Part shown: positions 1 through 54,824 of the stretch, piece by piece
How the letters are laid out: each line of letters opens with the position of its first letter
Numbering within the stretch: the stretch's first letter is position 1
IMG/VR virus record: IMGVR_UViG_3300002835_013237
Span: 1-54,824 of that record
From: a virus
Length of the DNA stretch: 54,824 nucleotides
Strand: one strand, 5' to 3'
Translations under genes and position numbers: made by a program
The notes under the pieces: generated by a model
The model's input: the letters and a program-made list of their open reading frames with translations, nothing else
What the model was told of the DNA's origin: nothing
Database searches by the model: none

Positions 1-126
1 CCATTCAGAATAATAACAGGATATTCTGAAAGAATGAGAAATCTAACACAAAACATGCTTAATAAACATAAATTACAACATTATATTCCTGCTCATAATC
101 ATGGAGAAATAATTGTAATAGATTAA
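1..126 (+). CDS. C-terminal fragment of an Smr-domain-like protein (partial)
   Basis: The window opens inside a gene; frame 1 is open from base 1 to a TAA at 124-126 and gives 41 residues. The pattern RIITGYSERM followed by a helix and then GEIIVID resembles the end of Smr (MutS2 C-terminal-like) domains, where a nucleic-acid-binding/nicking fold carries an H/T-G-x-G-like turn and a terminal T/I-x-V strand. Only the tail is visible, so the rest of the protein and its activity are unknown. The family assignment is tentative. Confidence 0.45.
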   Translation, partial: PFRIITGYSERMRNLTQNMLNKHKLQHYIPAHNHGEIIVID

Positions 127-135
127 AATACAAAT

Positions 136-375
136 ATGACATTTACATTAACTCAAGAACACTTTTATTTAGGAATAATTCTTTTATTAATGGTAATACA
201 AATGTTTCAGTGGAAACAAATTTTTACTCTTAAAAGTGAAGTCCAAAAATTATGGAATCAAATTTCAGTTTGGAATACTATGGTTGCAATGAAACTTTTG
301 GATACTCAAAAAAGTATTGATATATTAAATAATAAAGAAAATAATAATGGAGAACAAACGCAGGAAAATTGCTAA
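136..375 (+). CDS. small membrane-anchored coiled-coil protein, unknown function
   Basis: 79 residues. A hydrophobic segment at about residues 10-24 (YLGIILLLMVIQMF) could be a membrane anchor, followed by a heptad-like polar helix and an Asn/Glu-rich tail. It follows the Smr-like gene by 9 bases and its last 29 bases overlap the start of folE in another frame, suggesting translational coupling. No family recognised. Real because the spacing and overlap fit the tight packing of neighbouring genes. Confidence 0.6.
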   Translation: MTFTLTQEHFYLGIILLLMVIQMFQWKQIFTLKSEVQKLWNQISVWNTMVAMKLLDTQKSIDILNNKENNNGEQTQENC

Positions 376-1072
376 TGCAGAGACATTAGAAACAGCACAA
401 GCCGGTTTTGCTAACGGTATTTCAACTCATTTAAAGTCATTACTTGAAGATGGATATCATCGTTCTTTAAATGATGATGAAAAATGGGGTATAGTAGCTA
501 ACGCTGAAAAAGCATATGGACAGTTTTTAACAGCACTTGGTGTTGATTGGGAAAACGATCCAAATAGTATGGAAACACCTCGTCGTGTAGCTAAAGCATA
601 TGTGTTTGATTTATGGAGAGGTAGATATGAGTTACCAACTGACATTACAGCATTTCCAAGTGATGGTTACGCTGGTATTGTATTAGAAAGAGATATTCCA
701 ATTGTAAGTATGTGTTCTCATCACCATCAAGCTATCTTAGGTAAAGCACATATCGCTTATATACCAGGTGAAGATGGTAAAGTAGTAGGTTTAAGTAAAT
801 TGAATCGTATTGTAGAACATTTTGCTCGTAGAGGCGCTATTCAAGAACAACTTACAGTTGCTATTCATAATGCTATTCAAGCAGTAGCTGAAACTGAAAA
901 TGTAATGGTAGTAGTACATTCATATCATAACTGTGTTAGCTGCCGTGGAGTAAAACATTTTGGTGCTAGTATGGTTACAAGTGAAGTATCAGGTGTATTT
1001 GCTGATCATAGTAGAACAGCTAAGATGGAGGTAATTGAAATGTTAAAACTAAATATGGAAGGATATAAATAA
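347..1072 (+). CDS. folE: GTP cyclohydrolase I (FolE)
   Basis: 241 residues, normal for the family. FolE converts GTP to 7,8-dihydroneopterin triphosphate, the entry step to tetrahydrofolate and, in other pathways, to 7-deazaguanines. The hallmark core is intact: CSHHH (C123, H125, H126), GKAHIAYIP, VVGLSKLNRIVEHFARR, then HNCVSCRGV (C196) and TS near residue 211; C123, H126 and C196 correspond to the Zn ligands. The start at 347 overlaps the preceding gene by 29 bases; the next in-frame ATG (M75) would cut into the fold. It sits in front of a phosphoribosyltransferase and a dUTPase-fold gene, a nucleotide-metabolism group. With ThyX at 26 kb it could support folate supply; it could also feed a deazapurine DNA modification, but no queC/D/E gene is in this window. 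Confidence 0.93.
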   Translation: MENKRRKIANAETLETAQAGFANGISTHLKSLLEDGYHRSLNDDEKWGIVANAEKAYGQFLTALGVDWENDPNSMETPRRVAKAYVFDLWRGRYELPTDITAFPSDGYAGIVLERDIPIVSMCSHHHQAILGKAHIAYIPGEDGKVVGLSKLNRIVEHFARRGAIQEQLTVAIHNAIQAVAETENVMVVVHSYHNCVSCRGVKHFGASMVTSEVSGVFADHSRTAKMEVIEMLKLNMEGYK

Positions 1073-1479
1073 TGGATAAGCGATATTTAAATTGGAATGA
1101 TGTTGATAGAGCAATTAATAGACTAGTAGCTAGTATTCATACTAGTGGAATTAAATTTGAAGCTGTTGGAGGACTACCTCGTGGAGGATTAATTGCTGCT
1201 GTAATGCTATCTCATAGATTAAGTATTCCATTTGTAGCTCAAGCTAATATAGCATCAGTAGCAGGTGATATTCTAGTTGTAGATGATATTTGTGATACAG
1301 GTAAAACATTAAAGCGATTTAAATTTGAAAATAATATTTATACTGCTGCTCTACATTGGAAACAATCATCTGAATATCAACCTCATTACTTTTGGGAAAT
1401 AGCTTATGAAAATGAATGGATAGTTTATCCATGGGAAAATAAAGACTCAAAAACAATACAAGACTATAAATTATGTTAA
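1072..1479 (+). CDS. type I phosphoribosyltransferase
   Basis: 135 residues. The PRPP-binding signature is clear: DILVVDDICDTGKTL at about residues 66-80, preceded by a GGLPRGG loop (33-39) as in xanthine/hypoxanthine or orotate-type PRTases. Such enzymes move a phosphoribosyl group between PRPP and a base, so a purine-salvage role is likely, but the base cannot be named from sequence. ATG shares one base with the folE stop (TAATG), so translation is probably coupled. It overlaps the next gene by 7 bases. Short relative to typical PRTases (150-200 residues), with a reduced hood region. Confidence 0.8.
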   Translation: MDKRYLNWNDVDRAINRLVASIHTSGIKFEAVGGLPRGGLIAAVMLSHRLSIPFVAQANIASVAGDILVVDDICDTGKTLKRFKFENNIYTAALHWKQSSEYQPHYFWEIAYENEWIVYPWENKDSKTIQDYKLC

Positions 1480-2006
1480 ACGTAAAACAAATTTTAGAAG
1501 AAGAATTACTTAAATTAGATGAAACTAAAGGCAAACCAGCACAAGTTGGGTATGATCTTAGTTTAAAATCAGTGAATAAAGTAGGTTCTAGTAGAGTCGT
1601 AGGAGGAACTTTTAATAAAGATGCTAAAATAGGTAAAGTATTAAAAGATAAGACTGAATTAACTACTTACATTCCGCTTGATACTATTCAATTAGATGGA
1701 AATGAGGGATGGCTATTATATGAAGGAGTATATGATATTACATTTTGGGAAGGATGTAATATTCCTGATAACAGAGTAGCATTTATTAAACAACGCTCAT
1801 CATTATATCGTAATGGAGCTATTATTAACTCACCTGTATTTGATCCAGGTTTTAAAACAGACAATATGGGTACATTACTATATGTTCATGAAACAATATT
1901 CATTGAAAAAGACGCTAGAGTAGCCCAAATATATTTTCATGAATGTGAATCAGCTGAAATGTATTCAGGACAATGGCAAAATGATAAACAACGAAATTCA
2001 TTATAA
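1473..2006 (+). CDS. dUTPase/dCTP deaminase superfamily enzyme
   Basis: 177 residues. Motifs of the trimeric dUTPase/Dcd fold are present in order: RSSLYRNG (108-115), FDPGF (123-127), ARVAQIYF (148-155) and a C-terminal YSGQWQND arm (164-171) that in the family closes over the nucleotide. Members hydrolyse dUTP or deaminate dCTP to supply dUMP for thymidylate synthesis, consistent with a phage that also carries ThyX. Which of the two reactions applies is not decidable by eye. The gene overlaps the upstream PRTase by 7 bases and is followed by a terminator, so it ends a folE-PRT-dut-like operon. Confidence 0.82.
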   Translation: MLNVKQILEEELLKLDETKGKPAQVGYDLSLKSVNKVGSSRVVGGTFNKDAKIGKVLKDKTELTTYIPLDTIQLDGNEGWLLYEGVYDITFWEGCNIPDNRVAFIKQRSSLYRNGAIINSPVFDPGFKTDNMGTLLYVHETIFIEKDARVAQIYFHECESAEMYSGQWQNDKQRNSL

Positions 2007-2037
2007 TCCGCAGGTAGCCGATTAATGCCTCAAAAAG

Positions 2038-2063
2038 TGCTCCTCAAATGAGGGGCATTTTTT
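2038..2063 (+). terminator. Rho-independent terminator after the nucleotide-metabolism operon
   Basis: TGCTCCTC, loop AAAT, GAGGGGCA form an 8-bp stem with one G-U pair, followed directly by six T. It lies 32 bases after the dUTPase-like stop and before a promoter-like TATATTTA box. Confidence 0.85.
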
Positions 2064-2074
2064 CTAATTTTGTA

Positions 2075-2082
2075 TATATTTA
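2075..2082 (+). promoter_or_regulatory. TATATTTA promoter-like box
   Basis: TATATTTA within the run TATATATTTATATAA, 22 bases before the ATG at 2104 and immediately after a terminator. It fits the Bacteroidota -7 element TAnnTTTG except for the last base. No TTG is seen at the usual -33 spacing. Confidence 0.45.
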
Positions 2083-2103
2083 TATAATGTAAAATGTTAT
2101 ATT

Positions 2104-2430
2104 ATGGAAGGATTTGATCCAAAACAACAATCACAAGGTGTTGGTGACACAATAGCTAAAATCACTAATTTTTTTGGTATTGATAAAGTAGCTGACGCTG
2201 TAGCTAAATTAGCTGGAGCACCAGGATGTGGATGTAATGAACGTAGACAAATGTTAAATGAATTGTTTCCTTATGAAACAACAGTTCGTAAATTTAAAGT
2301 ATTAAAAAACTTTAATTGGAATAATGAATTTTATACAGCTGATGTTATTATAGAAGTAAGTAAAAAAGATACTCTACATAATAATATTATAGGTTTTGTT
2401 AAGGATGGAGTCTTAGAAGAAATTATATGA
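2104..2430 (+). CDS. hypothetical phage protein with GCGCNERR motif
   Basis: 108 residues. The N-terminal half is Ala/Gly-rich and probably helical (GIDKVADAVAKLAG) and ends in GAPGCGCNERR with two cysteines; the C-terminal half is a small beta-rich segment. I recognise no functional family. First gene after a terminator and a promoter-like box, so it may begin a transcript that continues into the overlapping membrane protein gene at 2427 (ATGA overlap). Confidence 0.65.
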   Translation: MEGFDPKQQSQGVGDTIAKITNFFGIDKVADAVAKLAGAPGCGCNERRQMLNELFPYETTVRKFKVLKNFNWNNEFYTADVIIEVSKKDTLHNNIIGFVKDGVLEEII

Positions 2431-3440
2431 AATTAGATAAATTTTTTAAACTTAAAAATGAATTAGAAACGTTTAACTTTGAGAATAACTTTAATTCTCT
2501 AAGTAAGACACTCTATTATTTCTCATTTTTAGGTAATATATTTTTAATTCTATTCAGTTATTTTTTTATTAAAGATGTAACTAATAGTATTCCTGTTTTA
2601 TTTACAGGACAAGGTGTATTCTTTTCTATATTCATTATTCTGTTTATGACAGGGTATGAATTATTTAAGAGATTTGCTTTTGAACAATTAACATCTACTA
2701 TTTTAAGAGTTAGAAAAGTTACACTTAATATTATATTAGGTACTTTAGTAACTTTATCATTAGTAGTAGGATCATTTTATTTAGGACTAAATGGAGCTCA
2801 TAGATTAATTGATACTTCAGACACTATTGAAATAACAACTGATCAAGTATTATCAACTAAAGTAGATTCAGTAGCTAAATATTATGATAAAGAAATAGAC
2901 TTTTATCGTAATCAAAGAGCATCAACTAGAGCAGATAGAAAATATAGAGATTCAATTGTAGCTGTTTTACAAACAACTAAAGACACTAAAATAAAAGAAA
3001 TTGAATCTAAAACTGAAGGTAAATCAGCAGCTAAAATAGAGGAATTAAAACAAAATGATTTCGCTTTTGCTGTGATGGTATTCTTCTTAGAATTAATTAT
3101 TTTAATAGGTGTTGCTTTTAACGCTTACTATATTTGGACTTCATATGATGAAATGAAGAACTTATTAACAACACCTAAATTTAAACAACTAGAGTTAAAT
3201 TTACGTTTGTTAAAACTATATTATCAAAACGGAAGAAAAAAAGAACAAGATCCAGTATTAGCTAAAACTAAACTTATAGCTTTAGCCTCATCTCAAAAGT
3301 TAAATTGTAATCAAACAGATATTAATAATTTTATAGCTTTATGTTCTGAACTTGAAATTACTTCTGGTAATAGAAGAAAAAAAGTTTATAATATGAGTTA
3401 TGAAAAAGCTAAAGGATTATTGGAAAACCAAGAACTTTAA
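2427..3440 (+). CDS. multi-pass membrane protein with central coiled coil
   Basis: 337 residues with about four transmembrane segments: residues 27-47, 55-75, 90-113 and, after a long charged helical region (about 135-210, rich in K/E/D, likely extracytoplasmic or periplasmic coiled coil), a fourth at about 213-236. The C-terminal third is soluble, Lys-rich and helical. No enzymatic motif is seen. ATGA overlap with the upstream gene indicates coupling. A role in membrane takeover, superinfection exclusion or signalling is conceivable but only a guess. Confidence 0.7.
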   Translation: MKLDKFFKLKNELETFNFENNFNSLSKTLYYFSFLGNIFLILFSYFFIKDVTNSIPVLFTGQGVFFSIFIILFMTGYELFKRFAFEQLTSTILRVRKVTLNIILGTLVTLSLVVGSFYLGLNGAHRLIDTSDTIEITTDQVLSTKVDSVAKYYDKEIDFYRNQRASTRADRKYRDSIVAVLQTTKDTKIKEIESKTEGKSAAKIEELKQNDFAFAVMVFFLELIILIGVAFNAYYIWTSYDEMKNLLTTPKFKQLELNLRLLKLYYQNGRKKEQDPVLAKTKLIALASSQKLNCNQTDINNFIALCSELEITSGNRRKKVYNMSYEKAKGLLENQEL

Positions 3441-3450
3441 GTTATATTTA
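3420..3450 (+). promoter_or_regulatory. Bacteroidota-type promoter (TTG -20 bp- TATATTTA)
   Basis: TTG at 3420-3422 and TATATTTA at 3443-3450 are separated by exactly 20 bases, matching the TTTG/TAnnTTTG layout known for the Bacteroidota housekeeping sigma factor. The box ends 4 bases before the ATG of the glycosyltransferase at 3455, implying a very short leader. Confidence 0.55.
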
Positions 3451-3454
3451 AGTT

Positions 3455-4705
3455 ATGAATAATAAAATTTTTGTACAGATCGCTAGTTATAGGGATCCAC
3501 AGTTGATTCCTACTATCGAAGATATGCTTTCAAAAGCATCACATCCAGAAAATTTAGTATTTGGTATTTGTTGGCAACATGATGAAACAGAAGATATTAC
3601 TAAGTATGATAATGATTCTCGTTTTAGAATTAGTAAACATCATTATTCAGAAAGTCAAGGTTTAGGTTGGGCTAGACATATCACAAACACATTATATAAG
3701 GGTGAGAAATATACTTTACAAATCGATTCTCATCATCGTTTTGTTCAAGGATGGGATGATATTTGTTTAGAAGATTATAAACAAGCTAAAAAACTATCTA
3801 AAAAACCAGTTATCACTACTTATTGTACTCCATTTGATCCAACTAAAGATAAATCAACTTGGAATCCAGTTCCATGCTTAATGTCACAATATGAATTTAG
3901 TAGTGATAAGCTATTGATGAGTATGCCTTGGTATATTCAAGATTATAAAGAAAGAAATCATGTTATTAAAGCTAGAACAATAAGTGGCCACTTCTATTTC
4001 ACATCAGGTAAATTTATTAAAGAAGTACCTTATGATCCAGATATCTATTTTGGTGGTTATACTGAAGAAACTACTTTAAGTGTTAGAGCATTTACTAATG
4101 GATATGATTTTTTTAGTCCATATAGAATGGTAATGTGGCATGAATATACAAGAAATTATAGACCTAAACATTGGGATGACCATGGTAAAGAAAGCCAAAC
4201 TAAAAAAACAAGTGGTGAAAGAGATATATTCGCTAGAAATAAAACACGTCAATTATTTGGTACTGAAGAGCATGGAATTGATTTAGGTGAATATGATTTA
4301 GGTGATGTTAGGAGTTTACATGACTATGAAGTGTATGGTGGGTTTGATTTTAAAAAATGTAGAATACAAGATTATACTTTAAAAGTAAAAGAACCACCTA
4401 ATCCAACACCATGGGAAGAACAATTTATAAGTAGTCAATTCAAAATTACATGCGCTTGGGATCTTGATTTCTTTAAAAAATATGAATTTAAAAAACCTAA
4501 ATTTTTAACTTTAGGTATTCAAACAAAATCTGGTTTAGAATTAGCTAGAAAAGATTTTCTTATTGAAAGTGATCCACAGTATGTTAATTTAGAAAATAAT
4601 CAATATTCACTTACTATTAATTCTTTTGATAAACCAAGTAAAATAGTTATGTTTTTATTTGATGAAGAAAAACAATGGAGTGATCGTTACGAAAAAGATT
4701 TATGA
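3455..4705 (+). CDS. GlcNAc-transferase-like glycosyltransferase (PF11397 type)
   Basis: 416 residues. The N-terminus IFVQIASYRDPQL, then FGICWQ, GLGWARH and YTLQIDSHHRFVQGWD (about residues 85-102) match the Skp1/GlcNAc-transferase-like family, in which the DSH/DxH motif acts as the metal-binding DxD. Two His/Trp-rich motifs follow (SGHFYFTSG, GGYTEETTLSVRA). The last 130 residues form an extra beta-rich domain that may bind glycan. First gene of a short glycan operon (3.4-7.7 kb), 3' end overlapping the next glycosyltransferase by 4 bases. The acceptor could be a virion protein, DNA or a host glycan. Confidence 0.78.
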   Translation: MNNKIFVQIASYRDPQLIPTIEDMLSKASHPENLVFGICWQHDETEDITKYDNDSRFRISKHHYSESQGLGWARHITNTLYKGEKYTLQIDSHHRFVQGWDDICLEDYKQAKKLSKKPVITTYCTPFDPTKDKSTWNPVPCLMSQYEFSSDKLLMSMPWYIQDYKERNHVIKARTISGHFYFTSGKFIKEVPYDPDIYFGGYTEETTLSVRAFTNGYDFFSPYRMVMWHEYTRNYRPKHWDDHGKESQTKKTSGERDIFARNKTRQLFGTEEHGIDLGEYDLGDVRSLHDYEVYGGFDFKKCRIQDYTLKVKEPPNPTPWEEQFISSQFKITCAWDLDFFKKYEFKKPKFLTLGIQTKSGLELARKDFLIESDPQYVNLENNQYSLTINSFDKPSKIVMFLFDEEKQWSDRYEKDL

Positions 4706-5886
4706 GAATAGTTTTCACAGTTATAGGTAATAGTAGAAGAAGTAACTATTTAAATGGTGACACTTTAAGATATCAAGGTGGAGGAGGAAGTGGTACTGAC
4801 ACTAGTTCTATAGTAGTAGCTGAATATTTAGCTTCTCAAGGACATGAAGTAGTATTTGTTACTGAAGCACTTGAACCCAAACTAGAAGAAATTTATAAAT
4901 CATTAGGTAGAATTTACACACCAGGAGAAAAAATAAGAGGTGTTATTTATACTAATTTGAATTTTGATGGCGTTGAAAATAAAGAATTTGATATTTTAAT
5001 TAACAGTTTATGGTTTTTTAAATATAAAGAATTACCTATTAAAGTGACTAAAGCTCTTATATATTGGAACCATATGCAGTGGATATATGGTTTACATGAA
5101 ATTATAGAATATACTAAAGAAAATAATTTAAAATTAGGTTTTGTTAATATATCGGAGTGGGAAAAAAGTATGACTCAAGGAGTAATTGATTCTATTAAAA
5201 GTCATATACCCCATACTAAACAAATATTAATACCTAATCCAGTGATGGATGATATAATTAATGAAGTATTAGAGACTAATCCAACTAAAAAAACTCATAA
5301 ATTTATTTTTCACGCTGCTTGGGCTAGAGGAGGAAATATAGCTATAGAAACTGTTAAACAATTAAATTACCCAGATTCTGAATTTCATGCTTTTGATTAT
5401 TTGATGGCTACACACGCTCATGAAGATTCATTTTTTAAAATGCATAACGGAGTAGATAAAAAAACATTATTTACTCATTTAGCTGAAAGTGATTATTTTA
5501 TTTATCCTTTATACACACCATATAAAGATGTTCATAAAGATACTTTCTCATGTGTTGTGGCTGAAGCTATTGCTTTAGGAGCTATACCAGTGACTTATCC
5601 ATTAGGAGCATTACCTGAGAATTTTGAAGGACATTGTATATGGATTGATTTTCCAGATAAAGCCGATCCAACTAAAATGCAAAGTGAACCTTTATCAAAA
5701 GACGAAGAAGGTATTTTTAAAGATAATATTCCAAAAATAATTGAAAAAATAAAATATTTAGAAGACAATCCTCAATTAAAAGAAGAATTAAGATCAAAAG
5801 GTAAACAATATATTTTAGATAAATTTAACTCTAACAAAGTTGGTTCTATGTGGATTAACTTTATAAATCAATTATTGAATGGATAA
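4702..5886 (+). CDS. GT-B fold glycosyltransferase (GT4-like)
   Basis: 394 residues. The N-terminal half has a GGGGSGTD loop (about 27-34) followed by a helix, as in nucleotide-sugar GT-B enzymes. The C-terminal half shows the donor-binding region FHAAWARGGNIAIE and DTFSCVVAEAIALGAIP, close to the E-x7-E signature of family GT4. It overlaps its neighbours by 4 and 8 bases (ATGA type). Donor and acceptor are not predictable; the context with Glf suggests polysaccharide or glycoprotein glycan assembly. Confidence 0.75.
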   Translation: MRIVFTVIGNSRRSNYLNGDTLRYQGGGGSGTDTSSIVVAEYLASQGHEVVFVTEALEPKLEEIYKSLGRIYTPGEKIRGVIYTNLNFDGVENKEFDILINSLWFFKYKELPIKVTKALIYWNHMQWIYGLHEIIEYTKENNLKLGFVNISEWEKSMTQGVIDSIKSHIPHTKQILIPNPVMDDIINEVLETNPTKKTHKFIFHAAWARGGNIAIETVKQLNYPDSEFHAFDYLMATHAHEDSFFKMHNGVDKKTLFTHLAESDYFIYPLYTPYKDVHKDTFSCVVAEAIALGAIPVTYPLGALPENFEGHCIWIDFPDKADPTKMQSEPLSKDEEGIFKDNIPKIIEKIKYLEDNPQLKEELRSKGKQYILDKFNSNKVGSMWINFINQLLNG

Positions 5887-6562
5887 TTATACAGATTATT
5901 ATAAACGTTTACATAATGAGATTAGTATACCACAAGGACATGTTGATTATTTAAAAACTATTCAATATACTCCTTCTGTTGTTTATGATATTGGAGCAGC
6001 TGTTTTACATTGGACTAAAGAGGCTAAACAAATTTGGCCTAATGCTAGATATATTGCTTTTGAAGCTATGACATATGTTGAAGAATGGTATAATGAATAT
6101 GGTGTTGAGTACTCACTAGGAGTATTTAGTGATGAAAATAATAAAGAAGTAACATATCATTGTCATCCAATTCATATTGGTGGTAATTCATATTATAAAG
6201 AAAATGAAAAATACTCCCCAGCAGCTAAAGATATATACACTAAAGAATTTGAAGAATTAAGACATACAATAACTATAGATTCAATAGTTTCATTATCTGG
6301 ATTCCCACCTCCAGACTTTGTAAAAATAGATGTTCAAGGAGCTGAGTTAGATATTCTACAAGGAATGACTAACACTTTAAAAACAGTAAAACATCTTATA
6401 GTGGAGTTGCAACATGTTGAATATAATATAGGAGCTAAACAAACAAATAAGTCTATACCGTTTATTGAGTCATTAGGTTTTGAGTTAGTATGTACAGGAA
6501 CTAAAGATAAATTTTTCTATAACAATGGAGCTGATGCTGATTTTCATTTTATAAAAAAATAA
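5879..6562 (+). CDS. FkbM-family SAM-dependent methyltransferase
   Basis: 227 residues. The family signature is visible: YDIGAAVLHW (residues 37-46, SAM-binding motif I region), a long central part, then DFVKIDVQGAELDILQGM (about 144-161), the highly conserved FkbM motif, and a C-terminal GFELV strand. FkbM enzymes O-methylate sugars and polyketides, so this one probably caps or modifies a glycan made by the adjacent glycosyltransferases. It overlaps the upstream gene by 8 bases and lies 1 base before glf. Confidence 0.85.
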   Translation: MDNYTDYYKRLHNEISIPQGHVDYLKTIQYTPSVVYDIGAAVLHWTKEAKQIWPNARYIAFEAMTYVEEWYNEYGVEYSLGVFSDENNKEVTYHCHPIHIGGNSYYKENEKYSPAAKDIYTKEFEELRHTITIDSIVSLSGFPPPDFVKIDVQGAELDILQGMTNTLKTVKHLIVELQHVEYNIGAKQTNKSIPFIESLGFELVCTGTKDKFFYNNGADADFHFIKK

Positions 6563-6563
6563 T

Positions 6564-7661
6564 ATGGTTGATTATTTAATAGTTGGAGCTGGTTTTTATG
6601 GTTCAATTTGTGCATATGAGTTAAATAAACAAGGTTATAAAGTTTGTGTTATTGATTCTAGAGAGCATATTGGTGGAAATTGTTATACTGAAAAAAAAGA
6701 TGATATTAATATTCATATCTATGGTCCTCATATATTCCATACATCAAATGAAGAAGTATGGCAGTGGATAAATCAATTTGTTTCATTTAATAACTTTAGA
6801 TATTCTCCACTAGCTGTTTATAAAGGTGAATCTTATTCTTTACCTTTCAGCATGTGGACATTTAATAAATTATGGGGAGTAACTCACCCACATCAAGCCA
6901 AACTTATAATTGATCAACAAAGTAAACATATAGGTGAACCTAAAAATTTAGAAGAACAAGCTATTAAATTGGTAGGTACAGATGTATATGAGAAATTAAT
7001 TAAAGGCTATACAGCTAAACAATGGAAAAAAGATCCAAAATTACTTCCATCTAGTATTATTAAACGTCTACCAGTTAGATTTACTTATGACAATAACTAC
7101 TTTAATGACAAATATCAAGGTATTCCAATTGGTGGATACACTCAGATATTTGAAAAATTATTAAAAGGAATAGATGTTAGATTAAAAGTAGATTATTTTA
7201 CAGATAAAAAATACATTCCAGAATATAAAAAACTAATTTATACAGGACCAATAGATAAATTCTATAACTATCAGTTTGGAGAGTTAGAATATAAAACAAC
7301 AGAATTTAAACATCAGAAGAAAAAAACTGATAATTGGCAAGGTATAGCTGTTATGAATTATACTGATGATAATGTTCCTCACACTAGAATAATTGAACAT
7401 AAACATTTTGAAGGAACTGAATCTTCAATCACTTGGATCACTAATGAATACCCAACTGAATATAAAGCTAACAAAACAGAACCAATGTATCCAGTTAATG
7501 ATGATGAAAACAATACTAAATATTTTCAATACAAAACATTAGCTGATAAAGAAGAAAATATCATATTTGGCGGAAGATTAGCTGAATATAAATACTATGA
7601 CATGCATCAAGTTATAGCCAGTGCTCTTAATAAAGTAAAGAGTTTGCCTGCGCTAAAATAA
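6564..7661 (+). CDS. glf: UDP-galactopyranose mutase
   Basis: 365 residues, typical length. FAD-binding Rossmann motif VGAGFYGS at residues 7-14, then the family hallmark HIGGNCYTE and IYGPHIFHTSNEEVW, further LPFSMWTFNKLWG, and a C-terminal GGRLAEYKYYDMHQVI region binding FAD. The enzyme interconverts UDP-galactopyranose and UDP-galactofuranose, so the phage can drive incorporation of Galf residues into a surface or virion glycan. Last gene of the first glycan block. I am confident of the family. Confidence 0.93.
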   Translation: MVDYLIVGAGFYGSICAYELNKQGYKVCVIDSREHIGGNCYTEKKDDINIHIYGPHIFHTSNEEVWQWINQFVSFNNFRYSPLAVYKGESYSLPFSMWTFNKLWGVTHPHQAKLIIDQQSKHIGEPKNLEEQAIKLVGTDVYEKLIKGYTAKQWKKDPKLLPSSIIKRLPVRFTYDNNYFNDKYQGIPIGGYTQIFEKLLKGIDVRLKVDYFTDKKYIPEYKKLIYTGPIDKFYNYQFGELEYKTTEFKHQKKKTDNWQGIAVMNYTDDNVPHTRIIEHKHFEGTESSITWITNEYPTEYKANKTEPMYPVNDDENNTKYFQYKTLADKEENIIFGGRLAEYKYYDMHQVIASALNKVKSLPALK

Positions 7662-7674
7662 CTTGTTATATTTA
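7643..7674 (+). promoter_or_regulatory. Bacteroidota-type promoter before DNA polymerase (TTTG -20 bp- TATATTTA)
   Basis: TTTG at 7643-7646 lies inside the end of glf; 20 bases later TATATTTA occurs at 7667-7674, and the polymerase ATG follows 4 bases after the box. This is the best match in the window to the Bacteroidota -33/-7 consensus. Confidence 0.6.
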
Positions 7675-7678
7675 ACGC

Positions 7679-10267
7679 ATGTATCAATCCATTCATTACG
7701 ATTTTAGAAGTAAAACATGTCACTTAAGAGATGACCAACAAGGTTGGTTATCATTTGAGTACACTCCTACTTATTATAAGTTAGATCCTAAAGGTCAATA
7801 TGAAACACTAGATGGTAAACAAGTATCTAAAACTTATACTTGTGATAAAAATGATCCATTAACATACTATGAAATAGACATTCCTATGGAAACTAGGGTG
7901 TTAGTGGATGCTTATAAAGATTTAGATGATGCTCCTAAATACCACAATACAGTATTTTTAGATATTGAGTGTGAAATTGGAGGTGCATTAACTACTGATT
8001 ATATCAAATCAGCTCCAATGAAAATAACATCAGTATCTCTTTATGATGTTAATTTAAAAAAATTCTACTGTCTAATTTTAGACGAAAAGAAACAATTGAA
8101 GCATGTTGAGGAAGAAAACAAAGAAATCATCCCTTGTGATGACGAGGCGAGTTTATTATCAAAATTTATTGATACTTGGTTGGTTAGTGATCCCACTATT
8201 ATTAGTGGTTGGAATAGTGAGTTTTTTGACATACCTTATTTATATCATAGGATATGTAAGGTATTGGGTGAAGAAAAAGCTAAAACATTATCTCCGTTAG
8301 GTATTGTTACTGTTAAAGATTTCTTTAATAAACGAGAACAAACAACTGAATCTACAATTAATATAGCAGGTGTTAACCATCTTGACTATATGTTGCTTCA
8401 TAAGAAATTTATTATGAAACAAGAGTCATCTTATAAACTAGGTGACATAGGAGAGAAATATGTTAAGTTAGGTAAGGTTGATTATGAAGGATCACTTGAT
8501 AAATTATTTAGAGAAGATGTTAATAAGTTTATAGAGTATAACTTACGTGACGTTGAAATTCTAATTGAATTAGATAAAAAATTACAGTTTATAGATTTAA
8601 CAGTTAATATATGCCATTTATGTCACACACCATATGAAAACATATATTACTCAACTGCTTTAAATGAAGGTGCTATTTTAACTTATCTGAAACGAAAAGA
8701 CATAGTTTCACCTAATAAACCAACTACTTACAATTCAGCATTAAAAGAAGCTAATGAAGAATACGCTGGTGGTTATCTTAAAGATCCAGTACCAGGATTA
8801 TATGAATGGGTATCTGACTTAGACTTTACTTCACTATATCCATCTATTATTCGTAATTTAAATATGGGTATAGAAACATTAGTTGGTAGGATACAAAATA
8901 GAGATAAATACGATAATCAATGGGGATTAGGCGATTTAAAGGACTTAGAACCAGATACTGATATTACTATTGAAAAAGTAACACCTGATAGAAAAGTGAA
9001 GGTAAGTAGTATTAAAGCTAAAGACTTAATTGAACTAATTGAAAAAAATAAATTGATTATATCCGCTAACGGAACATTGTTTAGACGAGATAAATCAAGT
9101 ATTGTAGTGGAAATATTAAATGACTGGTTTAATAAAAGAAAACAATATAAAGACCTGATGAAAAAAGCATTTAAGTCAGGTGATAAATCAATGGGTGAAC
9201 ATTATAATAGGCTACAACATACATTTAAAATTAAATTAAACGACGTTTATGGTGTATTTGCACAAAACGGGTGGCGTTACTCTGATGGTAATTTGTTTAT
9301 TAGTAAAGCCATTACACTCACTGGCCAACGCTTAGACCAAGAAAGTATTAACTTTGTAAATAAAGAAGTTACTAAAGAATTAGGTGTTGAACGTGATTAT
9401 GTTATTACAGCTGACACTGATAGTTTATTTTTTGAATTAAAAGACTTAATTAAGAAACGTAAACCAGATGTTGACATTAATAATAGAGAGGATGTAGTAC
9501 CTGTAGCACTTGAAATAACTAAAGAGTATCAAGATAAAACACAACCGTTCCTACAAAATCTATGTAAATCACTATTTAATGTTGATAATGAATACTTTGA
9601 GTTAAAACAAGAGGTTGTACTAGAACGAGGATATTTTGCTGGTAAAAGAAGATACGCTCAATTTATTGTTAATAAAGAAGGTGTACCAACTGAAGAATTA
9701 GATATTAAAGGTATGGATGTGATGAAGTCAAATATGACTCCATTGTATCGTAAATTTGGAGAACAAATATTACTTGATATCATGTATGGTAAAACCAAGA
9801 GAGATATTGATAAAAAAATTATTGACTTTAAAGATACACTAGCCGCTTTACCTTATAAGAGTATTGCTAAACCTACTGGAGTTAGGAATATTAATAAGTA
9901 TATCGCTTCAAAACCAGCATCAGGACAAATATTTTCTAAATTAGAATTAAAATGTCCTATTAATACTAAAGCAGCTATTTGGTATAATGACTTGTTGCGT
10001 TTTAAAAAATTAGATAAAAAATATCCATGTTTTGTTGAGGGCGATAAGATGTATTATGTTCAATTAAAGGATAATCCATATAAAATTGAAGTGTTAGGAT
10101 TTACAGGAAACGATCCAGAATTTATAAATGAGTTTATAGAGAAATTTGTTGATAGAGAAGAAGGATTCAATTCAGTACTATTAAATAAATTACAAGGTAT
10201 ATACAGTGATTTGAAATGGTCATTTCCAACTTTAAATCAATATGCTAATAAGTTTTTTTCATTCTAA
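7679..10267 (+). CDS. family B DNA polymerase (T4 gp43-like)
   Basis: 862 residues, close to T4/RB69 gp43 (about 900). The proofreading exonuclease shows Exo I FLDIECE (D95, E97), Exo II SGWNSEFFDIPY and Exo III YNLRDVEIL. The polymerase domain has motif A DLDFTSLYPSII (about 379-390), motif B KIKLNDVYGVF and motif C TADTDS (about 577-582), with both catalytic Asp regions intact, so it should be active. The next gene but one is a clamp-like protein, and clamp-loader genes lie at 28-29 kb, giving a T4-type replisome. A host-type promoter sits immediately upstream. Confidence 0.96.
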   Translation: MYQSIHYDFRSKTCHLRDDQQGWLSFEYTPTYYKLDPKGQYETLDGKQVSKTYTCDKNDPLTYYEIDIPMETRVLVDAYKDLDDAPKYHNTVFLDIECEIGGALTTDYIKSAPMKITSVSLYDVNLKKFYCLILDEKKQLKHVEEENKEIIPCDDEASLLSKFIDTWLVSDPTIISGWNSEFFDIPYLYHRICKVLGEEKAKTLSPLGIVTVKDFFNKREQTTESTINIAGVNHLDYMLLHKKFIMKQESSYKLGDIGEKYVKLGKVDYEGSLDKLFREDVNKFIEYNLRDVEILIELDKKLQFIDLTVNICHLCHTPYENIYYSTALNEGAILTYLKRKDIVSPNKPTTYNSALKEANEEYAGGYLKDPVPGLYEWVSDLDFTSLYPSIIRNLNMGIETLVGRIQNRDKYDNQWGLGDLKDLEPDTDITIEKVTPDRKVKVSSIKAKDLIELIEKNKLIISANGTLFRRDKSSIVVEILNDWFNKRKQYKDLMKKAFKSGDKSMGEHYNRLQHTFKIKLNDVYGVFAQNGWRYSDGNLFISKAITLTGQRLDQESINFVNKEVTKELGVERDYVITADTDSLFFELKDLIKKRKPDVDINNREDVVPVALEITKEYQDKTQPFLQNLCKSLFNVDNEYFELKQEVVLERGYFAGKRRYAQFIVNKEGVPTEELDIKGMDVMKSNMTPLYRKFGEQILLDIMYGKTKRDIDKKIIDFKDTLAALPYKSIAKPTGVRNINKYIASKPASGQIFSKLELKCPINTKAAIWYNDLLRFKKLDKKYPCFVEGDKMYYVQLKDNPYKIEVLGFTGNDPEFINEFIEKFVDREEGFNSVLLNKLQGIYSDLKWSFPTLNQYANKFFSF

Positions 10268-10276
10268 AAAAGATAT

Positions 10277-10284
10277 TATATTTA
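10277..10284 (+). promoter_or_regulatory. TATATTTA promoter-like box
   Basis: TATATTTA ends 4 bases before the ATG at 10289, the same geometry as in front of the polymerase gene, but no TTG is found 20 bases upstream. Confidence 0.35.
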
Positions 10285-10288
10285 ATAT

Positions 10289-10624
10289 ATGAAAATATTT
10301 TACGCATTATTGTTAGCCGCTGTTGCTCAAGTAATATCATTTATTCAATTACAGGGACAAATAGCTTGGAAGTTTCCAAGAGAAAATCCTTTAGTTATGA
10401 TGTTATTAGGATTACCTATTTCATTTATATTCATTAAAACAACTAAAATGTTTAATGAAGTATATGATGCAAATTGGCCAGGTCGATTAATTGGATTTGG
10501 AGTTGGTGTTATTATTTTTACAATTATGAGTTGGTTAGTGTTTAGAGAACATCCAACACCTAAAACATTAACATGTTTGGGATTAGCATTTACTATTATC
10601 GTACTACAAATATTTTGGAAATAA
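10289..10624 (+). CDS. small four-helix membrane protein, SMR/EamA-like
   Basis: 111 residues with four predicted membrane helices (about 3-20, 33-52, 63-83, 93-110) and short loops. The size, topology and the C-terminal WPGRLIGFGVG / TCLGLAF pattern recall small drug/metabolite transporter (SMR/EamA-type) proteins. A substrate cannot be inferred; the conserved membrane Glu of EmrE is not obvious. It sits between DNA polymerase and the sliding clamp gene, only 1 base before the latter. Confidence 0.6.
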   Translation: MKIFYALLLAAVAQVISFIQLQGQIAWKFPRENPLVMMLLGLPISFIFIKTTKMFNEVYDANWPGRLIGFGVGVIIFTIMSWLVFREHPTPKTLTCLGLAFTIIVLQIFWK

Positions 10625-10625
10625 T

Positions 10626-11357
10626 ATGAATAAACAAACATTAACATCAATTATTGACAAGTATCATCTTAATGGTACTGTTGAGTCAGTTAAATGGGAT
10701 ATTAAGAATAAAAACATAACAGTTGACTTTATCACACCAATGAAAAATTTAGTTGGTAAAGTAACTAGTCCTAATTTTGATTTAGATGATACTCAAGTTG
10801 GTATATATAATACTAGTCAATTTTATAAGTTAGTTAAAATAATGGATAGTACTATTGTTTTAGGTTTAACTAAAAGCCCATATGGTACACCACTTGAATT
10901 AACATTACAAGATAATCAATATGATTTGAATTATTACTTATCAGACTTAATGTTGATTGAAACAGTACCTACAATTAATGAACCAGCTAGTTATGATGCT
11001 GATGTTCATATTGACTCTGAGTTTATTAATAAGTTTGCTAATGCTAAAAAAGCATTAGGTGACGTTAAACAATTTACTGTTAAGACAGAAACTAAAGATG
11101 ATATTATTGAATTATTAATTGTAATTGGTGATGGAAATGGATATGCAAATAAAATCAAATTTAAAACTATCTGTGAATCAATGTTTGGATTAGATGAAAT
11201 TCCATTCCCAGCTGATATAATGATGGAAGTATTAAAAGCAAATGAAGAAGCAGTATATGGTACAATTAATATTAGTAGTGAAGGACTAATGAAAATATCA
11301 TTTAAAGAAGATTCTATAGAATCTACTTATTATTTAGTTCGTCTTTCTAATCAATGA
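10626..11357 (+). CDS. DNA sliding clamp (T4 gp45-like)
   Basis: 243 residues, like gp45 (228). No catalytic motif is expected; the call rests on the pattern of two repeated beta-alpha-beta halves: VGIYNTSQFYKLVKIMD (compare gp45 IYDLNGFLGILSLVND), then DSEFINKFANAKKALGD and the closing STYYLVRLSNQ (compare NYVVALE). The clamp tethers the polymerase and, in T4, also activates late transcription. Its position just behind the polymerase gene and the presence of clamp-loader genes in the window support the call, but similarity is remote and judged by eye. Confidence 0.68.
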   Translation: MNKQTLTSIIDKYHLNGTVESVKWDIKNKNITVDFITPMKNLVGKVTSPNFDLDDTQVGIYNTSQFYKLVKIMDSTIVLGLTKSPYGTPLELTLQDNQYDLNYYLSDLMLIETVPTINEPASYDADVHIDSEFINKFANAKKALGDVKQFTVKTETKDDIIELLIVIGDGNGYANKIKFKTICESMFGLDEIPFPADIMMEVLKANEEAVYGTINISSEGLMKISFKEDSIESTYYLVRLSNQ

Positions 11358-11365
11358 TATATTTA
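11358..11365 (+). promoter_or_regulatory. TATATTTA promoter-like box before hsp20 leader
   Basis: TATATTTATATAA starts directly after the clamp gene stop and precedes an 80-base structured leader of hsp20. No matching -33 TTG seen. Confidence 0.4.
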
Positions 11366-11372
11366 TATAAAA

Positions 11373-11392
11373 CGAGATACAGGTAGGTCTCG
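11373..11392 (+). promoter_or_regulatory. hsp20 leader hairpin and upstream arm of a 12-bp inverted repeat
   Basis: CGAGA ... TCTCG can form a 5-bp local hairpin in the leader. The segment AGGTAGGTCTCG (11381-11392) is also a perfect reverse complement of CGAGACCTACCT at 11893-11904 behind hsp20. A four-codon mini-ORF (ATG at 11398, stop TAA) follows. Alternative local or long-range pairing might control hsp20 mRNA. Confidence 0.45.
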
Positions 11393-11444
11393 AAGTTATG
11401 ACTATTAATTAACCGCCACCTTAGGGGGCACAAAACAAAACAAA

Positions 11445-11885
11445 ATGACAAAAATTGCACATTGGGGTATTGACCCATTTGACATCGTTTGGAAAAATTT
11501 CTTCGATGTAAATTCAAATTTCAACACAATTGAAAACAAAATCAACTACCCAGTTGATATTTACGAAACAGAAACAGGGTTACGATTTGAACTCGCAGTA
11601 GTAGGTCTCACAGAATTAGATTTAGACATTCAAGTAGAAGGCGACACATTACGTGTTAAACACGAAAAACCAGAAACAGAACATTATCAAATTAAATATC
11701 TCCAAAGAGGTATTGCTCGTCGCTCATTTGATTTAGCTTGGAAAGTAGCATCTAAATTTGATTTAACTAAATTAGAAGCATCATTAGATAGAGGTTTACT
11801 TGTACTTAATATTCCTTATGCTGATGAACAAGCACCTAGGAAAATTGAAATCAAAGTAAATAAAAAACAAATCCTTAAAGGATAA
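11445..11885 (+). CDS. small heat-shock protein (Hsp20/alpha-crystallin family)
   Basis: 146 residues. The alpha-crystallin domain runs from about residue 36 (PVDIYETETGLRFELAVVG) to about 125, with VEGDTLRVKHEK and the family-typical ASLDRGLLVLNIP near residues 110-122; the C-terminal RKIEIKV provides an I-x-I/V-type oligomerisation motif. Hsp20 proteins hold unfolded proteins for refolding, here presumably handing them to the GroES/GroEL pair encoded just downstream. Small Hsps are also found in T4-like cyanophages. The leader is long and structured, and codon choice at the 5' end is more C-rich than in neighbours. Confidence 0.92.
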   Translation: MTKIAHWGIDPFDIVWKNFFDVNSNFNTIENKINYPVDIYETETGLRFELAVVGLTELDLDIQVEGDTLRVKHEKPETEHYQIKYLQRGIARRSFDLAWKVASKFDLTKLEASLDRGLLVLNIPYADEQAPRKIEIKVNKKQILKG

Positions 11886-11892
11886 TTTAAAA

Positions 11893-11904
11893 CGAGACCT
11901 ACCT
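11893..11904 (+). repeat. downstream arm of the 12-bp inverted repeat flanking hsp20
   Basis: CGAGACCTACCT is the exact reverse complement of 11381-11392. The context AAAACGAGA ... AGTTATG is also a direct echo of the hsp20 leader, and here that ATG starts the next gene (11916). Confidence 0.75.
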
Positions 11905-11915
11905 TAATCTCAGTT

Positions 11916-12122
11916 ATGATTTCAAGACAAGTAATTTATTTTCAAGACAAGGCTTATTTACTAATTAGACGTATACTTGACGATCCTAAATACACAGGTA
12001 ATAATCTTGATTTAGTGATGGAATGGTGTGGTGCTGATAAAGTATTAAGAAAGGAAGGTTATTTGTACTTTCTAGATGAAATAGAAGAAATTGAAATACT
12101 TGGAGACGAAGAAAAAAATTAG
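11916..12122 (+). CDS. hypothetical 68-residue protein in chaperone cassette
   Basis: Acidic small protein (rich in E/D in the last third: DEIEEIEILGDEEKN) with an N-terminal RQVIYFQDKAYLLIRRIL segment. No family recognised. It lies between hsp20 and groES and its leader resembles the hsp20 leader, so it is probably transcribed with the chaperone genes. Confidence 0.6.
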   Translation: MISRQVIYFQDKAYLLIRRILDDPKYTGNNLDLVMEWCGADKVLRKEGYLYFLDEIEEIEILGDEEKN

Positions 12123-12130
12123 TATATTTA
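12100..12130 (+). promoter_or_regulatory. Bacteroidota-type promoter before groES (TTG -20 bp- TATATTTA)
   Basis: TTG at 12100-12102 and TATATTTA at 12123-12130 are spaced by 20 bases; the groES ATG is at 12146. This would allow the chaperonin pair to be expressed separately from hsp20. Confidence 0.55.
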
Positions 12131-12145
12131 ATAAAATAAAGTATT

Positions 12146-12436
12146 ATGAATAAATTAACACCAGTTAATGGTCATGTTATTATTAAACCTATTGAGTTTG
12201 AAGAACAAACCTACGGTAATATTGTTATTCCTGATTTAGGTAAAGAAAAACCTGAAATTGGAGAAGTAATATCAGTGAGTGACACTTACAATTGGCATAC
12301 AGGAGATTATGTTAAGTCTAAATTAATACCTGGCCAAAAAGTACTTATTCCTAAAATGGGATCAGTCAAAATCACTGTAGATGGAGAAGATTATATTGTA
12401 ACTAAAGAAACAGAAATTCTATCAATTTATGAGTAA
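12146..12436 (+). CDS. groS: co-chaperonin GroES (Cpn10)
   Basis: 96 residues, the usual size. Recognisable features are the N-terminal LTPVNGHVIIKPIE, the mobile loop region EEQTYGNIVIPD with its hydrophobic IVI tripeptide that docks on GroEL, then EKPEIGEVISV and a C-terminal VDGEDYIVTKETEILSIYE. It caps the GroEL folding chamber. The gene overlaps groEL by 8 bases, so the two are made together. T4 itself encodes only a GroES substitute (gp31); here both partners are phage-encoded. Confidence 0.95.
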   Translation: MNKLTPVNGHVIIKPIEFEEQTYGNIVIPDLGKEKPEIGEVISVSDTYNWHTGDYVKSKLIPGQKVLIPKMGSVKITVDGEDYIVTKETEILSIYE

Positions 12437-14066
12437 AATTATAGTTTATAACACAGACGCTAGACAAAAACTAGCTGACGGCGTAGATAAGTTATCTAAA
12501 GCTGTTGTCACAACATTAGGTCCATTTGGTCGTAATGTTATTATTGAAAAAGAAAATGAATTACCTCAATCAACTAAAGATGGAGTCACAGTCGCAAAAT
12601 CAATCAAACTTAAAGATCCAATTGAAAATATTGGGGCTGAAATTGTTAAACAAGCTGCAATACGTTCAGCCAACACAGCTGGAGATGGTACTACCACTAC
12701 TACTCTTTTGGCTAACACTATGGTTAAAGAAGGTTTGAGCAAAGTTAGAGCTGGAGCCAATGCTGTTGAAATTAAAAAAGGTATTGATGCCGCTGTTAAA
12801 CAAGTAGTTAGCGCCTTAAAGAAAAACAGTAGAGACATTTCATCAGAAGAACAATTAAAACAAGTAGCTACTATTTCATCTAATAATGATGAATTTACAG
12901 GTAATTTAGTAGCTACAGCTCTTGAAAAAGTAGGTCGTGATGGAGTAGTTGCTATTGAAGAAAGTAAAACAGGTGAAACAACACTTGAAGTAGTTGAAGG
13001 CATTCAGTTTGATAGAGGTTTTAAATCACCTTACTTTGTAACTAATAATAGTACAATGCAGGCAGTATTAGAAGACCCTTATGTTTTAATTTATGATGGT
13101 AGAATTATAGCAGCTGCTGAATTATTAAATGTATTACAAAAAGTAAATAGTGAAAATAAATCATTATTGATTGTAGCTGAAGATATTGATGGTGAAGCAT
13201 TAGCAACTCTTATTGTAAATAAGATGAGAGGTATTGTTAAAGTAGTAGCTGTTAAAGCACCTGATTTTGGTGAACGTAGAACATTATTATTAGAAGATTT
13301 AGCTATTGTAACTGGTGGTCAAGTTATTAGTAAAGAAAAAGGATTAAAACTTGATAAACTTAATGTAGCTCAATTATCAGCTTACTTAGGTAAAGCTAGA
13401 ACAGTGACAGTTGAAAAAGAGAAAACAACTGTTGTTGATGGTAAAGGTAGTGAAGAAGCAATTACTGCTCGTGCTGAAGAAATTAAACAACAAATTGATA
13501 AAGCTCAATCAATGTTTGAGAAAGAAAAACTTCAAGAACGTTTAGGTAAGTTAATTGGTGGTGTAGCTATTATTAATGTAGGTGGTAATAATGAAATTGA
13601 GTTAAAAGAGTATAAAGATAGAGTTGAAGACGCTTTATTTGCCACTCGCGCCGCTGTTGAAGAAGGAGTATTACCAGGTGGAGGCGCAGCGTTATTATAT
13701 GCTAGAGAAGCTATTACTACATCTAAAGAAGATAGTGATGATTTTAATACAGGTAAGAAAATTGTTTATTCAGCATTATCATCACCGTTTATTCAAATAT
13801 TAGAAAACGCTGGTTTATCTAACCCAACTTATTATTTATATGAATTAGGTAAATTAGATGGTACTTGGTTTGGATATGATTTAAAATCAGAGACATTTGT
13901 TAATATGGAGGATGAAGGTATTTTAGATCCAACTAAAGTAACTCGTTTAGCAGTTGAAAATGCTGCTGCTGTAGCTGGCACTATATTAACAACTGAGTCT
14001 GTTATTCATGAAGAACCAACTGAGAAGAAAAAAGAAGATAATTTTAGTTCTGAATTAGGTTATTAA
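12429..14066 (+). CDS. groL: chaperonin GroEL (Cpn60)
   Basis: 545 residues, full length. ATP-binding motifs are intact: VTTLGPFGRNVI (28-39), KDGVTVAK and AGDGTTTTT (86-94), the apical domain follows, and EEGVLPGGGAALLYA lies near residue 415. The C-terminus ends EKKKEDNFSSELGY and lacks the Gly-Gly-Met tail of most bacterial GroELs, which may alter cavity behaviour. The start overlaps groES by 8 bases. It likely assists folding of phage structural proteins. Possible horizontal origin from a host, but its A+T-rich codon use blends with its neighbours. Confidence 0.97.
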   Translation: MSKIIVYNTDARQKLADGVDKLSKAVVTTLGPFGRNVIIEKENELPQSTKDGVTVAKSIKLKDPIENIGAEIVKQAAIRSANTAGDGTTTTTLLANTMVKEGLSKVRAGANAVEIKKGIDAAVKQVVSALKKNSRDISSEEQLKQVATISSNNDEFTGNLVATALEKVGRDGVVAIEESKTGETTLEVVEGIQFDRGFKSPYFVTNNSTMQAVLEDPYVLIYDGRIIAAAELLNVLQKVNSENKSLLIVAEDIDGEALATLIVNKMRGIVKVVAVKAPDFGERRTLLLEDLAIVTGGQVISKEKGLKLDKLNVAQLSAYLGKARTVTVEKEKTTVVDGKGSEEAITARAEEIKQQIDKAQSMFEKEKLQERLGKLIGGVAIINVGGNNEIELKEYKDRVEDALFATRAAVEEGVLPGGGAALLYAREAITTSKEDSDDFNTGKKIVYSALSSPFIQILENAGLSNPTYYLYELGKLDGTWFGYDLKSETFVNMEDEGILDPTKVTRLAVENAAAVAGTILTTESVIHEEPTEKKKEDNFSSELGY

Positions 14067-14068
14067 TT

Positions 14069-14458
14069 TTGATTAATTGTAGTGACATATGCAGCAATAG
14101 TTGCCTTGGTAAACAAAATCACCATGGTGGTTGTTGTAATGTCACAGATAGTAATTTTGTTTTAGGCCCAATTTATGACACTTCAGAATTTTTAGAAAGA
14201 CTTGGAAATGGATTGAAATATGAAGATGTTTTTATAGATTATGAAGAAGGTAGTAAATTATTCCCTGATAAAAAACATTTTCAAAATCCAGCTGTTTATC
14301 CAACTTTAAGAGTAGATATGAATAGTGAAAGAAAATTCTGTATGTTTTATGATCAAGAAAATAAATCATGTAGTGTTTATGATATTAGACCTAAAATATG
14401 TAAAGATTATTTTTGTAAACATTTAAAAGATATTTTTGGACCTGAATTAAGATTTTAA
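14069..14458 (+). CDS. YkgJ-like cysteine-cluster protein
   Basis: 129 residues with ten cysteines, grouped at the N-terminus (NCSDICSNSC, then GGCC) and near the C-terminus (FCMFYDQENKSCSVYDIRPKIC and YFC). The phrase CSVYDIRPKICKDYFC is characteristic of the YkgJ/UPF0153 zinc- or iron-chelating family, whose function is unknown. It appears to start at TTG (14069), two bases after the groEL stop; no ATG exists before the first Cys group. Spacing suggests it is the last gene of the groES-groEL transcript. Confidence 0.72.
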   Translation: MINCSDICSNSCLGKQNHHGGCCNVTDSNFVLGPIYDTSEFLERLGNGLKYEDVFIDYEEGSKLFPDKKHFQNPAVYPTLRVDMNSERKFCMFYDQENKSCSVYDIRPKICKDYFCKHLKDIFGPELRF

Positions 14459-14476
14459 TTTAAAATATAAATTAAT

Positions 14477-14550
14477 CGGGATGTAGTACAGTCCGGTAGT
14501 ATGCTTGGTTTGGGACCAAGAGGTCGTTGGTTCGAATCCAGCCATCCCGA
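14477..14550 (+). tRNA. tRNA-Pro(TGG)
   Basis: Acceptor CGGGATG/CATCCCG, anticodon stem CTTGG/CCAAG with loop carrying TGG, T-loop GTTCGAATC. First of the tRNA cluster; CCA is not encoded. Confidence 0.92.
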
Positions 14551-14553
14551 CAC

Positions 14554-14625
14554 GCTCAGTTCGTCTAATGGTTAGGACGCGTCCCTTTCACGGATGAAAT
14601 ACGGGTTCGACTCCCGTACCGAGTA
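14554..14625 (+). tRNA. tRNA-Glu(TTC)
   Basis: Body closely follows tRNA-Glu: D-arm GTCTAATGGTTAGGAC, anticodon stem CGTCC/GGATG with loop CTTTCAC (anticodon TTC), T-arm ACGGG/CCCGT. The acceptor stem GCTCAGT/ACCGAGT has one A-C mismatch and one G-U pair. Confidence 0.85.
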
Positions 14626-14660
14626 CCTGAAGACGGTGCGATAAGCATTGACGCCACGTC
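14626..14660 (+). other. unassigned hairpin-forming spacer in tRNA cluster
   Basis: GACGGTGCG and CGCCACGTC can pair as an imperfect stem with bulges around an A-rich loop. It sits between tRNA-Glu and the abnormal tRNA-like gene and may be a processing element or remnant. Confidence 0.3.
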
Positions 14661-14759
14661 TGACCCTTAGCTCAGTAGGTTAGAGCAAGCTTCAGTACTA
14701 GCGAATACCAAAACGCCGGGAACAAAGCCGTGCCGCTGGTTCGATTCCAGCAGGGTCAG
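14661..14759 (+). tRNA. tRNA-like gene with about 25 extra nucleotides in the anticodon region
   Basis: Acceptor TGACCCT/AGGGTCA (7/7), D-arm GCTC/GAGC and T-arm GCTGG-TTCGATT-CCAGC (5/5) are perfect, but 47 nt separate the D-arm from the T-arm instead of about 22. AGCTT and AAGCC could pair (4 of 5) as an anticodon stem enclosing a 32-nt loop. No normal loop with U33 is evident, so I cannot assign an anticodon. It could be an intron-bearing, decayed or chimeric tRNA; its acceptor and D-stem start are identical to tRNA-Met at 15011. Confidence 0.55.
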
Positions 14760-14766
14760 CAAATAT

Positions 14767-14839
14767 GCCCGAGTAGCTCAGCAGGTAGAGCAATTGATTT
14801 GTAATCAATAGGTCGCAGGTTCGATTCCTGTCTCTGGCT
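14767..14839 (+). tRNA. tRNA-Thr(TGT)
   Basis: Anticodon stem ATTGA/TCAAT with loop TTTGTAA (anticodon TGT); D-arm GCTCAGCAGGTAGAGC; T-loop TTCGATT. The acceptor GCCCGAG/CTCTGGC has one C-U mismatch. Confidence 0.88.
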
Positions 14840-14847
14840 CTGTAAAT

Positions 14848-14918
14848 TGTCCTTTGGTGTAACGGTAGCACAAATGGTTTTGGTCCATTTAGTTGGGGTT
14901 CGAATCCCTGAGGGACAT
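14848..14918 (+). tRNA. tRNA-Gln(TTG)
   Basis: Acceptor TGTCCTT/AGGGACA with one G-U pair, anticodon stem AATGG/CCATT around TTTTGGT (anticodon TTG), T-loop TTCGAAT. Confidence 0.9.
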
Positions 14919-15005
14919 GGAGACTTGGCAGAGCGGTTGAATGCAACGGTCTTGAAAACCGTCATACGTGAAAACGTATCTGGGGTTCGAATCCCTGAGT
15001 CTCCG
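14919..15005 (+). tRNA. tRNA-Ser(TGA)
   Basis: Class II tRNA: acceptor GGAGACT/AGTCTCC, anticodon stem ACGGT/ACCGT with loop CTTGAAA (TGA), long variable arm ATACGT-GAAA-ACGTAT, T-loop TTCGAAT. It abuts tRNA-Gln without a spacer. Confidence 0.94.
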
Positions 15006-15010
15006 CTTAT

Positions 15011-15085
15011 TGACCCTTAGCTCAGTTGGTTAGTAGCAAATGACTCATAATCATTAGGTCCCCGGTTCGAACCCGGGAGGGTCAA
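15011..15085 (+). tRNA. tRNA-Met(CAT)
   Basis: Acceptor TGACCCT/AGGGTCA, anticodon stem AATGA/TCATT with loop CTCATAA (CAT), T-arm CCCGG/CCGGG. Elongator Met is most likely; a lysidine-modified tRNA-Ile2 cannot be excluded from sequence. Confidence 0.9.
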
Positions 15086-15094
15086 CTGACTTTA

Positions 15095-15166
15095 GGTCCT
15101 GTAGTTCAACGGATAGAACAACTGCCTTCTAAGCAGTGGATACAAGTTCGATTCTTGTCGGGACTA
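15095..15166 (+). tRNA. tRNA-Arg(TCT)
   Basis: Acceptor GGTCCTG/CGGGACT with two G-U pairs, anticodon stem ACTGC/GCAGT with loop CTTCTAA (TCT, reads AGA), T-arm ACAAG/CTTGT. AGA is the Arg codon favoured by A+T-rich genomes. Confidence 0.92.
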
Positions 15167-15198
15167 CAAAAAATATTTCTGACCCAAAAAAAGAATAG

Positions 15199-15206
15199 TA
15201 TATTTA
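15199..15206 (+). promoter_or_regulatory. TATATTTA promoter-like box before tRNA-Leu
   Basis: TATATTTA lies 20 bases before the first base of tRNA-Leu in a spacer of about 60 bases that separates it from the other tRNAs. Confidence 0.35.
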
Positions 15207-15226
15207 ATTATATTAAAAAATTAAAC

Positions 15227-15312
15227 ACCTGAGTGTTGAAATAGGTAGACAAGAAAGACTTAAAATCTTTTGGGCCGAAACGCCCGTGCCGGTTCGACTC
15301 CGGCCTCAGGTA
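15227..15312 (+). tRNA. tRNA-Leu(TAA)
   Basis: Class II tRNA: acceptor ACCTGAG/CTCAGGT, anticodon stem AAAGA/TCTTT with loop CTTAAAA (TAA), variable arm GGGC-CGAAAC-GCCC, T-arm GCCGG/CCGGC. TTA is the favoured Leu codon here. Confidence 0.93.
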
Positions 15313-15315
15313 CGA

Positions 15316-15323
15316 TATATTTA
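15316..15323 (+). promoter_or_regulatory. TATATTTA promoter-like box before lipoprotein gene
   Basis: TATATTTA immediately follows tRNA-Leu and lies 22 bases before the ATG at 15346. Confidence 0.4.
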
Positions 15324-15345
15324 TTATTAATTAAAAAACAGGAAA

Positions 15346-15522
15346 ATGAAAAAAGTAATGTTCGCAATCGCAGCTGTAATTATGTTCGCTGCTTGTAACA
15401 ACTCAAGTGAAGGAGCCGCTACAACTGTTGATTCAACTAGTGTTGATTCTACTGTAGCCGTAGATACTACAGCCGTAGCTGTTGACACTACCGCTTCTAC
15501 ACCTGCTGTTGAAGTTAAGTAA
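15346..15522 (+). CDS. tiny secreted lipoprotein, Val/Asp/Thr-rich
   Basis: 58 residues. MKKVMFAIAAVIMFAAC is a textbook lipoprotein signal: Lys-Lys, a hydrophobic core and a lipobox ending AAC with Cys17 as the lipidated residue. The mature part is only about 42 residues, starts NNSSEG and then repeats VDST/VDTT-like units (VDSTSVDSTVAVDTTAVAVDTT). Such a peptide would sit on a membrane as an acidic, flexible decoration. It is flanked by tRNA-Leu and tmRNA and has its own promoter-like box and a strong terminator. Its more GC-rich, third-position-varied codons differ from neighbours, hinting at transfer or high expression. Confidence 0.82.
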   Translation: MKKVMFAIAAVIMFAACNNSSEGAATTVDSTSVDSTVAVDTTAVAVDTTASTPAVEVK

Positions 15523-15536
15523 TTAGCTTAAGCTAA
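15523..15536 (+). repeat. 14-bp perfect palindrome
   Basis: TTAGCTTAAGCTAA begins right after the lipoprotein stop and precedes the terminator by one base. It may be an operator-like or cleavage element, or chance. Confidence 0.4.
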
Positions 15537-15537
15537 C

Positions 15538-15582
15538 AAGTTCATCCAGCGGACGCCAAGCGACCAATGGATGAACTTTTTT
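15538..15582 (+). terminator. Rho-independent terminator after lipoprotein gene
   Basis: AAGTTCATCCA and TGGATGAACTT form an 11-bp perfect stem with a 19-base loop, followed by a T run. Lies 16 bases before the tmRNA. Confidence 0.85.
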
Positions 15583-15597
15583 AGTTCTTTAATTTAT

Positions 15598-16000
15598 GGG
15601 GGAGCCAGGTATTGCTCCGTAATGTGAAGATACCACTACATGCAGGCGGTTGGATGTGTCGCCTTTAAACAAACTTTCAACAAATAAATGACAACGAATT
15701 GTCAACTATGACCTTCGATGACTTAATGTCATTCGTAGGCGCCGATTACGCTCTTGCAGCCTAATCCGCAAGGGGCAGCTGATAGCCTTGCAACAGAACA
15801 GCACTTTAGTTTTCCTAGTTTCATAAAATTAGGTGGTGGATGGCACGTTAACCAAAACTAACGGCCCCAAGTATGGCGTATTGGCCAAGTCGAACCATTA
15901 CCACCGTCAGCAAGAGCGGTGTGAAAAATCTTGATAAGCATGTGATACGCTGGTGTTATTGTTCCTTACGGATACACCGGTTCGATTCCGGTCTCCTCCA
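15598..16000 (+). ncRNA. ssrA: transfer-messenger RNA (tmRNA, ssrA) with long tag
   Basis: The ends form a tRNA-like domain: GGGGGAG (15598-15604) pairs with CTCCTCC (15993-15999) with one G-U, and ACCGG-TTCGATT-CCGGT is a T-arm. Between them lie a GGCG/CGCC helix (15645-15663) like pseudoknot 1, a messenger part and further GC-rich helices. The tag frame ends ...GADYALAA-stop (TAA at 15762-15764), the conserved degradation ending. The frame is open back to 15669, giving roughly 25-31 residues, far more than the usual 8-15; it begins around NDNELSTMTFDDLMSF. tmRNA with SmpB frees stalled ribosomes and tags the unfinished protein for proteolysis. No smpB is in the window, so host SmpB is presumably used. 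Confidence 0.92.
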
Positions 16001-16014
16001 CAATTTTTTAAAAG

Positions 16015-16039
16015 GCAACTATCATTAGTTGCTTTTTTT
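16015..16039 (+). terminator. Rho-independent terminator after tmRNA
   Basis: GCAACT-ATCATT-AGTTGC, a 6-bp stem extended by A/T pairs, followed by seven T. It lies 14 bases after the tmRNA. Confidence 0.8.
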
Positions 16040-16040
16040 C

Positions 16041-16048
16041 TATATTTA
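16041..16048 (+). promoter_or_regulatory. TATATTTA promoter-like box
   Basis: TATATTTATAT directly after the tmRNA terminator and 27 bases before the ATG at 16076. No -33 TTG. Confidence 0.45.
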
Positions 16049-16075
16049 TATCCGACATAATTAAAAAATAAAATA

Positions 16076-16708
16076 ATGTATCGTATTCAACTTGATCCAG
16101 GGCCTTGGGCTCAATATGTAAAAAGAGCTGATAATGTTAATTTACCACTTAATGAAGTGAGTAAAAAATATATGATGGAATCTAATCTATATGCCACTCA
16201 ATTATTTGAGGCTTTACAACAACAGCAAAGTATGCAAAGTGCAGTAGCTGCTGCTGGTGCTGGACTTGGAACACCAGCTGTTACTACTCCGGCACCAACC
16301 TCTACTCCAACTCCAACTCCAACAGCTACTCCAACTCCAACCCCAACTCCATTACCTGGTACATCAAGTATAGCTATTAATTTATGTGCTCCATCATCAT
16401 CTTATAGTGGTATGGTTGTTTACGCTTATGTTTCAAGTAGTCAAGCATTTTATACTAATACAGGAGTAACAGCTAGCTTCTATTGGAGCGGAAGTGGCAA
16501 TGAATTATTATCAGGATCAATTTATATAAATAGTGGATCAAGTTGTGGTAGTGGATCATTTAATGGAATAACTCCAGGTCAAACAGTTGTTTCATTCACT
16601 CACTCTGGATCTATAAATCCTCCATCTTATTTCACATTATCATCTGGTACATATGTTTACTCAACTGGATCAGCTATAACTTCTGGTGGTTGTATAATAT
16701 GTCCTTAA
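16076..16708 (+). CDS. modular protein: helical head, Thr-Pro linker, beta-rich tail
   Basis: 210 residues. Residues 1-65 look soluble and helical (KYMMESNLYATQLFEALQQQQ) with an Ala/Gly stretch. About 66-97 is a Thr/Pro/Ala repeat linker. About 98-210 is a Ser/Gly/Tyr-rich beta domain with four cysteines (LCAPSSS, SSCGS, GGCIICP) that may form disulfides. There is no signal peptide. The layout suits a virion surface or adhesin-like part in which the head attaches and the tail is displayed, but no family is recognised. Flanked by its own box and terminator, it is a single-gene transcription unit. Confidence 0.7.
   Translation: MYRIQLDPGPWAQYVKRADNVNLPLNEVSKKYMMESNLYATQLFEALQQQQSMQSAVAAAGAGLGTPAVTTPAPTSTPTPTPTATPTPTPTPLPGTSSIAINLCAPSSSYSGMVVYAYVSSSQAFYTNTGVTASFYWSGSGNELLSGSIYINSGSSCGSGSFNGITPGQTVVSFTHSGSINPPSYFTLSSGTYVYSTGSAITSGGCIICP
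16300..16352 (+). repeat. ACTCCA tandem repeat encoding Thr-Pro linker
   Basis: About eight imperfect copies of the hexamer (A/C)CTCCA in frame with Thr-Pro codons inside the gene at 16076. A short relative, ACTCCAACTCCAACACCA, ends the UDP-sugar dehydrogenase gene near 36180. Confidence 0.65.
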
Positions 16709-16731
16709 TAAATTAAATTAAAAAAGTAAAG

Positions 16732-16761
16732 GACGGTTCAATAATGAACCGTCTTTTTTTT
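16732..16761 (+). terminator. Rho-independent terminator
   Basis: GACGGTTCA-ATAA-TGAACCGTC is a perfect 9-bp stem with a 4-base loop followed by eight T. Confidence 0.92.
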
Positions 16762-16768
16762 ATATTTA
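16761..16768 (+). promoter_or_regulatory. TATATTTA promoter-like box before secreted-protein operon
   Basis: TATATTTATA overlaps the end of the terminator T run and lies 19 bases before the ATG at 16788; it would start the transcript carrying the T9SS cargo gene. Confidence 0.45.
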
Positions 16769-16787
16769 TACCTGACTAATTAAAAGT

Positions 16788-17264
16788 ATGAGACTGTTTT
16801 TAACTATTATATTGATATCATTATATACAGTACTAGCTGCGCAACCAACTACAGTATATGTTGGTAGTGTGACTAATAAAGTTAAAATGGGTCCTTTAAC
16901 AGGTAATAAAAATTTAGCATTTGGTGTTAAAAATGTAGCTGAAGAAGTTATATTAGATAAAGGACATGATTTAACTAATGACAGTACAGCATTTAGATTA
17001 GATCTTGAGATTATATATTTTGACATTCAACAAACAGCTACAGGTGTAAGTGTATTTCATAAAACAGAAAATGAAACAATAATTAGAATAAAAGGTATTC
17101 TTTATACAAATGATAAAAAGCCTAAAGAATACATTGCAACAGGTAAGAGTTCTGAAATATCTACCTCAACTATGATAATTGATGAAGGTGGTGGTTTTAA
17201 TCAAGCGTCAGCTCGTTCTGCACTTAAAAAAACCATTATTAACCTAATCGATAAACTACTATGA
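16788..17264 (+). CDS. secreted CsgG/curli-assembly-related protein, short form
   Basis: 158 residues. A clear Sec signal peptide (MRLFLTIILISLYTVLA, cut near AA-QP) is followed by a compact alpha/beta domain: TVYVGSVTNK, then FRLDLEIIYFDIQQTATGVSVFH, then STSTMIIDEGG and a C-terminal amphipathic helix SARSALKKTIINLIDKLL. The order resembles CsgG- or YajG-like outer-membrane assembly proteins, but this is a weak, by-eye match. It overlaps the T9SS cargo gene by 4 bases (ATGA), so the two are probably made together, possibly as partner and cargo. Confidence 0.5.
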   Translation: MRLFLTIILISLYTVLAAQPTTVYVGSVTNKVKMGPLTGNKNLAFGVKNVAEEVILDKGHDLTNDSTAFRLDLEIIYFDIQQTATGVSVFHKTENETIIRIKGILYTNDKKPKEYIATGKSSEISTSTMIIDEGGGFNQASARSALKKTIINLIDKLL

Positions 17265-19153
17265 AAAAACTATTATTAGCCCTTTCGCTTTTAATTAGTT
17301 ATGTAACTACATTCGCCCAAACCCCTCAAATTGGTCACTTCCAGACTCTTGCTACTGTAAGAAGGGGAGATACATTAGATGTAGCTTGGTACTACAGACC
17401 AGGTTCACCTGATATTCGTACATTCCAGGTTGACTGGCAGTACAAGAAAACATTATTAACTTATATCTCAACTACAGTTGACGCTGCTGTTAATGGAATG
17501 ACTCCATCAGTAAGTTATAAAACTTGGGATAACTACAAGTATAATACCTACTCAAATGGTACTTATACTTACACTTCAAATACAGATTGGACTGTAGGAC
17601 GTAACTATTTAGTATTGTCAAGTGGATCTACTATTGGATCTAATGGTTATATTATCCATAACAAGTATAAGATTAACGCTGTAGCTCCAAACTACGTATC
17701 AGATACAATTACTGTGAACTGGGCTCGTATGTTTGATGTTAATGGTGCTACAATTGGTGATAATGTAGCTCAACTTACAAACCAAAGATTAGCTATTAAA
17801 TTATTAGGTAATTTAACATTATCAGGTAAAGTATGGTTAGGTCCTCAAATGACATTAAAGCCTGTTATTTGGTGTTATCAAGCAAACAATAACGCATTTA
17901 TCGATTCAGTAACAGTAAATGCTGATGGTACTTATACTTTAGATAATATTGATGAAAATACAAGGTATAAACTAGATGTTAAGTTTCCATCTCCACTTGC
18001 TACTATTAGAGACAATGCTGTGACAATAGCTGATGCTGTTAAGACATATGATGAATATACTAATACAGATGTTAACCAGACATTTCCAAGAACATATTTA
18101 AGAAATGGATTAGCATACTTGATTGCTGATGTTAATAAAACAGGTACTTTAGATGGTGGTGATGCTTATTCAATCTATGCCTCAGTATCAGGATTAAAAC
18201 CAATTGATACAACTAAATTAATAAATGCGTTTGCTAAAAATACTTATGATTCATTAGCATTAGGTGTAAACCAATGGAATGACTGGTCATCTCATATTAA
18301 CGGTGTAACTTACATTTATGATAGTGTTGGATTAGTTAACTTAACAGGTGTGGATATTAAATACTTCATTTTAGGTGATGCTGACAGAACACATTCATCT
18401 CCAGTATATAACGCAAATGGTGATTTAGTAGCAGCTGCTAGATATATTGGAACACTTGATGTTAATATTCCAAATGTAACTGCTCCAACTGGTCAAGCAA
18501 TGTATGCTAATTTTAATATCAACACAAATGGTATTAAAAATGATGGCTTACAATTTGAAATGAGATATGATCCAACTAAAGTTAAATTTGAGGAAATCAT
18601 ATCAAACATTCAAGGACCTTGGTTACAATATATGACTCACGATGATGCTAATGGTATTATTCGCTTTGGAGGAATGAATAACCAAATATTAGGATCATTA
18701 ACTGGTAATGCTACTCCATTTAAATTAAAATTCTCTCCAATTGGTACTAACGACATTATGACTAACGTATATGTTAGAAGCTTAATGGATGCCGCTGATA
18801 GAAATGGAGATCATTTCAATATTAATTTATTATCTGATTATGTAGTATTAGCTACAAGACAATCATTAATACCAACTCCAGATGGTGAAATTACAGCTAC
18901 AATTAGACCAAACCCAACAAGTGGATTCTTTGAATTAGTAGTAGTATTTCCTAAATCAAATATGACATCATTAGCTACAGTATATGATATTCAAGGTCGT
19001 AAAATTAAAGACATTGGTAGAATATGGAGTGATGATTATGTAACAACTGTTATTAAGCAAGTTGATTTAACATCAGCTGCTAACGGACGTTACTTATTAG
19101 TATTAGACAATGAAAATCAAAAACGTTTAGCAAAACAATTTGTTAAAATTTAA
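17261..19153 (+). CDS. secreted cohesin/dockerin-like protein with T9SS C-terminal sorting domain
   Basis: 630 residues. Order: signal peptide (1-19, MKKLLLALSLLISYVTTFA, then QTPQ); a cohesin-like beta domain (about 22-165); a prealbumin/CNA-B-like domain (about 183-242, LTLSGKVWLG ... DGTYTLDN); a dockerin-like Ca-binding loop IADVNKTGTLDGGDAY (288-303) and a second short copy YFILGDADRTHSS (368-380); a second cohesin-like domain (about 398-525, QFEMRYDPTKVKFEEI); and residues 541-630, which match type A Por sorting domains: RPNPTSGFFEL, VYDIQGRKIKDI, VDLTSAANGRYLLVL, KRLAKQFVKI. That domain directs export across the outer membrane and attachment to surface lipopolysaccharide in Bacteroidota. 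The phage thus appears to make a protein for display on the infected cell or for release. Confidence 0.88.
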   Translation: MKKLLLALSLLISYVTTFAQTPQIGHFQTLATVRRGDTLDVAWYYRPGSPDIRTFQVDWQYKKTLLTYISTTVDAAVNGMTPSVSYKTWDNYKYNTYSNGTYTYTSNTDWTVGRNYLVLSSGSTIGSNGYIIHNKYKINAVAPNYVSDTITVNWARMFDVNGATIGDNVAQLTNQRLAIKLLGNLTLSGKVWLGPQMTLKPVIWCYQANNNAFIDSVTVNADGTYTLDNIDENTRYKLDVKFPSPLATIRDNAVTIADAVKTYDEYTNTDVNQTFPRTYLRNGLAYLIADVNKTGTLDGGDAYSIYASVSGLKPIDTTKLINAFAKNTYDSLALGVNQWNDWSSHINGVTYIYDSVGLVNLTGVDIKYFILGDADRTHSSPVYNANGDLVAAARYIGTLDVNIPNVTAPTGQAMYANFNINTNGIKNDGLQFEMRYDPTKVKFEEIISNIQGPWLQYMTHDDANGIIRFGGMNNQILGSLTGNATPFKLKFSPIGTNDIMTNVYVRSLMDAADRNGDHFNINLLSDYVVLATRQSLIPTPDGEITATIRPNPTSGFFELVVVFPKSNMTSLATVYDIQGRKIKDIGRIWSDDYVTTVIKQVDLTSAANGRYLLVLDNENQKRLAKQFVKI

Positions 19154-19164
19154 AATTAAATAAC

Positions 19165-19494
19165 ATGTCAGAAGAAACAAATGTACAAGACCATAATGAC
19201 GGAACATGGTCAGGTCTTAAGAAAACAATTATTGGAACACTTAGCACAGCTGTATTAGGCGCTGGTACTTGGGTTACCACTACATTTTTTGGTGGCCATA
19301 GTGAGGACAAAGAAGAAGCTAAAACAGAACAAGCTGCTCCAGCTCAACCAACTATTGTTATTAACAACACTCAACAGCAACAACAAGCTGCAGGTGGTAA
19401 TACAACTATAATTAAAGAAAAAATAGTTGAAAAGCCAGCTGCTCCAGCTCCTGCTCCGAAGAAAAAAGAATTTTCAGAAGAACCAAAATGGTAA
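19165..19494 (+). CDS. small membrane protein with Gln/Pro/Ala-rich tail
   Basis: 109 residues. A hydrophobic stretch at about 20-43 (TIIGTLSTAVLGAGTWVTTTFFGG) is followed by an Ala/Pro/Gln-rich low-complexity region (PAQPTIVINNTQQQQQAAGG, PAAPAPAPKKK) and a charged end. There is no Sec-type cleavage site, so it is probably an N-in single-pass anchor. A holin, spanin or envelope spacer role fits the neighbourhood, but nothing specific is recognised. It lies between the T9SS cargo and a holin-like gene. Confidence 0.6.
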   Translation: MSEETNVQDHNDGTWSGLKKTIIGTLSTAVLGAGTWVTTTFFGGHSEDKEEAKTEQAAPAQPTIVINNTQQQQQAAGGNTTIIKEKIVEKPAAPAPAPKKKEFSEEPKW

Positions 19495-19515
19495 TAACCC
19501 TTAAAATCTAGAAAT

Positions 19516-19779
19516 ATGAAATGGATTAAAGAGTTGTTTGATGACAACAACACAATCAATGAAAAATCAGTTGTAGGATTTATCGCTTTCTTTATGATGG
19601 TAATCGCTTTAGGCGTTGACATCTTTACAGGATTTGCTGGTGAAGAATTTGTTATTAATGAGTTTATCTTTGATGGCTTTATGGTTATTGTTTTAGGTTC
19701 ATTTGGTATTGGATCTATTGACAAGTTTATCAATGCTAAAAAAGGTAATAAATCAGAAGAAACTCCAACCGAAGAGTAA
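19516..19779 (+). CDS. holin-like small two-helix membrane protein
   Basis: 87 residues with two hydrophobic helices (about 19-41, VVGFIAFFMMVIALGVDIFTG, and about 49-69, IFDGFMVIVLGSFGIG), a charged N-terminus and a Lys/Glu-rich tail (KKGNKSEETPTEE). Size and topology fit class II holins, which permeabilise the inner membrane so that lysins escape, and similar small proteins are common in phages. A secreted NlpC/P60 peptidase follows 5 kb downstream. It is followed after 1 base by the CsgG-like gene. The holin role is an inference from topology only. Confidence 0.5.
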   Translation: MKWIKELFDDNNTINEKSVVGFIAFFMMVIALGVDIFTGFAGEEFVINEFIFDGFMVIVLGSFGIGSIDKFINAKKGNKSEETPTEE

Positions 19780-19780
19780 A

Positions 19781-20536
19781 ATGGAAAAAAAATCTAATAT
19801 GATTAAAGCAATTATTGGTATAATAGCATACTTTATACTAATGTTTACACTAGCTAATAAGTGTACTGCTCAAGTTGTAGGTAAAACTGTAACTGAAGAT
19901 TATAAAGCATCATTTGAAAAAAAATCAAATATTGATAGTCTATTAGATTATGATGGCCCTAAAATCCCAATTCAGATACTTAGCTTAGGCATCAGTGAAG
20001 ATGTCTATGCTATGTATCCTGAATTGAAGGATAAAAGAGTAGGTTTAGGTGTAACTAATATTGTAGTTGAATTCTTAGAGGAAACTAACCACTTTACCTT
20101 TACTGAAGACAAAACTGAAATTAAAAATAGAATGGTTAAGCAATTCCAAGCATCACAAGCTGGAATTACTCAAGATAAATTAGATGGTAGAGGTAAAATT
20201 AGATTAGCTCACTACTTTGTCTATATTGAATGCTATGATTTCTCAGTTTCAGAAGATGAGACAGTGAATATGAAAGACGGAGTTAAAAACACAGTTGTAA
20301 CTCGTTTAGGTTTACAAGTTAAATTTGTTAATGCTGAAACTGGAGAATATTTCACTGGTTCAGGTTTAGGTGATGCTAAAACAGTTAGAGAATTAACATT
20401 AATGAATGATGATAACTTTAGTGAGGTTAAATTTAATCAATCAACAATAGGTACCTCAACTAAAAAAGCACTTGAAATAGCAGCGGGTAAAATATTACTC
20501 CGCATGCATAAGAAAGGTATATTTAAAATGCAATAA
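19781..20536 (+). CDS. CsgG-like outer-membrane secretion/assembly protein
   Basis: 251 residues from ATG 19781, chosen because it directly follows the upstream stop; upstream in-frame codons lie inside that gene. The N-terminus (about 7-31, hydrophobic then KCTAQ) is a signal sequence. The body follows CsgG in order: PIQILSLGI, IVVEFLEETNHFTFTEDKTEIKNRM, GRGKIRLAHYFVYIECYDFS, RLGLQVKFVNAETGEYFTGSG and a final helix STKKALEIAAGKILLRM. CsgG forms the nonameric outer-membrane pore that exports curli subunits. CsgG-like genes have been noted in some marine T4-like phages. Here it accompanies other exported proteins, suggesting a pore or anchor for them. The E. coli lipobox Cys is not clearly preserved. 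Confidence 0.75.
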   Translation: MEKKSNMIKAIIGIIAYFILMFTLANKCTAQVVGKTVTEDYKASFEKKSNIDSLLDYDGPKIPIQILSLGISEDVYAMYPELKDKRVGLGVTNIVVEFLEETNHFTFTEDKTEIKNRMVKQFQASQAGITQDKLDGRGKIRLAHYFVYIECYDFSVSEDETVNMKDGVKNTVVTRLGLQVKFVNAETGEYFTGSGLGDAKTVRELTLMNDDNFSEVKFNQSTIGTSTKKALEIAAGKILLRMHKKGIFKMQ

Positions 20537-20537
20537 C

Positions 20538-20645
20538 ATGGCACGCTCTAAGAAAAAACATTATAATCAACGTAGTATTAAAGCTGGCCGTAAAACAACA
20601 GCACGTATTAAAGCAAATAATATTGTTTTGAAGTCATTAAACTAA
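20538..20645 (+). CDS. 35-residue very basic peptide
   Basis: ATG 20538, one base after the CsgG-like stop; stop TAA 20643-20645. The product starts MARSKKKHYNQRS and contains about 12 Lys/Arg in 35 residues with no hydrophobic segment. It resembles a small ribosomal-protein-like or nucleic-acid-binding peptide. Its position in the tight operon supports it being translated, but function is unknown. Confidence 0.5.
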   Translation: MARSKKKHYNQRSIKAGRKTTARIKANNIVLKSLN

Positions 20646-20655
20646 AATTTGATGA

Positions 20656-22068
20656 TTGAGAAAATTAAGAATATACTTCACCTTGCTGTTGCTCTTTTTA
20701 GCGACAGAAAACATTAATGGGCAAACTCTTACCCATCAATTTACAGATCCTTGCACTGGTCAAGTAACTTATTTTTCAGTTCCTGCTACAGGTACTGTTA
20801 TTTTCTTTTTAGGCCAATCAAGACAATTTACATCAGCTGATGTTCAAAGTGGAGTATTTGCCTCTTGGGTTAATCAAGTTTATGCTGATTACCGTAAAGT
20901 ATCTCCTTGTGGACAGCAGCAAGGACAAGTAACACAAAATCAAATCACATCTCAAATTATAGGCAACACTGTACAAAGTGTAGTTGGTAGTATTATGAGT
21001 CAAGCTCAATCTGCAGCCTCAAGTACTATCACTGGTGTTGCTACATCAGCATCAACTGCTAATGCTTCATCAGCTGGGTCAAGTGATGCTGCTTCTAAAA
21101 ACAATAAAGATGGGGATAATAAAACTAAAAATAATGAAAACAACAATAATAACCAAGGTTCAACTAGTTCTTCAAACAGTGGAGGAAACAATCAAAATGG
21201 CGGGGGTAATGGCGGTACTAGCGGGGGCAATAATAGTGGCGGTAATGAAGGAGATGCTAAAACTACTACTAGGACTGAACAAAAAGGAGAAGAAGTAGCT
21301 GGTACTACAACAATGAATGTAGATCAACAAAACCAAAATAGCTCTAAAGACGATAATAGCAGTAGCGGAGGTGGGGGAGGAGGTAAAGGTGGAAAAAATG
21401 GAGGTAAAAGTGGAACAACTAATCCCCTAATAGTATCATCTGACTTTACAACAGCTCAAAATCTAGATAAGACATTCACACCTATACTTAATTTAAGTAT
21501 GAATCAATCCTCAATGACAGGAATGTCAAGTTGGGGATTAACATCAATGATATGGTTTAATTTTAAACAATTTGCCTTATCAGGTAAATACACTAAAATT
21601 AACTTTAGTAAAAATGGTAAGTTAAAATGGGTACATAACATTAATTTAACTGGTGTTTATTCATATGGTAATGTAATTGGATTTGTTGGTTATAGTGGAA
21701 TACTAAATGCTGGTAAATGGGGTGTAACTGGATTTAATACTAGTGCTGCTATGACATTAATAACTGGTGAACAGAAAAACACATTTATATCACCATCAAT
21801 AACAGCATTCTATACTAAACCATTTAAAGCAAATAAACGTTTAACTATATCTCCTGAGTTGTATATTATATCAACACCATTAATATATTCTACTGTAGAT
21901 AAAGTGACAACAACAGATAGAACATTTAGTGCGTTTATAGGTAGTGGATTTGACTATCAGTTAACAAGGCGATTTAAATTCAATGTTAATTATAAAGCAA
22001 ATTTGTCTACCAACCCTGATTTTCCTATATTGTCGTTTTTCCTAATAGGAAGTAAGATTAACTTATGA
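20656..22068 (+). CDS. secreted protein with low-complexity linker and outer-membrane beta-barrel-like domain
   Basis: 470 residues starting at TTG 20656; the nearby ATG is in another, closed frame. Signal peptide about 1-22 (MRKLRIYFTLLLLFLATENING, then QTLTH). Residues 23-110 form a small domain beginning FTDPCTGQVTYF and containing WVNQVYADYRKVSPCG. About 115-255 is an Asn/Ser/Gly/Gln low-complexity stretch. About 256-470 shows alternating strands typical of an outer-membrane barrel (WGLTSMIWFNFKQFALSGKY, GVYSYGNVIGFVGYSG) ending in FFLIGSKINL. It could be a porin-like partner for the CsgG-like protein. Overlaps the lectin gene by 4 bases. Confidence 0.6.
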   Translation: MRKLRIYFTLLLLFLATENINGQTLTHQFTDPCTGQVTYFSVPATGTVIFFLGQSRQFTSADVQSGVFASWVNQVYADYRKVSPCGQQQGQVTQNQITSQIIGNTVQSVVGSIMSQAQSAASSTITGVATSASTANASSAGSSDAASKNNKDGDNKTKNNENNNNNQGSTSSSNSGGNNQNGGGNGGTSGGNNSGGNEGDAKTTTRTEQKGEEVAGTTTMNVDQQNQNSSKDDNSSSGGGGGGKGGKNGGKSGTTNPLIVSSDFTTAQNLDKTFTPILNLSMNQSSMTGMSSWGLTSMIWFNFKQFALSGKYTKINFSKNGKLKWVHNINLTGVYSYGNVIGFVGYSGILNAGKWGVTGFNTSAAMTLITGEQKNTFISPSITAFYTKPFKANKRLTISPELYIISTPLIYSTVDKVTTTDRTFSAFIGSGFDYQLTRRFKFNVNYKANLSTNPDFPILSFFLIGSKINL

Positions 22069-23498
22069 GGTTATTACTGGTCATATTATTATTTCCATTT
22101 ATGTTATTTGGGCAGTCAATTACTGCTCCACCAGGTAGGACTTATCAAGTTAACTTAGCTGGTCAAGATGCAAGCGGATTTGTTATTAGTGGATTTGGCT
22201 CACAAACACTATTAACATCAATTGGATTTATAAACCCACCAGCAGGTACAACATTTAGTATAACTACAACTACAGGTTTATCATTTGCTACTGGGTATAA
22301 CTCTTGGACAAACCAAACACGTTTAAGTTTTACAGGTACAATGGCTAATGTTAATAATGCTTTAGCATCATTAAAAGTAAATACAGGTGCTACTTTAGGT
22401 AATGTTCAAATATCAATATCAACAACAGTAAACCCAACAGGGTATTATTATAATGCTATTAATGGTCACTTTTATTTACCTGTAGCTACAACTCAAATAT
22501 ATACAACAGCTAAATCAATGTCTGCTCAACAAACATTTAAGGGGCAGACAGGTTATCTTGTAACAATTACTTCACAATCAGAACAAGATTTTATTATAGC
22601 TAATGTACCTCAAAGTAATATATGGTTTGCATTATCAGATGTTGCTCAAGAAGGATATTGGAGAGTAGATGCTGGTCCTGAAAATGGTACTTTAATTAAA
22701 ACAGCTAATGGACAATTAACAGGTAATATATCAGGTCAATATAACAACTGGTGCGCTGGTGAACCTAATAATGCTGGGGGAGAACACTATGCTGTAACTA
22801 AATGGGGTGGAGGAGGTTGTTGGAATGACTTACCTAATAGTTTTAGTTGCGCCTATGTAATTGAATTTGGTACTTGGACTAACCCAGCTGATGCTACATT
22901 TACTGGATTTTATACTGCTAATACTACTAATGTAGTTGCTATAACTAATTTATTATCAGGTACAGTTACCATACCAGCTGGATTATCATCAAGGCCATTA
23001 CTTACACTCTATAGAGTAGTAAATGGTGTTGATCAACTTGTAGACTATAAAACAGTAGCTACAAACGGTACTTATACTTTTACATTACCAAACCAAAACT
23101 CAACATATAAGTTAGTTCCATCATTAACAATGCAAGGTGTAACATCAGCTGATTTTACTCCTATATGGAATGAATTACAAAATGAAAGTACACCACCTGT
23201 AACAGCTCAAGGCTTAGTAATGACAGGTACTAAACAATGGAAGGCAGCTGATGTTAATGAAAATGGTATACTTGATTTAGGTGACACTTATTTAATAGCA
23301 GCTCACAATTCAGGTTATAGATTGATAAATAAAGTATTATGGTTCACCTCAACTAATTATGATAACATAACTAGAACTAATTTCTCTACAATCAATCCAG
23401 TCACATTCTTTACTATTAATGTAGCTACAAGTGATGTAACTCAAAACATTAAATACTGTATATTAGGAGATGTTAACTTATCTCATTCCTCAAATTAG
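22065..23498 (+). CDS. secreted C-type lectin protein, apparently truncated T9SS-cargo relative
   Basis: 477 residues. Signal peptide 1-16 (MRLLLVILLFPFMLFG, then QSIT); a cadherin-like segment (about 22-122); a C-type lectin domain (about 127-268) with WFALSD, the mannose-type EPN motif (233-235) and CWNDL (252-256) plus paired cysteines; a prealbumin-like domain (about 296-350); and a dockerin-like repeat AADVNENGILDLGDTYLIAA (394-413) with IKYCILGDVNLSHSS near the end. The last three parts run parallel to residues 183-380 of the protein at 17261, but this one stops where that protein continues into a cohesin-like and T9SS sorting domain. It probably binds a surface sugar; export beyond the periplasm is unclear. 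Confidence 0.78.
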   Translation: MRLLLVILLFPFMLFGQSITAPPGRTYQVNLAGQDASGFVISGFGSQTLLTSIGFINPPAGTTFSITTTTGLSFATGYNSWTNQTRLSFTGTMANVNNALASLKVNTGATLGNVQISISTTVNPTGYYYNAINGHFYLPVATTQIYTTAKSMSAQQTFKGQTGYLVTITSQSEQDFIIANVPQSNIWFALSDVAQEGYWRVDAGPENGTLIKTANGQLTGNISGQYNNWCAGEPNNAGGEHYAVTKWGGGGCWNDLPNSFSCAYVIEFGTWTNPADATFTGFYTANTTNVVAITNLLSGTVTIPAGLSSRPLLTLYRVVNGVDQLVDYKTVATNGTYTFTLPNQNSTYKLVPSLTMQGVTSADFTPIWNELQNESTPPVTAQGLVMTGTKQWKAADVNENGILDLGDTYLIAAHNSGYRLINKVLWFTSTNYDNITRTNFSTINPVTFFTINVATSDVTQNIKYCILGDVNLSHSSN

Positions 23499-23530
23499 GT
23501 AACCCAAGAATTTTTACTTAAATTAATGTT

Positions 23531-23893
23531 ATGTGGAGACTAAGACAATTTAAAAGACGACTCATTAATCTATTTCGTTGGTTACCAATCATATGGAAGG
23601 ACGAACAGTGGGATTATTATCATATCTTTGAGATATTAAAATACAAATTATTATTCACAGCTGAACACACTCGTAAGTATGGTTATCATACTAATTCTGA
23701 TTATGATGCTGATAGAATAATGCTATGTGTTAGACTAATTGAGAAAGTACAGAATGAAGATTACCTGATGGAACTTATCAATGATGATAATTTAACTAAA
23801 GAAAAGTTAGATGCTGCCTTCAATAAGCAAGCTAAAGCACGTAAACTATTATTTAACATACTTGAACAAAATATTGAAAGATGGTGGGACTAA
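23531..23893 (+). CDS. conserved phage protein of unknown function
   Basis: 120 residues, helical and rich in W/R/K at the start (MWRLRQFKRRLINLFRWLP), then IIWKDEQWDYYHIFEILKYKL and, near the end, KARKLLFNILEQNIERWWD. The WKDxxWD/EILxxKL pattern recurs in hypothetical proteins of many tailed phages, as far as I recall, without known function. The basic amphipathic N-terminus could touch a membrane or nucleic acid. It overlaps the next small membrane gene by 13 bases. Confidence 0.65.
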   Translation: MWRLRQFKRRLINLFRWLPIIWKDEQWDYYHIFEILKYKLLFTAEHTRKYGYHTNSDYDADRIMLCVRLIEKVQNEDYLMELINDDNLTKEKLDAAFNKQAKARKLLFNILEQNIERWWD

Positions 23894-24036
23894 TTATTTC
23901 ATTTGCTGTAGGATTTATTGTATCTATTTTCTGGGTAAGGGGAATAGATAACATGAAAAAAAATTATCCTGATTATAAAGGGGAAGATTTTCTAAATTGG
24001 GATGATGATAAAAGTCATACAGAAGGAGACTTTTGA
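23881..24036 (+). CDS. 51-residue single-pass membrane peptide
   Basis: ATG 23881 overlaps the previous gene by 13 bases. The product begins MVGLIISFAVGFIVSIFW (membrane helix) and ends with an acidic tail (EDFLNWDDDKSHTEGDF). Typical of small phage lysis or inner-membrane proteins; function unknown. Confidence 0.5.
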   Translation: MVGLIISFAVGFIVSIFWVRGIDNMKKNYPDYKGEDFLNWDDDKSHTEGDF

Positions 24037-24063
24037 CCTAAATTAATTTACCATATTTAATAT

Positions 24064-24288
24064 ATGGAACCAGTATATCCTAAAGACAATGGTAGTATAG
24101 AACGAGCGCGAGAAGCGTTTCGTAAGAAAATAGCTAATTGGAATTGGGAAACTATAGATGAAAATGAATATCAAGGTAAACCAAGAGGTAGAAAAGCCAA
24201 AGTAAAAGAAAGACCACCAGCAAAACCAAGAACAAAAGGTGAACAACAAGTAATAAGTAAATTTTTTAATTATGATAAAACTAATTAA
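24064..24288 (+). CDS. hypothetical basic protein
   Basis: 74 residues, highly charged, with a Lys/Arg/Pro-rich middle (GKPRGRKAKVKERPPAKPRTKG) that resembles an AT-hook-like or disordered nucleic-acid-binding segment. An ATATTTA box occurs just upstream. It overlaps the next gene by 17 bases. No known family. Confidence 0.55.
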   Translation: MEPVYPKDNGSIERAREAFRKKIANWNWETIDENEYQGKPRGRKAKVKERPPAKPRTKGEQQVISKFFNYDKTN

Positions 24289-24577
24289 CAAGTACAAACA
24301 AGCATTTACAATTGTAGGTGCTATATCAGTATTAACAGTTTGTTATTTTCAGCAACGTGAATTATCTAAACTAAGAACTCAAGTTAAACAATCTAATACA
24401 GATAGTTTAGTTAATGTTATTAATACTCTACAACATGAAAAAGATTCTTTATATGATGAAAATTTTCCATGCCAAATTGAAAAAGGCAGATATGAAGTAG
24501 CTTTTCAAATATTCTCTGAGCGTAATTCAAAAGCAGCGGAACAGTTCGCTGAAATTATTTCTAGTGAGACTGAGTAA
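24272..24577 (+). CDS. spanin-like membrane-anchored coiled-coil protein
   Basis: 101 residues: one membrane helix at about 10-26 (QAFTIVGAISVLTVCYF) followed by a coiled-coil region (QQRELSKLRTQVKQSNTDSLVNVINTLQHEKDSL) and a short soluble end. This is the layout of i-spanins, which link the inner membrane to an outer-membrane partner in the last lysis step. A 34-codon GTG-started membrane peptide overlaps its 3' end and the NlpC/P60 peptidase follows, which fits a lysis group. No lipobox partner of typical kind is seen directly here. Confidence 0.45.
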   Translation: MIKLINKYKQAFTIVGAISVLTVCYFQQRELSKLRTQVKQSNTDSLVNVINTLQHEKDSLYDENFPCQIEKGRYEVAFQIFSERNSKAAEQFAEIISSETE

Positions 24578-24668
24578 ATTATTAATATTTATTAGTGGCT
24601 TACTATTATTAGCCATGTTATTCTACTTAATAGTAGATATTTATAAAACTTTAGTAGCAAACCAATGA
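24564..24668 (+). CDS. 34-residue hydrophobic peptide overlapping spanin-like gene
   Basis: GTG start 24564, TGA stop 24666-24668 that shares ATGA with the next gene. The product RLSKLLIFISGLLLLAMLFYLIV followed by DIYKTLVANQ is a single membrane helix. Placement with overlaps on both sides suggests it is translated, possibly as a lysis accessory, but the non-ATG start makes it uncertain. Confidence 0.4.
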   Translation: MRLSKLLIFISGLLLLAMLFYLIVDIYKTLVANQ

Positions 24669-25087
24669 AAAAGATATTATTAATATTATTTTTAAGTTTA
24701 TCTGTATTTAGTTATGGACAAACTAAAACACTTGATTCATTTGTTAGAGAGTGGTTAGGTACTCCTTATCGCTTAGGAGGTAGTTCTAAAACAGGAATTG
24801 ATTGTTCTCAATTTACTAAACGTTTATATAAAGAAGTATATAATGAACGATTAGAAAATGTAGCTTGGAGACAATGGAGCCAAACAAAACGAATATCTAA
24901 ATCCAGTTTAGAAATAGGTGATATAGTATTTTTTAATAGTAGTGTATCACCATCAGGATGGCATTGTGGTATTTTTATTGGTAATAATAAATTTGTACAT
25001 GCTTCAAATAGAAGAGAAGGAGTGATTATAAGTAATCTAAGTAGTTATCCTTATAATAGAAATTATAAGGGTGCTGGGAGACTTTAG
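24665..25087 (+). CDS. secreted NlpC/P60-family cysteine peptidase (probable lysin)
   Basis: 140 residues. Signal peptide 1-18 (MKKILLILFLSLSVFSYG, then Q). The catalytic fold has LGTPYRLGGSSKTGIDCSQF with the nucleophile Cys in DCSQF (about C41-42 region), SLEIGDIVFF, and WHCGIFIGNNKFVHAS carrying the catalytic His. NlpC/P60 enzymes cut the D-Glu to diamino-acid bond in peptidoglycan. A phage-encoded secreted one is a likely endolysin reaching the periplasm through Sec. It begins at an ATGA overlap and is followed by a promoter-like box. It could alternatively be a virion or envelope remodelling enzyme. Confidence 0.85.
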   Translation: MKKILLILFLSLSVFSYGQTKTLDSFVREWLGTPYRLGGSSKTGIDCSQFTKRLYKEVYNERLENVAWRQWSQTKRISKSSLEIGDIVFFNSSVSPSGWHCGIFIGNNKFVHASNRREGVIISNLSSYPYNRNYKGAGRL

Positions 25088-25095
25088 TATATTTA
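25088..25095 (+). promoter_or_regulatory. TATATTTA promoter-like box
   Basis: TATATTTA starts right at the end of the NlpC/P60 gene and lies 14 bases before the ATG at 25110. No TTG at -33. Confidence 0.4.
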
Positions 25096-25109
25096 AATAA
25101 AATTAGGTT

Positions 25110-25979
25110 ATGAATATTGTATATGACTTAGTTCCTGAAACAGGACTAATGAGGCTGAAGTTTAAAGATAGTGTTATTAATAATTTTAAAGATGACACTA
25201 AACTCATTTTTGATAAGTATGTTTTACCTATGTTAGCAATGAATGATAAATTTGTTCTAACAGGTAGTTTATCCCTTAAATTATTAGGTTTTGAACCAAT
25301 TGATAGAGTAGGTGATATTGATATTGGATTATTATCTCCATTTACAGAAGAGGAATGGACCACACTTAAAAATTTCTTTGGACTACAATCCACTCAATCA
25401 GAGATGTATAATACTGATCCAACACAAGCACCTAAATTTGATCCAAATGCTCATATGTGGCAGTTTTATAAACAATGGAGTGAACCAGTTGATGATGAAT
25501 TAATGAGAACTATAGACTTTAAAATGGATATATTCAATGATGAAATGCTTAGAAAAAAAGATATCATTGAAGTATATTTAGGTGATTTTCCAGTTAGATT
25601 AATTCATCCAAGTATAACATACAGTTATAGAATGAGATATGCTTTAGATGTTAGAACCTCTAAAACATTTAAATATTGGGAACAAATGATGGATAGAATG
25701 AAAAATGCTAAATCATACTATAACATGATTAGGGCTATATACAAAATGATATCTCGTGTTCATGAACATAATACTAATATAGAAGATAATAAAGAAAAAT
25801 TGATTAGACTTAGAGCATTAATTGATAGAAGAGAAGAATACGCTGATTCATTTATGGATAAAGTATTTAAAGAAACAATTGATCCATTTACTTTTATAAT
25901 AGAACAAGAACAAGAACAATGGGCTGTTAAGGCTAATAAAAATAATGACATTAAAACAGTAAGTAAAATAACACTATGA
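25110..25979 (+). CDS. nucleotidyltransferase-fold protein
   Basis: 289 residues. LTGSLSLKLLGFEPIDRVGDIDIGL (about residues 50-74) carries the GS ... DxD signature of the pol-beta-type nucleotidyltransferase fold (metal-binding DID), as in AbiEii/MNT-type proteins; a later Asp occurs in IDFKMDIF. The C-terminal half is helical and charged. Such proteins transfer nucleotides to proteins, RNAs or antibiotics; the target here is unknown. It overlaps thyX by 4 bases. A takeover or toxin-like role is possible. Confidence 0.6.
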   Translation: MNIVYDLVPETGLMRLKFKDSVINNFKDDTKLIFDKYVLPMLAMNDKFVLTGSLSLKLLGFEPIDRVGDIDIGLLSPFTEEEWTTLKNFFGLQSTQSEMYNTDPTQAPKFDPNAHMWQFYKQWSEPVDDELMRTIDFKMDIFNDEMLRKKDIIEVYLGDFPVRLIHPSITYSYRMRYALDVRTSKTFKYWEQMMDRMKNAKSYYNMIRAIYKMISRVHEHNTNIEDNKEKLIRLRALIDRREEYADSFMDKVFKETIDPFTFIIEQEQEQWAVKANKNNDIKTVSKITL

Positions 25980-26626
25980 ATAAAGTAGAATTGTTAGGTT
26001 ATTATGGTTCAGATCTAATTCACGCTCAATCGGCTTGGACATCAACATCTAGAGATATAACTGATGAGAAGAAAGCTAGGGTGGGTAAACTACTTAAAAT
26101 GCTAGCAAGTGAAGGACATCATACACCATTTGAAAAATCATCATTACATTTCTTAGTAACAGTAGATCAAGCAACTCATATCCATTTAATTAAACATCGC
26201 ATTGGTGTTTCAGTTAATGGTGAGAGTGCTAGATATAAGGAGTTGAAGGAAGATAAGTACTATATTCCAAATGATTGGCCTGATATTCCTTGTAGTATGG
26301 AACATCTACAAAGAAAAAATTGGGCTGATATATTAGATGAATATACAAGGTATGGTAATCAACTATATCACAAATGTTTAGAAGACCTAACACCAATTCT
26401 AGGTCGTAAACGAGCTAAAGAATCAGCTCGCTTCTTTAAAACATTCAACTCACAAATTACAATGGATGTAATGTTTAACTGGCGCTCATTCTATCATTTT
26501 CAACAACTAAGAAATAGTGAACATGCTCAAGTAGAAGTAAGACAATTAGCTCAAGACATGTTAGACCTAGTTAAACAGATTGAAGGTAATCCATTTAAAG
26601 AAACAATTGAAGCATTTAATCTATGA
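25976..26626 (+). CDS. thyX: flavin-dependent thymidylate synthase
   Basis: 216 residues. HTPFEKSSLHFLV, then KHRIGVSVNGESARYKELK form the ThyX signature region (canonical RHRx7S ... RY), with Lys in place of the first Arg and one extra residue before the Ser. Further family features are ARFFKTFNSQITMDVMFNWRSFYHFQQLR and HAQVEVRQLA. ThyX makes dTMP from dUMP with methylene-tetrahydrofolate and FAD, linking it to the dUTPase-like and FolE genes at the left end. It overlaps its neighbours by 4 bases on both sides. Confidence 0.93.
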   Translation: MNKVELLGYYGSDLIHAQSAWTSTSRDITDEKKARVGKLLKMLASEGHHTPFEKSSLHFLVTVDQATHIHLIKHRIGVSVNGESARYKELKEDKYYIPNDWPDIPCSMEHLQRKNWADILDEYTRYGNQLYHKCLEDLTPILGRKRAKESARFFKTFNSQITMDVMFNWRSFYHFQQLRNSEHAQVEVRQLAQDMLDLVKQIEGNPFKETIEAFNL

Positions 26627-27000
26627 AAATAAAAAATCCACCTGTAATAAGTAAATTTGGTATCACAACTGAATTTAATGTTGAGGATAGATTTAAAGAT
26701 CATCCATTATTAGAAAAATATAATTTACAAGTCATATTCAGTGGATGGTTTCCTAAAGATGAAGCTAACGAAATTGAAAATGAATTTCTACAAAGATATC
26801 CTAGAATCAAATATGATTTTGAAATGGATGGAATTGAAACAATAGATGGTCATAGCGAGATGAGATACATTGATGAGGCAATTGTTAACAAAATAAGAAA
26901 AGAATTATATGACCTAAGAGGAGATAATACATTTAAATCGATAAAAGAGCAAAAACAGTTTGCTGTTAAAGTATATTTCGTACAATTTGCTAAAAAATGA
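26623..27000 (+). CDS. T5orf172/GIY-YIG-like domain protein
   Basis: 125 residues. KFGITTEFNVEDRFKDH followed by DEANEIENEFLQRY and GHSEMRYID resembles the T5orf172 branch of the GIY-YIG fold (KIGxT ... R ... A.xxE ... EwF), but the first GIY strand with its catalytic Tyr is not obvious and the final position is Tyr rather than Phe. It may be a nuclease or a non-catalytic DNA-binding relative. Start and stop overlap thyX and the phosphoesterase by 4 bases each. Confidence 0.45.
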   Translation: MKIKNPPVISKFGITTEFNVEDRFKDHPLLEKYNLQVIFSGWFPKDEANEIENEFLQRYPRIKYDFEMDGIETIDGHSEMRYIDEAIVNKIRKELYDLRGDNTFKSIKEQKQFAVKVYFVQFAKK

Positions 27001-27731
27001 AAACAGTAGTTATAGGAGATGTTCATGGACGTTCAATTTGGAAATTGATTGTTAATATAGAAAATCCAGATATGGTTGTCTTTATAGGTGACTACTTTGA
27101 TTCATTTGATATTAAAGGAGAAGAACAATTAAATAATTTTCTTGATATAATTGAATATAAAAAATCAAGCGGTAAGGAAGTTATTATGTTAATTGGTAAT
27201 CATGACTTTCATTACTTTCCAGAAGTAGGAAATACAGGTACATCAGGTTACCAATCAATATTTAAACATCAAATTGAACCTACTATTGATGCTAATAGAG
27301 AGCATTTACAAATGGTTTATCAAATGGATGAATTTTTATTTAGTCACGCTGGGGTTAGTCCAACATTTATGGATGGTGAATTTGGGGAGGAAGGATGGGT
27401 TGAAGATAATGTAGTAGAATTATTAAATGATCTATTTAAATATAAACCTAAATCATTTGATTTTAATGGTACTGATCCTTATGGTGATAATACTTATCAA
27501 ACACCAATTTGGATTAGACCTAAATCATTAATGGCTGTAAATAAAAAACATGATAAAGGATTAAAGAAAAAATACATTCAAGTAGTAGGTCATACTCAAG
27601 TTAAAAAACTTGATTTAATAGGTGCTGAAAAAGCAGCTGGTGGTAGATATTATTTAATTGATTGTTTAGGAACTAGTGGTGAGTATATGATTATTGAAGA
27701 TGGATTTATAACTAAAGGAACAACTAGATAA
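26997..27731 (+). CDS. calcineurin-like metallophosphoesterase
   Basis: 244 residues with all family motifs: GDVHGR (8-13), FIGDYFDSFD (about 31-40), LIGNHDFHY (about 66-74), FSHAGVSP and VVGHTQVKK, giving the two-metal site. It resembles bacteriophage protein phosphatases (lambda type), which remove phosphates from proteins, although diadenosine tetraphosphate or nucleic acids are also possible substrates. Translationally coupled to the upstream gene (ATGA). Confidence 0.88.
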   Translation: MKTVVIGDVHGRSIWKLIVNIENPDMVVFIGDYFDSFDIKGEEQLNNFLDIIEYKKSSGKEVIMLIGNHDFHYFPEVGNTGTSGYQSIFKHQIEPTIDANREHLQMVYQMDEFLFSHAGVSPTFMDGEFGEEGWVEDNVVELLNDLFKYKPKSFDFNGTDPYGDNTYQTPIWIRPKSLMAVNKKHDKGLKKKYIQVVGHTQVKKLDLIGAEKAAGGRYYLIDCLGTSGEYMIIEDGFITKGTTR

Positions 27732-27733
27732 TT

Positions 27734-27934
27734 ATGACAGGTAAAAAAGAACCAAAACGCAAGTATTTTATAGTTATGAATTCAAAACTAGAATACTTCA
27801 GTGGACTGATGTATGGTGGACAATTGGTATGGTGTAATGACTTCAAAGAAGCAAAACCTTTGGATGATGAGCTAAAATTTCATACCTTACAGAGAATGTG
27901 TTATGGTGAAGAATTAATAATGGATTATATATGA
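27734..27934 (+). CDS. hypothetical 66-residue protein
   Basis: Small protein with a basic start (MTGKKEPKRKYFIVM) and a compact beta-like body containing GLMYGGQLVWCNDFKEAKPL. No family recognised. It starts 2 bases after the phosphoesterase stop and overlaps the clamp-loader gene by 4 bases, so it belongs to the replication operon. Confidence 0.6.
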   Translation: MTGKKEPKRKYFIVMNSKLEYFSGLMYGGQLVWCNDFKEAKPLDDELKFHTLQRMCYGEELIMDYI

Positions 27935-28815
27935 GTAAACATACATTATGGGTTGAAAAATATAGACCCGATAATATTGAAGGCTATTTAGGCAATGAAG
28001 CATTCATTGATGGATTAAAGGAATGGATTGATAAAAATAATTTCCCTAATCTATTATTATTTGGTTCTCCAGGTACAGGTAAAACTACAGCTGCTAAGTT
28101 AGTAGTTAAAAATATCAATTGTGATTTTCTATACTTGAACTGTAGTGATGAAAATGGTATTGATGTAATTAGAGATAAAGTAAAACAATTTGCTTCAGGC
28201 GCTACATTTAAACCACTTAAAGTGGTTATATTAGATGAAGCTGATTTTTTAACTATAAATGCTCAAGCAGCACTTAGAAATATTATTGAGTCATTTAGTT
28301 TAACTACTAGGTTTATTTTTACTTGTAACTATGTTGAGCGTATTATTGACGCCTTACAGTCACGATTAACATGTTTTCATTTAGCATCTGCTGATATTAA
28401 AGAAGTAGCTAAACACTTAGTTAAAATACTTGATACTGAGGGTATAGAGTATGATAAAAAAGATATAGTTAACATTGTTAAAAAAACATATCCTGATTTA
28501 AGACGAGCAATTAATATATTACAAAGTAATTCAGTTAAAGGCAAATTAACACTTACTGAAGTAATAGATAGTAATTATATTGAACAAATTATTGATGAAG
28601 TTAAATCTAAAAAGAAAACAGCATTTAATAATATTAGACAAATTATAGCAGATAACAATATTAATGACTTTACAGGACTATATAAATCATTACATAATCA
28701 TTATTCATCTCCAGAGTCAACAATAATTATAGAAGAATATTTATTTCATAATACAACCATAGCAGATAAGGAAATATGTTTTATGGGATGTATAGCTAAA
28801 CTTTTAAATTTATAA
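27931..28815 (+). CDS. clamp-loader ATPase subunit (T4 gp44/RFC-like)
   Basis: 294 residues. AAA+ motifs: WVEKYRPDNIEGYLG at the N-terminus (RFC box II-like), Walker A LLLFGSPGTGKTT (about 42-54), Walker B VVILDEADF (about 97-105), sensor 1 FIFTCNY and SRLTCFHLA containing the arginine finger region (SRC-like). This ATPase opens and loads the sliding clamp onto primed DNA. T4 gp44 has 319 residues. The probable small loader subunit is encoded two genes later and the clamp at 10.6 kb. Confidence 0.93.
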   Translation: MSKHTLWVEKYRPDNIEGYLGNEAFIDGLKEWIDKNNFPNLLLFGSPGTGKTTAAKLVVKNINCDFLYLNCSDENGIDVIRDKVKQFASGATFKPLKVVILDEADFLTINAQAALRNIIESFSLTTRFIFTCNYVERIIDALQSRLTCFHLASADIKEVAKHLVKILDTEGIEYDKKDIVNIVKKTYPDLRRAINILQSNSVKGKLTLTEVIDSNYIEQIIDEVKSKKKTAFNNIRQIIADNNINDFTGLYKSLHNHYSSPESTIIIEEYLFHNTTIADKEICFMGCIAKLLNL

Positions 28816-28816
28816 T

Positions 28817-29059
28817 ATGAATCAAGAACAACCAAGGTTAAACATTGATTTAACTAAAACAGCTGAGATTGTTTGTGACAAGTGTGGTGGTAAAGTATTT
28901 CAAGAAGGATTAATGCTTAGAAAAGCATCTAAATTCTTAACTGGTACTACACAAGACGCTTTAATTCCATTGCCTGTATTTAGTTGTGCTGCATGTGGAC
29001 ATGTTAATGAAGAGTTTTTACCTGAGCCACTTAAGAATAAAGATAATGAATCTATTTGA
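28817..29059 (+). CDS. small zinc-ribbon protein
   Basis: 80 residues with two CxxC pairs, CDKCGG (about 20-25) and CAACGH (about 57-62), spaced as in a zinc ribbon, and a middle LMLRKASKFLTGTTQDA. No further function can be read. It lies between the two clamp-loader genes and overlaps the second by 14 bases. A role in replication or transcription (nucleic-acid contact) is plausible. Confidence 0.7.
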   Translation: MNQEQPRLNIDLTKTAEIVCDKCGGKVFQEGLMLRKASKFLTGTTQDALIPLPVFSCAACGHVNEEFLPEPLKNKDNESI

Positions 29060-29453
29060 TTGGTTAAATGAAATAACATATCATAAACATCCGTGGACTA
29101 CATTCACGGATGAAGATAAGGCTGAGTTTAATACTTACATGATTAATAGATTTATTAGTATGAACTCAAATTATATTGATATTGTTAATTTAATTCAACG
29201 CTATCCAGATTGCCCTAAAAGAAAGGTATATCAACTATATTGTGAGTTATTACCTAAACAAAAAGCATTCTTTAGATATATTAAAGCAAGTGCTAAGAAT
29301 GATCTGGAAACAATCAAAGCAATAGCTGAGTATTATCAATGTAGTACTCGTGAGGCTAAAGATTATTCTAATATAATAGAAGCAGATAACATTAAAAAGG
29401 AACTTAATCTGGGACAGCCAGGTACAAATAAAAAAAGGAGAAACAAAAAATGA
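29046..29453 (+). CDS. probable clamp-loader small subunit (T4 gp62-like)
   Basis: 135 residues from ATG 29046. An in-frame codon at 28986 would add 20 residues but lies deep inside the zinc-ribbon gene, so I prefer 29046. The segment LLPKQKAFFRYIKAS ... LETIKAIAEYYQCSTREAKDYSNII follows T4 gp62 (...RYGKWAKL ... IKLLAKRYQVNTNDAINYKSIL). Gp62 is the non-ATPase partner of gp44. The tail is Lys-rich. The position next to gp44 supports the call, though the sequence match is remote and judged by eye. Confidence 0.62.
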   Translation: MNLFDWLNEITYHKHPWTTFTDEDKAEFNTYMINRFISMNSNYIDIVNLIQRYPDCPKRKVYQLYCELLPKQKAFFRYIKASAKNDLETIKAIAEYYQCSTREAKDYSNIIEADNIKKELNLGQPGTNKKRRNKK

Positions 29454-29764
29454 TTACATTTATTTTAGGTGCTGTAGTTGCTATAGCGACAGCGGTACTG
29501 GGTTGGCTCGTAGGTAATGTCATTTGGGCATTACGTAGGGTCAAGTCATTAGAGAATGAAAACCAAGTTCAATGGAGAGAAATTGAAGAACGATATAACT
29601 CAATTGAACGTAAATTAGATGAGGCAATTGATATTGTTAATCGTAGAATTGATGAGAATTATAGTTACACTGATTCACGATTCGATAAATTGTCTAATTC
29701 AATTGAACGTAACTATGTTTCAAAAATAGATAAAACAAGTAATACAATCAGTTATAATAATTAA
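29450..29764 (+). CDS. membrane-anchored coiled-coil protein
   Basis: 104 residues: N-terminal membrane helix (2-25, ITFILGAVVAIATAVLGWLVGNVIW) and a long helical, charged remainder with a repeated SIERKLDEA / NRRIDENYSYTDSRF pattern. Looks like an envelope-spanning or membrane-tethered coiled coil. Overlaps the gp62-like gene by 4 bases. Function unknown. Confidence 0.6.
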   Translation: MITFILGAVVAIATAVLGWLVGNVIWALRRVKSLENENQVQWREIEERYNSIERKLDEAIDIVNRRIDENYSYTDSRFDKLSNSIERNYVSKIDKTSNTISYNN

Positions 29765-29812
29765 TAATTAACTAACTTGGCTGTCCCAATTAGGTTATTT
29801 AAATTTAATATT

Positions 29813-30166
29813 ATGGCTTATATATCAGATTCAAAATCATATCGCGAATACATGATGATGATGGAACGCGAACGAGAAACATTAATGGAACAAAGTCGTA
29901 TGAAACACACTAAAGACAATATCACTAATCAAGTGATTGAAGATTTAAAATCTAGAGCTGAACGTGGTTATAAAAAATATAATACAACATTAGGTGAAAA
30001 CAATAAGGACAACTACATGAATCATCTATATGAAGAATTATTAGATGCAGCTCAATATATTAAAAAAGAACAATCAATTATTCCTGATATACAAAATTTA
30101 ATTGAACAATATCCTAATAATATGGAACTGGGGAGTAAGATAAGAGAGATATATGGCAAAAAGTAA
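29813..30166 (+). CDS. MazG-like helical protein
   Basis: 117 residues from ATG 29813. An in-frame TTG at 29777 would add 12 residues but the ATG follows an ATAATATT context like other starts here. SRAERGYKKYNTTLGENN and MNHLYEELLDAAQYIKKE (EExxD-like) resemble phage all-alpha NTP pyrophosphohydrolases that hydrolyse dNTPs or (p)ppGpp. The second metal motif is not clear, so the activity is uncertain. It overlaps the nuclease gene by 14 bases. Confidence 0.6.
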   Translation: MAYISDSKSYREYMMMMERERETLMEQSRMKHTKDNITNQVIEDLKSRAERGYKKYNTTLGENNKDNYMNHLYEELLDAAQYIKKEQSIIPDIQNLIEQYPNNMELGSKIREIYGKK

Positions 30167-31094
30167 ATTAACAGAGATTGAACTTAAAATAAAGACTCAT
30201 CAACTTAAAGAAGTTGATTATAGATACCAATCAACAGTATCATACTCTCAATACTCAATGTGGCGTAAATGTCCCCATCAATGGTATTTAGCCTATGTTA
30301 AGAATTTAGCTCCATATTCAGCCTCAATTCATACTATATTTGGAACTGCCATTCATGAAACAATGCAACATTATCTTAAAGTAATGTATGAGCAAAGTGG
30401 AGCAGCAGCTGATAGAGAAGATATAGTAGGAATGTTTAATGAACGTTTTAGAGCAGTTTATAAAGAACAATTTGAAGCATCTAAACAACATTTCTCTAAT
30501 CCAGATGAAATGAGAGAGTTTTATGAGGATGGAGTTAATATACTTGAGTGGTTTAAAAAACATCGTGGCCAATTTTTTACTACTCGTAATACAGTATTAT
30601 TAGGTATTGAGATGCCTCTAATGGTTGGTTTATCTAAAAATGTATTTCTAAAAGGTTATATTGACTTTGTTTTATATGATAAGGATTTAGATAAAGTTTA
30701 TATCTATGATATTAAAACATCTAGATCAGGATGGAGAGATAAAGATAAAAAAGATGATATTAAGTTAGCTCAAATATTGCTTTATAAAGAATATTTTGCT
30801 AAACAATATAATATTGATGTTGATAAAATTGAGGTTGAGTTCTTTATATTAAAGAGAAAGATATGGGACAATGATGCTTTTGCTATTCCTTATATAACTG
30901 AATTTAAACCAGCTAGTGGTAAAATTAAGCGTAAACAAGCAGCTGAGAAATTTAGTATGTTTTTAAATGAATGTTTTGATAATGATGGTAAACATGTAAT
31001 TAAAGAATATTCTAAAATAGTAAGTAAAGATTCTTGCACTTACTGTCCATTTAATAATGATAAAACACTTTGCGATAAAAATGTCGCTTTATAA
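30153..31094 (+). CDS. PD-(D/E)XK nuclease, RecB/Cas4-like with probable Fe-S cluster
   Basis: 313 residues. SYSQYSMWRKCPHQWYLAY, then GTAIHETMQHYL (His motif), GYIDFVLYD (catalytic Asp), YIYDIKTSR (D-x-K) and QILLYKEYF (QxxxY) form the RecB-family nuclease signature. One Cys in RKCP plus three in CTYCPF...LC give the four ligands of the Cas4/AddB type iron-sulfur cluster. It probably processes DNA ends in recombination-dependent replication. It overlaps the MazG-like gene by 14 bases. Confidence 0.85.
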   Translation: MAKSKLTEIELKIKTHQLKEVDYRYQSTVSYSQYSMWRKCPHQWYLAYVKNLAPYSASIHTIFGTAIHETMQHYLKVMYEQSGAAADREDIVGMFNERFRAVYKEQFEASKQHFSNPDEMREFYEDGVNILEWFKKHRGQFFTTRNTVLLGIEMPLMVGLSKNVFLKGYIDFVLYDKDLDKVYIYDIKTSRSGWRDKDKKDDIKLAQILLYKEYFAKQYNIDVDKIEVEFFILKRKIWDNDAFAIPYITEFKPASGKIKRKQAAEKFSMFLNECFDNDGKHVIKEYSKIVSKDSCTYCPFNNDKTLCDKNVAL

Positions 31095-31102
31095 TCTATA
31101 CG

Positions 31103-31110
31103 TATATTTA
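31103..31110 (+). promoter_or_regulatory. TATATTTA promoter-like box
   Basis: CGTATATTTATATATATAAAA lies 20 bases before the ATG at 31130. A TTTG occurs at 31069-31072 but 30 bases upstream, too far for the standard layout. Confidence 0.4.
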
Positions 31111-31129
31111 TATATATAAAATATAATAT

Positions 31130-31327
31130 ATGGCGGACAAAAGTAAATTAACTAGTGTTAAGGTTAATGAAGAATTATTTGAAGAATTTAAAGTATTATG
31201 TGTTAGAACTAAGTTCTCACTACAAAAATTAGTTGATAGAAGTATTCATTCATATCTAACTGATGAAGACTATAGAAAACAACTTCATAACCATACAAAC
31301 TTATCATTAACAGGTAGTAAATCTTAA
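31130..31327 (+). CDS. ribbon-helix-helix-like DNA-binding protein
   Basis: 65 residues. LTSVKVNEELFEEFKVLCVRTKFSLQKLVDRSIHSYL follows the RHH (Arc/CopG) layout: a beta strand SVKV and two helices linked by a turn. These act as small dimeric repressors. It is preceded by a promoter-like box and begins right before the large glycan block, so it may regulate that transcript or itself. Confidence 0.68.
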   Translation: MADKSKLTSVKVNEELFEEFKVLCVRTKFSLQKLVDRSIHSYLTDEDYRKQLHNHTNLSLTGSKS

Positions 31328-31346
31328 AAAATTATTTAATCACGTT

Positions 31347-32777
31347 ATGAAAGAAAGTTACGTTCCACAATCGCAAAGGAAAAAAATCTTATTGTTATGT
31401 GATGATATCAGAATGACATCTGGTATATCAACAATGGCTAGAGAAATTGTACTAGGTACAGCGCATCATTACAATTGGGTTAACATTGGAGGTGCTATTA
31501 ACCATCCAGACCAGGGTAAGCGTTTTGATTTAAATGCTGATACTAATAAACATGCTGGTATTGATGATGCTAATATTATTCTATACCCAATAAGTGGATA
31601 TGGAGATGCTCAGTATATCAGACAGATGTTAGATTTTGAAAAGCCAGATGCATTAATGATGTTTACAGATCCAAGATATTGGATTTGGTTATTTCAAATT
31701 GAAAATGAAATTAGAAGAAGGATACCTATTATTTACCTTAACATTTGGGATGATTATCCAGCTCCATTGTATAATGAACCTTATTATGAGTCATGTGATG
31801 GATTGATGGCTATATCAAAACAAACACTTAATATAAATAAAATAGTATTAGGTGATAAAGCTAAAAATAAAGTGTTAAGTTATGTACCACATGGTATTAA
31901 TGAAAAACATTTTTTCCCAATTGAAGATACCTCTAAACTAGATGAAGTTAAGAAAAAATTATTCGGTGATAAACAATATGATTTTGTTTTAATGTTTAAC
32001 TCTAGAAATATTAGACGTAAACAAATACCAGATACTATGGCTGCATTTAAGGTATTTTTAGATAAATTACCTAAAGAAAAAGCTAATAAATGCGCTTTAG
32101 TATTACATACTCAACCTGTTGATGAACATGGTACTGACTTATATGCGGTGCGTGATATGTTATTCACTGATGAACAATGTAGTCAAATTTATTTTTCTGA
32201 TTCAAGAATACCAACTTCAGATCTTAATTTAGTTTATAATATTTCTGATGCTTGTATTTTATTAACATCAAATGAAGGATGGGGATTATCACTTACTGAA
32301 GCAATGATGTGTGGTAAACCAATTATTGGTAATGTAACAGGTGGGATGCAAGACCAAATGCGTTTTGTAGATGAAAATGGCAAATGGATTGATTTTGACG
32401 CTGATTTTTGTTCTAATCATTTTGGTAAATATAAACAATGTGGTGAATGGACTATACCAGTATTTCCAAGTAATATAAGTATTCAAGGTTCTGTTCCAAC
32501 ACCTTATATCTATGATGATAGAGCTGACTTTAGAGATGCAGCTGATGCTATTATGAAGATGTATGAAATGGGAGATGAAGAACGTAAATATAGAGGAAAA
32601 TTAGCTCGTGAGTGGGTAACATCAGATGAATCAATGATGTCAGCTGAAAACATGAGTAGAAATGTTATAAAGCATATCAATGAAGTTTTGGCTAACTGGA
32701 AACCAAGACATAAATTTGAGTTAATTAAAACTGAACCACTTAAAAGAAAACATATTCGTCACAAATTAGTTTATTGA
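31347..32777 (+). CDS. GT4-type glycosyltransferase
   Basis: 476 residues, GT-B fold. ILLLCDDIRMTSGISTMAREIV at the N-terminus is the acceptor-domain loop; FVLMFNSRNIRRKQIPDTM starts the donor domain and SNEGWGLSLTEAMMCGKP carries the GT4 E-x7-E signature near residues 311-319. First gene of the second glycan block, 6 bases before the next glycosyltransferase. Donor and acceptor are unknown. Confidence 0.83.
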   Translation: MKESYVPQSQRKKILLLCDDIRMTSGISTMAREIVLGTAHHYNWVNIGGAINHPDQGKRFDLNADTNKHAGIDDANIILYPISGYGDAQYIRQMLDFEKPDALMMFTDPRYWIWLFQIENEIRRRIPIIYLNIWDDYPAPLYNEPYYESCDGLMAISKQTLNINKIVLGDKAKNKVLSYVPHGINEKHFFPIEDTSKLDEVKKKLFGDKQYDFVLMFNSRNIRRKQIPDTMAAFKVFLDKLPKEKANKCALVLHTQPVDEHGTDLYAVRDMLFTDEQCSQIYFSDSRIPTSDLNLVYNISDACILLTSNEGWGLSLTEAMMCGKPIIGNVTGGMQDQMRFVDENGKWIDFDADFCSNHFGKYKQCGEWTIPVFPSNISIQGSVPTPYIYDDRADFRDAADAIMKMYEMGDEERKYRGKLAREWVTSDESMMSAENMSRNVIKHINEVLANWKPRHKFELIKTEPLKRKHIRHKLVY

Positions 32778-32783
32778 TAAGTT

Positions 32784-34118
32784 ATGAAACCATTAGTAGT
32801 TATAAGTTGCCCTCTTGAAACAATGTCAGGGTATGGTGCTAGATCTAGAGACATAGTTAAAGCACTTTTGAAATATGACAAATATGATGTTAAAGTTATT
32901 TCTCAACGTTGGGGTAACACAGCTTGGAATGCTTTAGATCCTAATAAAACTGAAGATAAACAGTTATTAGATTTAATTTGGCGCCAACCTCAATTACCTA
33001 AACAACCTGATGTTTGGATTCAAATTACAGTACCAAATGAGTTTCAACCAATTGGTAAATGTAATATTGGTATCACAGCAGGTATTGAAACAACAGTATG
33101 TGATCCAACATGGATTGAAGGTATTAATAGAATGGATTTGACTTTAGTGTCATCAAATCATGCTAAACAAGTATTTGAACAATCTGTTTTTGAAAAGAAA
33201 GATAAAAATAGTCAACAATTAGTAGGTGTTATTAAATTAGAAAAACCAGTTGATGTATTATTTGAGGGAGCTGATTTAAATAAATATTTCGCTATTAATA
33301 ATGATGAGTTAGAAGAAACAGATTTAGTTTTAGCTTTAGATGAAATTAAAGAAAGTTTTTGTTTCTTATTTGTAGGCCACTGGTTACAAGGTGATATAGG
33401 TGAAGATAGAAAAAATGTTGGTTACATGATTAAATCATTCTTAGAAACATTTAAGAATAAAAAAGGAATCAAACCAGCTTTAATTTTAAAAACAGCCCAA
33501 GTAACTAACTCTATAATGGATAGAGATGAAGTACTTAAAAAGATTGATGCTATTAAAAGTACTGTTAAAGGTGATTTACCAAACATTTATTTGTTACATG
33601 GTGATTTAGATGATAAGGATATAAATGACTTATATAACCATGATAAAATAAAAGCAATGGTGTCATTAACTAAAGGTGAAGGATTTGGAAGACCATTACT
33701 TGAATTTAGTTTATCTAAAAAACCTATTATTGCTAGTAATTGGAGTGGACATATTGATTTCTTACATCCAGAATATAATGTTTTAGTGAATGGTACTTTA
33801 AATCCAGTTCATAAGTCAGCTCAAGCTAAAAATATGATATTAGCTGAATCAAGTTGGTTTACTCCTAACGATGGTGAAGTTGCTGATGCTTATAAATCAG
33901 TTTATAATGATTATGATAAGTATTTAGAAAAAGCTAAACGTCAAGCTCATTTTGCTAAAACAAATTACTCATTTGATAAAATGGCTGAGATATTAAATAA
34001 TATCTTTGAAACTAGAGTACCTAAACAAGTTGAACTTAAATTACCAGCGTTAAAAAAATTAGGTTCAGTTACTGAAGCACCTAAAATTAGTTTACCTAAA
34101 CTTAAAAAATTAGATTAA
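32784..34118 (+). CDS. GT4-type glycosyltransferase
   Basis: 444 residues. VISCPLETMSGYGARSRDIVKALL at the N-terminus, and TKGEGFGRPLLEFSLSKKP (E-x7-E) in the donor domain at about residue 295. The C-terminal 40 residues are Lys/Pro-rich with repeated LKLPALKK and LPKLKKLD, probably a disordered tail. It overlaps the next small gene by one base (TAATG). Probably works in sequence with the neighbouring glycosyltransferases. Confidence 0.83.
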   Translation: MKPLVVISCPLETMSGYGARSRDIVKALLKYDKYDVKVISQRWGNTAWNALDPNKTEDKQLLDLIWRQPQLPKQPDVWIQITVPNEFQPIGKCNIGITAGIETTVCDPTWIEGINRMDLTLVSSNHAKQVFEQSVFEKKDKNSQQLVGVIKLEKPVDVLFEGADLNKYFAINNDELEETDLVLALDEIKESFCFLFVGHWLQGDIGEDRKNVGYMIKSFLETFKNKKGIKPALILKTAQVTNSIMDRDEVLKKIDAIKSTVKGDLPNIYLLHGDLDDKDINDLYNHDKIKAMVSLTKGEGFGRPLLEFSLSKKPIIASNWSGHIDFLHPEYNVLVNGTLNPVHKSAQAKNMILAESSWFTPNDGEVADAYKSVYNDYDKYLEKAKRQAHFAKTNYSFDKMAEILNNIFETRVPKQVELKLPALKKLGSVTEAPKISLPKLKKLD

Positions 34119-34303
34119 TGACAAGTAGAGATTTTGTTATTTGGTTAAAAGGTTTTGCTACAGCGGCTAATTCTTATAACATTACTCCTAAACAATGGGA
34201 TGAAATAAAAGATAAATTAGATGAAGTTGAAGATACACCTCAAATAAAAATAACCCCTACTTGTATTCAAACCCCACCACCAAAAGAAAGTAAAATATTT
34301 TAA
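34118..34303 (+). CDS. small conserved phage protein (MTSRDFVIWLKGF family)
   Basis: 61 residues. The start TSRDFVIWLKGFATAANSYNITPKQWDEIKDKLDEV resembles a small family seen in many tailed phages (DFxxWLxGF ... LTxxQ...IKDHL), function unknown. The rest is a Pro/Thr-rich tail. Its ATG overlaps the upstream stop and the next gene begins 2 bases later. Confidence 0.6.
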   Translation: MTSRDFVIWLKGFATAANSYNITPKQWDEIKDKLDEVEDTPQIKITPTCIQTPPPKESKIF

Positions 34304-34305
34304 TT

Positions 34306-34734
34306 ATGGAAGATAAATTAGTAATTTGTTCTCATTGTAATTCAGATGCATGTTATGAATATAAACCACAAGGTATATCTGTTTGGAGTTGTATGAGCTG
34401 TGGATTCATGACTAATGAATTAATGATTGAAGGTAGTCAATTAATGACTGAAACAGAAGAAGTAATGCCTGAACTATATAAAGATATTAAATTTATAGAT
34501 GATCAAAAACGAGTTTGGTATCCAACAGTTATCAATATATCTGATAAAGGTACTGTGTTTGCAAATGGTACTAGTAAAGATAATTGGGGATGGGCAGGTA
34601 TTAAATCAATTGAAACAACAGAAGAAGAAAAACAAAAACTTAAAGGCGCTACTCACAAATCAGATCCTAAAACATTAATGATGTTTAGTAAGGAACAGTT
34701 TGATGAAGCATGTCATTATATTGGATTAATTTAA
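34306..34734 (+). CDS. zinc-ribbon protein
   Basis: 142 residues. CSHCNSDACYEYKPQGISVWSCMSCGF (about residues 8-34) contains CxxC pairs in zinc-ribbon spacing. The middle holds RVWYPTVINI and ANGTSKDNWGWAGIKSI, and the end is charged. No enzyme motif found. Embedded between glycan genes; could be a phage transcription or nucleic-acid-binding factor. Confidence 0.6.
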   Translation: MEDKLVICSHCNSDACYEYKPQGISVWSCMSCGFMTNELMIEGSQLMTETEEVMPELYKDIKFIDDQKRVWYPTVINISDKGTVFANGTSKDNWGWAGIKSIETTEEEKQKLKGATHKSDPKTLMMFSKEQFDEACHYIGLI

Positions 34735-34743
34735 AATTAAATT

Positions 34744-35370
34744 ATGACTACTATTAGTTTTGCTATCACCGCTTGGAATGAACATATTGAATTAGAACGT
34801 CTATTAGACCAATTAGTAACCATTGTTAAACCAGAAGATGAAATAATGGTTCAGTTAGACAATACAGCTACAGATGAAGTAAAGAAAGTAGCTACTAAAT
34901 ACAATGTTGGTCAAAAATTTGAATATCATAGAATACTTTCCTCACTAAATGGTGACTTCGCAACATTTAAGAATAATGTTAAAAATCACTGTACACGTGA
35001 TTGGGTATTTTTTATTGATGCTGATGAGTACCTAAGTAAGGGTTTAGCTGAAAATATTCATAACATATTGGATATGAATAAAGGTCTAGTAGATTTAATC
35101 GCCGTACCTAGAATCAACACTGTTGAAGGATTAACTCGCAGCCATATTGATAAATGGCGCTGGTTTGTAGATGATAATGGTTGGATTAACTATCCAGATT
35201 ATCAAACACGTATTTGTGCTAATAAAAAAGATATTCAATGGAAAAATAAAGTACATGAACGTCTTATGGGTTGGAAAACAATAGCCAATTTACCTGAAGG
35301 ATACGAATTAGTACATCCTAAAACAATTGAAAGACAAGAAAAACAGAATAAATTTTATGAAACAATTTAA
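34744..35370 (+). CDS. GT2-family glycosyltransferase (short)
   Basis: 208 residues. SFAITAWNEHIELERLLDQL starts a GT-A fold; DEIMVQLDNTATDEV and RDWVFFIDADEYLSKGL carry the DxD-like metal motif (DAD at about residues 93-95); RINTVEG and DYQTRICANKKDIQWKNKVHE are typical of the WaaE/KdtX-like group. The C-terminal 14 bases overlap the dehydrogenase gene. A sugar-transferring role in the same glycan is likely. Confidence 0.8.
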   Translation: MTTISFAITAWNEHIELERLLDQLVTIVKPEDEIMVQLDNTATDEVKKVATKYNVGQKFEYHRILSSLNGDFATFKNNVKNHCTRDWVFFIDADEYLSKGLAENIHNILDMNKGLVDLIAVPRINTVEGLTRSHIDKWRWFVDDNGWINYPDYQTRICANKKDIQWKNKVHERLMGWKTIANLPEGYELVHPKTIERQEKQNKFYETI

Positions 35371-36208
35371 AGTAGGTATTATAGGAAATGGTTTTGTAGG
35401 TGAATCTCAAGCATATGCTTTTTCACCTGTAGCTGATGTTAAAATATTTGATATTAATCCTGTTAAAGCAACTCATACATTACTTGAAGTATTATCTCAA
35501 GATTTTATATTTGTAGCGTTACCAACACCAATGAAAGAAAATGGTGAACAAGATAATTCATATATTGAAAATTTCTTTAGTAACATTGGTCTATATAATA
35601 CAAACGCTATTTTTATTTTAAAATCAACTGTATTACCAGGTACAACAAAATTACTAAATGAAAAATATAATTTTAATATAGTGTTTTGTCCTGAGTTTTT
35701 AACTGAGAAAACAGCTAAACTAGATATGTTGACTCAATCTAGAGTAGTAATTGGAGGTGATAAACAACATACTGAAAAAGTATTAGAGTTATTTAAAGCT
35801 CGTTTTGGACAGAAACATTATATACTAACTGATACTACAACAGCAGAATTTATTAAATATATGGCTAATACATTTTTAGCTGTTAAAGTATCTGTTGTAA
35901 ATGAGTTCTATAGAATGTCTAAAGTATTAGGGGTAAATTGGAGTGATGCTTTAGAAGGATTTGTATCTGATCCTCGTATTGGTAATTCACATACTAATGT
36001 TCCTGGTCATGATGGTAAATTAGGATTTGGAGGAACATGTTTTCCTAAAGATATTAATGCGTTAATTACAATGGGTAAAGAATTAGGTGTTGATATGAAT
36101 ACACTTGAGGCAGCTTGGAAAACTAATTTAGAAGTTAGACCAGAACAAGACTGGAAGCAATTGGTTGGTAGAGCAATTACTCCAACTCCAACACCACATC
36201 AAAAATAA
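35357..36208 (+). CDS. UDP-glucose/GDP-mannose dehydrogenase-family enzyme, short
   Basis: 283 residues from ATG 35357; an in-frame codon at 35327 is inside the upstream gene and would add 10 residues. Rossmann motif GIIGNGFVGES, then PTPMKENG, STVLPGTT, FCPEFLTEKTA, TAEFIKYMANTFLAVKVSVVNEF and GFGGTCFPKDINAL with the catalytic Cys. Such enzymes oxidise UDP-glucose or related sugars to uronic acids. The usual C-terminal nucleotide-sugar-binding domain is absent and the protein ends in TPTPTPHQK, so it may be a short phage form. Confidence 0.82.
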   Translation: MKQFKVGIIGNGFVGESQAYAFSPVADVKIFDINPVKATHTLLEVLSQDFIFVALPTPMKENGEQDNSYIENFFSNIGLYNTNAIFILKSTVLPGTTKLLNEKYNFNIVFCPEFLTEKTAKLDMLTQSRVVIGGDKQHTEKVLELFKARFGQKHYILTDTTTAEFIKYMANTFLAVKVSVVNEFYRMSKVLGVNWSDALEGFVSDPRIGNSHTNVPGHDGKLGFGGTCFPKDINALITMGKELGVDMNTLEAAWKTNLEVRPEQDWKQLVGRAITPTPTPHQK

Positions 36209-36212
36209 TATA

Positions 36213-36506
36213 ATGATTATCTATGTTGATATAGATGAGACAATTTGTTTTTATGATAAAGAAAGAGAATATTCTTTAGCTAAACCAAACTCAGAAAATA
36301 TCAATAAAATAAATAAACTATATGATGAAGGACATCATATAACTTATTGGACAGCTAGAGGTAGTGTCACTAAAATTGATTATTATAATATTACTAAACA
36401 ACAATTAGATGAATGGGGATGTAAATATCATGAATTAAGTGTTGGTGTTAAACCTCCTTATGATCTATTAATATGTGATAAAACAAAACGAATAGAAGAA
36501 ATATAA
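36213..36506 (+). CDS. HAD-superfamily phosphatase, small
   Basis: 97 residues from ATG 36213. VDIDETICFYDK provides the catalytic DxD-T motif, YWTARGSV motif II (T), and KPPYDLLICDKT motifs III/IV (K ... D). The size and context resemble capsule-associated HAD phosphatases that dephosphorylate sugar phosphates. It lies directly before neuB, so it could remove the phosphate from a nonulosonate 9-phosphate intermediate, but that is a guess. Confidence 0.78.
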   Translation: MIIYVDIDETICFYDKEREYSLAKPNSENINKINKLYDEGHHITYWTARGSVTKIDYYNITKQQLDEWGCKYHELSVGVKPPYDLLICDKTKRIEEI

Positions 36507-36507
36507 T

Positions 36508-37566
36508 ATGTTTGTAAAAAGTAATAATGAAGTATACTTTATAGCTGAAGTAGGGCAAAATCATAATGGTGATATTGATATAGCTAAAAAATTAATTGAC
36601 CAACTTAATCAGTATCCATATGATGAAATAAGTGGAGACAGATTAAATAAAGTTAACGCTATTAAATTAACTAAGAGAGATTTAGATGAAGAATTATCTA
36701 AAAACGGAATGTTAGCCCCATATACTGGTAAACATTCATTTGGTAAAACATATGGTGAACATAGAGCATATTTAGAATTAAGTTATGAACAACATGCTGA
36801 GTTAGGCAAGTATATTAAAAGTTTAGGTTTTGATTTTATTGAAACATTATGCTCACTTAAGACTTTAAAATTACTAGATATAGCTCCTGTTGATAAAATA
36901 AAAGTAGCATCTAGAGATTTAACTAATATACCTTTAATTGAAGCTATAGCTAAAACTAGAATACCAGTTATTCTATCTACAGGTATGGCTGGTGAAGCTG
37001 AATTAGAAACAGCATTAGAAATATTTGATAAAAATAGTAGTTATGATATTTCAATACTACATTGTTTATCTCAATACCCAGCTGAGTTTAGTAGATTGAA
37101 TTTAAACACTATAAAATATTTAAAACAAAAATATCCTAATAATAAAATAGGTTACTCAGATCATTCATTAGGTATTCATATTTCTCTAGCTGCTGTCGCT
37201 ATGGGAGCTGAAATTATAGAGAAACATGTCACATTAGATAAGAATATGAAAGGTACTGATCAAGCTGGTTCATCTGAGTCTCATGAGGTAAAACAGTTAC
37301 TACATGATATTAGAACATTTGAATTAGGATTAGGCCAAATGGCTTTATTTAAAGATGATTCTATTGAATTAGCCTCAAAGAAATTAGAACGTTCGTTAGC
37401 AACTAATATATTTATACAACCAGGAGAAATTATAACTGAAGATAAAATTCATATGATTAGCCCTGGAGATGGATTTAAATGGAGTGATAGAGATAAATTT
37501 ATAAATAAAGTAGCTAAGACTTTTATTGATGAAAATACAATCCTCAATTTAGATCAAATACAATGA
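36508..37566 (+). CDS. neuB: nonulosonic (sialic-type) acid synthase NeuB
   Basis: 352 residues. YFIAEVGQNHNGDIDIAKKLI opens the TIM barrel, with FDFIETLCS, DKIKVASRDL, VILSTGM, LHCLSQYPA, IGYSDHSLG and EKHVTLDKNMKGTDQAGS as in sialic acid synthases. The C-terminal SAF antifreeze-like domain starts near residue 290 (RSLATNIFIQPGEIITED). It joins phosphoenolpyruvate to an N-acetyl sugar to make a nine-carbon acid (Neu5Ac, legionaminic or pseudaminic type). The next gene supplies the CMP-activating enzyme. The source of the precursor sugar is not in this window. Confidence 0.93.
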   Translation: MFVKSNNEVYFIAEVGQNHNGDIDIAKKLIDQLNQYPYDEISGDRLNKVNAIKLTKRDLDEELSKNGMLAPYTGKHSFGKTYGEHRAYLELSYEQHAELGKYIKSLGFDFIETLCSLKTLKLLDIAPVDKIKVASRDLTNIPLIEAIAKTRIPVILSTGMAGEAELETALEIFDKNSSYDISILHCLSQYPAEFSRLNLNTIKYLKQKYPNNKIGYSDHSLGIHISLAAVAMGAEIIEKHVTLDKNMKGTDQAGSSESHEVKQLLHDIRTFELGLGQMALFKDDSIELASKKLERSLATNIFIQPGEIITEDKIHMISPGDGFKWSDRDKFINKVAKTFIDENTILNLDQIQ

Positions 37567-38249
37567 AATCAGTAAATGATATTTGTTTTATAGTTCAGGC
37601 TCGTTTAAACTCTCAAAGAGTGCCTAATAAAATGGTTAAACCATTTTGTAATACTACTCTAACTGATGTTATTATACAAAAATTATTAGATTGTGAAAAT
37701 ATACCTAACAATCAGATTTATTTATCTGTTTTTGAAGATGAACTAATTAGTATAGGTAATAAATACCCTATTAACATTTATAAACGATCTTATGAATCAG
37801 CCAATGTTGATAATGGTATTGATGTTTTATTTGAATGGTATAATAAATTACCTTACAAGTATGTTATTTTAGTGAGTGGATGTAATCCATTATTAAAAAC
37901 AAGTACTATAGATAATTTTATTAACACTTACTTAAACCAGGATGAAGAAGGATTATTCGCTGTTATAGAGAAAAAAAATTATTTTTGGAATAATGAAGGT
38001 GAGTTACTTAATAAATGGCCTGAAGGACAAGACTTATTAAATACAAAAGCAGTAGATACAACATATGAGGCAGCTCATTGTTTATATGCTTCTAGAATAG
38101 ATAGTATAGGTAAAGGTAAATGGGTTGGTAGTTGGAAAATAAAAAATGATCCTGTTTTATTTCCTATGAATGAATTAGAGGCATTTGATATAGATTACGA
38201 ATGGCAATTTCAAACAGCTCAAATATTATATAATGGTTTTAGAAACTAA
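37563..38249 (+). CDS. neuA: CMP-nonulosonate cytidylyltransferase (NeuA-like)
   Basis: 228 residues. The N-terminus FIVQARLNSQRVPNKM is the cytidylyltransferase signature (xxARxxSxRxPxKN), and YVILVSGCNPLLKTSTID matches the region around the second metal/nucleotide motif. It activates the acid made by NeuB as a CMP sugar. It overlaps neuB by 4 bases and the next gene by 17. KDO-type specificity cannot be excluded, but the NeuB neighbour argues for a nonulosonic acid. Confidence 0.82.
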   Translation: MKSVNDICFIVQARLNSQRVPNKMVKPFCNTTLTDVIIQKLLDCENIPNNQIYLSVFEDELISIGNKYPINIYKRSYESANVDNGIDVLFEWYNKLPYKYVILVSGCNPLLKTSTIDNFINTYLNQDEEGLFAVIEKKNYFWNNEGELLNKWPEGQDLLNTKAVDTTYEAAHCLYASRIDSIGKGKWVGSWKIKNDPVLFPMNELEAFDIDYEWQFQTAQILYNGFRN

Positions 38250-39009
38250 AAATATAAAACAAGACTTATTACGTTTTGAATCAATAGAAGAACGATTAGA
38301 CTATTTAAAAAACAAATACCAGAACAAAACTGCTATCATTGTAGCTCCTGGTCCTACATTAAATAATCATGATCATGTTAAATTAAGAGAAATATTTAAA
38401 ACTAGAGAAGATTTAGTTATCATTCCTATAAAACAAGCTTATGATGTTTGTAAGGAGACATCTGATTTTCATATTGTTAATACTTATAACTTTGATAAAT
38501 ATAAAGGATATGATTATGTTAATTTAGATTTAATTATATTCTATGGTTTGGCAAAATCATATGTTAATGATCAAATTGAAAAATTAATGATTAAACCTCA
38601 CCCATGTGATATATGGGTACCAATTGTTAATCCACCCTATATAACTTATAACCAATGTATGCATAAATCTGGAGATTGGGATAAGATGTTTATGTTACAA
38701 AATGAACCTCAATCATGGTGGGGTACTTCAATTTTATTTGAACAAGCTATACCGATGGCTTTATTAATTGGGTGTAAAAAAATTATAACTATAGGTTGGG
38801 ATTTAACAACTGGTAAACATTCATATGATCATAATAAGACAAATTTTAATGTTATGTCAGGAGAAGAAGAAAAAACTTTGGATAGTATAAAAGGAACATT
38901 ATCTTTATATGAATGGTGTTTAAAAAATAATATTGAATTAAATATATTATCTAAAATAAACGCTGCTGATTCCAGGTTTAAACGACTAAATGATATAAAT
39001 GAGTTATGA
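38233..39009 (+). CDS. GT42/Maf-like putative nonulosonate transferase
   Basis: 258 residues. TAIIVAPGPTLNNHDHVKL (33-51) is close to the NGPSL-type nucleotide loop of GT42 sialyltransferases and Maf/DUF115 transferases, and GTSILFEQAIPMALLIGCKKIITIGWDL (about 164-191) matches their conserved GxxxxxxAxxLGxxxIxLxGxD region. It directly follows NeuB and NeuA and would transfer the CMP-activated acid onto a glycan or protein. The family split between GT42 and Maf is unresolved. Confidence 0.65.
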   Translation: MVLETKNIKQDLLRFESIEERLDYLKNKYQNKTAIIVAPGPTLNNHDHVKLREIFKTREDLVIIPIKQAYDVCKETSDFHIVNTYNFDKYKGYDYVNLDLIIFYGLAKSYVNDQIEKLMIKPHPCDIWVPIVNPPYITYNQCMHKSGDWDKMFMLQNEPQSWWGTSILFEQAIPMALLIGCKKIITIGWDLTTGKHSYDHNKTNFNVMSGEEEKTLDSIKGTLSLYEWCLKNNIELNILSKINAADSRFKRLNDINEL

Positions 39010-39770
39010 ATATAGTTTTTATACCAAATATTGATGCTAAAAATAATAGGAACAGGCCATATCATTTTTCAATTAACAGTTGGAAAAAATGGGCTGAAAA
39101 ATTTGACAATGTGAGAGTTGTTGAGTGGACTGATCCAATTATGGATCCTAATATTATGAAAGTAACATTACAACGTTACTGGGTGTTTGACATATTAGAA
39201 CATAACAATATTGAGTTTGATCAAGTGTTATTAGTAGATGCTGATACTATAATTCATCCTGATTGCCCTAATTTTTTTGAAGAAACAGATAATAAATTTT
39301 GTGGTGTCTTAAATAGTGGATGTTATGAGTGGGTTATAAGAAGTATTAGAGAATGGGGTGATGCTTTATTTCCTAATGATAAAAAAGTTAAACCATGGAA
39401 ATATATAAACGGTGGATTCATAATTGTAAATAAACAACATGAAGAATTATTAAAAACCATTCAAAAATTTTATTTAGATAATTTAAATGACATTAATACA
39501 TTAGCTGCTAAAATTAAAGCAGGTACTGATCAAACTATAATAAATTATCTTTTACAAAAATATAATGTCCAAGTTAAATATCTTCCAGATTGTTATAATC
39601 TTCAATCAATGTTTGATAAACACATGCTTCATCTCCCAGGTCACGCTTGGTGGCCAGATGAATTAATTTATTTGGAGGCGGGATGGATATATCATTTTAA
39701 TGCTATACCTCAAAATCCTCGAGATGACTATTATTGGATGGAACGTACCTATAACAAACTTTATAATTAA
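39006..39770 (+). CDS. GT8-like glycosyltransferase
   Basis: 254 residues. DQVLLVDADTIIHPDCPNFF (about residues 74-93) carries the DxD motif of the GT-A fold, followed by KPWKYINGGFIIVNKQH and GTDQTIINYLLQKYNVQVKYLPDCYN, the order seen in GT8-like enzymes. ATGA overlap with the sialyltransferase-like gene. The donor is unknown. Confidence 0.78.
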   Translation: MNIVFIPNIDAKNNRNRPYHFSINSWKKWAEKFDNVRVVEWTDPIMDPNIMKVTLQRYWVFDILEHNNIEFDQVLLVDADTIIHPDCPNFFEETDNKFCGVLNSGCYEWVIRSIREWGDALFPNDKKVKPWKYINGGFIIVNKQHEELLKTIQKFYLDNLNDINTLAAKIKAGTDQTIINYLLQKYNVQVKYLPDCYNLQSMFDKHMLHLPGHAWWPDELIYLEAGWIYHFNAIPQNPRDDYYWMERTYNKLYN

Positions 39771-39776
39771 TTTATT

Positions 39777-40394
39777 ATGAACATAGACCAATTATTAAAT
39801 ACTCTTCCTGATAAAGAATTAAGATGGAAAAGTACTACTAGCAGAATATTTAAGAAAAACTTATATGATTTTTTAGTTGATAAACAAATTGATCAATCTT
39901 TAGAAATAGGTACAAATCAAGGTTTAACTTCATTAATATTATCTTATGTTTCAAATAAAGTTTATACTGTTGAATTAATGGAACATAATGTTGTTGAGGC
40001 TAAAAAACATTGTAGTGAAAGAAATAATATAGAATTTATCAATGGAAATGCTTACTCTGATTTAACTTATATTTCTTGCCCTAAATATTTTGATGTAGTA
40101 GTTATAGATTGTTTACATGATTATGATAGTGTAATTAAAGATATAAACCGAGCATTATCCTTTTTTAATCCTGATAAAGGAATTTATTTAATATTTGATG
40201 ATTACTCACATCCAGAATTTAATGGCGTAAGAGCAGCTATTGATGAGTCAATTCAAAGTGGTCTAAAAGTAGAATGTTATATTGGACAACCTAAAGGACA
40301 TACATTTAAAACTAGTGATACTCATAGTTTTGAATTAATAGGACCAGAAGGTATTATTTTAAGTTATGGAAAACAAATTTATAAAAACATTTAA
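39777..40394 (+). CDS. class I SAM-dependent methyltransferase
   Basis: 205 residues. SLEIGTNQGLTSLILS (SAM motif I), KVYTVELMEHNVVEA (motif II acid), FDVVVIDCLHDYDSV and GIYLIFDDYSHPEFNGVRAAID match the Methyltransf_24-type group often found in glycan clusters, where they methylate sugars. It follows the GT8-like gene by 6 bases and its end overlaps an alternative start of the next gene. Confidence 0.8.
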   Translation: MNIDQLLNTLPDKELRWKSTTSRIFKKNLYDFLVDKQIDQSLEIGTNQGLTSLILSYVSNKVYTVELMEHNVVEAKKHCSERNNIEFINGNAYSDLTYISCPKYFDVVVIDCLHDYDSVIKDINRALSFFNPDKGIYLIFDDYSHPEFNGVRAAIDESIQSGLKVECYIGQPKGHTFKTSDTHSFELIGPEGIILSYGKQIYKNI

Positions 40395-40407
40395 ATATAT
40401 TTTACTT

Positions 40408-41412
40408 ATGCAACTTACTAAAAAATATGTGATAGGATGTCATGTTATGTTCTATGAAATAGAAATATATAAAGAATATATAAGCGGATTAATAAACATG
40501 TTAAAATCTATTTCTAACAAAGAAAATGTTTATATCGATTTATGTTTTAATATATCAGAAAAAATAGAGAAAATTGATACTTCTAAAATATCTAAAGAAG
40601 AATTACTTAAACAATTTAATGATGGTGTTGATCGCTTAAGACAAATAAATATTCCTAATATTATTACTAAAATTATCACACCTGAAGATGATTTTTATTT
40701 CCATGCTGATTATAGAAGAGATTTGAATTATAATTATTGTAAAAAAGTTGATTATGTGATGCATGGAGAGACAGATAGTTTTTTCCCAAAAGAAGCACTT
40801 CATGCTTTGGAAGTATTATCTGAGTATACTCAATCACAAAATTTATATAGATATATAGTTTGCTTTGCTGATAGAAAAATGTGGGATAAGAGTTGGGATC
40901 CAACTGTACATCCAAGATATATAAATCATATTTTTGAGGACGGACCTGATAGTCATTTAAATCCTAACCAAGCTAAATCAAGAATGACAATTGAAGAAAT
41001 GAATAAAATAAATTCTGAAATTGATCAGTTTGAATTTAATTATATTAACTATCCAAAGTTAGATGGTTCTTGTTTGGTTCTCACATCAGATTTAATTAAA
41101 TTTGGAGTAAATGTTCCATCATGTTTAATATATAATGATGACCATGGTGTTAGTATTATGGCTCAAAAACTTTGTAAAGAAAATTACATTCAGTTTATTT
41201 GTAAAAACTTATTAAAAGTCCACGCTCGAAGACATCCTAAAAAACGATTATATGTTTTAGATGAAAACAATCCTTATTCAATAGGTACTAATAAAATTGA
41301 TATTTTTGAAAAATTTAAAAATCTATCAGATAAAAATATTGAAATATTAGTAAATGAGTCATCTAATAGATTTTATAACCATAATGATTTTATAAAAATT
41401 ATAAATAAATAA
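40408..41412 (+). CDS. putative GT-A glycosyltransferase
   Basis: 334 residues from ATG 40408. The longer form from 40366 overlaps the methyltransferase by 29 bases; I prefer the inner ATG because an ATATATTTTACTT stretch precedes it and the extra residues lie in the upstream gene. YVIGCHVMFYEIEIYKEYI begins an alpha/beta domain, and DYVMHGETDSFFPKEAL resembles a metal/nucleotide motif of GT-A enzymes (ETD in place of DxD). Assignment is tentative and mostly contextual. Confidence 0.5.
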   Translation: MQLTKKYVIGCHVMFYEIEIYKEYISGLINMLKSISNKENVYIDLCFNISEKIEKIDTSKISKEELLKQFNDGVDRLRQINIPNIITKIITPEDDFYFHADYRRDLNYNYCKKVDYVMHGETDSFFPKEALHALEVLSEYTQSQNLYRYIVCFADRKMWDKSWDPTVHPRYINHIFEDGPDSHLNPNQAKSRMTIEEMNKINSEIDQFEFNYINYPKLDGSCLVLTSDLIKFGVNVPSCLIYNDDHGVSIMAQKLCKENYIQFICKNLLKVHARRHPKKRLYVLDENNPYSIGTNKIDIFEKFKNLSDKNIEILVNESSNRFYNHNDFIKIINK

Positions 41413-41414
41413 AA

Positions 41415-42392
41415 ATGAAAACAGCATTAATAACAGGTATAAGTGGGATGGATGGAAGTCATTTAGCTGATTTCCTTTTAAAAAAAGGATATAAAATATA
41501 TGGAGTTGAAAGAAGAAGTTCTTCTAGAAACAGAATAAATACTAAACATTTAGAAGATAAAATTACTTTTTTACAAGGAGATTTAACTGATCAAAATTCT
41601 TTGTTTCGTTGTTTAAAAGAAAGTAACCCAGATGAAGTATATAATTTAGCCGCTCAATCGTTTGTTGGAGAAAGTTGGAACACACCTGAGTACACCTCAG
41701 AAGTAACTGGATTAGGTGTTTTAAGAATATTAGAGGCTATTAGAGAATTTAATCCTAAAATAAAATTTTATCAAGCATCTAGTTCAGAAATGTTTGGTCG
41801 TATGATTGAAAACCCAGCTAATGAAAATACACCATTTTATCCTCGTTCTCCATATGGAGTGTCTAAACTATATGGACATTGGATAACTAAAAATTATAGG
41901 GAGTCTTATAATATGTTTGCTTGTAGTGGTATATTATTTAATCATGAATCTGAAAGAAGAGGTATTGAATTTGTAACTAGAAAAATATCTAATGGTGTAG
42001 CTAAAATAGCTTTAGGATTATCAGACTGTATTAGTCTTGGAAATTTAGATGCAAAAAGAGACTGGGGATACGCTCCTGATTATGTTGAAGCCATGTGGTT
42101 GATATTACAGCAAGATAATCCTGATGATTATGTTATAGCCACTGGTGAGACAAAATCTATTAGAGAATTTTTAGATATTGCTTTTAAGTATGTTGGGATT
42201 GAAAATTGGGAACCATATATTAAAGTTGATCCTAAATTTTTTAGACCAGCTGAAGTTGATATTTTAAGAGGTGATTATAGTAAAGCACATAAACAATTAG
42301 ATTGGTATCCAAAAACCACTTTTGAAGATTTAGTTAAAATTATGATTAATAACGATTTAAAAATATTAAAATATAAAAATACCTTATCATAA
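41415..42392 (+). CDS. gmd: GDP-mannose 4,6-dehydratase
   Basis: 325 residues. TALITGISGMDGSHLADFLLKKGY (NADP Rossmann), ASSSEMFG (catalytic Ser/Glu), SPYGVSKLYG (YxxxK), FNHESERRG and GNLDAKRDWGYAPDYVEAMWL are hallmarks of Gmd. It converts GDP-mannose to GDP-4-keto-6-deoxymannose. The DegT aminotransferase encoded at 43280 would turn that product into GDP-perosamine. Gene follows the previous one by 2 bases. Confidence 0.95.
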   Translation: MKTALITGISGMDGSHLADFLLKKGYKIYGVERRSSSRNRINTKHLEDKITFLQGDLTDQNSLFRCLKESNPDEVYNLAAQSFVGESWNTPEYTSEVTGLGVLRILEAIREFNPKIKFYQASSSEMFGRMIENPANENTPFYPRSPYGVSKLYGHWITKNYRESYNMFACSGILFNHESERRGIEFVTRKISNGVAKIALGLSDCISLGNLDAKRDWGYAPDYVEAMWLILQQDNPDDYVIATGETKSIREFLDIAFKYVGIENWEPYIKVDPKFFRPAEVDILRGDYSKAHKQLDWYPKTTFEDLVKIMINNDLKILKYKNTLS

Positions 42393-42431
42393 TTTATCTA
42401 TAATAGGCTCAAATCAAAATAAATTTATAAT

Positions 42432-43283
42432 ATGAATTTTATAACTACTTTTACTGAGGAGATATATAAAATATGTGGTAGGAATTTACTACAATCATTT
42501 ATTAAAACTCAAAATTCAAATGAACATAAACTGTATGTGTTTTTTGAAAATGAAGATGATCCATATACTGAGTTTTATCCTGATTGGTTAGTTGAATGGG
42601 TTAATGAGCCTAGTATAGTGATAGTTAATTTAATGACATATGAATATAATAATGAAAAGATAATTCCATATGTTGATAAAACATTGAGTTCTAAAATATC
42701 ATTTACAGATGAGTATAGTAGTCCTAGAAGTGTCAAATGGTTTAGGCCTGTAGTAGCTATGATGTATGCTTCTGAAGTTATAGATGGTAATTTTAGCTCA
42801 ATAGATTCAGATTGTTTATTCATTGATAAAGTAGAAGAATCATTTTTTGATTCTATATTATCAGATTACAATGTTGCTTTCTTAGGTAGAGAAAATTTTA
42901 AACTAATGAGACATGGATCATATACTCCAAATGGTGAATATGTTCATACTAGGACTGTAGAGGCTACAAGTAAAGATACTCATACTGAAACAGGATATTT
43001 AGGATTTAATATGAGTAAACCAGGTACAAAAGAATTTATAAAACGAAATTTTGAATACTGGATAAAAGAAGACATATTAAATTTGGAATACCAAACAGAT
43101 TGTCATACCTTTGATGCTGTGAGAAAAGAATTAAATTTAAAATATAATAATCTTTGTGACCCAATGGGTGAAATATCTCCAATTGGAAGTAGAGTAATTG
43201 AAGCATCTGTGTTAGGTGACTTCATGATTCATCATAAAGGTACTATTGGACCTATTTTATACCAAAAAAATTTATTGAAATGA
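42432..43283 (+). CDS. putative glycosyltransferase with DSD motif
   Basis: 283 residues. The N-terminal MNFITTFTEEIYKICGRNLLQSF resembles a GT-A start, GNFSSIDSDCLFIDK (about residues 121-135) supplies a DxD-like motif, TGYLGFNMSK a possible acceptor loop and MIHHKGTIG a late HH/G motif. It lies between gmd and the aminotransferase gene. The specificity is unknown and the family is judged from motif order only. Confidence 0.55.
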   Translation: MNFITTFTEEIYKICGRNLLQSFIKTQNSNEHKLYVFFENEDDPYTEFYPDWLVEWVNEPSIVIVNLMTYEYNNEKIIPYVDKTLSSKISFTDEYSSPRSVKWFRPVVAMMYASEVIDGNFSSIDSDCLFIDKVEESFFDSILSDYNVAFLGRENFKLMRHGSYTPNGEYVHTRTVEATSKDTHTETGYLGFNMSKPGTKEFIKRNFEYWIKEDILNLEYQTDCHTFDAVRKELNLKYNNLCDPMGEISPIGSRVIEASVLGDFMIHHKGTIGPILYQKNLLK

Positions 43284-44356
43284 TACCAATGTCCATTCCA
43301 TATTTGTATAAAGAAGATAAACAATTAGCTATCAAAGCTATTAAAGAAAATTATCTAGCTTATGGACCACAAATTGAAGAATTTGAAATAGCATTTGCTT
43401 CATATTGTGGAAGAAAATATGGTGTTACTTGTAATAGTGGAACATCAGCGTTATATTTAGCTGTTAAAGCACTTAAATTACCTAAAAATAGTGAGGTAAT
43501 AATTCCATCAATGGCTATCACCTCGTTATTAAACGCAGTTGAAAAAAATGGATTAACACCTATATTTTGTGATGTTGATATTAAAACATGGAATGCTACT
43601 TATAAAACAATTAAAAGTAAAATCACATCTAATACATCAGCTATTATCATAGTTGATACTTATGGTTTATTAGTCAATACAGATGATATAATTAAGTTAA
43701 AACAAGAATATCCTAATATTAAAATAATTGAGGACGCAGCTGAAGCACATGGTGGTTATCATAATGAAGTTAAAGCAGGATCAATAGGTGATATTAGTAC
43801 ATTTTCATTTTATGCTAATAAAATCATTACTACAGGTGAAGGAGGAATGGTATTAACAGATGATGAAGAAACATATAAACAATTATTAGCAGATAGAAAT
43901 ATCAACTTTGTAGAACGTAAACGTTATATTCATTCTGAAGCAGGATTTAATTTTAGAATGACTAACTTACAATGTTGTATCGGATTAGGCCAGCTTCAAA
44001 ATATAGGAAAAACTATTAAACATAGAAAAAGAATAGCTAAACGCTATAATAAAAATCTTAAATTAAATAAAAATATTCAATTACCTTATAATGGTAAAGG
44101 ATATGACAATGTATACTGGTATTATTCAATTGTAGTTAAAGATAATTATGATAAAGTAATTAAAGCATTACAAGATAATAATATTGATTATAGACATTTT
44201 TTCTATCCATTACATAAACAACCATTTATTAACTCTAATGAACCATTACCTAATTCAGAGTATTTAGCTAAGTATGGTGTTATATTACCAACATATACTG
44301 AATTAACAAATGAACAAATTGATTTTATAAGTAAAATAATATTAGAACAATTATGA
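43280..44356 (+). CDS. DegT/DnrJ/EryC1/StrS aminotransferase (GDP-perosamine synthase-like)
   Basis: 358 residues. SIPYLYKEDKQLAIKAIKENYLAYGPQIEEFE, CNSGTSALYLAVKAL, EDAAEAHGG and TFSFYANKIITTGEGGMV with the PLP Lys at about K181 define the sugar aminotransferase family. Together with Gmd it would form GDP-perosamine from GDP-4-keto-6-deoxymannose; other 4-amino sugars remain possible. Overlaps the methyltransferase-like gene by 4 bases. Confidence 0.88.
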   Translation: MIPMSIPYLYKEDKQLAIKAIKENYLAYGPQIEEFEIAFASYCGRKYGVTCNSGTSALYLAVKALKLPKNSEVIIPSMAITSLLNAVEKNGLTPIFCDVDIKTWNATYKTIKSKITSNTSAIIIVDTYGLLVNTDDIIKLKQEYPNIKIIEDAAEAHGGYHNEVKAGSIGDISTFSFYANKIITTGEGGMVLTDDEETYKQLLADRNINFVERKRYIHSEAGFNFRMTNLQCCIGLGQLQNIGKTIKHRKRIAKRYNKNLKLNKNIQLPYNGKGYDNVYWYYSIVVKDNYDKVIKALQDNNIDYRHFFYPLHKQPFINSNEPLPNSEYLAKYGVILPTYTELTNEQIDFISKIILEQL

Positions 44357-44844
44357 AACTAAATTTAGCATCTGGTCAAATGTATCTAGATGGATATATT
44401 AATGTTGATAACAAGTCCATGTATCATGGAAATATGAAGGTTGATAAAGAAGCTGATGTGTTCACATTAGAATGGGAAAATAACACTGTAGAAGAAATTA
44501 TTTTATCTCATTTTGCAATGTATATATCATATCAGGATATGAGTATGTTATTGAAAAGATGGTTTGGTTGGTTAAAAAAAGAAGGCAGAATAATAATAGA
44601 GACAGGTAATGTTAAAGCTATAGCTAAACATATATTAGATAATAGTAATCCTAAAGAAATAAATAGTGCTAATGGTGTGATGCAATTATTTGGATGGGAA
44701 ACAACCGCAGGACATAAATGGGCTTGGTGCCCTGAAACATTAGGTGAACTAATGATGAATGCTGGTTTTACTAATATTGAAGTAGGTGAAGGTTATTTTC
44801 ATAATAATAAAGTTAGAGATTTTTTGATAGTTGGATATAAATAA
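44353..44844 (+). CDS. methyltransferase-like protein (partial fold)
   Basis: 163 residues. KLNLASGQMYLDGYINVD is close to the SAM-binding start of predicted sugar methyltransferases of polysaccharide clusters, but the usual glycine motif is only partly kept (LASG). GWLKKEGRIIIETGN fits motif post-II, and the C-terminus AGFTNIEVGEGY is typical. Short for the family; it may be a reduced or degenerate form. Followed by a 10-bp tandem repeat. Confidence 0.6.
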   Translation: MKLNLASGQMYLDGYINVDNKSMYHGNMKVDKEADVFTLEWENNTVEEIILSHFAMYISYQDMSMLLKRWFGWLKKEGRIIIETGNVKAIAKHILDNSNPKEINSANGVMQLFGWETTAGHKWAWCPETLGELMMNAGFTNIEVGEGYFHNNKVRDFLIVGYK

Positions 44845-44870
44845 AAAATAATAAAAAATAATAAAAAATA
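44841..44870 (+). repeat. three tandem copies of a 10-bp A/T repeat
   Basis: ATAAAAAATA occurs three times head to tail, starting in the last codons of the upstream gene and running up to the ATG at 44877. It forms the whole intergenic spacer and may influence translation initiation or vary by slippage. Confidence 0.75.
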
Positions 44871-44876
44871 ATAAAA

Positions 44877-45836
44877 ATGAGACAAATAGTAAACACAAAC
44901 GTATGCGTTATTGGAGGAGCTGGTTTTATTGGTTCCCATTTGGTTGATTATTTAATTGATGAAAGAAATTGTAATGTGATTGTATTAGATAATTTAATTA
45001 CAGGACAGACAAAAAACATTAACTCAAAAGCTAAGTTTATTTGGCATGATATTAGAGATAATGAAAATGAATTAGCTAGAATATTAAAAGAAAATAATGT
45101 TGAGTATGTTTTTAACTATGCTGCTGAACCTTATATTCCTGAATGTTTTGAACGCCCGATGCATTTCTTTGATATCAATGCTACATCAGTACTACGAGTA
45201 TTAAATGCTTGTCAAACAACAGGAATTAAAGGATTATTACAAGTATCATCAGCTGAGATATATGGTGATATGGTTGGTAAAATTAAAGAAAGCGACCCAG
45301 TAGAACCACATTCAACTTATGGTGTGTCTAAATTAGCAGCAGATGGTTTAGTACAAGTAAGATGGAGAGAAGCTAATGTACCAGCTATAGCTATGAGACA
45401 ATTTAACTGTGTTGGTGAAAGAGAAACACATGAGTATGTTATTCCAGAAATTATCTCTCAGTTATCAAAATCTAATAAAGTAAAGTTAGGTAATAACTCA
45501 TTTAGAGATTTTCAATATGCTGGTGATGCTGTTAGGATGGCTGTTGAATTACTTGAGAAAGGTGAGTTTGGAGAAGTGTATAACATGGGAAGCGAGGAGG
45601 GAATCAAAATTTATGACTTGGCTCATTTGATTGGCAAATTAATAGGACATGAAAGTGTAGAAATTGAAGTTGATCAAGCTAGAGTACGACCATGGGAAAT
45701 ATGGCATTTACAATCAGACAATACTAAATTATATTCTGTAATAGGTGATAAAGTACCTACATCATTAGAAGAAGCATTGAAGAAAACAATTCAATACTTT
45801 TATGATAATGGAGGTAAATGGGATTGGAAACAGTAA
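44877..45836 (+). CDS. NAD-dependent sugar epimerase/dehydratase (extended SDR)
   Basis: 319 residues. CVIGGAGFIGSHLVDYL is the Rossmann motif, VSSAEIYG the catalytic Ser region, STYGVSKLAADG the YxxxK motif, and RQFNCVG, SFRDFQYAGDAV and NMGSEEG complete the family pattern. Such enzymes make CDP/UDP/GDP-activated deoxy or epimerised sugars. The exact substrate is not readable. Next gene starts 1 base after the stop. Confidence 0.85.
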   Translation: MRQIVNTNVCVIGGAGFIGSHLVDYLIDERNCNVIVLDNLITGQTKNINSKAKFIWHDIRDNENELARILKENNVEYVFNYAAEPYIPECFERPMHFFDINATSVLRVLNACQTTGIKGLLQVSSAEIYGDMVGKIKESDPVEPHSTYGVSKLAADGLVQVRWREANVPAIAMRQFNCVGERETHEYVIPEIISQLSKSNKVKLGNNSFRDFQYAGDAVRMAVELLEKGEFGEVYNMGSEEGIKIYDLAHLIGKLIGHESVEIEVDQARVRPWEIWHLQSDNTKLYSVIGDKVPTSLEEALKKTIQYFYDNGGKWDWKQ

Positions 45837-45837
45837 T

Positions 45838-46794
45838 ATGGATAATGTTTACTATATAAATGAATTAGGATATTCTAGAGGAAGTCATAAATTTGATCTA
45901 CATAGACTACCTCAAGCATATATTGAGTATTTTCCTTGGATAACAGTTTCTTGGAATGAAATTTATGATATACCTAAAAACAGTATTATATTTGTTCAAA
46001 CTCCATGTAGTGATGAGTTTAATAAATTAAATAAGTTACTTTCTATTATTGATGATAATACTATTTTCATTAATCAAGAGTCAAATATATTTGATTGGTT
46101 TGATTGGGATGCGAAAACTCAACAAGCATATATTGAATGTTTATCTAAATGTAAAGCATTTTGTTACCATAGTGAGCATGATAAAAAGGTAATGGAAGTA
46201 TTTTGTTCTAATTTTATTAAATACCCTGGGTGTACTAATATTTTAGCTGAGTCATCTAAAAAATTTGATGAAGGACAATATGTTGTTATCCCTAATCCTA
46301 TAAAAAGATATCAACGAGGAATGATTTCTCATAAACTGGCTTCAGATAATATAAAAAATATTCCTATATACGCTATGTCTTATAAAAGACCAATAACTAA
46401 TGAATTATTAACATTTCCTGATGAGTATGTATTATCTAATATAGAGTTAAAAAATAGAATGGATTTAAATAAATGGTTTGAGTTTATATATAATTCTAAA
46501 TTTGGAATAGATATTCATCAAAATTTTTCTGGAGGTAATTGTAGTTTAGAATTTGGTGCTTTAGGTGTTCCATTAATAGGTAATATTAATTTAGATACTC
46601 AGAAAGATATATTTCCAGATATATCATTTGAATATAATGATTATGAACAAATTAAAAACGCTATACATTTGCTTTTAAATGATAGTGATTTTTATAATGA
46701 GGTGAGTAGTAAATCTTTAGTAAATACAAAAGAAAAATATAATAGTAAACTTATTGTTAAACAATTTAAACAAGATGTAATTAATTTATTATGA
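45838..46794 (+). CDS. putative GT-B glycosyltransferase
   Basis: 318 residues from ATG 45838, chosen because it follows the upstream stop by one base (TAATATG); the in-frame ATG at 45802 lies within that gene. The middle contains KAFCYHSEHDKKVMEVF, GQYVVIPNPIKRY, and late GGNCSLEFGALGVPLIGN, which resembles a GT4-type donor loop with one Glu. It is sandwiched between two epimerase genes, so a glycosyltransferase role is likely but weakly supported. Confidence 0.5.
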   Translation: MDNVYYINELGYSRGSHKFDLHRLPQAYIEYFPWITVSWNEIYDIPKNSIIFVQTPCSDEFNKLNKLLSIIDDNTIFINQESNIFDWFDWDAKTQQAYIECLSKCKAFCYHSEHDKKVMEVFCSNFIKYPGCTNILAESSKKFDEGQYVVIPNPIKRYQRGMISHKLASDNIKNIPIYAMSYKRPITNELLTFPDEYVLSNIELKNRMDLNKWFEFIYNSKFGIDIHQNFSGGNCSLEFGALGVPLIGNINLDTQKDIFPDISFEYNDYEQIKNAIHLLLNDSDFYNEVSSKSLVNTKEKYNSKLIVKQFKQDVINLL

Positions 46795-47636
46795 AGATTT
46801 TAGTAACAGGTGGTGCTGGTTTTATAGGCACTAATTTAATTAAGAAACTAGTAAGTGAAGGACATGATGTGACATCAGTAGATAGTTATATTACTGGTTA
46901 TAAATCAAATCATGTGGATGGAGCTAAGTATGTTGAATTTGATATTAGAAACATAACAGACTATTCAGTATGGGGTGAATTTGATATTGTATATCATTTA
47001 GCTGCTTTAGCCCGTATTCAACCTTCATTCAAAACACCTATTGATACATTTGAGATAAATGCTAATGGTACTTTATTAATAGCTAAATATTGCGCTGATA
47101 AAAATATTCCATTAGTGTTTGCAGGTAGCAGTTCACATTGGTCAGGTAAGTTTAAAAATCCTTATACATTTAGTAAAGATGTAAGTGAGGAAATAGTTCA
47201 ATTATTTCAAATACATTATGGTTTAAAAGCATCTATTGCTCGTTTCTATAATGTGTATGGTCCTAGTCATTTAAAAGAAGGTGCTTATTGTACTGTGATT
47301 GGTAAATGGGAAACCGCTTATGAAAACAAACAACCACTCACAATATATGGTACAGGTGAAAAACGTAGAGACTTTACTCATGTTGATGATATTGTTAAAG
47401 CCTTAATATTAATAAATGAAAAACAAGCTTGGGGACGTATATTTGAATTAGGTAGAGGTAAAAATTACTCTATTAAAGAAGTAGCCAGTATGTTCCAAAC
47501 AAAGATAGAATATGAAGCTAATAAACCAGGTGAGGCTGAAGTAACATTATGTACAGATACATTAGCTAAAGAAGTATTAGGATGGGAAGCAGAATTAAAC
47601 TTAGAAGATTATATTAAAAATTATTTAAATGGATAA
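46791..47636 (+). CDS. NAD-dependent epimerase (UDP-glucose 4-epimerase-like)
   Basis: 281 residues. KILVTGGAGFIGTNLIKKL is the Rossmann motif, IVYHLAALARIQPSF, VFAGSSSHW, NPYTFSKDVSEE (YxxxK), ARFYNVYGP and RRDFTHVDDIV are classical GalE-like features. It is short (typical 310-340 residues), with a reduced C-terminal part. It overlaps both neighbours by 4 and 8 bases. The substrate may be UDP-GlcNAc or UDP-glucose. Confidence 0.87.
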   Translation: MKILVTGGAGFIGTNLIKKLVSEGHDVTSVDSYITGYKSNHVDGAKYVEFDIRNITDYSVWGEFDIVYHLAALARIQPSFKTPIDTFEINANGTLLIAKYCADKNIPLVFAGSSSHWSGKFKNPYTFSKDVSEEIVQLFQIHYGLKASIARFYNVYGPSHLKEGAYCTVIGKWETAYENKQPLTIYGTGEKRRDFTHVDDIVKALILINEKQAWGRIFELGRGKNYSIKEVASMFQTKIEYEANKPGEAEVTLCTDTLAKEVLGWEAELNLEDYIKNYLNG

Positions 47637-48801
47637 AATAACATTTGTACTACCAAGTAGAAATAATTTAGAATTTTTACAATTAGCATATAAATCAATT
47701 CGTGATTTAGAAACTAAACATGAAATATTAGTTTTGGATGATGCTAGTATAGATGGAACTCAAGAATGGATTAAATCACTTAATGATGAGGATTTAATTA
47801 CATATCATAACCCAGGACCAGAACGTATTGGTATTGTAGGTATGTTTGATAAGGGTATTGAAATGGCTAGAACAGAGATTATATTTGCATTTCATGCTGA
47901 TATGGTTGCTGGGGTTGATTTAGATAAAAATATACTTAAACATCTTAAACCAGGTACAGTAGTGAGTGCTACTAGAATTGAACCACCATTACATCCAGCT
48001 GGTCCAGAAAAAATAATTGAGGACTTTGGAATTGAAGCTGATCAATTTAAAGAAGTTAAATTTAAAGAATATTGTAATAAACTAATTGAATTAAATAAAG
48101 ATAGATTTACTGAAGGTATATTTGCACCTTGGTGTATGTATAAATCAGATTATTTAGCTATTGGAGGACACGATGAGTTATTTGCTCCTCAATCAAAAGA
48201 AGATAGTGATTTATTTAATCGTTTTGTTTTAAAAGGATATAAAGTAATTCAATCATGGGATGGTTTAGTTTATCATTTCACTAGTCGTGGAAGTAGATTT
48301 AATAAACATGCTGGAGGTGGTGCTGGTAAGAATAGTGAAGAATGGCTTTACACAACAAATAAAAATGCTAGAAATTTTGTCCGTAAGTGGGGACATTTTG
48401 TTAAACATGATATGTTCATGAAACCAATTATACCTCATAAGTATAATATAGGATTTAGAGTAAGTAATTGTGCTATTGAAATGTTAGCTACTTTAGAACC
48501 ATGGTGTTCAGAAATTTCATCTGACGCTAGTTATGCTGATTGGTTAAATAAAGAGCAAAAACATACTACATTGAATATGCTTAGTAGAGTCAAACCATGG
48601 AATGCTCCTCTTAATAATGATATTATAATTGAATTTGATGCCTCTTTATTAACTAAAGAATCATTTAATATTATAACTAGTCTTCCAGACATTATAACTG
48701 AGTCAGGTGAAATAGGTGAATTTGAACTAGATATATTTAAAATATCTATATATGCCATGACAACATATGAACATAATCTTGTTCATATTTATAATAAATA
48801 A
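47629..48801 (+). CDS. GT2-family glycosyltransferase
   Basis: 390 residues. ITFVLPSRNNLEFLQLAYKSI and HEILVLDDASIDGTQEWI are the GT2 N-terminal motif (DDxSxDGT), FAFHADMVAG carries the metal-binding HAD position, and GGHDELFAPQSKEDSDLFNRF is the family ED motif. The C-terminal 150 residues form an extra domain with no recognised fold. Last gene of the second glycan block. Confidence 0.87.
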   Translation: MDKITFVLPSRNNLEFLQLAYKSIRDLETKHEILVLDDASIDGTQEWIKSLNDEDLITYHNPGPERIGIVGMFDKGIEMARTEIIFAFHADMVAGVDLDKNILKHLKPGTVVSATRIEPPLHPAGPEKIIEDFGIEADQFKEVKFKEYCNKLIELNKDRFTEGIFAPWCMYKSDYLAIGGHDELFAPQSKEDSDLFNRFVLKGYKVIQSWDGLVYHFTSRGSRFNKHAGGGAGKNSEEWLYTTNKNARNFVRKWGHFVKHDMFMKPIIPHKYNIGFRVSNCAIEMLATLEPWCSEISSDASYADWLNKEQKHTTLNMLSRVKPWNAPLNNDIIIEFDASLLTKESFNIITSLPDIITESGEIGEFELDIFKISIYAMTTYEHNLVHIYNK

Positions 48802-48806
48802 AGTCG

Positions 48807-49127
48807 ATGGCTAAGAAATCAAATAGACAAATACCATCAATGGTGGTCACAATTAAAGGTGAAGGACAAGCTGATATTGAAGCGTTATGTGATAATGAAA
48901 CATTCACTAGAGCAGTATTTACAGAAACAATAGCTGGAATTAAAGATGCTATTAATACTAAAAGTAAAACAGCTGTTTTATTTCAATTAGCTAAAAGTGA
49001 TTATTATTTAGAGTTAGATAAAAGCCAATGGAAACAAGCTTTACAAACATGTATAGATAGATTTATAGAAAGTGAACAATATGAAGAATGTTCTAAAATA
49101 AAGTTATTGATAGATAAAATAAAGTAA
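48807..49127 (+). CDS. small protein with UVR-like C-terminal hairpin (paralogue 1)
   Basis: 106 residues. The last third, QWKQALQTCIDRFIESEQYEECSKIKLLIDKI, is clearly related to QWRTSLNTCLDVFVKNEMYEECAVIRDMLNGL in the gene at 52939 and recalls UVR helical hairpins (YEEAAxIRDxI) of UvrB/UvrC and ATP-dependent proteases. These mediate protein-protein contacts. The N-terminal halves differ. Function unknown. Confidence 0.68.
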   Translation: MAKKSNRQIPSMVVTIKGEGQADIEALCDNETFTRAVFTETIAGIKDAINTKSKTAVLFQLAKSDYYLELDKSQWKQALQTCIDRFIESEQYEECSKIKLLIDKIK

Positions 49128-49128
49128 T

Positions 49129-49539
49129 ATGGAACAAGGAGGTTTTGATGAAATAAAAAAAGCAGTAGATGCTTTATTGAAAATAAATTCAACAGTTAAA
49201 CGTAAAAAGAAAGCTTATATTGATAAGCAAAAGGATTTATTTACTTCAATTATATTTGCTTTACAAGCTGCTCAAACTAGAACTATTTTAACTCAAACAG
49301 AGTTAAAACTTGATTTTAGTACCTATGATGAAATGTATTTACAAATAATTGATTCACTTATATTACTTCATTTTGGTAAAGAAGGATATGAATTAATTAG
49401 TTGGTACTTATATGAAAAAATAAATCCAGATGGGTCATTTAATGAATTGTTTAATGAAGATAGAGAATTAGTACCATCAACAACTCCAGAAGATATATGG
49501 AATGTGTTAGTTAATATTAAGACAAATAATGAAGGCTAA
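49129..49539 (+). CDS. hypothetical helical protein
   Basis: 136 residues, mostly helical and charged at the start (KRKKKAYIDKQKDLFTSIIFALQAAQTR) with an acidic C-terminal half (FNELFNEDRELVPSTTPEDIW). No family recognised. It lies one base after the UVR-like gene and overlaps the next by 11 bases. Confidence 0.6.
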   Translation: MEQGGFDEIKKAVDALLKINSTVKRKKKAYIDKQKDLFTSIIFALQAAQTRTILTQTELKLDFSTYDEMYLQIIDSLILLHFGKEGYELISWYLYEKINPDGSFNELFNEDRELVPSTTPEDIWNVLVNIKTNNEG

Positions 49540-50170
49540 ACCATTATTAAAATCGGATATTGAAAGAGCAATGGCGATGACCAAGTCCAATAGGGCGGCG
49601 GCTCGTTATTTACATTGTTCATATATTCATTATAAGAAATGGGCTAAAAATTATAAAGTAGACGATAATGATCCTGACTCAATAACATTATTTGAGTCAC
49701 ATAAGAACCAATCAGGTAAAGGTATAGCTAAATTTTTATCTAATAAAGGTAAAGAACCAGCTCTAAAAGATATAATTGAAGGTAGAGTACCTATTGACTC
49801 ATATACACCTGAGAAGTTAAAGAATAGATTAATACAAGAAAGTTATTTACAAGAATGTTGTTCTAAATGTCAATTCCAAGAGCGTAGAGTATTAGATTAT
49901 AAAGTACCATTAATACTTAATTTTAAGGATGGTAATAAGAAAAACTGGACAATAGAAAATTTAGAATTACTTTGTTACAATCATTACTTTTTATATGTTG
50001 GAAATATATTCACTGATAAACAAATTCAACATATTGAAGATTATAATCCATCAACATTCCAATCTAAATCAGATTGGGAAATAGATGATCATTTTAAGGA
50101 ACATCTACAGAGTTTAAATATAATTGATACTGGTAGTGAACCAGGTTCAGAATTCATTTCTAGAGTATGA
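49529..50170 (+). CDS. HTH plus degenerate HNH-like protein
   Basis: 213 residues. An N-terminal helix-turn-helix-like region (SNRAAARYLHCSYIHYKKWAK) precedes CSKCQFQERRV and LILNFKDGNKKNWTIENLELLCYNH (about residues 130-154). That follows the HNH consensus (CxxC ... LDHIDGNxxNNxxENLxLLCxNCH) but has Phe in the catalytic His position and His in place of the last Cys, so nuclease activity is probably lost. It may be a DNA-binding regulator. Overlaps the GT32-like gene by 4 bases. Confidence 0.6.
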   Translation: MKAKPLLKSDIERAMAMTKSNRAAARYLHCSYIHYKKWAKNYKVDDNDPDSITLFESHKNQSGKGIAKFLSNKGKEPALKDIIEGRVPIDSYTPEKLKNRLIQESYLQECCSKCQFQERRVLDYKVPLILNFKDGNKKNWTIENLELLCYNHYFLYVGNIFTDKQIQHIEDYNPSTFQSKSDWEIDDHFKEHLQSLNIIDTGSEPGSEFISRV

Positions 50171-50751
50171 TGATTCATTATGTTTGGATTGGAGGTGATA
50201 TACCTGTTAAGTATTTACCTAATATAAAAATTTGCTCTCAACTTAATCCTGGTTATCAAATCATATATTGGAAAGATAATGATGTTAATAATATAATATC
50301 TGAGTTTGGTTTGATAGATTTATTTAATAGTCTTTCATTTATGGGCAAATGTAATTTGGCTAAATATACAATATTAGCTAAATATGGTGGTATTATAACT
50401 GATTTAGATATTAAATGGAAAAAATCATTTTATCAAATACAAATAGATAATAATTTTCCTCAAGTTGATTTAATATTAACTTATCCATTCATTAAAGAAT
50501 TGTTTGATGAGGCTTTTATTATAGCCAAACCAGGTTTATTTAAAGATTGTATTGAGTATAGTAAACAAAGAATTAATTTAAAAATAGATATATCAACTGG
50601 TAAACAACATAAATTAGAGCCTATAGGACCATTTCTATTAACAGAATGGGTTAATAATAAAAATATTAATTTCACTTATTTTAGTCAAGCACTTTATTTA
50701 GATGGAAATGGTCATTACGGTAATCATGAACAATTAGGTTTATGGAGTTGA
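50167..50751 (+). CDS. GT32-family (Och1-like) glycosyltransferase
   Basis: 194 residues. IHYVWIGGDIPVKYLPNI, then YQIIYWKDND and MGKCNLAKYTILAKYGGIITDLDIKW carry the GT32 hallmarks, with the DxD motif DLD at the end of the last stretch. This family adds sugars such as mannose or galactose to glycans or toxins. It lies apart from the main glycan blocks, at the end of a small transcript that precedes a promoter-like box. Confidence 0.83.
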   Translation: MMIHYVWIGGDIPVKYLPNIKICSQLNPGYQIIYWKDNDVNNIISEFGLIDLFNSLSFMGKCNLAKYTILAKYGGIITDLDIKWKKSFYQIQIDNNFPQVDLILTYPFIKELFDEAFIIAKPGLFKDCIEYSKQRINLKIDISTGKQHKLEPIGPFLLTEWVNNKNINFTYFSQALYLDGNGHYGNHEQLGLWS

Positions 50752-50766
50752 CCTCCATTTATAACT

Positions 50767-50774
50767 TATATTTA
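50767..50774 (+). promoter_or_regulatory. TATATTTA promoter-like box
   Basis: CTTATATTTATTG lies 15 bases before ATG 50790. A TTG occurs 16 bases upstream (50748-50750), slightly closer than the consensus spacing. Confidence 0.4.
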
Positions 50775-50789
50775 TTGAAATTAAAGGTT

Positions 50790-51221
50790 ATGTTGTATCA
50801 TGTAATAAATGTTCATGGTGATGGACGGTCCACAAATGAGATTATTCACTCAAAAGAACCGTATACAATTCATCCTAAGCGAGATGATATTATATCATCA
50901 AAAGTAGTAGTTCACAAATATGAAATTGAACATCATTTACCTCCAACCATATTTGTATCGCCTCAAGATGGTAAAAAATATCTAGTACCAATGTGGATTG
51001 AAGTACATCCAGAAACAACTTATAATGATGTTGTTCATATCAGACCTAAACAGAAAAAAATAATTGAACATATTCAAGGTTCAATGGGTGAATATAAAAC
51101 AACTTATAACCCAAATAAAAATACATACCATTGTTCATGTATGGGATTTTGGAGGAGTAAGGGTAATTGTAAACATGTTAAGGCACTTAAAGAGAAAAAT
51201 TTGGTTAATCAAACTAAATAA
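50790..51221 (+). CDS. SWIM-type zinc-finger protein
   Basis: 143 residues from ATG 50790, preferred over the in-frame 50742 codon, which lies inside the GT32 gene upstream of the promoter-like box. The C-terminal YHCSCMGFWRSKGNCKHVKAL has the CxCxnCxH pattern of SWIM fingers, which bind DNA or proteins in recombination and transposon-related proteins. The N-terminal two-thirds are beta-rich without a known fold. Confidence 0.72.
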   Translation: MLYHVINVHGDGRSTNEIIHSKEPYTIHPKRDDIISSKVVVHKYEIEHHLPPTIFVSPQDGKKYLVPMWIEVHPETTYNDVVHIRPKQKKIIEHIQGSMGEYKTTYNPNKNTYHCSCMGFWRSKGNCKHVKALKEKNLVNQTK

Positions 51222-51235
51222 CTTAAATTAAGTAT

Positions 51236-51514
51236 ATGAATGAAATTTATCTAGGTGGAGGAAGTAATTTAACTGTCCAATCATCTCAAAATGTTGAATT
51301 AAAAGAAACATTAGTGTTAATGAATGGAAGTATTGAACCAATTCAACTAGATATAAAAATTATAGCTGATTTCTCTTCTATACCAGAACAATATCATGAG
51401 GTGTTTCTTAATATGATGACATCTAGATATTATGGAAGAGCATCATTTGGTGATAATCCATTTAGTCAATGTTTACCACCTAAAAGAAAACGTTGGTATC
51501 AGTTTTGGAAATAA
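51236..51514 (+). CDS. hypothetical 92-residue protein
   Basis: Contains GGGSNLTVQSSQNVELKETLVLMNG and ends with a basic aromatic tail PPKRKRWYQFWK. Possibly a small beta protein with a C-terminal membrane- or partner-binding tail. No family recognised. It starts 14 bases after the SWIM gene. Confidence 0.55.
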   Translation: MNEIYLGGGSNLTVQSSQNVELKETLVLMNGSIEPIQLDIKIIADFSSIPEQYHEVFLNMMTSRYYGRASFGDNPFSQCLPPKRKRWYQFWK

Positions 51515-51532
51515 TATTTATAAATAAAGGAT

Positions 51533-51787
51533 ATGTTAACAATTAAATACTTCACAACCACTTGGTGTGGCCCATGTAAAATGTTTGGACCAACATTTGA
51601 TAAAGCAGTATTGGAAACAGGAGTTAATTATCAAAAAGTAGATGTTGATTCAAATAAAGATTTAGCATTACAATATGGAGTTATGAGTGTTCCTACACTT
51701 ATATTTGAACGTGATGGAGTTGTGGTCAATAGAAGAACTGGGGTGTGTTCTTATAATGAATTGGTCACAATAATTAATCATTTGTGA
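51533..51787 (+). CDS. thioredoxin-like protein
   Basis: 84 residues, short like phage glutaredoxin/thioredoxins (T4 NrdC has 87). The active site FTTTWCGPCKMFGPTF (CGPC) is typical of thioredoxins, followed by YQKVDVDSNKDLALQYGVMSVPTLIFE with the cis-Pro loop VPT. It probably reduces ribonucleotide reductase or other phage targets; no reductase gene is in the window. An AATATTTATAAATA stretch and AAAGGAT precede the start. Confidence 0.9.
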   Translation: MLTIKYFTTTWCGPCKMFGPTFDKAVLETGVNYQKVDVDSNKDLALQYGVMSVPTLIFERDGVVVNRRTGVCSYNELVTIINHL

Positions 51788-51841
51788 TTGATTGACCCGG
51801 GTTCTCATGTTAAATTTAATTATAAATAAAAATTAAAAAAT

Positions 51842-52078
51842 ATGGGAAGACACGTAAATTACGCAGACGAGCAAGATAGGTGGTTAAATAAAGCCGAGAA
51901 ACTCAACCGTAAATTTAAGAAACAACATTTGGAGGACCGAGATCCAAGTTCATTAACTTTAGCTGAACAGTTAGAACTTGAACGTCGTAGAGTTAAAGCA
52001 GCTAGACAGCGTAAAGAAGAACAATCCGTGACTGAGAAAAAACAAGAAGTTAGGATTAGTCACTATCGACCCAAGTAA
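51842..52078 (+). CDS. small charged helical protein
   Basis: 78 residues, rich in Lys/Arg/Glu (NKAEKLNRKFKKQHLEDRD, LERRRVKAARQRKEEQ). Looks like a basic amphipathic helix that may bind nucleic acid or ribosomes. An 8-base palindrome ACCCGGGT (51795-51802) lies in the leader. No family known. Confidence 0.55.
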   Translation: MGRHVNYADEQDRWLNKAEKLNRKFKKQHLEDRDPSSLTLAEQLELERRRVKAARQRKEEQSVTEKKQEVRISHYRPK

Positions 52079-52084
52079 AGATAA

Positions 52085-52092
52085 TATATTTA
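52085..52092 (+). promoter_or_regulatory. TATATTTA promoter-like box
   Basis: AATATATTTAGGTATAAATAAAAATAAAAGTT precedes the ATG at 52115 by 22 bases. No -33 TTG. Confidence 0.4.
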
Positions 52093-52114
52093 GGTATAAA
52101 TAAAAATAAAAGTT

Positions 52115-52903
52115 ATGAAACAAGTATTTAATGAGCTGTCCATGGCGGACATTAAGAAAACCGCTCCGAGTGTTTTCCAAACAAATCAAAAAGGTAATCT
52201 TAGTAAGCACTATGTGCACATTCCAACAGACAAAGTAATCAATGACATGATTCAGTTGGGATGGAAACCATGTCAAGCAGTTGAGATCAAAGCTCGTAAA
52301 AAGAATACAATTGGTTATCAACGCCACATGATTAAGTTTTTTAATCCAAGTATTGAAATCACTGGTTCAAATGGTGATAATGTTTATCCACAAATATTAC
52401 TTACAAATAGCCATGATGGTTTGAGTTCATTTAAATTTCAAATTGGATTGTTCCGATTGGTATGTTCAAATGGATTAGTTGTTATGGATCAAAATTATGG
52501 TGATTTTAAATTACGCCATATGGGTTATACATTTGCTGAACTACAACAAAAAGTATCTGATGCTGTAGCGGCGTTTCCAGGTTTGGTTAAGAAAATTAAT
52601 GAGTTTCAAAATATTGAATTGAGTGATTGGCAAGTGAAAAAATTCGCTAAAGGTGCTGCACTGGTTCGTTTTGGTGAAAACGTTAAGGTTGATATTGATG
52701 AACTAATTAAAGTTGAACGTAATGAAGATGCTGGTAACAGTTTATGGGCTGTATTCAATCGAGTTCAAGAAAAATTGATTGGTGGTAATTGTTCATATAC
52801 AATGGGTGCTAGGGTTCGTAAAGCTAGAGCAATTAAAAACTTTAGCATGGACTTAAAAATCAATGAAGCGCTTTGGACATTAGCTGAGGAGTACGTTAAA
52901 TAG
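52115..52903 (+). CDS. DUF932 (phage/plasmid-like) protein
   Basis: 262 residues. VHIPTDKVINDMIQLGWKP, then LLTNSHDGLSSFKFQIGLFRLVCSNGLVVMDQ and LRHMGYTFAELQQKVSDAV match the DUF932 family (TIGR03299-like) frequent in phages and plasmids. Its function is unknown. Its own promoter-like box precedes it and a hairpin surrounds its stop codon, so it may be a single transcription unit. Confidence 0.85.
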   Translation: MKQVFNELSMADIKKTAPSVFQTNQKGNLSKHYVHIPTDKVINDMIQLGWKPCQAVEIKARKKNTIGYQRHMIKFFNPSIEITGSNGDNVYPQILLTNSHDGLSSFKFQIGLFRLVCSNGLVVMDQNYGDFKLRHMGYTFAELQQKVSDAVAAFPGLVKKINEFQNIELSDWQVKKFAKGAALVRFGENVKVDIDELIKVERNEDAGNSLWAVFNRVQEKLIGGNCSYTMGARVRKARAIKNFSMDLKINEALWTLAEEYVK

Positions 52904-52914
52904 TACTCCCAGCT
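52882..52914 (+). terminator. hairpin wrapping the DUF932 stop codon
   Basis: GGAGTAC-GTTAAATA-GTACTCC is a 7-bp perfect stem, extended by AGCT/AGCT on both sides of a small internal loop. The TAG stop lies at the edge of the loop. A weak T/A tail follows, so it could be a terminator or 3'-end stabiliser. Confidence 0.5.
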
Positions 52915-52938
52915 TTAAAATATTTATAACAAAATGCC

Positions 52939-53232
52939 ATGGCCAAAGTATTTGAATTCAAATCAGTTGGTGACCTTAAATCAAAGGTTGAAGGCAAAGA
53001 TTTATATATATCTATAGAAGTATATACTCAAATCAAAAAGGCATTTTATGATAAAAGAAATAGAAAAAAGGTAACTGCGTTTTCAGCCAAAGTAGGTAAT
53101 CATGATATTATTGATTTTGTGTTGGAGCGTGACCAATGGAGAACATCATTAAACACATGTTTAGATGTTTTTGTTAAAAATGAAATGTATGAAGAATGTG
53201 CTGTAATTAGAGATATGTTAAATGGATTATAA
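52939..53232 (+). CDS. small protein with UVR-like C-terminal hairpin (paralogue 2)
   Basis: 97 residues. Shares the C-terminal pattern QWRTSLNTCLDVFVKNEMYEECAVIRDML with the protein at 48807, while the N-terminal part differs. The two form a paralogous pair in one phage. An ATATTTATAA box lies just upstream. The next gene begins right after (TAATATG). Confidence 0.68.
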   Translation: MAKVFEFKSVGDLKSKVEGKDLYISIEVYTQIKKAFYDKRNRKKVTAFSAKVGNHDIIDFVLERDQWRTSLNTCLDVFVKNEMYEECAVIRDMLNGL

Positions 53233-53233
53233 T

Positions 53234-53611
53234 ATGTTAACTAGGGATGACATAACAAGATCAAATGCTATTAAAATATTTAACTGGTGTAAAAAACAGT
53301 TTGGTGTTAGTCCTATAAATGGTTCATATCCTAAGTTAGTGTTTCATAAAAAAGCTCAATATGCTGGTTTTTATGATCCATGGAAAAATGAAATACATGT
53401 TTGTAAAAAACATCATAGAACAATTTTAGGTTTCATATCAACTATTATTCATGAGTTTGTACATTACAGGTATCACAGTATTAAAAAACAATATCAAAAA
53501 CTAGATAAAATTTATACTTATAAATCACATCCAATGGAACGAGAGGCAAATAAGTTGGAAAGAAAGTATAAATGGGTTTGTTATTACGAGTGTTTTTCAC
53601 CAAATGATTGA
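53234..53611 (+). CDS. SprT-like zinc metallopeptidase
   Basis: 125 residues from ATG 53234, selected because it follows the upstream stop by one base; an in-frame ATG at 53222 would add 4 residues inside the neighbour. STIIHEFVHYRYHS holds the HExxH zinc motif and SHPMEREANKLERKY a downstream Glu as third ligand. Likely a small gluzincin-type peptidase of unknown target, possibly acting on host proteins. A terminator follows. Confidence 0.72.
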   Translation: MLTRDDITRSNAIKIFNWCKKQFGVSPINGSYPKLVFHKKAQYAGFYDPWKNEIHVCKKHHRTILGFISTIIHEFVHYRYHSIKKQYQKLDKIYTYKSHPMEREANKLERKYKWVCYYECFSPND

Positions 53612-53654
53612 TTTAAAAATATTTAAGATTTCATACTTTTAATTTTTATTTATC

Positions 53655-53684
53655 GCCCTGATGTTTCTACATCGGGGCTTTTTT
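53655..53684 (+). terminator. Rho-independent terminator
   Basis: GCCCTGATGT-TTCT-ACATCGGGGC, a 10-bp stem with one G-U pair and a 4-base loop, followed by six T. Confidence 0.9.
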
Positions 53685-53725
53685 AACCTTGATTAACTAA
53701 TTATGTTTAATTAAATATTTATAAC

Positions 53726-53950
53726 ATGAATATCGATTACACAACTAGAGAAATTATTAGTAAGTATGTTAATGAATATGTTCCTGAAGGTATTCATGAA
53801 CAATATCATGTCGATTGTAGAGAACATACAGAACGAATAATTGAGGCAATGATTGAAAATAATGTGATTGATAATGAAGAAACAACAATTGAAGCAGTTT
53901 GCTTATGTTGGAATGAGTTTATGTATAAAAAGTTTAGTTTACTAAACTAA
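53726..53950 (+). CDS. hypothetical acidic protein
   Basis: 74 residues, mostly helical and Glu-rich (ERIIEAMIENNVIDNEETTIEAVCLCWNEFMYKKFS). First gene after the terminator, with an AAATATTTATAAC box ending right before its ATG. No family recognised. Confidence 0.55.
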   Translation: MNIDYTTREIISKYVNEYVPEGIHEQYHVDCREHTERIIEAMIENNVIDNEETTIEAVCLCWNEFMYKKFSLLN

Positions 53951-53980
53951 TTTTTAACGAAACAATCCTTATATGGACCG

Positions 53981-54334
53981 ATGCACAACCCATTTGAAAA
54001 ATTTGCAGACAAGATGCTGCATCGTGATAAGAAGGGACAAGACCTTAAAAAATACTCTATTGACTTAAGTGGTGTATTAGGAGAAGGAATTGATAATAAA
54101 GAATTACAACATAACGAAAATAGAAAGTTAGTTGGTGTAACTAAAACATGTTTGATGAATAAATTACATTTCTGGATTAATAAAAAAACTGGAGATCACT
54201 CATCACGTATTTCTTATTTAGAACGTGACATAAAACAAGCCGCATATATTTGTGATCAAATTAACCAGGATAAATACACAAAAGACGACATAACAAAGTT
54301 ACGTAATATCCTACAAAAACATAATTGTTTATAG
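53981..54334 (+). CDS. hypothetical protein with charged helices
   Basis: 117 residues. FEKFADKMLHRDKKGQDLKKYSIDLSG begins an amphipathic basic region, the middle contains KTCLMNKLHFWINKKTGDHSS and the end ISYLERDIKQAAYICDQINQDK. No family recognised. Its stop codon overlaps the first of two tandem hairpins. Confidence 0.55.
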   Translation: MHNPFEKFADKMLHRDKKGQDLKKYSIDLSGVLGEGIDNKELQHNENRKLVGVTKTCLMNKLHFWINKKTGDHSSRISYLERDIKQAAYICDQINQDKYTKDDITKLRNILQKHNCL

Positions 54335-54379
54335 AACGTTGATAATTAACGTCCTATAGAACGTTGAAAATCAACGTCT
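54330..54379 (+). repeat. two tandem 25-bp units, each a hairpin
   Basis: TATAGAACGTTGATAATTAACGTCC (54330-54354) and its near copy at 54355-54379 each contain ACGTTGA ... (T/C)AACGT inverted arms of seven pairs around a 3-base loop. A third partial TATAACG follows. The repeats lie between the end of one gene and the RecA-like gene and may be a protein-binding or processing site. Confidence 0.7.
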
Positions 54380-54430
54380 TATAACGTGAAATTCGTGGAA
54401 AATCCGTGAGGATGACCACGACTCTCATGC

Positions 54431-54438
54431 TATCTTTA
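54431..54438 (+). promoter_or_regulatory. TATCTTTA promoter-like box
   Basis: TATCTTTA fits TAnnTTTA and lies 24 bases before ATG 54463. It follows the tandem hairpins and an imperfect CGTGG/CCACG hairpin (54394-54420). Confidence 0.3.
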
Positions 54439-54462
54439 TTATATAAGAAAGTAAGTAAGAAA

Positions 54463-54824
54463 ATGGGAAGAAAGAAAAAACAAATGACCGCAACTGAGAT
54501 GTTAAATTTAAATATAAATAAAAACACAAGTATGAATACAGGTAAAAGAAGAGGTAGACCACGTAAAAATCAAGTTATGGAGTATCAAGTATCTGTTCCC
54601 GCTAAAATTGATTTTGATATTGTCAAATTGAATAACTTGGATATTGACCCAAGAATGATGGACACCATGAAGAGTGGAATGATTGTTGATGATTTGATTA
54701 GTCATGAAGGTGGTATACCATGTGCCACAAATATAATGTGTATTGGTGATCCAGGTGTAGGTAAAACAACTGTGTTACTAGATATTTTAGCTGGTGTTCA
54801 GAATCGTGGACGTAAGTGTTTGTT
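54463..54824 (+). CDS. RecA-fold ATPase with AT-hook, N-terminal part (runs off the edge)
   Basis: Only the first 120 residues are visible. Residues 1-35 are basic and include KRRGRPRK, the core of an AT-hook that binds the minor groove of A+T-rich DNA. Further on, GIPCATNIMCIGDPGVGKTTVLLDILAG is a Walker A loop of the RecA/DnaB/KaiC fold. This fits a UvsX/RadA-type recombinase or a gp41-like replicative helicase; the visible part cannot decide. A start at 54532 (MNTGKRRGR) is also possible, with an ATATAAATA stretch before it. Confidence 0.7.
   Translation, partial: MGRKKKQMTATEMLNLNINKNTSMNTGKRRGRPRKNQVMEYQVSVPAKIDFDIVKLNNLDIDPRMMDTMKSGMIVDDLISHEGGIPCATNIMCIGDPGVGKTTVLLDILAGVQNRGRKCL

Follow-up and report, generated by a model that had tools for sequence, protein, structure and literature searches.

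A phage-encoded cohesin-like scaffold predicted to use the host type IX secretion system, and the C-type lectin encoded beside it

Cargo of the type IX secretion system (T9SS) is carried across the outer membrane and is then either fixed to the cell surface or released. Phage-encoded T9SS cargo has already been published: the accessible part of PMC7468147 describes three genes of “Cryophage” with T9SS type A sorting domains, which were proposed to hijack the host system and to act in superinfection exclusion, and that of PMC6949934 describes sorting-domain proteins of crAss-like phages, one of them with BACON repeats. According to the portion of PMC13288928 available, the T9SS route also carries gliding adhesins that may serve as phage receptors. 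The original prediction for the gene examined here, made from the DNA letters, held both that the phage protein is made for the host T9SS and that no well-described phage example was known. The first part is upheld below by sequence and family evidence, whereas the second is outdated in view of the two reports of phage sorting-domain proteins. Adhesion, protection against co-infecting phages, and receptor decoys were among its candidate roles for the protein.

The gene lies at positions 17261 to 19153, on the plus strand, of a 54,824-nucleotide viral record (IMG/VR IMGVR_UViG_3300002835_013237), the whole of which we refer to as the window; the genes of the set described below are on that strand. 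Its product, P0001, is a 630-residue cohesin scaffold with a T9SS sorting domain. The open reading frame is real and its conservation is more than chance, as seen from dN/dS: whole-gene values of 0.04 to 0.15 in 11 of 12 pairs, the twelfth being saturated, reflect purifying selection. The sorting domain taken alone gives 0 to 0.30, and in several pairs dN is lowest, the signal peptide apart, in cohesin-like domain 1. As had been proposed, the N terminus (residues 1 to 20; 17261 to 17320) reads by eye as a classical, Bacteroidota-type signal peptide ending in TFAQ, and Q20 is invariant in all 19 aligned homologues. At the other end, residues 541 to 630 (18881 to 19150) carry the type A sorting domain. 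PF18962 matches the window protein with E = 2.2e-6 and 28.3 bits (cut-off 27); TIGR04183 is just short of its cut-off of 23 on the protein (22.5 bits) and above it in a six-frame search of the genome (27.8 bits). Failure of these residues to match the two models had been named as the finding that would count against the prediction, and the matches are significant. Within the scaffold family, matches to PF18962 occur in 19 of 19 members (E ≤ 1) and matches to TIGR04183 in 16 of 19 (E ≤ 0.1). The domain is present once in each of 10 related records (10/10), and among 25 diverse copies, all of them matched by PF18962, two prolines, two glycines, and one tyrosine are invariant. We regard export of the scaffold through the host T9SS as a well-supported prediction from sequence.

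Between the two ends, the predicted structure contains both of the cohesin folds that had been expected. The first (residues 21 to 183; 17321 to 17809) was recovered by VIA as model residues 19 to 183 against the cohesin 2vo8 (Z 13.4, rmsd 2.9, 132 aligned), and the second (residues 393 to 540; 18437 to 18880) as model residues 397 to 534 against the type I cohesin 6kgf_A (Z 14.8, rmsd 2.2, 134 aligned). Mean pLDDT of the AlphaFold model is 64.6 overall, with the cohesin domains mostly at 65 to 90. The Pfam cohesin model PF00963 matches 11 of 19 family members (best E = 5.3e-4) and is above its cut-off of 24.1 bits in two relatives, gp015 of Flavobacterium phage immuto (36.7 bits) and the scaffold of locus L143 (43.3 bits), with that of L131 below; it gives no match to the window's own scaffold copy at E ≤ 1. 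A module absent from the original prediction, a CarboxypepD_reg-like beta-sandwich, occupies residues 184 to 250 (17810 to 18010): 12 of the 19 members match PF13620 (best E = 2.7e-4), the window copy scoring far below the cut-off of 32.3 (E 0.24, 12.2 bits). The two dockerin-like modules foreseen reduce to a single stretch at about residues 251 to 392 (18011 to 18436), which has one full loop pattern and one half loop, where two F-hand loops that bind Ca, along with helices, would mark a type I dockerin. The complete 12-residue Ca-loop pattern spans residues 290 to 301, with D290, N292, D298, and D301 invariant in 19 of 19 homologues, and the half loop, GDxD, lies at 372 to 375. The AlphaFold pLDDT of this stretch is mostly below 50, and Pfam returned no dockerin match. 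A profile search of the PDB with the scaffold returned two chance-level rows only, and PHROGs gave nothing better than E 0.07 for the scaffold or for the lectin, CsgG-like, and barrel proteins encoded nearby.

The same dockerin-like stretch forms the tail of a second protein of the locus, a C-type lectin encoded at 22065 to 23498 without a sorting domain. Its identity as a C-type lectin rests on PF00059 (25.6 bits, cut-off 22.6), on PDB lectins matched at E = 2e-9, and on the motifs EPN (E233-P234-N235) and WND (W253-N254-D255), invariant in 15 of 15 sequences. The tail matches scaffold residues 187 to 380 (BLASTP E = 3e-14; hhalign 98.8%). Among relatives, the lectin head is exchanged while the tail and 5' end stay constant; for example, the head of L010 is like that of L008 (169 versus 46 informative sites) and its tail is like that of L011 (124 versus 3). 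A diversity-generating retroelement, considered only because the protein is a C-type lectin, was set aside, the variation being a cassette swap; no Pfam match to a reverse transcriptase was found among the 30 window proteins run.

Scaffold and lectin belong to a recurring set of genes. Upstream lies the gene for a 158-aa exported-looking protein (16788 to 17264), which has relatives at 37 of 37 loci and shares 4 bases (ATGA) with the start of the scaffold gene. The crude signal-peptide rule holds for 66 of its 100 relatives, and a CsgG-like identity suggested by its look found no support in a profile comparison (4.7%). Downstream follow a 109-aa protein with a single hydrophobic segment and a tail rich in Pro, Ala, and Gln (19165 to 19494; 35/37 loci), an 87-aa membrane protein (19516 to 19779; 14/37), a CsgG-fold exported protein (19781 to 20536; 33/37), an exported-looking protein (20656 to 22068; 32/37), and the lectin gene (31/37). 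The product of 20656 to 22068 appears to contain a low-complexity linker and a probable outer-membrane barrel at the C terminus; family searches with it gave no useful match, and CsgF serves only as a positional label. No useful match came from profile searches of the PDB with the CsgG-like, barrel, and 158-aa proteins, and a Bacteroidota promoter pattern occurs 4 times against 4.25 expected, which is chance level. For the CsgG-like protein, structural comparison of the model points to the CsgG fold: CsgG is the top match in both Foldseek (4uv2_P, E = 3e-6) and VIA (4q79_A, Z 10.6), for a model with pLDDT 57 and pTM 0.51 on which CT253, FlgT, and PelC also score Z 8 to 9. The Pfam CsgG model matched none of 15 CsgG-like members at E ≤ 5, and CsgG did not appear in the PDB profile search either. 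These proteins show no N-terminal lipobox by eye, and their signal peptides end in xxQ. A crude rule for exported-type N termini was satisfied by 108 of 108 CsgG-like proteins, 73 of 74 cohesin 1 proteins, and 66 of 77 lectin proteins.

Based on these observations, we propose that the phage encodes a surface scaffold that is exported by the host T9SS, carries the docked lectin, and alters the surface of the infected cell, and we assign this reading a probability of roughly 0.6. The signal peptide would carry the scaffold to the periplasm, where the sorting domain would address it to the host T9SS, a system that we assume for the host of the window phage. The T9SS would then take it over the outer membrane to be surface-fixed or released, as such cargo is. 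The scaffold cohesins may hold the co-encoded lectin through its dockerin-like tail; since the lectin has a signal peptide, lacks a sorting domain, and carries the dockerin-like module of the scaffold at its end, we infer that it is displayed via the scaffold. The same module also lies within the scaffold, so that it could instead pair with its own cohesin or with another scaffold. The neighboring CsgG-fold and barrel proteins may aid export or assembly. The likeliest purpose would be to mask or occupy glycan or T9SS-dependent receptors, possibly used by phages of such hosts, and thereby exclude superinfection; the main alternative purpose is adhesion or aggregation.

The gene set is seen in many uncultivated phages and in one isolate, Flavobacterium phage immuto. 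Of 160 loci found, we analyzed the 108 that reach 12 kb or more. A wider set comprises 50 records, hand-picked loci carrying the CsgG-like gene on contigs longer than 31 kb; in it, the sorting domain is above cut-off in 35 (one each), weak in 3, and not found in 12. In all 35, the domain and the CsgG-like match share a strand, with the domain ending 0.3 to 1.7 kb upstream. For 15 records lacking the domain, only the tail part of the lectin profile finds a match, for 14 of them in scaffold-size frames. By cluster, the scaffold lacks a sorting domain in 10 of 50, and in these ten no lectin turned up within 6 kb. In one branch, such a scaffold is followed by a small lipoprotein with a related domain. 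In 48 of 48 representatives of type I to III clusters, the scaffold, the CsgG-like protein, and the CsgF-position protein keep the same core order, while the positions of the 158-aa gene and the lectin differ between branches; our cohesin 1 profile matches 19 of 31 type I scaffolds and 7 of 10 of type III. When the CsgG tree is divided at its longest split, type I scaffolds occur in both halves, so the T9SS link looks old.

Several assignments underlie these counts. L073, L086, and L094 were typed I on a Pfam match because our sorting-domain profile missed them. L193 was typed III for its absent sorting domain, the lipoprotein not being found there. The Pfam sorting-domain model was run on 7 of 10 type III representatives, and L149, L170, and L193 are type III from our profile together with C termini read by eye. 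L132, which has two lipoproteins, the lectin, and a scaffold cut by the locus end, stands as III in the tree and outside the class counts. L166 and L175 were excluded from both; L175 resembles a decayed copy, and the DNA in which it lies looks bacterial. Of the 9 type III lipoproteins, 8 entered the lipoprotein alignment (L136 omitted), together with the two from L132.

Immuto (NC_055915) infects Flavobacterium sp. LMO8 and carries the set as gp013 to gp018 at 10.5 to 15.9 kb. Its scaffold is two genes, gp014 and gp015, and by eye both products begin with a signal peptide. Our initial cohesin 1, cohesin 2, and lectin profiles contained immuto, and versions built without it were then checked on immuto: gp014 has the dockerin-like module (E = 1e-6) and a weak cohesin 1 match (E = 8e-4). 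In gp015, both the Pfam cohesin and the sorting domain are above cut-off; in this phage, therefore, a part without a sorting domain accompanies a part having one. Scans of genome contigs with the scaffold profile and with GroEL confirmed no relative and yielded neither a host nor a host-encoded relative. The window phage also encodes GroEL. Taken across branches, the set may be an old modular display machine, widespread among large phages of Bacteroidota, of a T9SS scaffold, a lectin with a cassette head, and a CsgG-fold pore, in which one branch has replaced the T9SS anchor of the scaffold by a separate lipoprotein bearing a domain related to the sorting domain, a view that we hold tentatively and at slightly less than even odds.

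We considered whether the set could instead serve lysis, with the CsgG-fold pore, the barrel, and the small membrane proteins opening the outer membrane late in infection. Several neighbors are consistent with this. The 87-aa protein is related to immuto gp192, whose neighbors are annotated as an endolysin (gp191) and a holin (gp190). In the window, the set is followed by an NlpC/P60 protein with a signal peptide (24665 to 25087), and both L138 (Amidase_2, 91.6 bits against 26) and L143 (PG_binding_1, 50 against 23; GH19 below cut-off) have peptidoglycan-acting genes no more than 3 kb from the set. A lysis role for phage CsgGF is also proposed in the accessible part of PMC9004378. However, neither cohesins nor a sugar-binding lectin nor a surface sorting domain is known to belong to lysis systems, and the swapping of the lectin head as a cassette fits binding better than rupture. 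We consider a lysis module, in which scaffold and lectin would assist in rupture or be passengers in it, unlikely. Somewhat less likely again is a fibre, curli-like or of glycan, that would stick cells to one another. The CsgG fold and the “sibling capture” proposed for pelagimyophages (PMC7029224, as far as its accessible text goes) argue for it, whereas this cargo has a T9SS route of its own, no fibre subunit came to notice, and the available text of PMC9004378 reports no clumping for its phage.

An improbable alternative is that the scaffold and the lectin decorate the virion and aid its binding to glycans. Phage particles commonly bear Ig-like and lectin domains, and the gene upstream of the set (16076 to 16708) has matches to virion families, at chance level (E 0.07 and 0.42). 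The exported-type N termini (by the crude rule) speak against it, as does the position of the immuto set beyond the replication genes and not among the annotated virion genes, although the immuto tail genes reach the record end, about 10 kb from the set if the genome is circular; in G001, the positions are 50.7 kb for the terminase and 158.6 kb for the sorting domain. A recently acquired host cargo gene, carried as a passenger without a phage role, would explain why the cohesin, dockerin-like, and sorting-domain architecture resembles bacterial T9SS cargo, but we reject it as very improbable because of the selection (dN/dS 0.04 to 0.15) and the conserved neighbors, with type I found across the longest CsgG-tree split and no relative recovered from species genomes (an insensitive pattern scan) or plasmids (tblastn).

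If the preferred reading of a T9SS-exported, lectin-bearing scaffold is true, a two-part, swappable display riding on the host T9SS remodels the infected Bacteroidota surface, and many unannotated phage genes beside CsgG-like proteins share a function. The interest comes from the surrounding gene set, the dockerin-tailed lectin, and the alternative anchors, not from the scaffold gene alone. With an isolate and its host on record in immuto and Flavobacterium sp. LMO8, export, docking, and the effect on a second infection are directly testable.

Our literature search did not find the conserved scaffold-lectin pair or the anchor switch. Closest is “Cryophage” (PMC7468147), whose proteins likewise bear type A sorting domains and are proposed to use the host system; as its accessible text describes them, they come from three variable cargo genes (endoglucanase, GH39, and PA14), whereas each record of the window family has a single conserved cohesin scaffold next to a CsgG-like gene, mostly with a dockerin-tailed lectin. 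The crAss-like phages (PMC6949934) also have sorting-domain proteins, encoded upstream of head genes; these differ by BACON repeats, and a cohesin/lectin pair is not reported in the part of that paper available. Pelagimyophages and Melnitz (PMC7029224, PMC9004378) share phage CsgG-fold proteins outside the structural block, in CsgF/CsgG operons. Their hosts are SAR11 and OM43, the accessible portions of both reports mention no T9SS cargo, cohesin, or lectin, and the window CsgG-like family has no Pfam CsgG match. Immuto carries the same set of lectin, cohesin, cohesin with sorting domain, and CsgG-like protein, with the scaffold split in two; its annotation goes no further than lectin, hypothetical, and cohesin proteins. 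The cellulosomes of Clostridium and Ruminococcus likewise combine a cohesin scaffold with a partner ending in a dockerin-like module; in contrast, the system in the window is phage-borne and T9SS-addressed, has a lectin as the putative partner, and has one full loop only.

The cohesin protein that we call the scaffold (630 aa; window 17261-19153, plus strand, exactly the coordinates of the original prediction) ends in a domain that matches Por_Secre_tail, PF18962, at 28.3 bits against a cut-off of 27, bearing out the sorting domain for the host type IX secretion system (T9SS) that had been proposed for it. TIGR04183 gave 22.5 bits on the protein (cut-off 23) and 27.8 bits, over the cut-off, in a six-frame search. 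Among 19 aligned homologues, PF18962 was found in all (E ≤ 1) and TIGR04183 in 16 (E ≤ 0.1). The gene is under purifying selection: dN/dS, estimable in 11 of 12 homologue pairs, was 0.04-0.15 for the whole gene and 0-0.30 for the sorting domain alone. Judged by its sequence, the scaffold is a real, conserved phage protein with a predicted T9SS address. The window is the 54,824-base record of a virus, and upstream of the scaffold gene lie GroES and GroEL (12146-14066; relatives in Flavobacterium phage immuto, NC_055915, are 40% and 57% identical) and a tmRNA (15598-16001, tag DNELSTMTFDDLMSFVGADYALAA) beside eight tRNAs. The window also encodes a family B DNA polymerase (7679-10267), whereas the polymerases annotated in immuto are of family A.

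The AlphaFold model of the scaffold (mean pLDDT 64.6, pTM 0.39) contains two beta domains. Residues 19-183 (cohesin 1) show structural likeness to 2vo8 (Z 13.4) and residues 397-534 (cohesin 2) to 6kgf_A (Z 14.8); as modeled, both are cohesins by structure. Pfam cohesin matched 11 of the 19 homologues at E ≤ 1, the window copy not among them; two relatives, immuto gp015 and the scaffold of viral locus L143, score above its cut-off. The N-terminus, read by eye, is of the exported type. The original prediction of a signal peptide and cohesin-like modules thus stands, by eye and by structure match, respectively, but its two dockerin-like modules reduce to a single stretch, of low confidence, that has one full 12-residue loop pattern, from D290 to D301, and a half loop. 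D290, N292, D298, and D301 are invariant in the alignment. Residues 184-250 resemble CarboxypepD_reg in 12 of 19 homologues, with the window copy below the cut-off.

Window 22065-23498 encodes a C-type lectin (PF00059 over the cut-off; PDB lectins at E = 2e-9) with a signal peptide and invariant EPN and WND motifs, in which no sorting domain was found. Its tail is the module seen in the middle of the scaffold, matched by BLASTP at 30% identity over 197 positions (E = 3e-14) and by profile comparison with scaffold residues 187-381 (98.8%, E = 4e-17). Head and tail of the lectin can have different histories. Across 12.4 kb, loci L010 and L011 share 97% DNA identity, and the lectin of L014, which is close to L011, is 68% identical to that of L010 in the head and 99% in the tail; between L010 and L008, the heads are 94-95% identical and the tails 77%. 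At informative sites, the L010 head sides with L008 (169:46) and the tail with L011 (124:3), a contrast for which Fisher p = 1.9e-49 is descriptive only, the sites being linked; the first 120 bases of the gene also side with L011. In L017, the head is mostly replaced and longer, and the tail is retained. A tail that serves docking would be expected to stay constant under a variable binding head, but any other kind of fixed attachment could account for the pattern too. In L201, a 379-aa protein (at 7954) in the lectin's place has the dockerin-like tail and no lectin match; it may represent a different head joined to this tail.

Scanning viral contigs with the scaffold protein yielded 37 loci, including truncated ones and near-copies, in which relatives of the neighboring window genes recur: the 158-aa gene (16788-17264) in 37, the 109-aa gene (19165-19494) in 35, the CsgG-like gene (19781-20536) in 33, the gene for a barrel protein in the CsgF position (20656-22068) in 32, the lectin gene in 31, and the 87-aa gene (19516-19779) in 14. 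In the window, the 158-aa and scaffold genes overlap by four bases, as do the barrel and lectin genes, which suggests that the set is one operon. By tblastn against 50,697 deposited phage records, a collection that may omit records very near the window's own, relatives of the scaffold, lectin, and CsgG-like proteins were found only in the four immuto records. Other genes near the set encode an NlpC/P60 protein (window 24665-25087) that, by eye, has a signal peptide and, adjoining the CsgG-like gene, a second, shorter barrel-like exported protein of 258-259 aa (L004 11279-12058, L016 11107-11883).

The 19781-20536 product, modeled without its initial Met (from 19784), matched CsgG structures: 4uv2_P by Foldseek (E = 3e-6) and 4q79_A by VIA (Z 10.6, rmsd 4.9, 150 aligned). 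We name it CsgG-fold on this model, and not CsgG, because the model is weak (pLDDT 57, pTM 0.51), related folds reach Z 8-9, none of 15 family members matched Pfam CsgG, and no lipobox was seen.

A wider scan confirmed 113 relatives with immuto gp017 and at least 502 with a CsgG-like profile, in overlapping sets. From the best 80 loci of each, we analyzed the 108 of 160 that are at least 12 kb, which form 50 clusters at 95% CsgG-like protein identity. In 50 hand-picked records, PF18962 matched once in each of 38 (35 over the cut-off) and not in 12. Each of the 38 shares its strand with the CsgG-like match and is located upstream of it, at a distance of 318-2,532 bp (318-1,643 bp for the 35). 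The three weak matches are lipoproteins in L143 and L132 and, in L175, what by appearance is a decayed copy. L175 is a 94,151-base contig whose match falls in a frame of 89 aa, surrounded by DNA that looks bacterial; the gene set is apparently present there in decayed form, with the CsgG-like gene open. In all 48 representatives of the three anchor types below, the scaffold gene comes first, then the CsgG-like gene, then the CsgF-position gene, with the 158-aa gene and lectin before or after this trio, varying by branch.

Among clusters of the listed loci, type I (31 clusters) has a single protein of ~630 aa with a sorting domain; our own profiles detect cohesin 2 in all 31 and cohesin 1 in 19. 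Type II (7 clusters, including immuto) has two exported proteins, of 363-382 aa and then 243 aa, the second carrying cohesin 2 and the sorting domain, both over the Pfam cut-offs in immuto. Against profiles built without immuto's sequence, its first protein gives E = 1.3e-6 for the dockerin-like module and only a weak match, at E = 8e-4, for cohesin 1; Pfam cohesin was not found there. The type III scaffold (10 clusters; 581-681 aa; cohesin 2 in 10, cohesin 1 in 7) stops directly after cohesin 2, and in 9 of 10 a 117-130-aa lipoprotein (lipobox by pattern) comes directly next. Compared as profiles, the C-terminal domain of the lipoproteins and the phage sorting domains resemble each other (96.2%, with an E for this one pair of 2.6e-9); PF18962 reaches E ≤ 1 in only 3 of 10 (best 0.002), and the PNP motif is absent. 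A midpoint-rooted tree built from 49 CsgG-like proteins has a split with 100/100 support, and type I occurs to either side of it (in 13 of 20 rows on one and 18 of 29 on the other). Type II forms one group (support 96/90), and accounting for the three types takes 3 changes, against a shuffled mean of 16.7. The T9SS link therefore looks old, the split of the scaffold in two arose once, and the lipoprotein form arose within one part of the tree, possibly a single time. Among these loci, a lectin was found no more than 6 kb away in 33 of the 38 clusters of types I and II and in 0 of the 10 of type III, a difference that represents one or two events in evolution rather than ten; L132 has lipoproteins and lectin together. 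Where a sorting domain is missing (15 records), only the tail part of the lectin profile matched, 14 times in frames of 582-688 aa, the size of a scaffold.

In Bacteroidota, the T9SS takes type A cargo across the outer membrane, where it is anchored or released, and dockerins are bound by cohesins. The original prediction was that the scaffold is displayed on the surface or released by this route. The scaffold, as predicted cargo, would be carried over the outer membrane by the host T9SS, the lectin would attach to it, and the pair would alter the surface of the infected cell. For the purpose of such a change we favor receptor masking or superinfection exclusion, because adhesins exported by the T9SS may act as phage receptors in such hosts (PMC13288928) and because the phage's own sugar genes fit a surface change. 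The window has a glycan cluster (31347-48801: glycosyltransferases, NeuB, GDP-mannose dehydratase, DegT-type aminotransferase), partly common to immuto 48.0-60.0 kb, as well as a UDP-galactopyranose mutase (6564-7661) and a GlcNAc transferase (3455-4705). The gene set may instead serve adhesion or aggregation, or have a role in lysis. Exclusion of incoming DNA would be suited by a signal-peptide endonuclease beside the set: DNA/RNA non-specific endonucleases (PF01223 over the cut-off; signal peptide by eye) adjoin it in immuto (9753-10331, gp012) and L131 (6917-7534). Between the CsgG-like and nuclease genes of L131 lies one for a 78-aa protein with a phage tail collar domain (6679-6915; PF07484, 68.7 bits, cut-off 24).

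We found no description of this gene set as such in the literature covered, nor of any phage surface scaffold of the cohesin-dockerin kind or of the anchor switch, within coverage that excluded most subscription journals and all of bioRxiv. Phage-encoded T9SS cargo (PMC7468147, PMC6949934) and phage CsgF/CsgG (PMC7029224, PMC9004378) have already been published.
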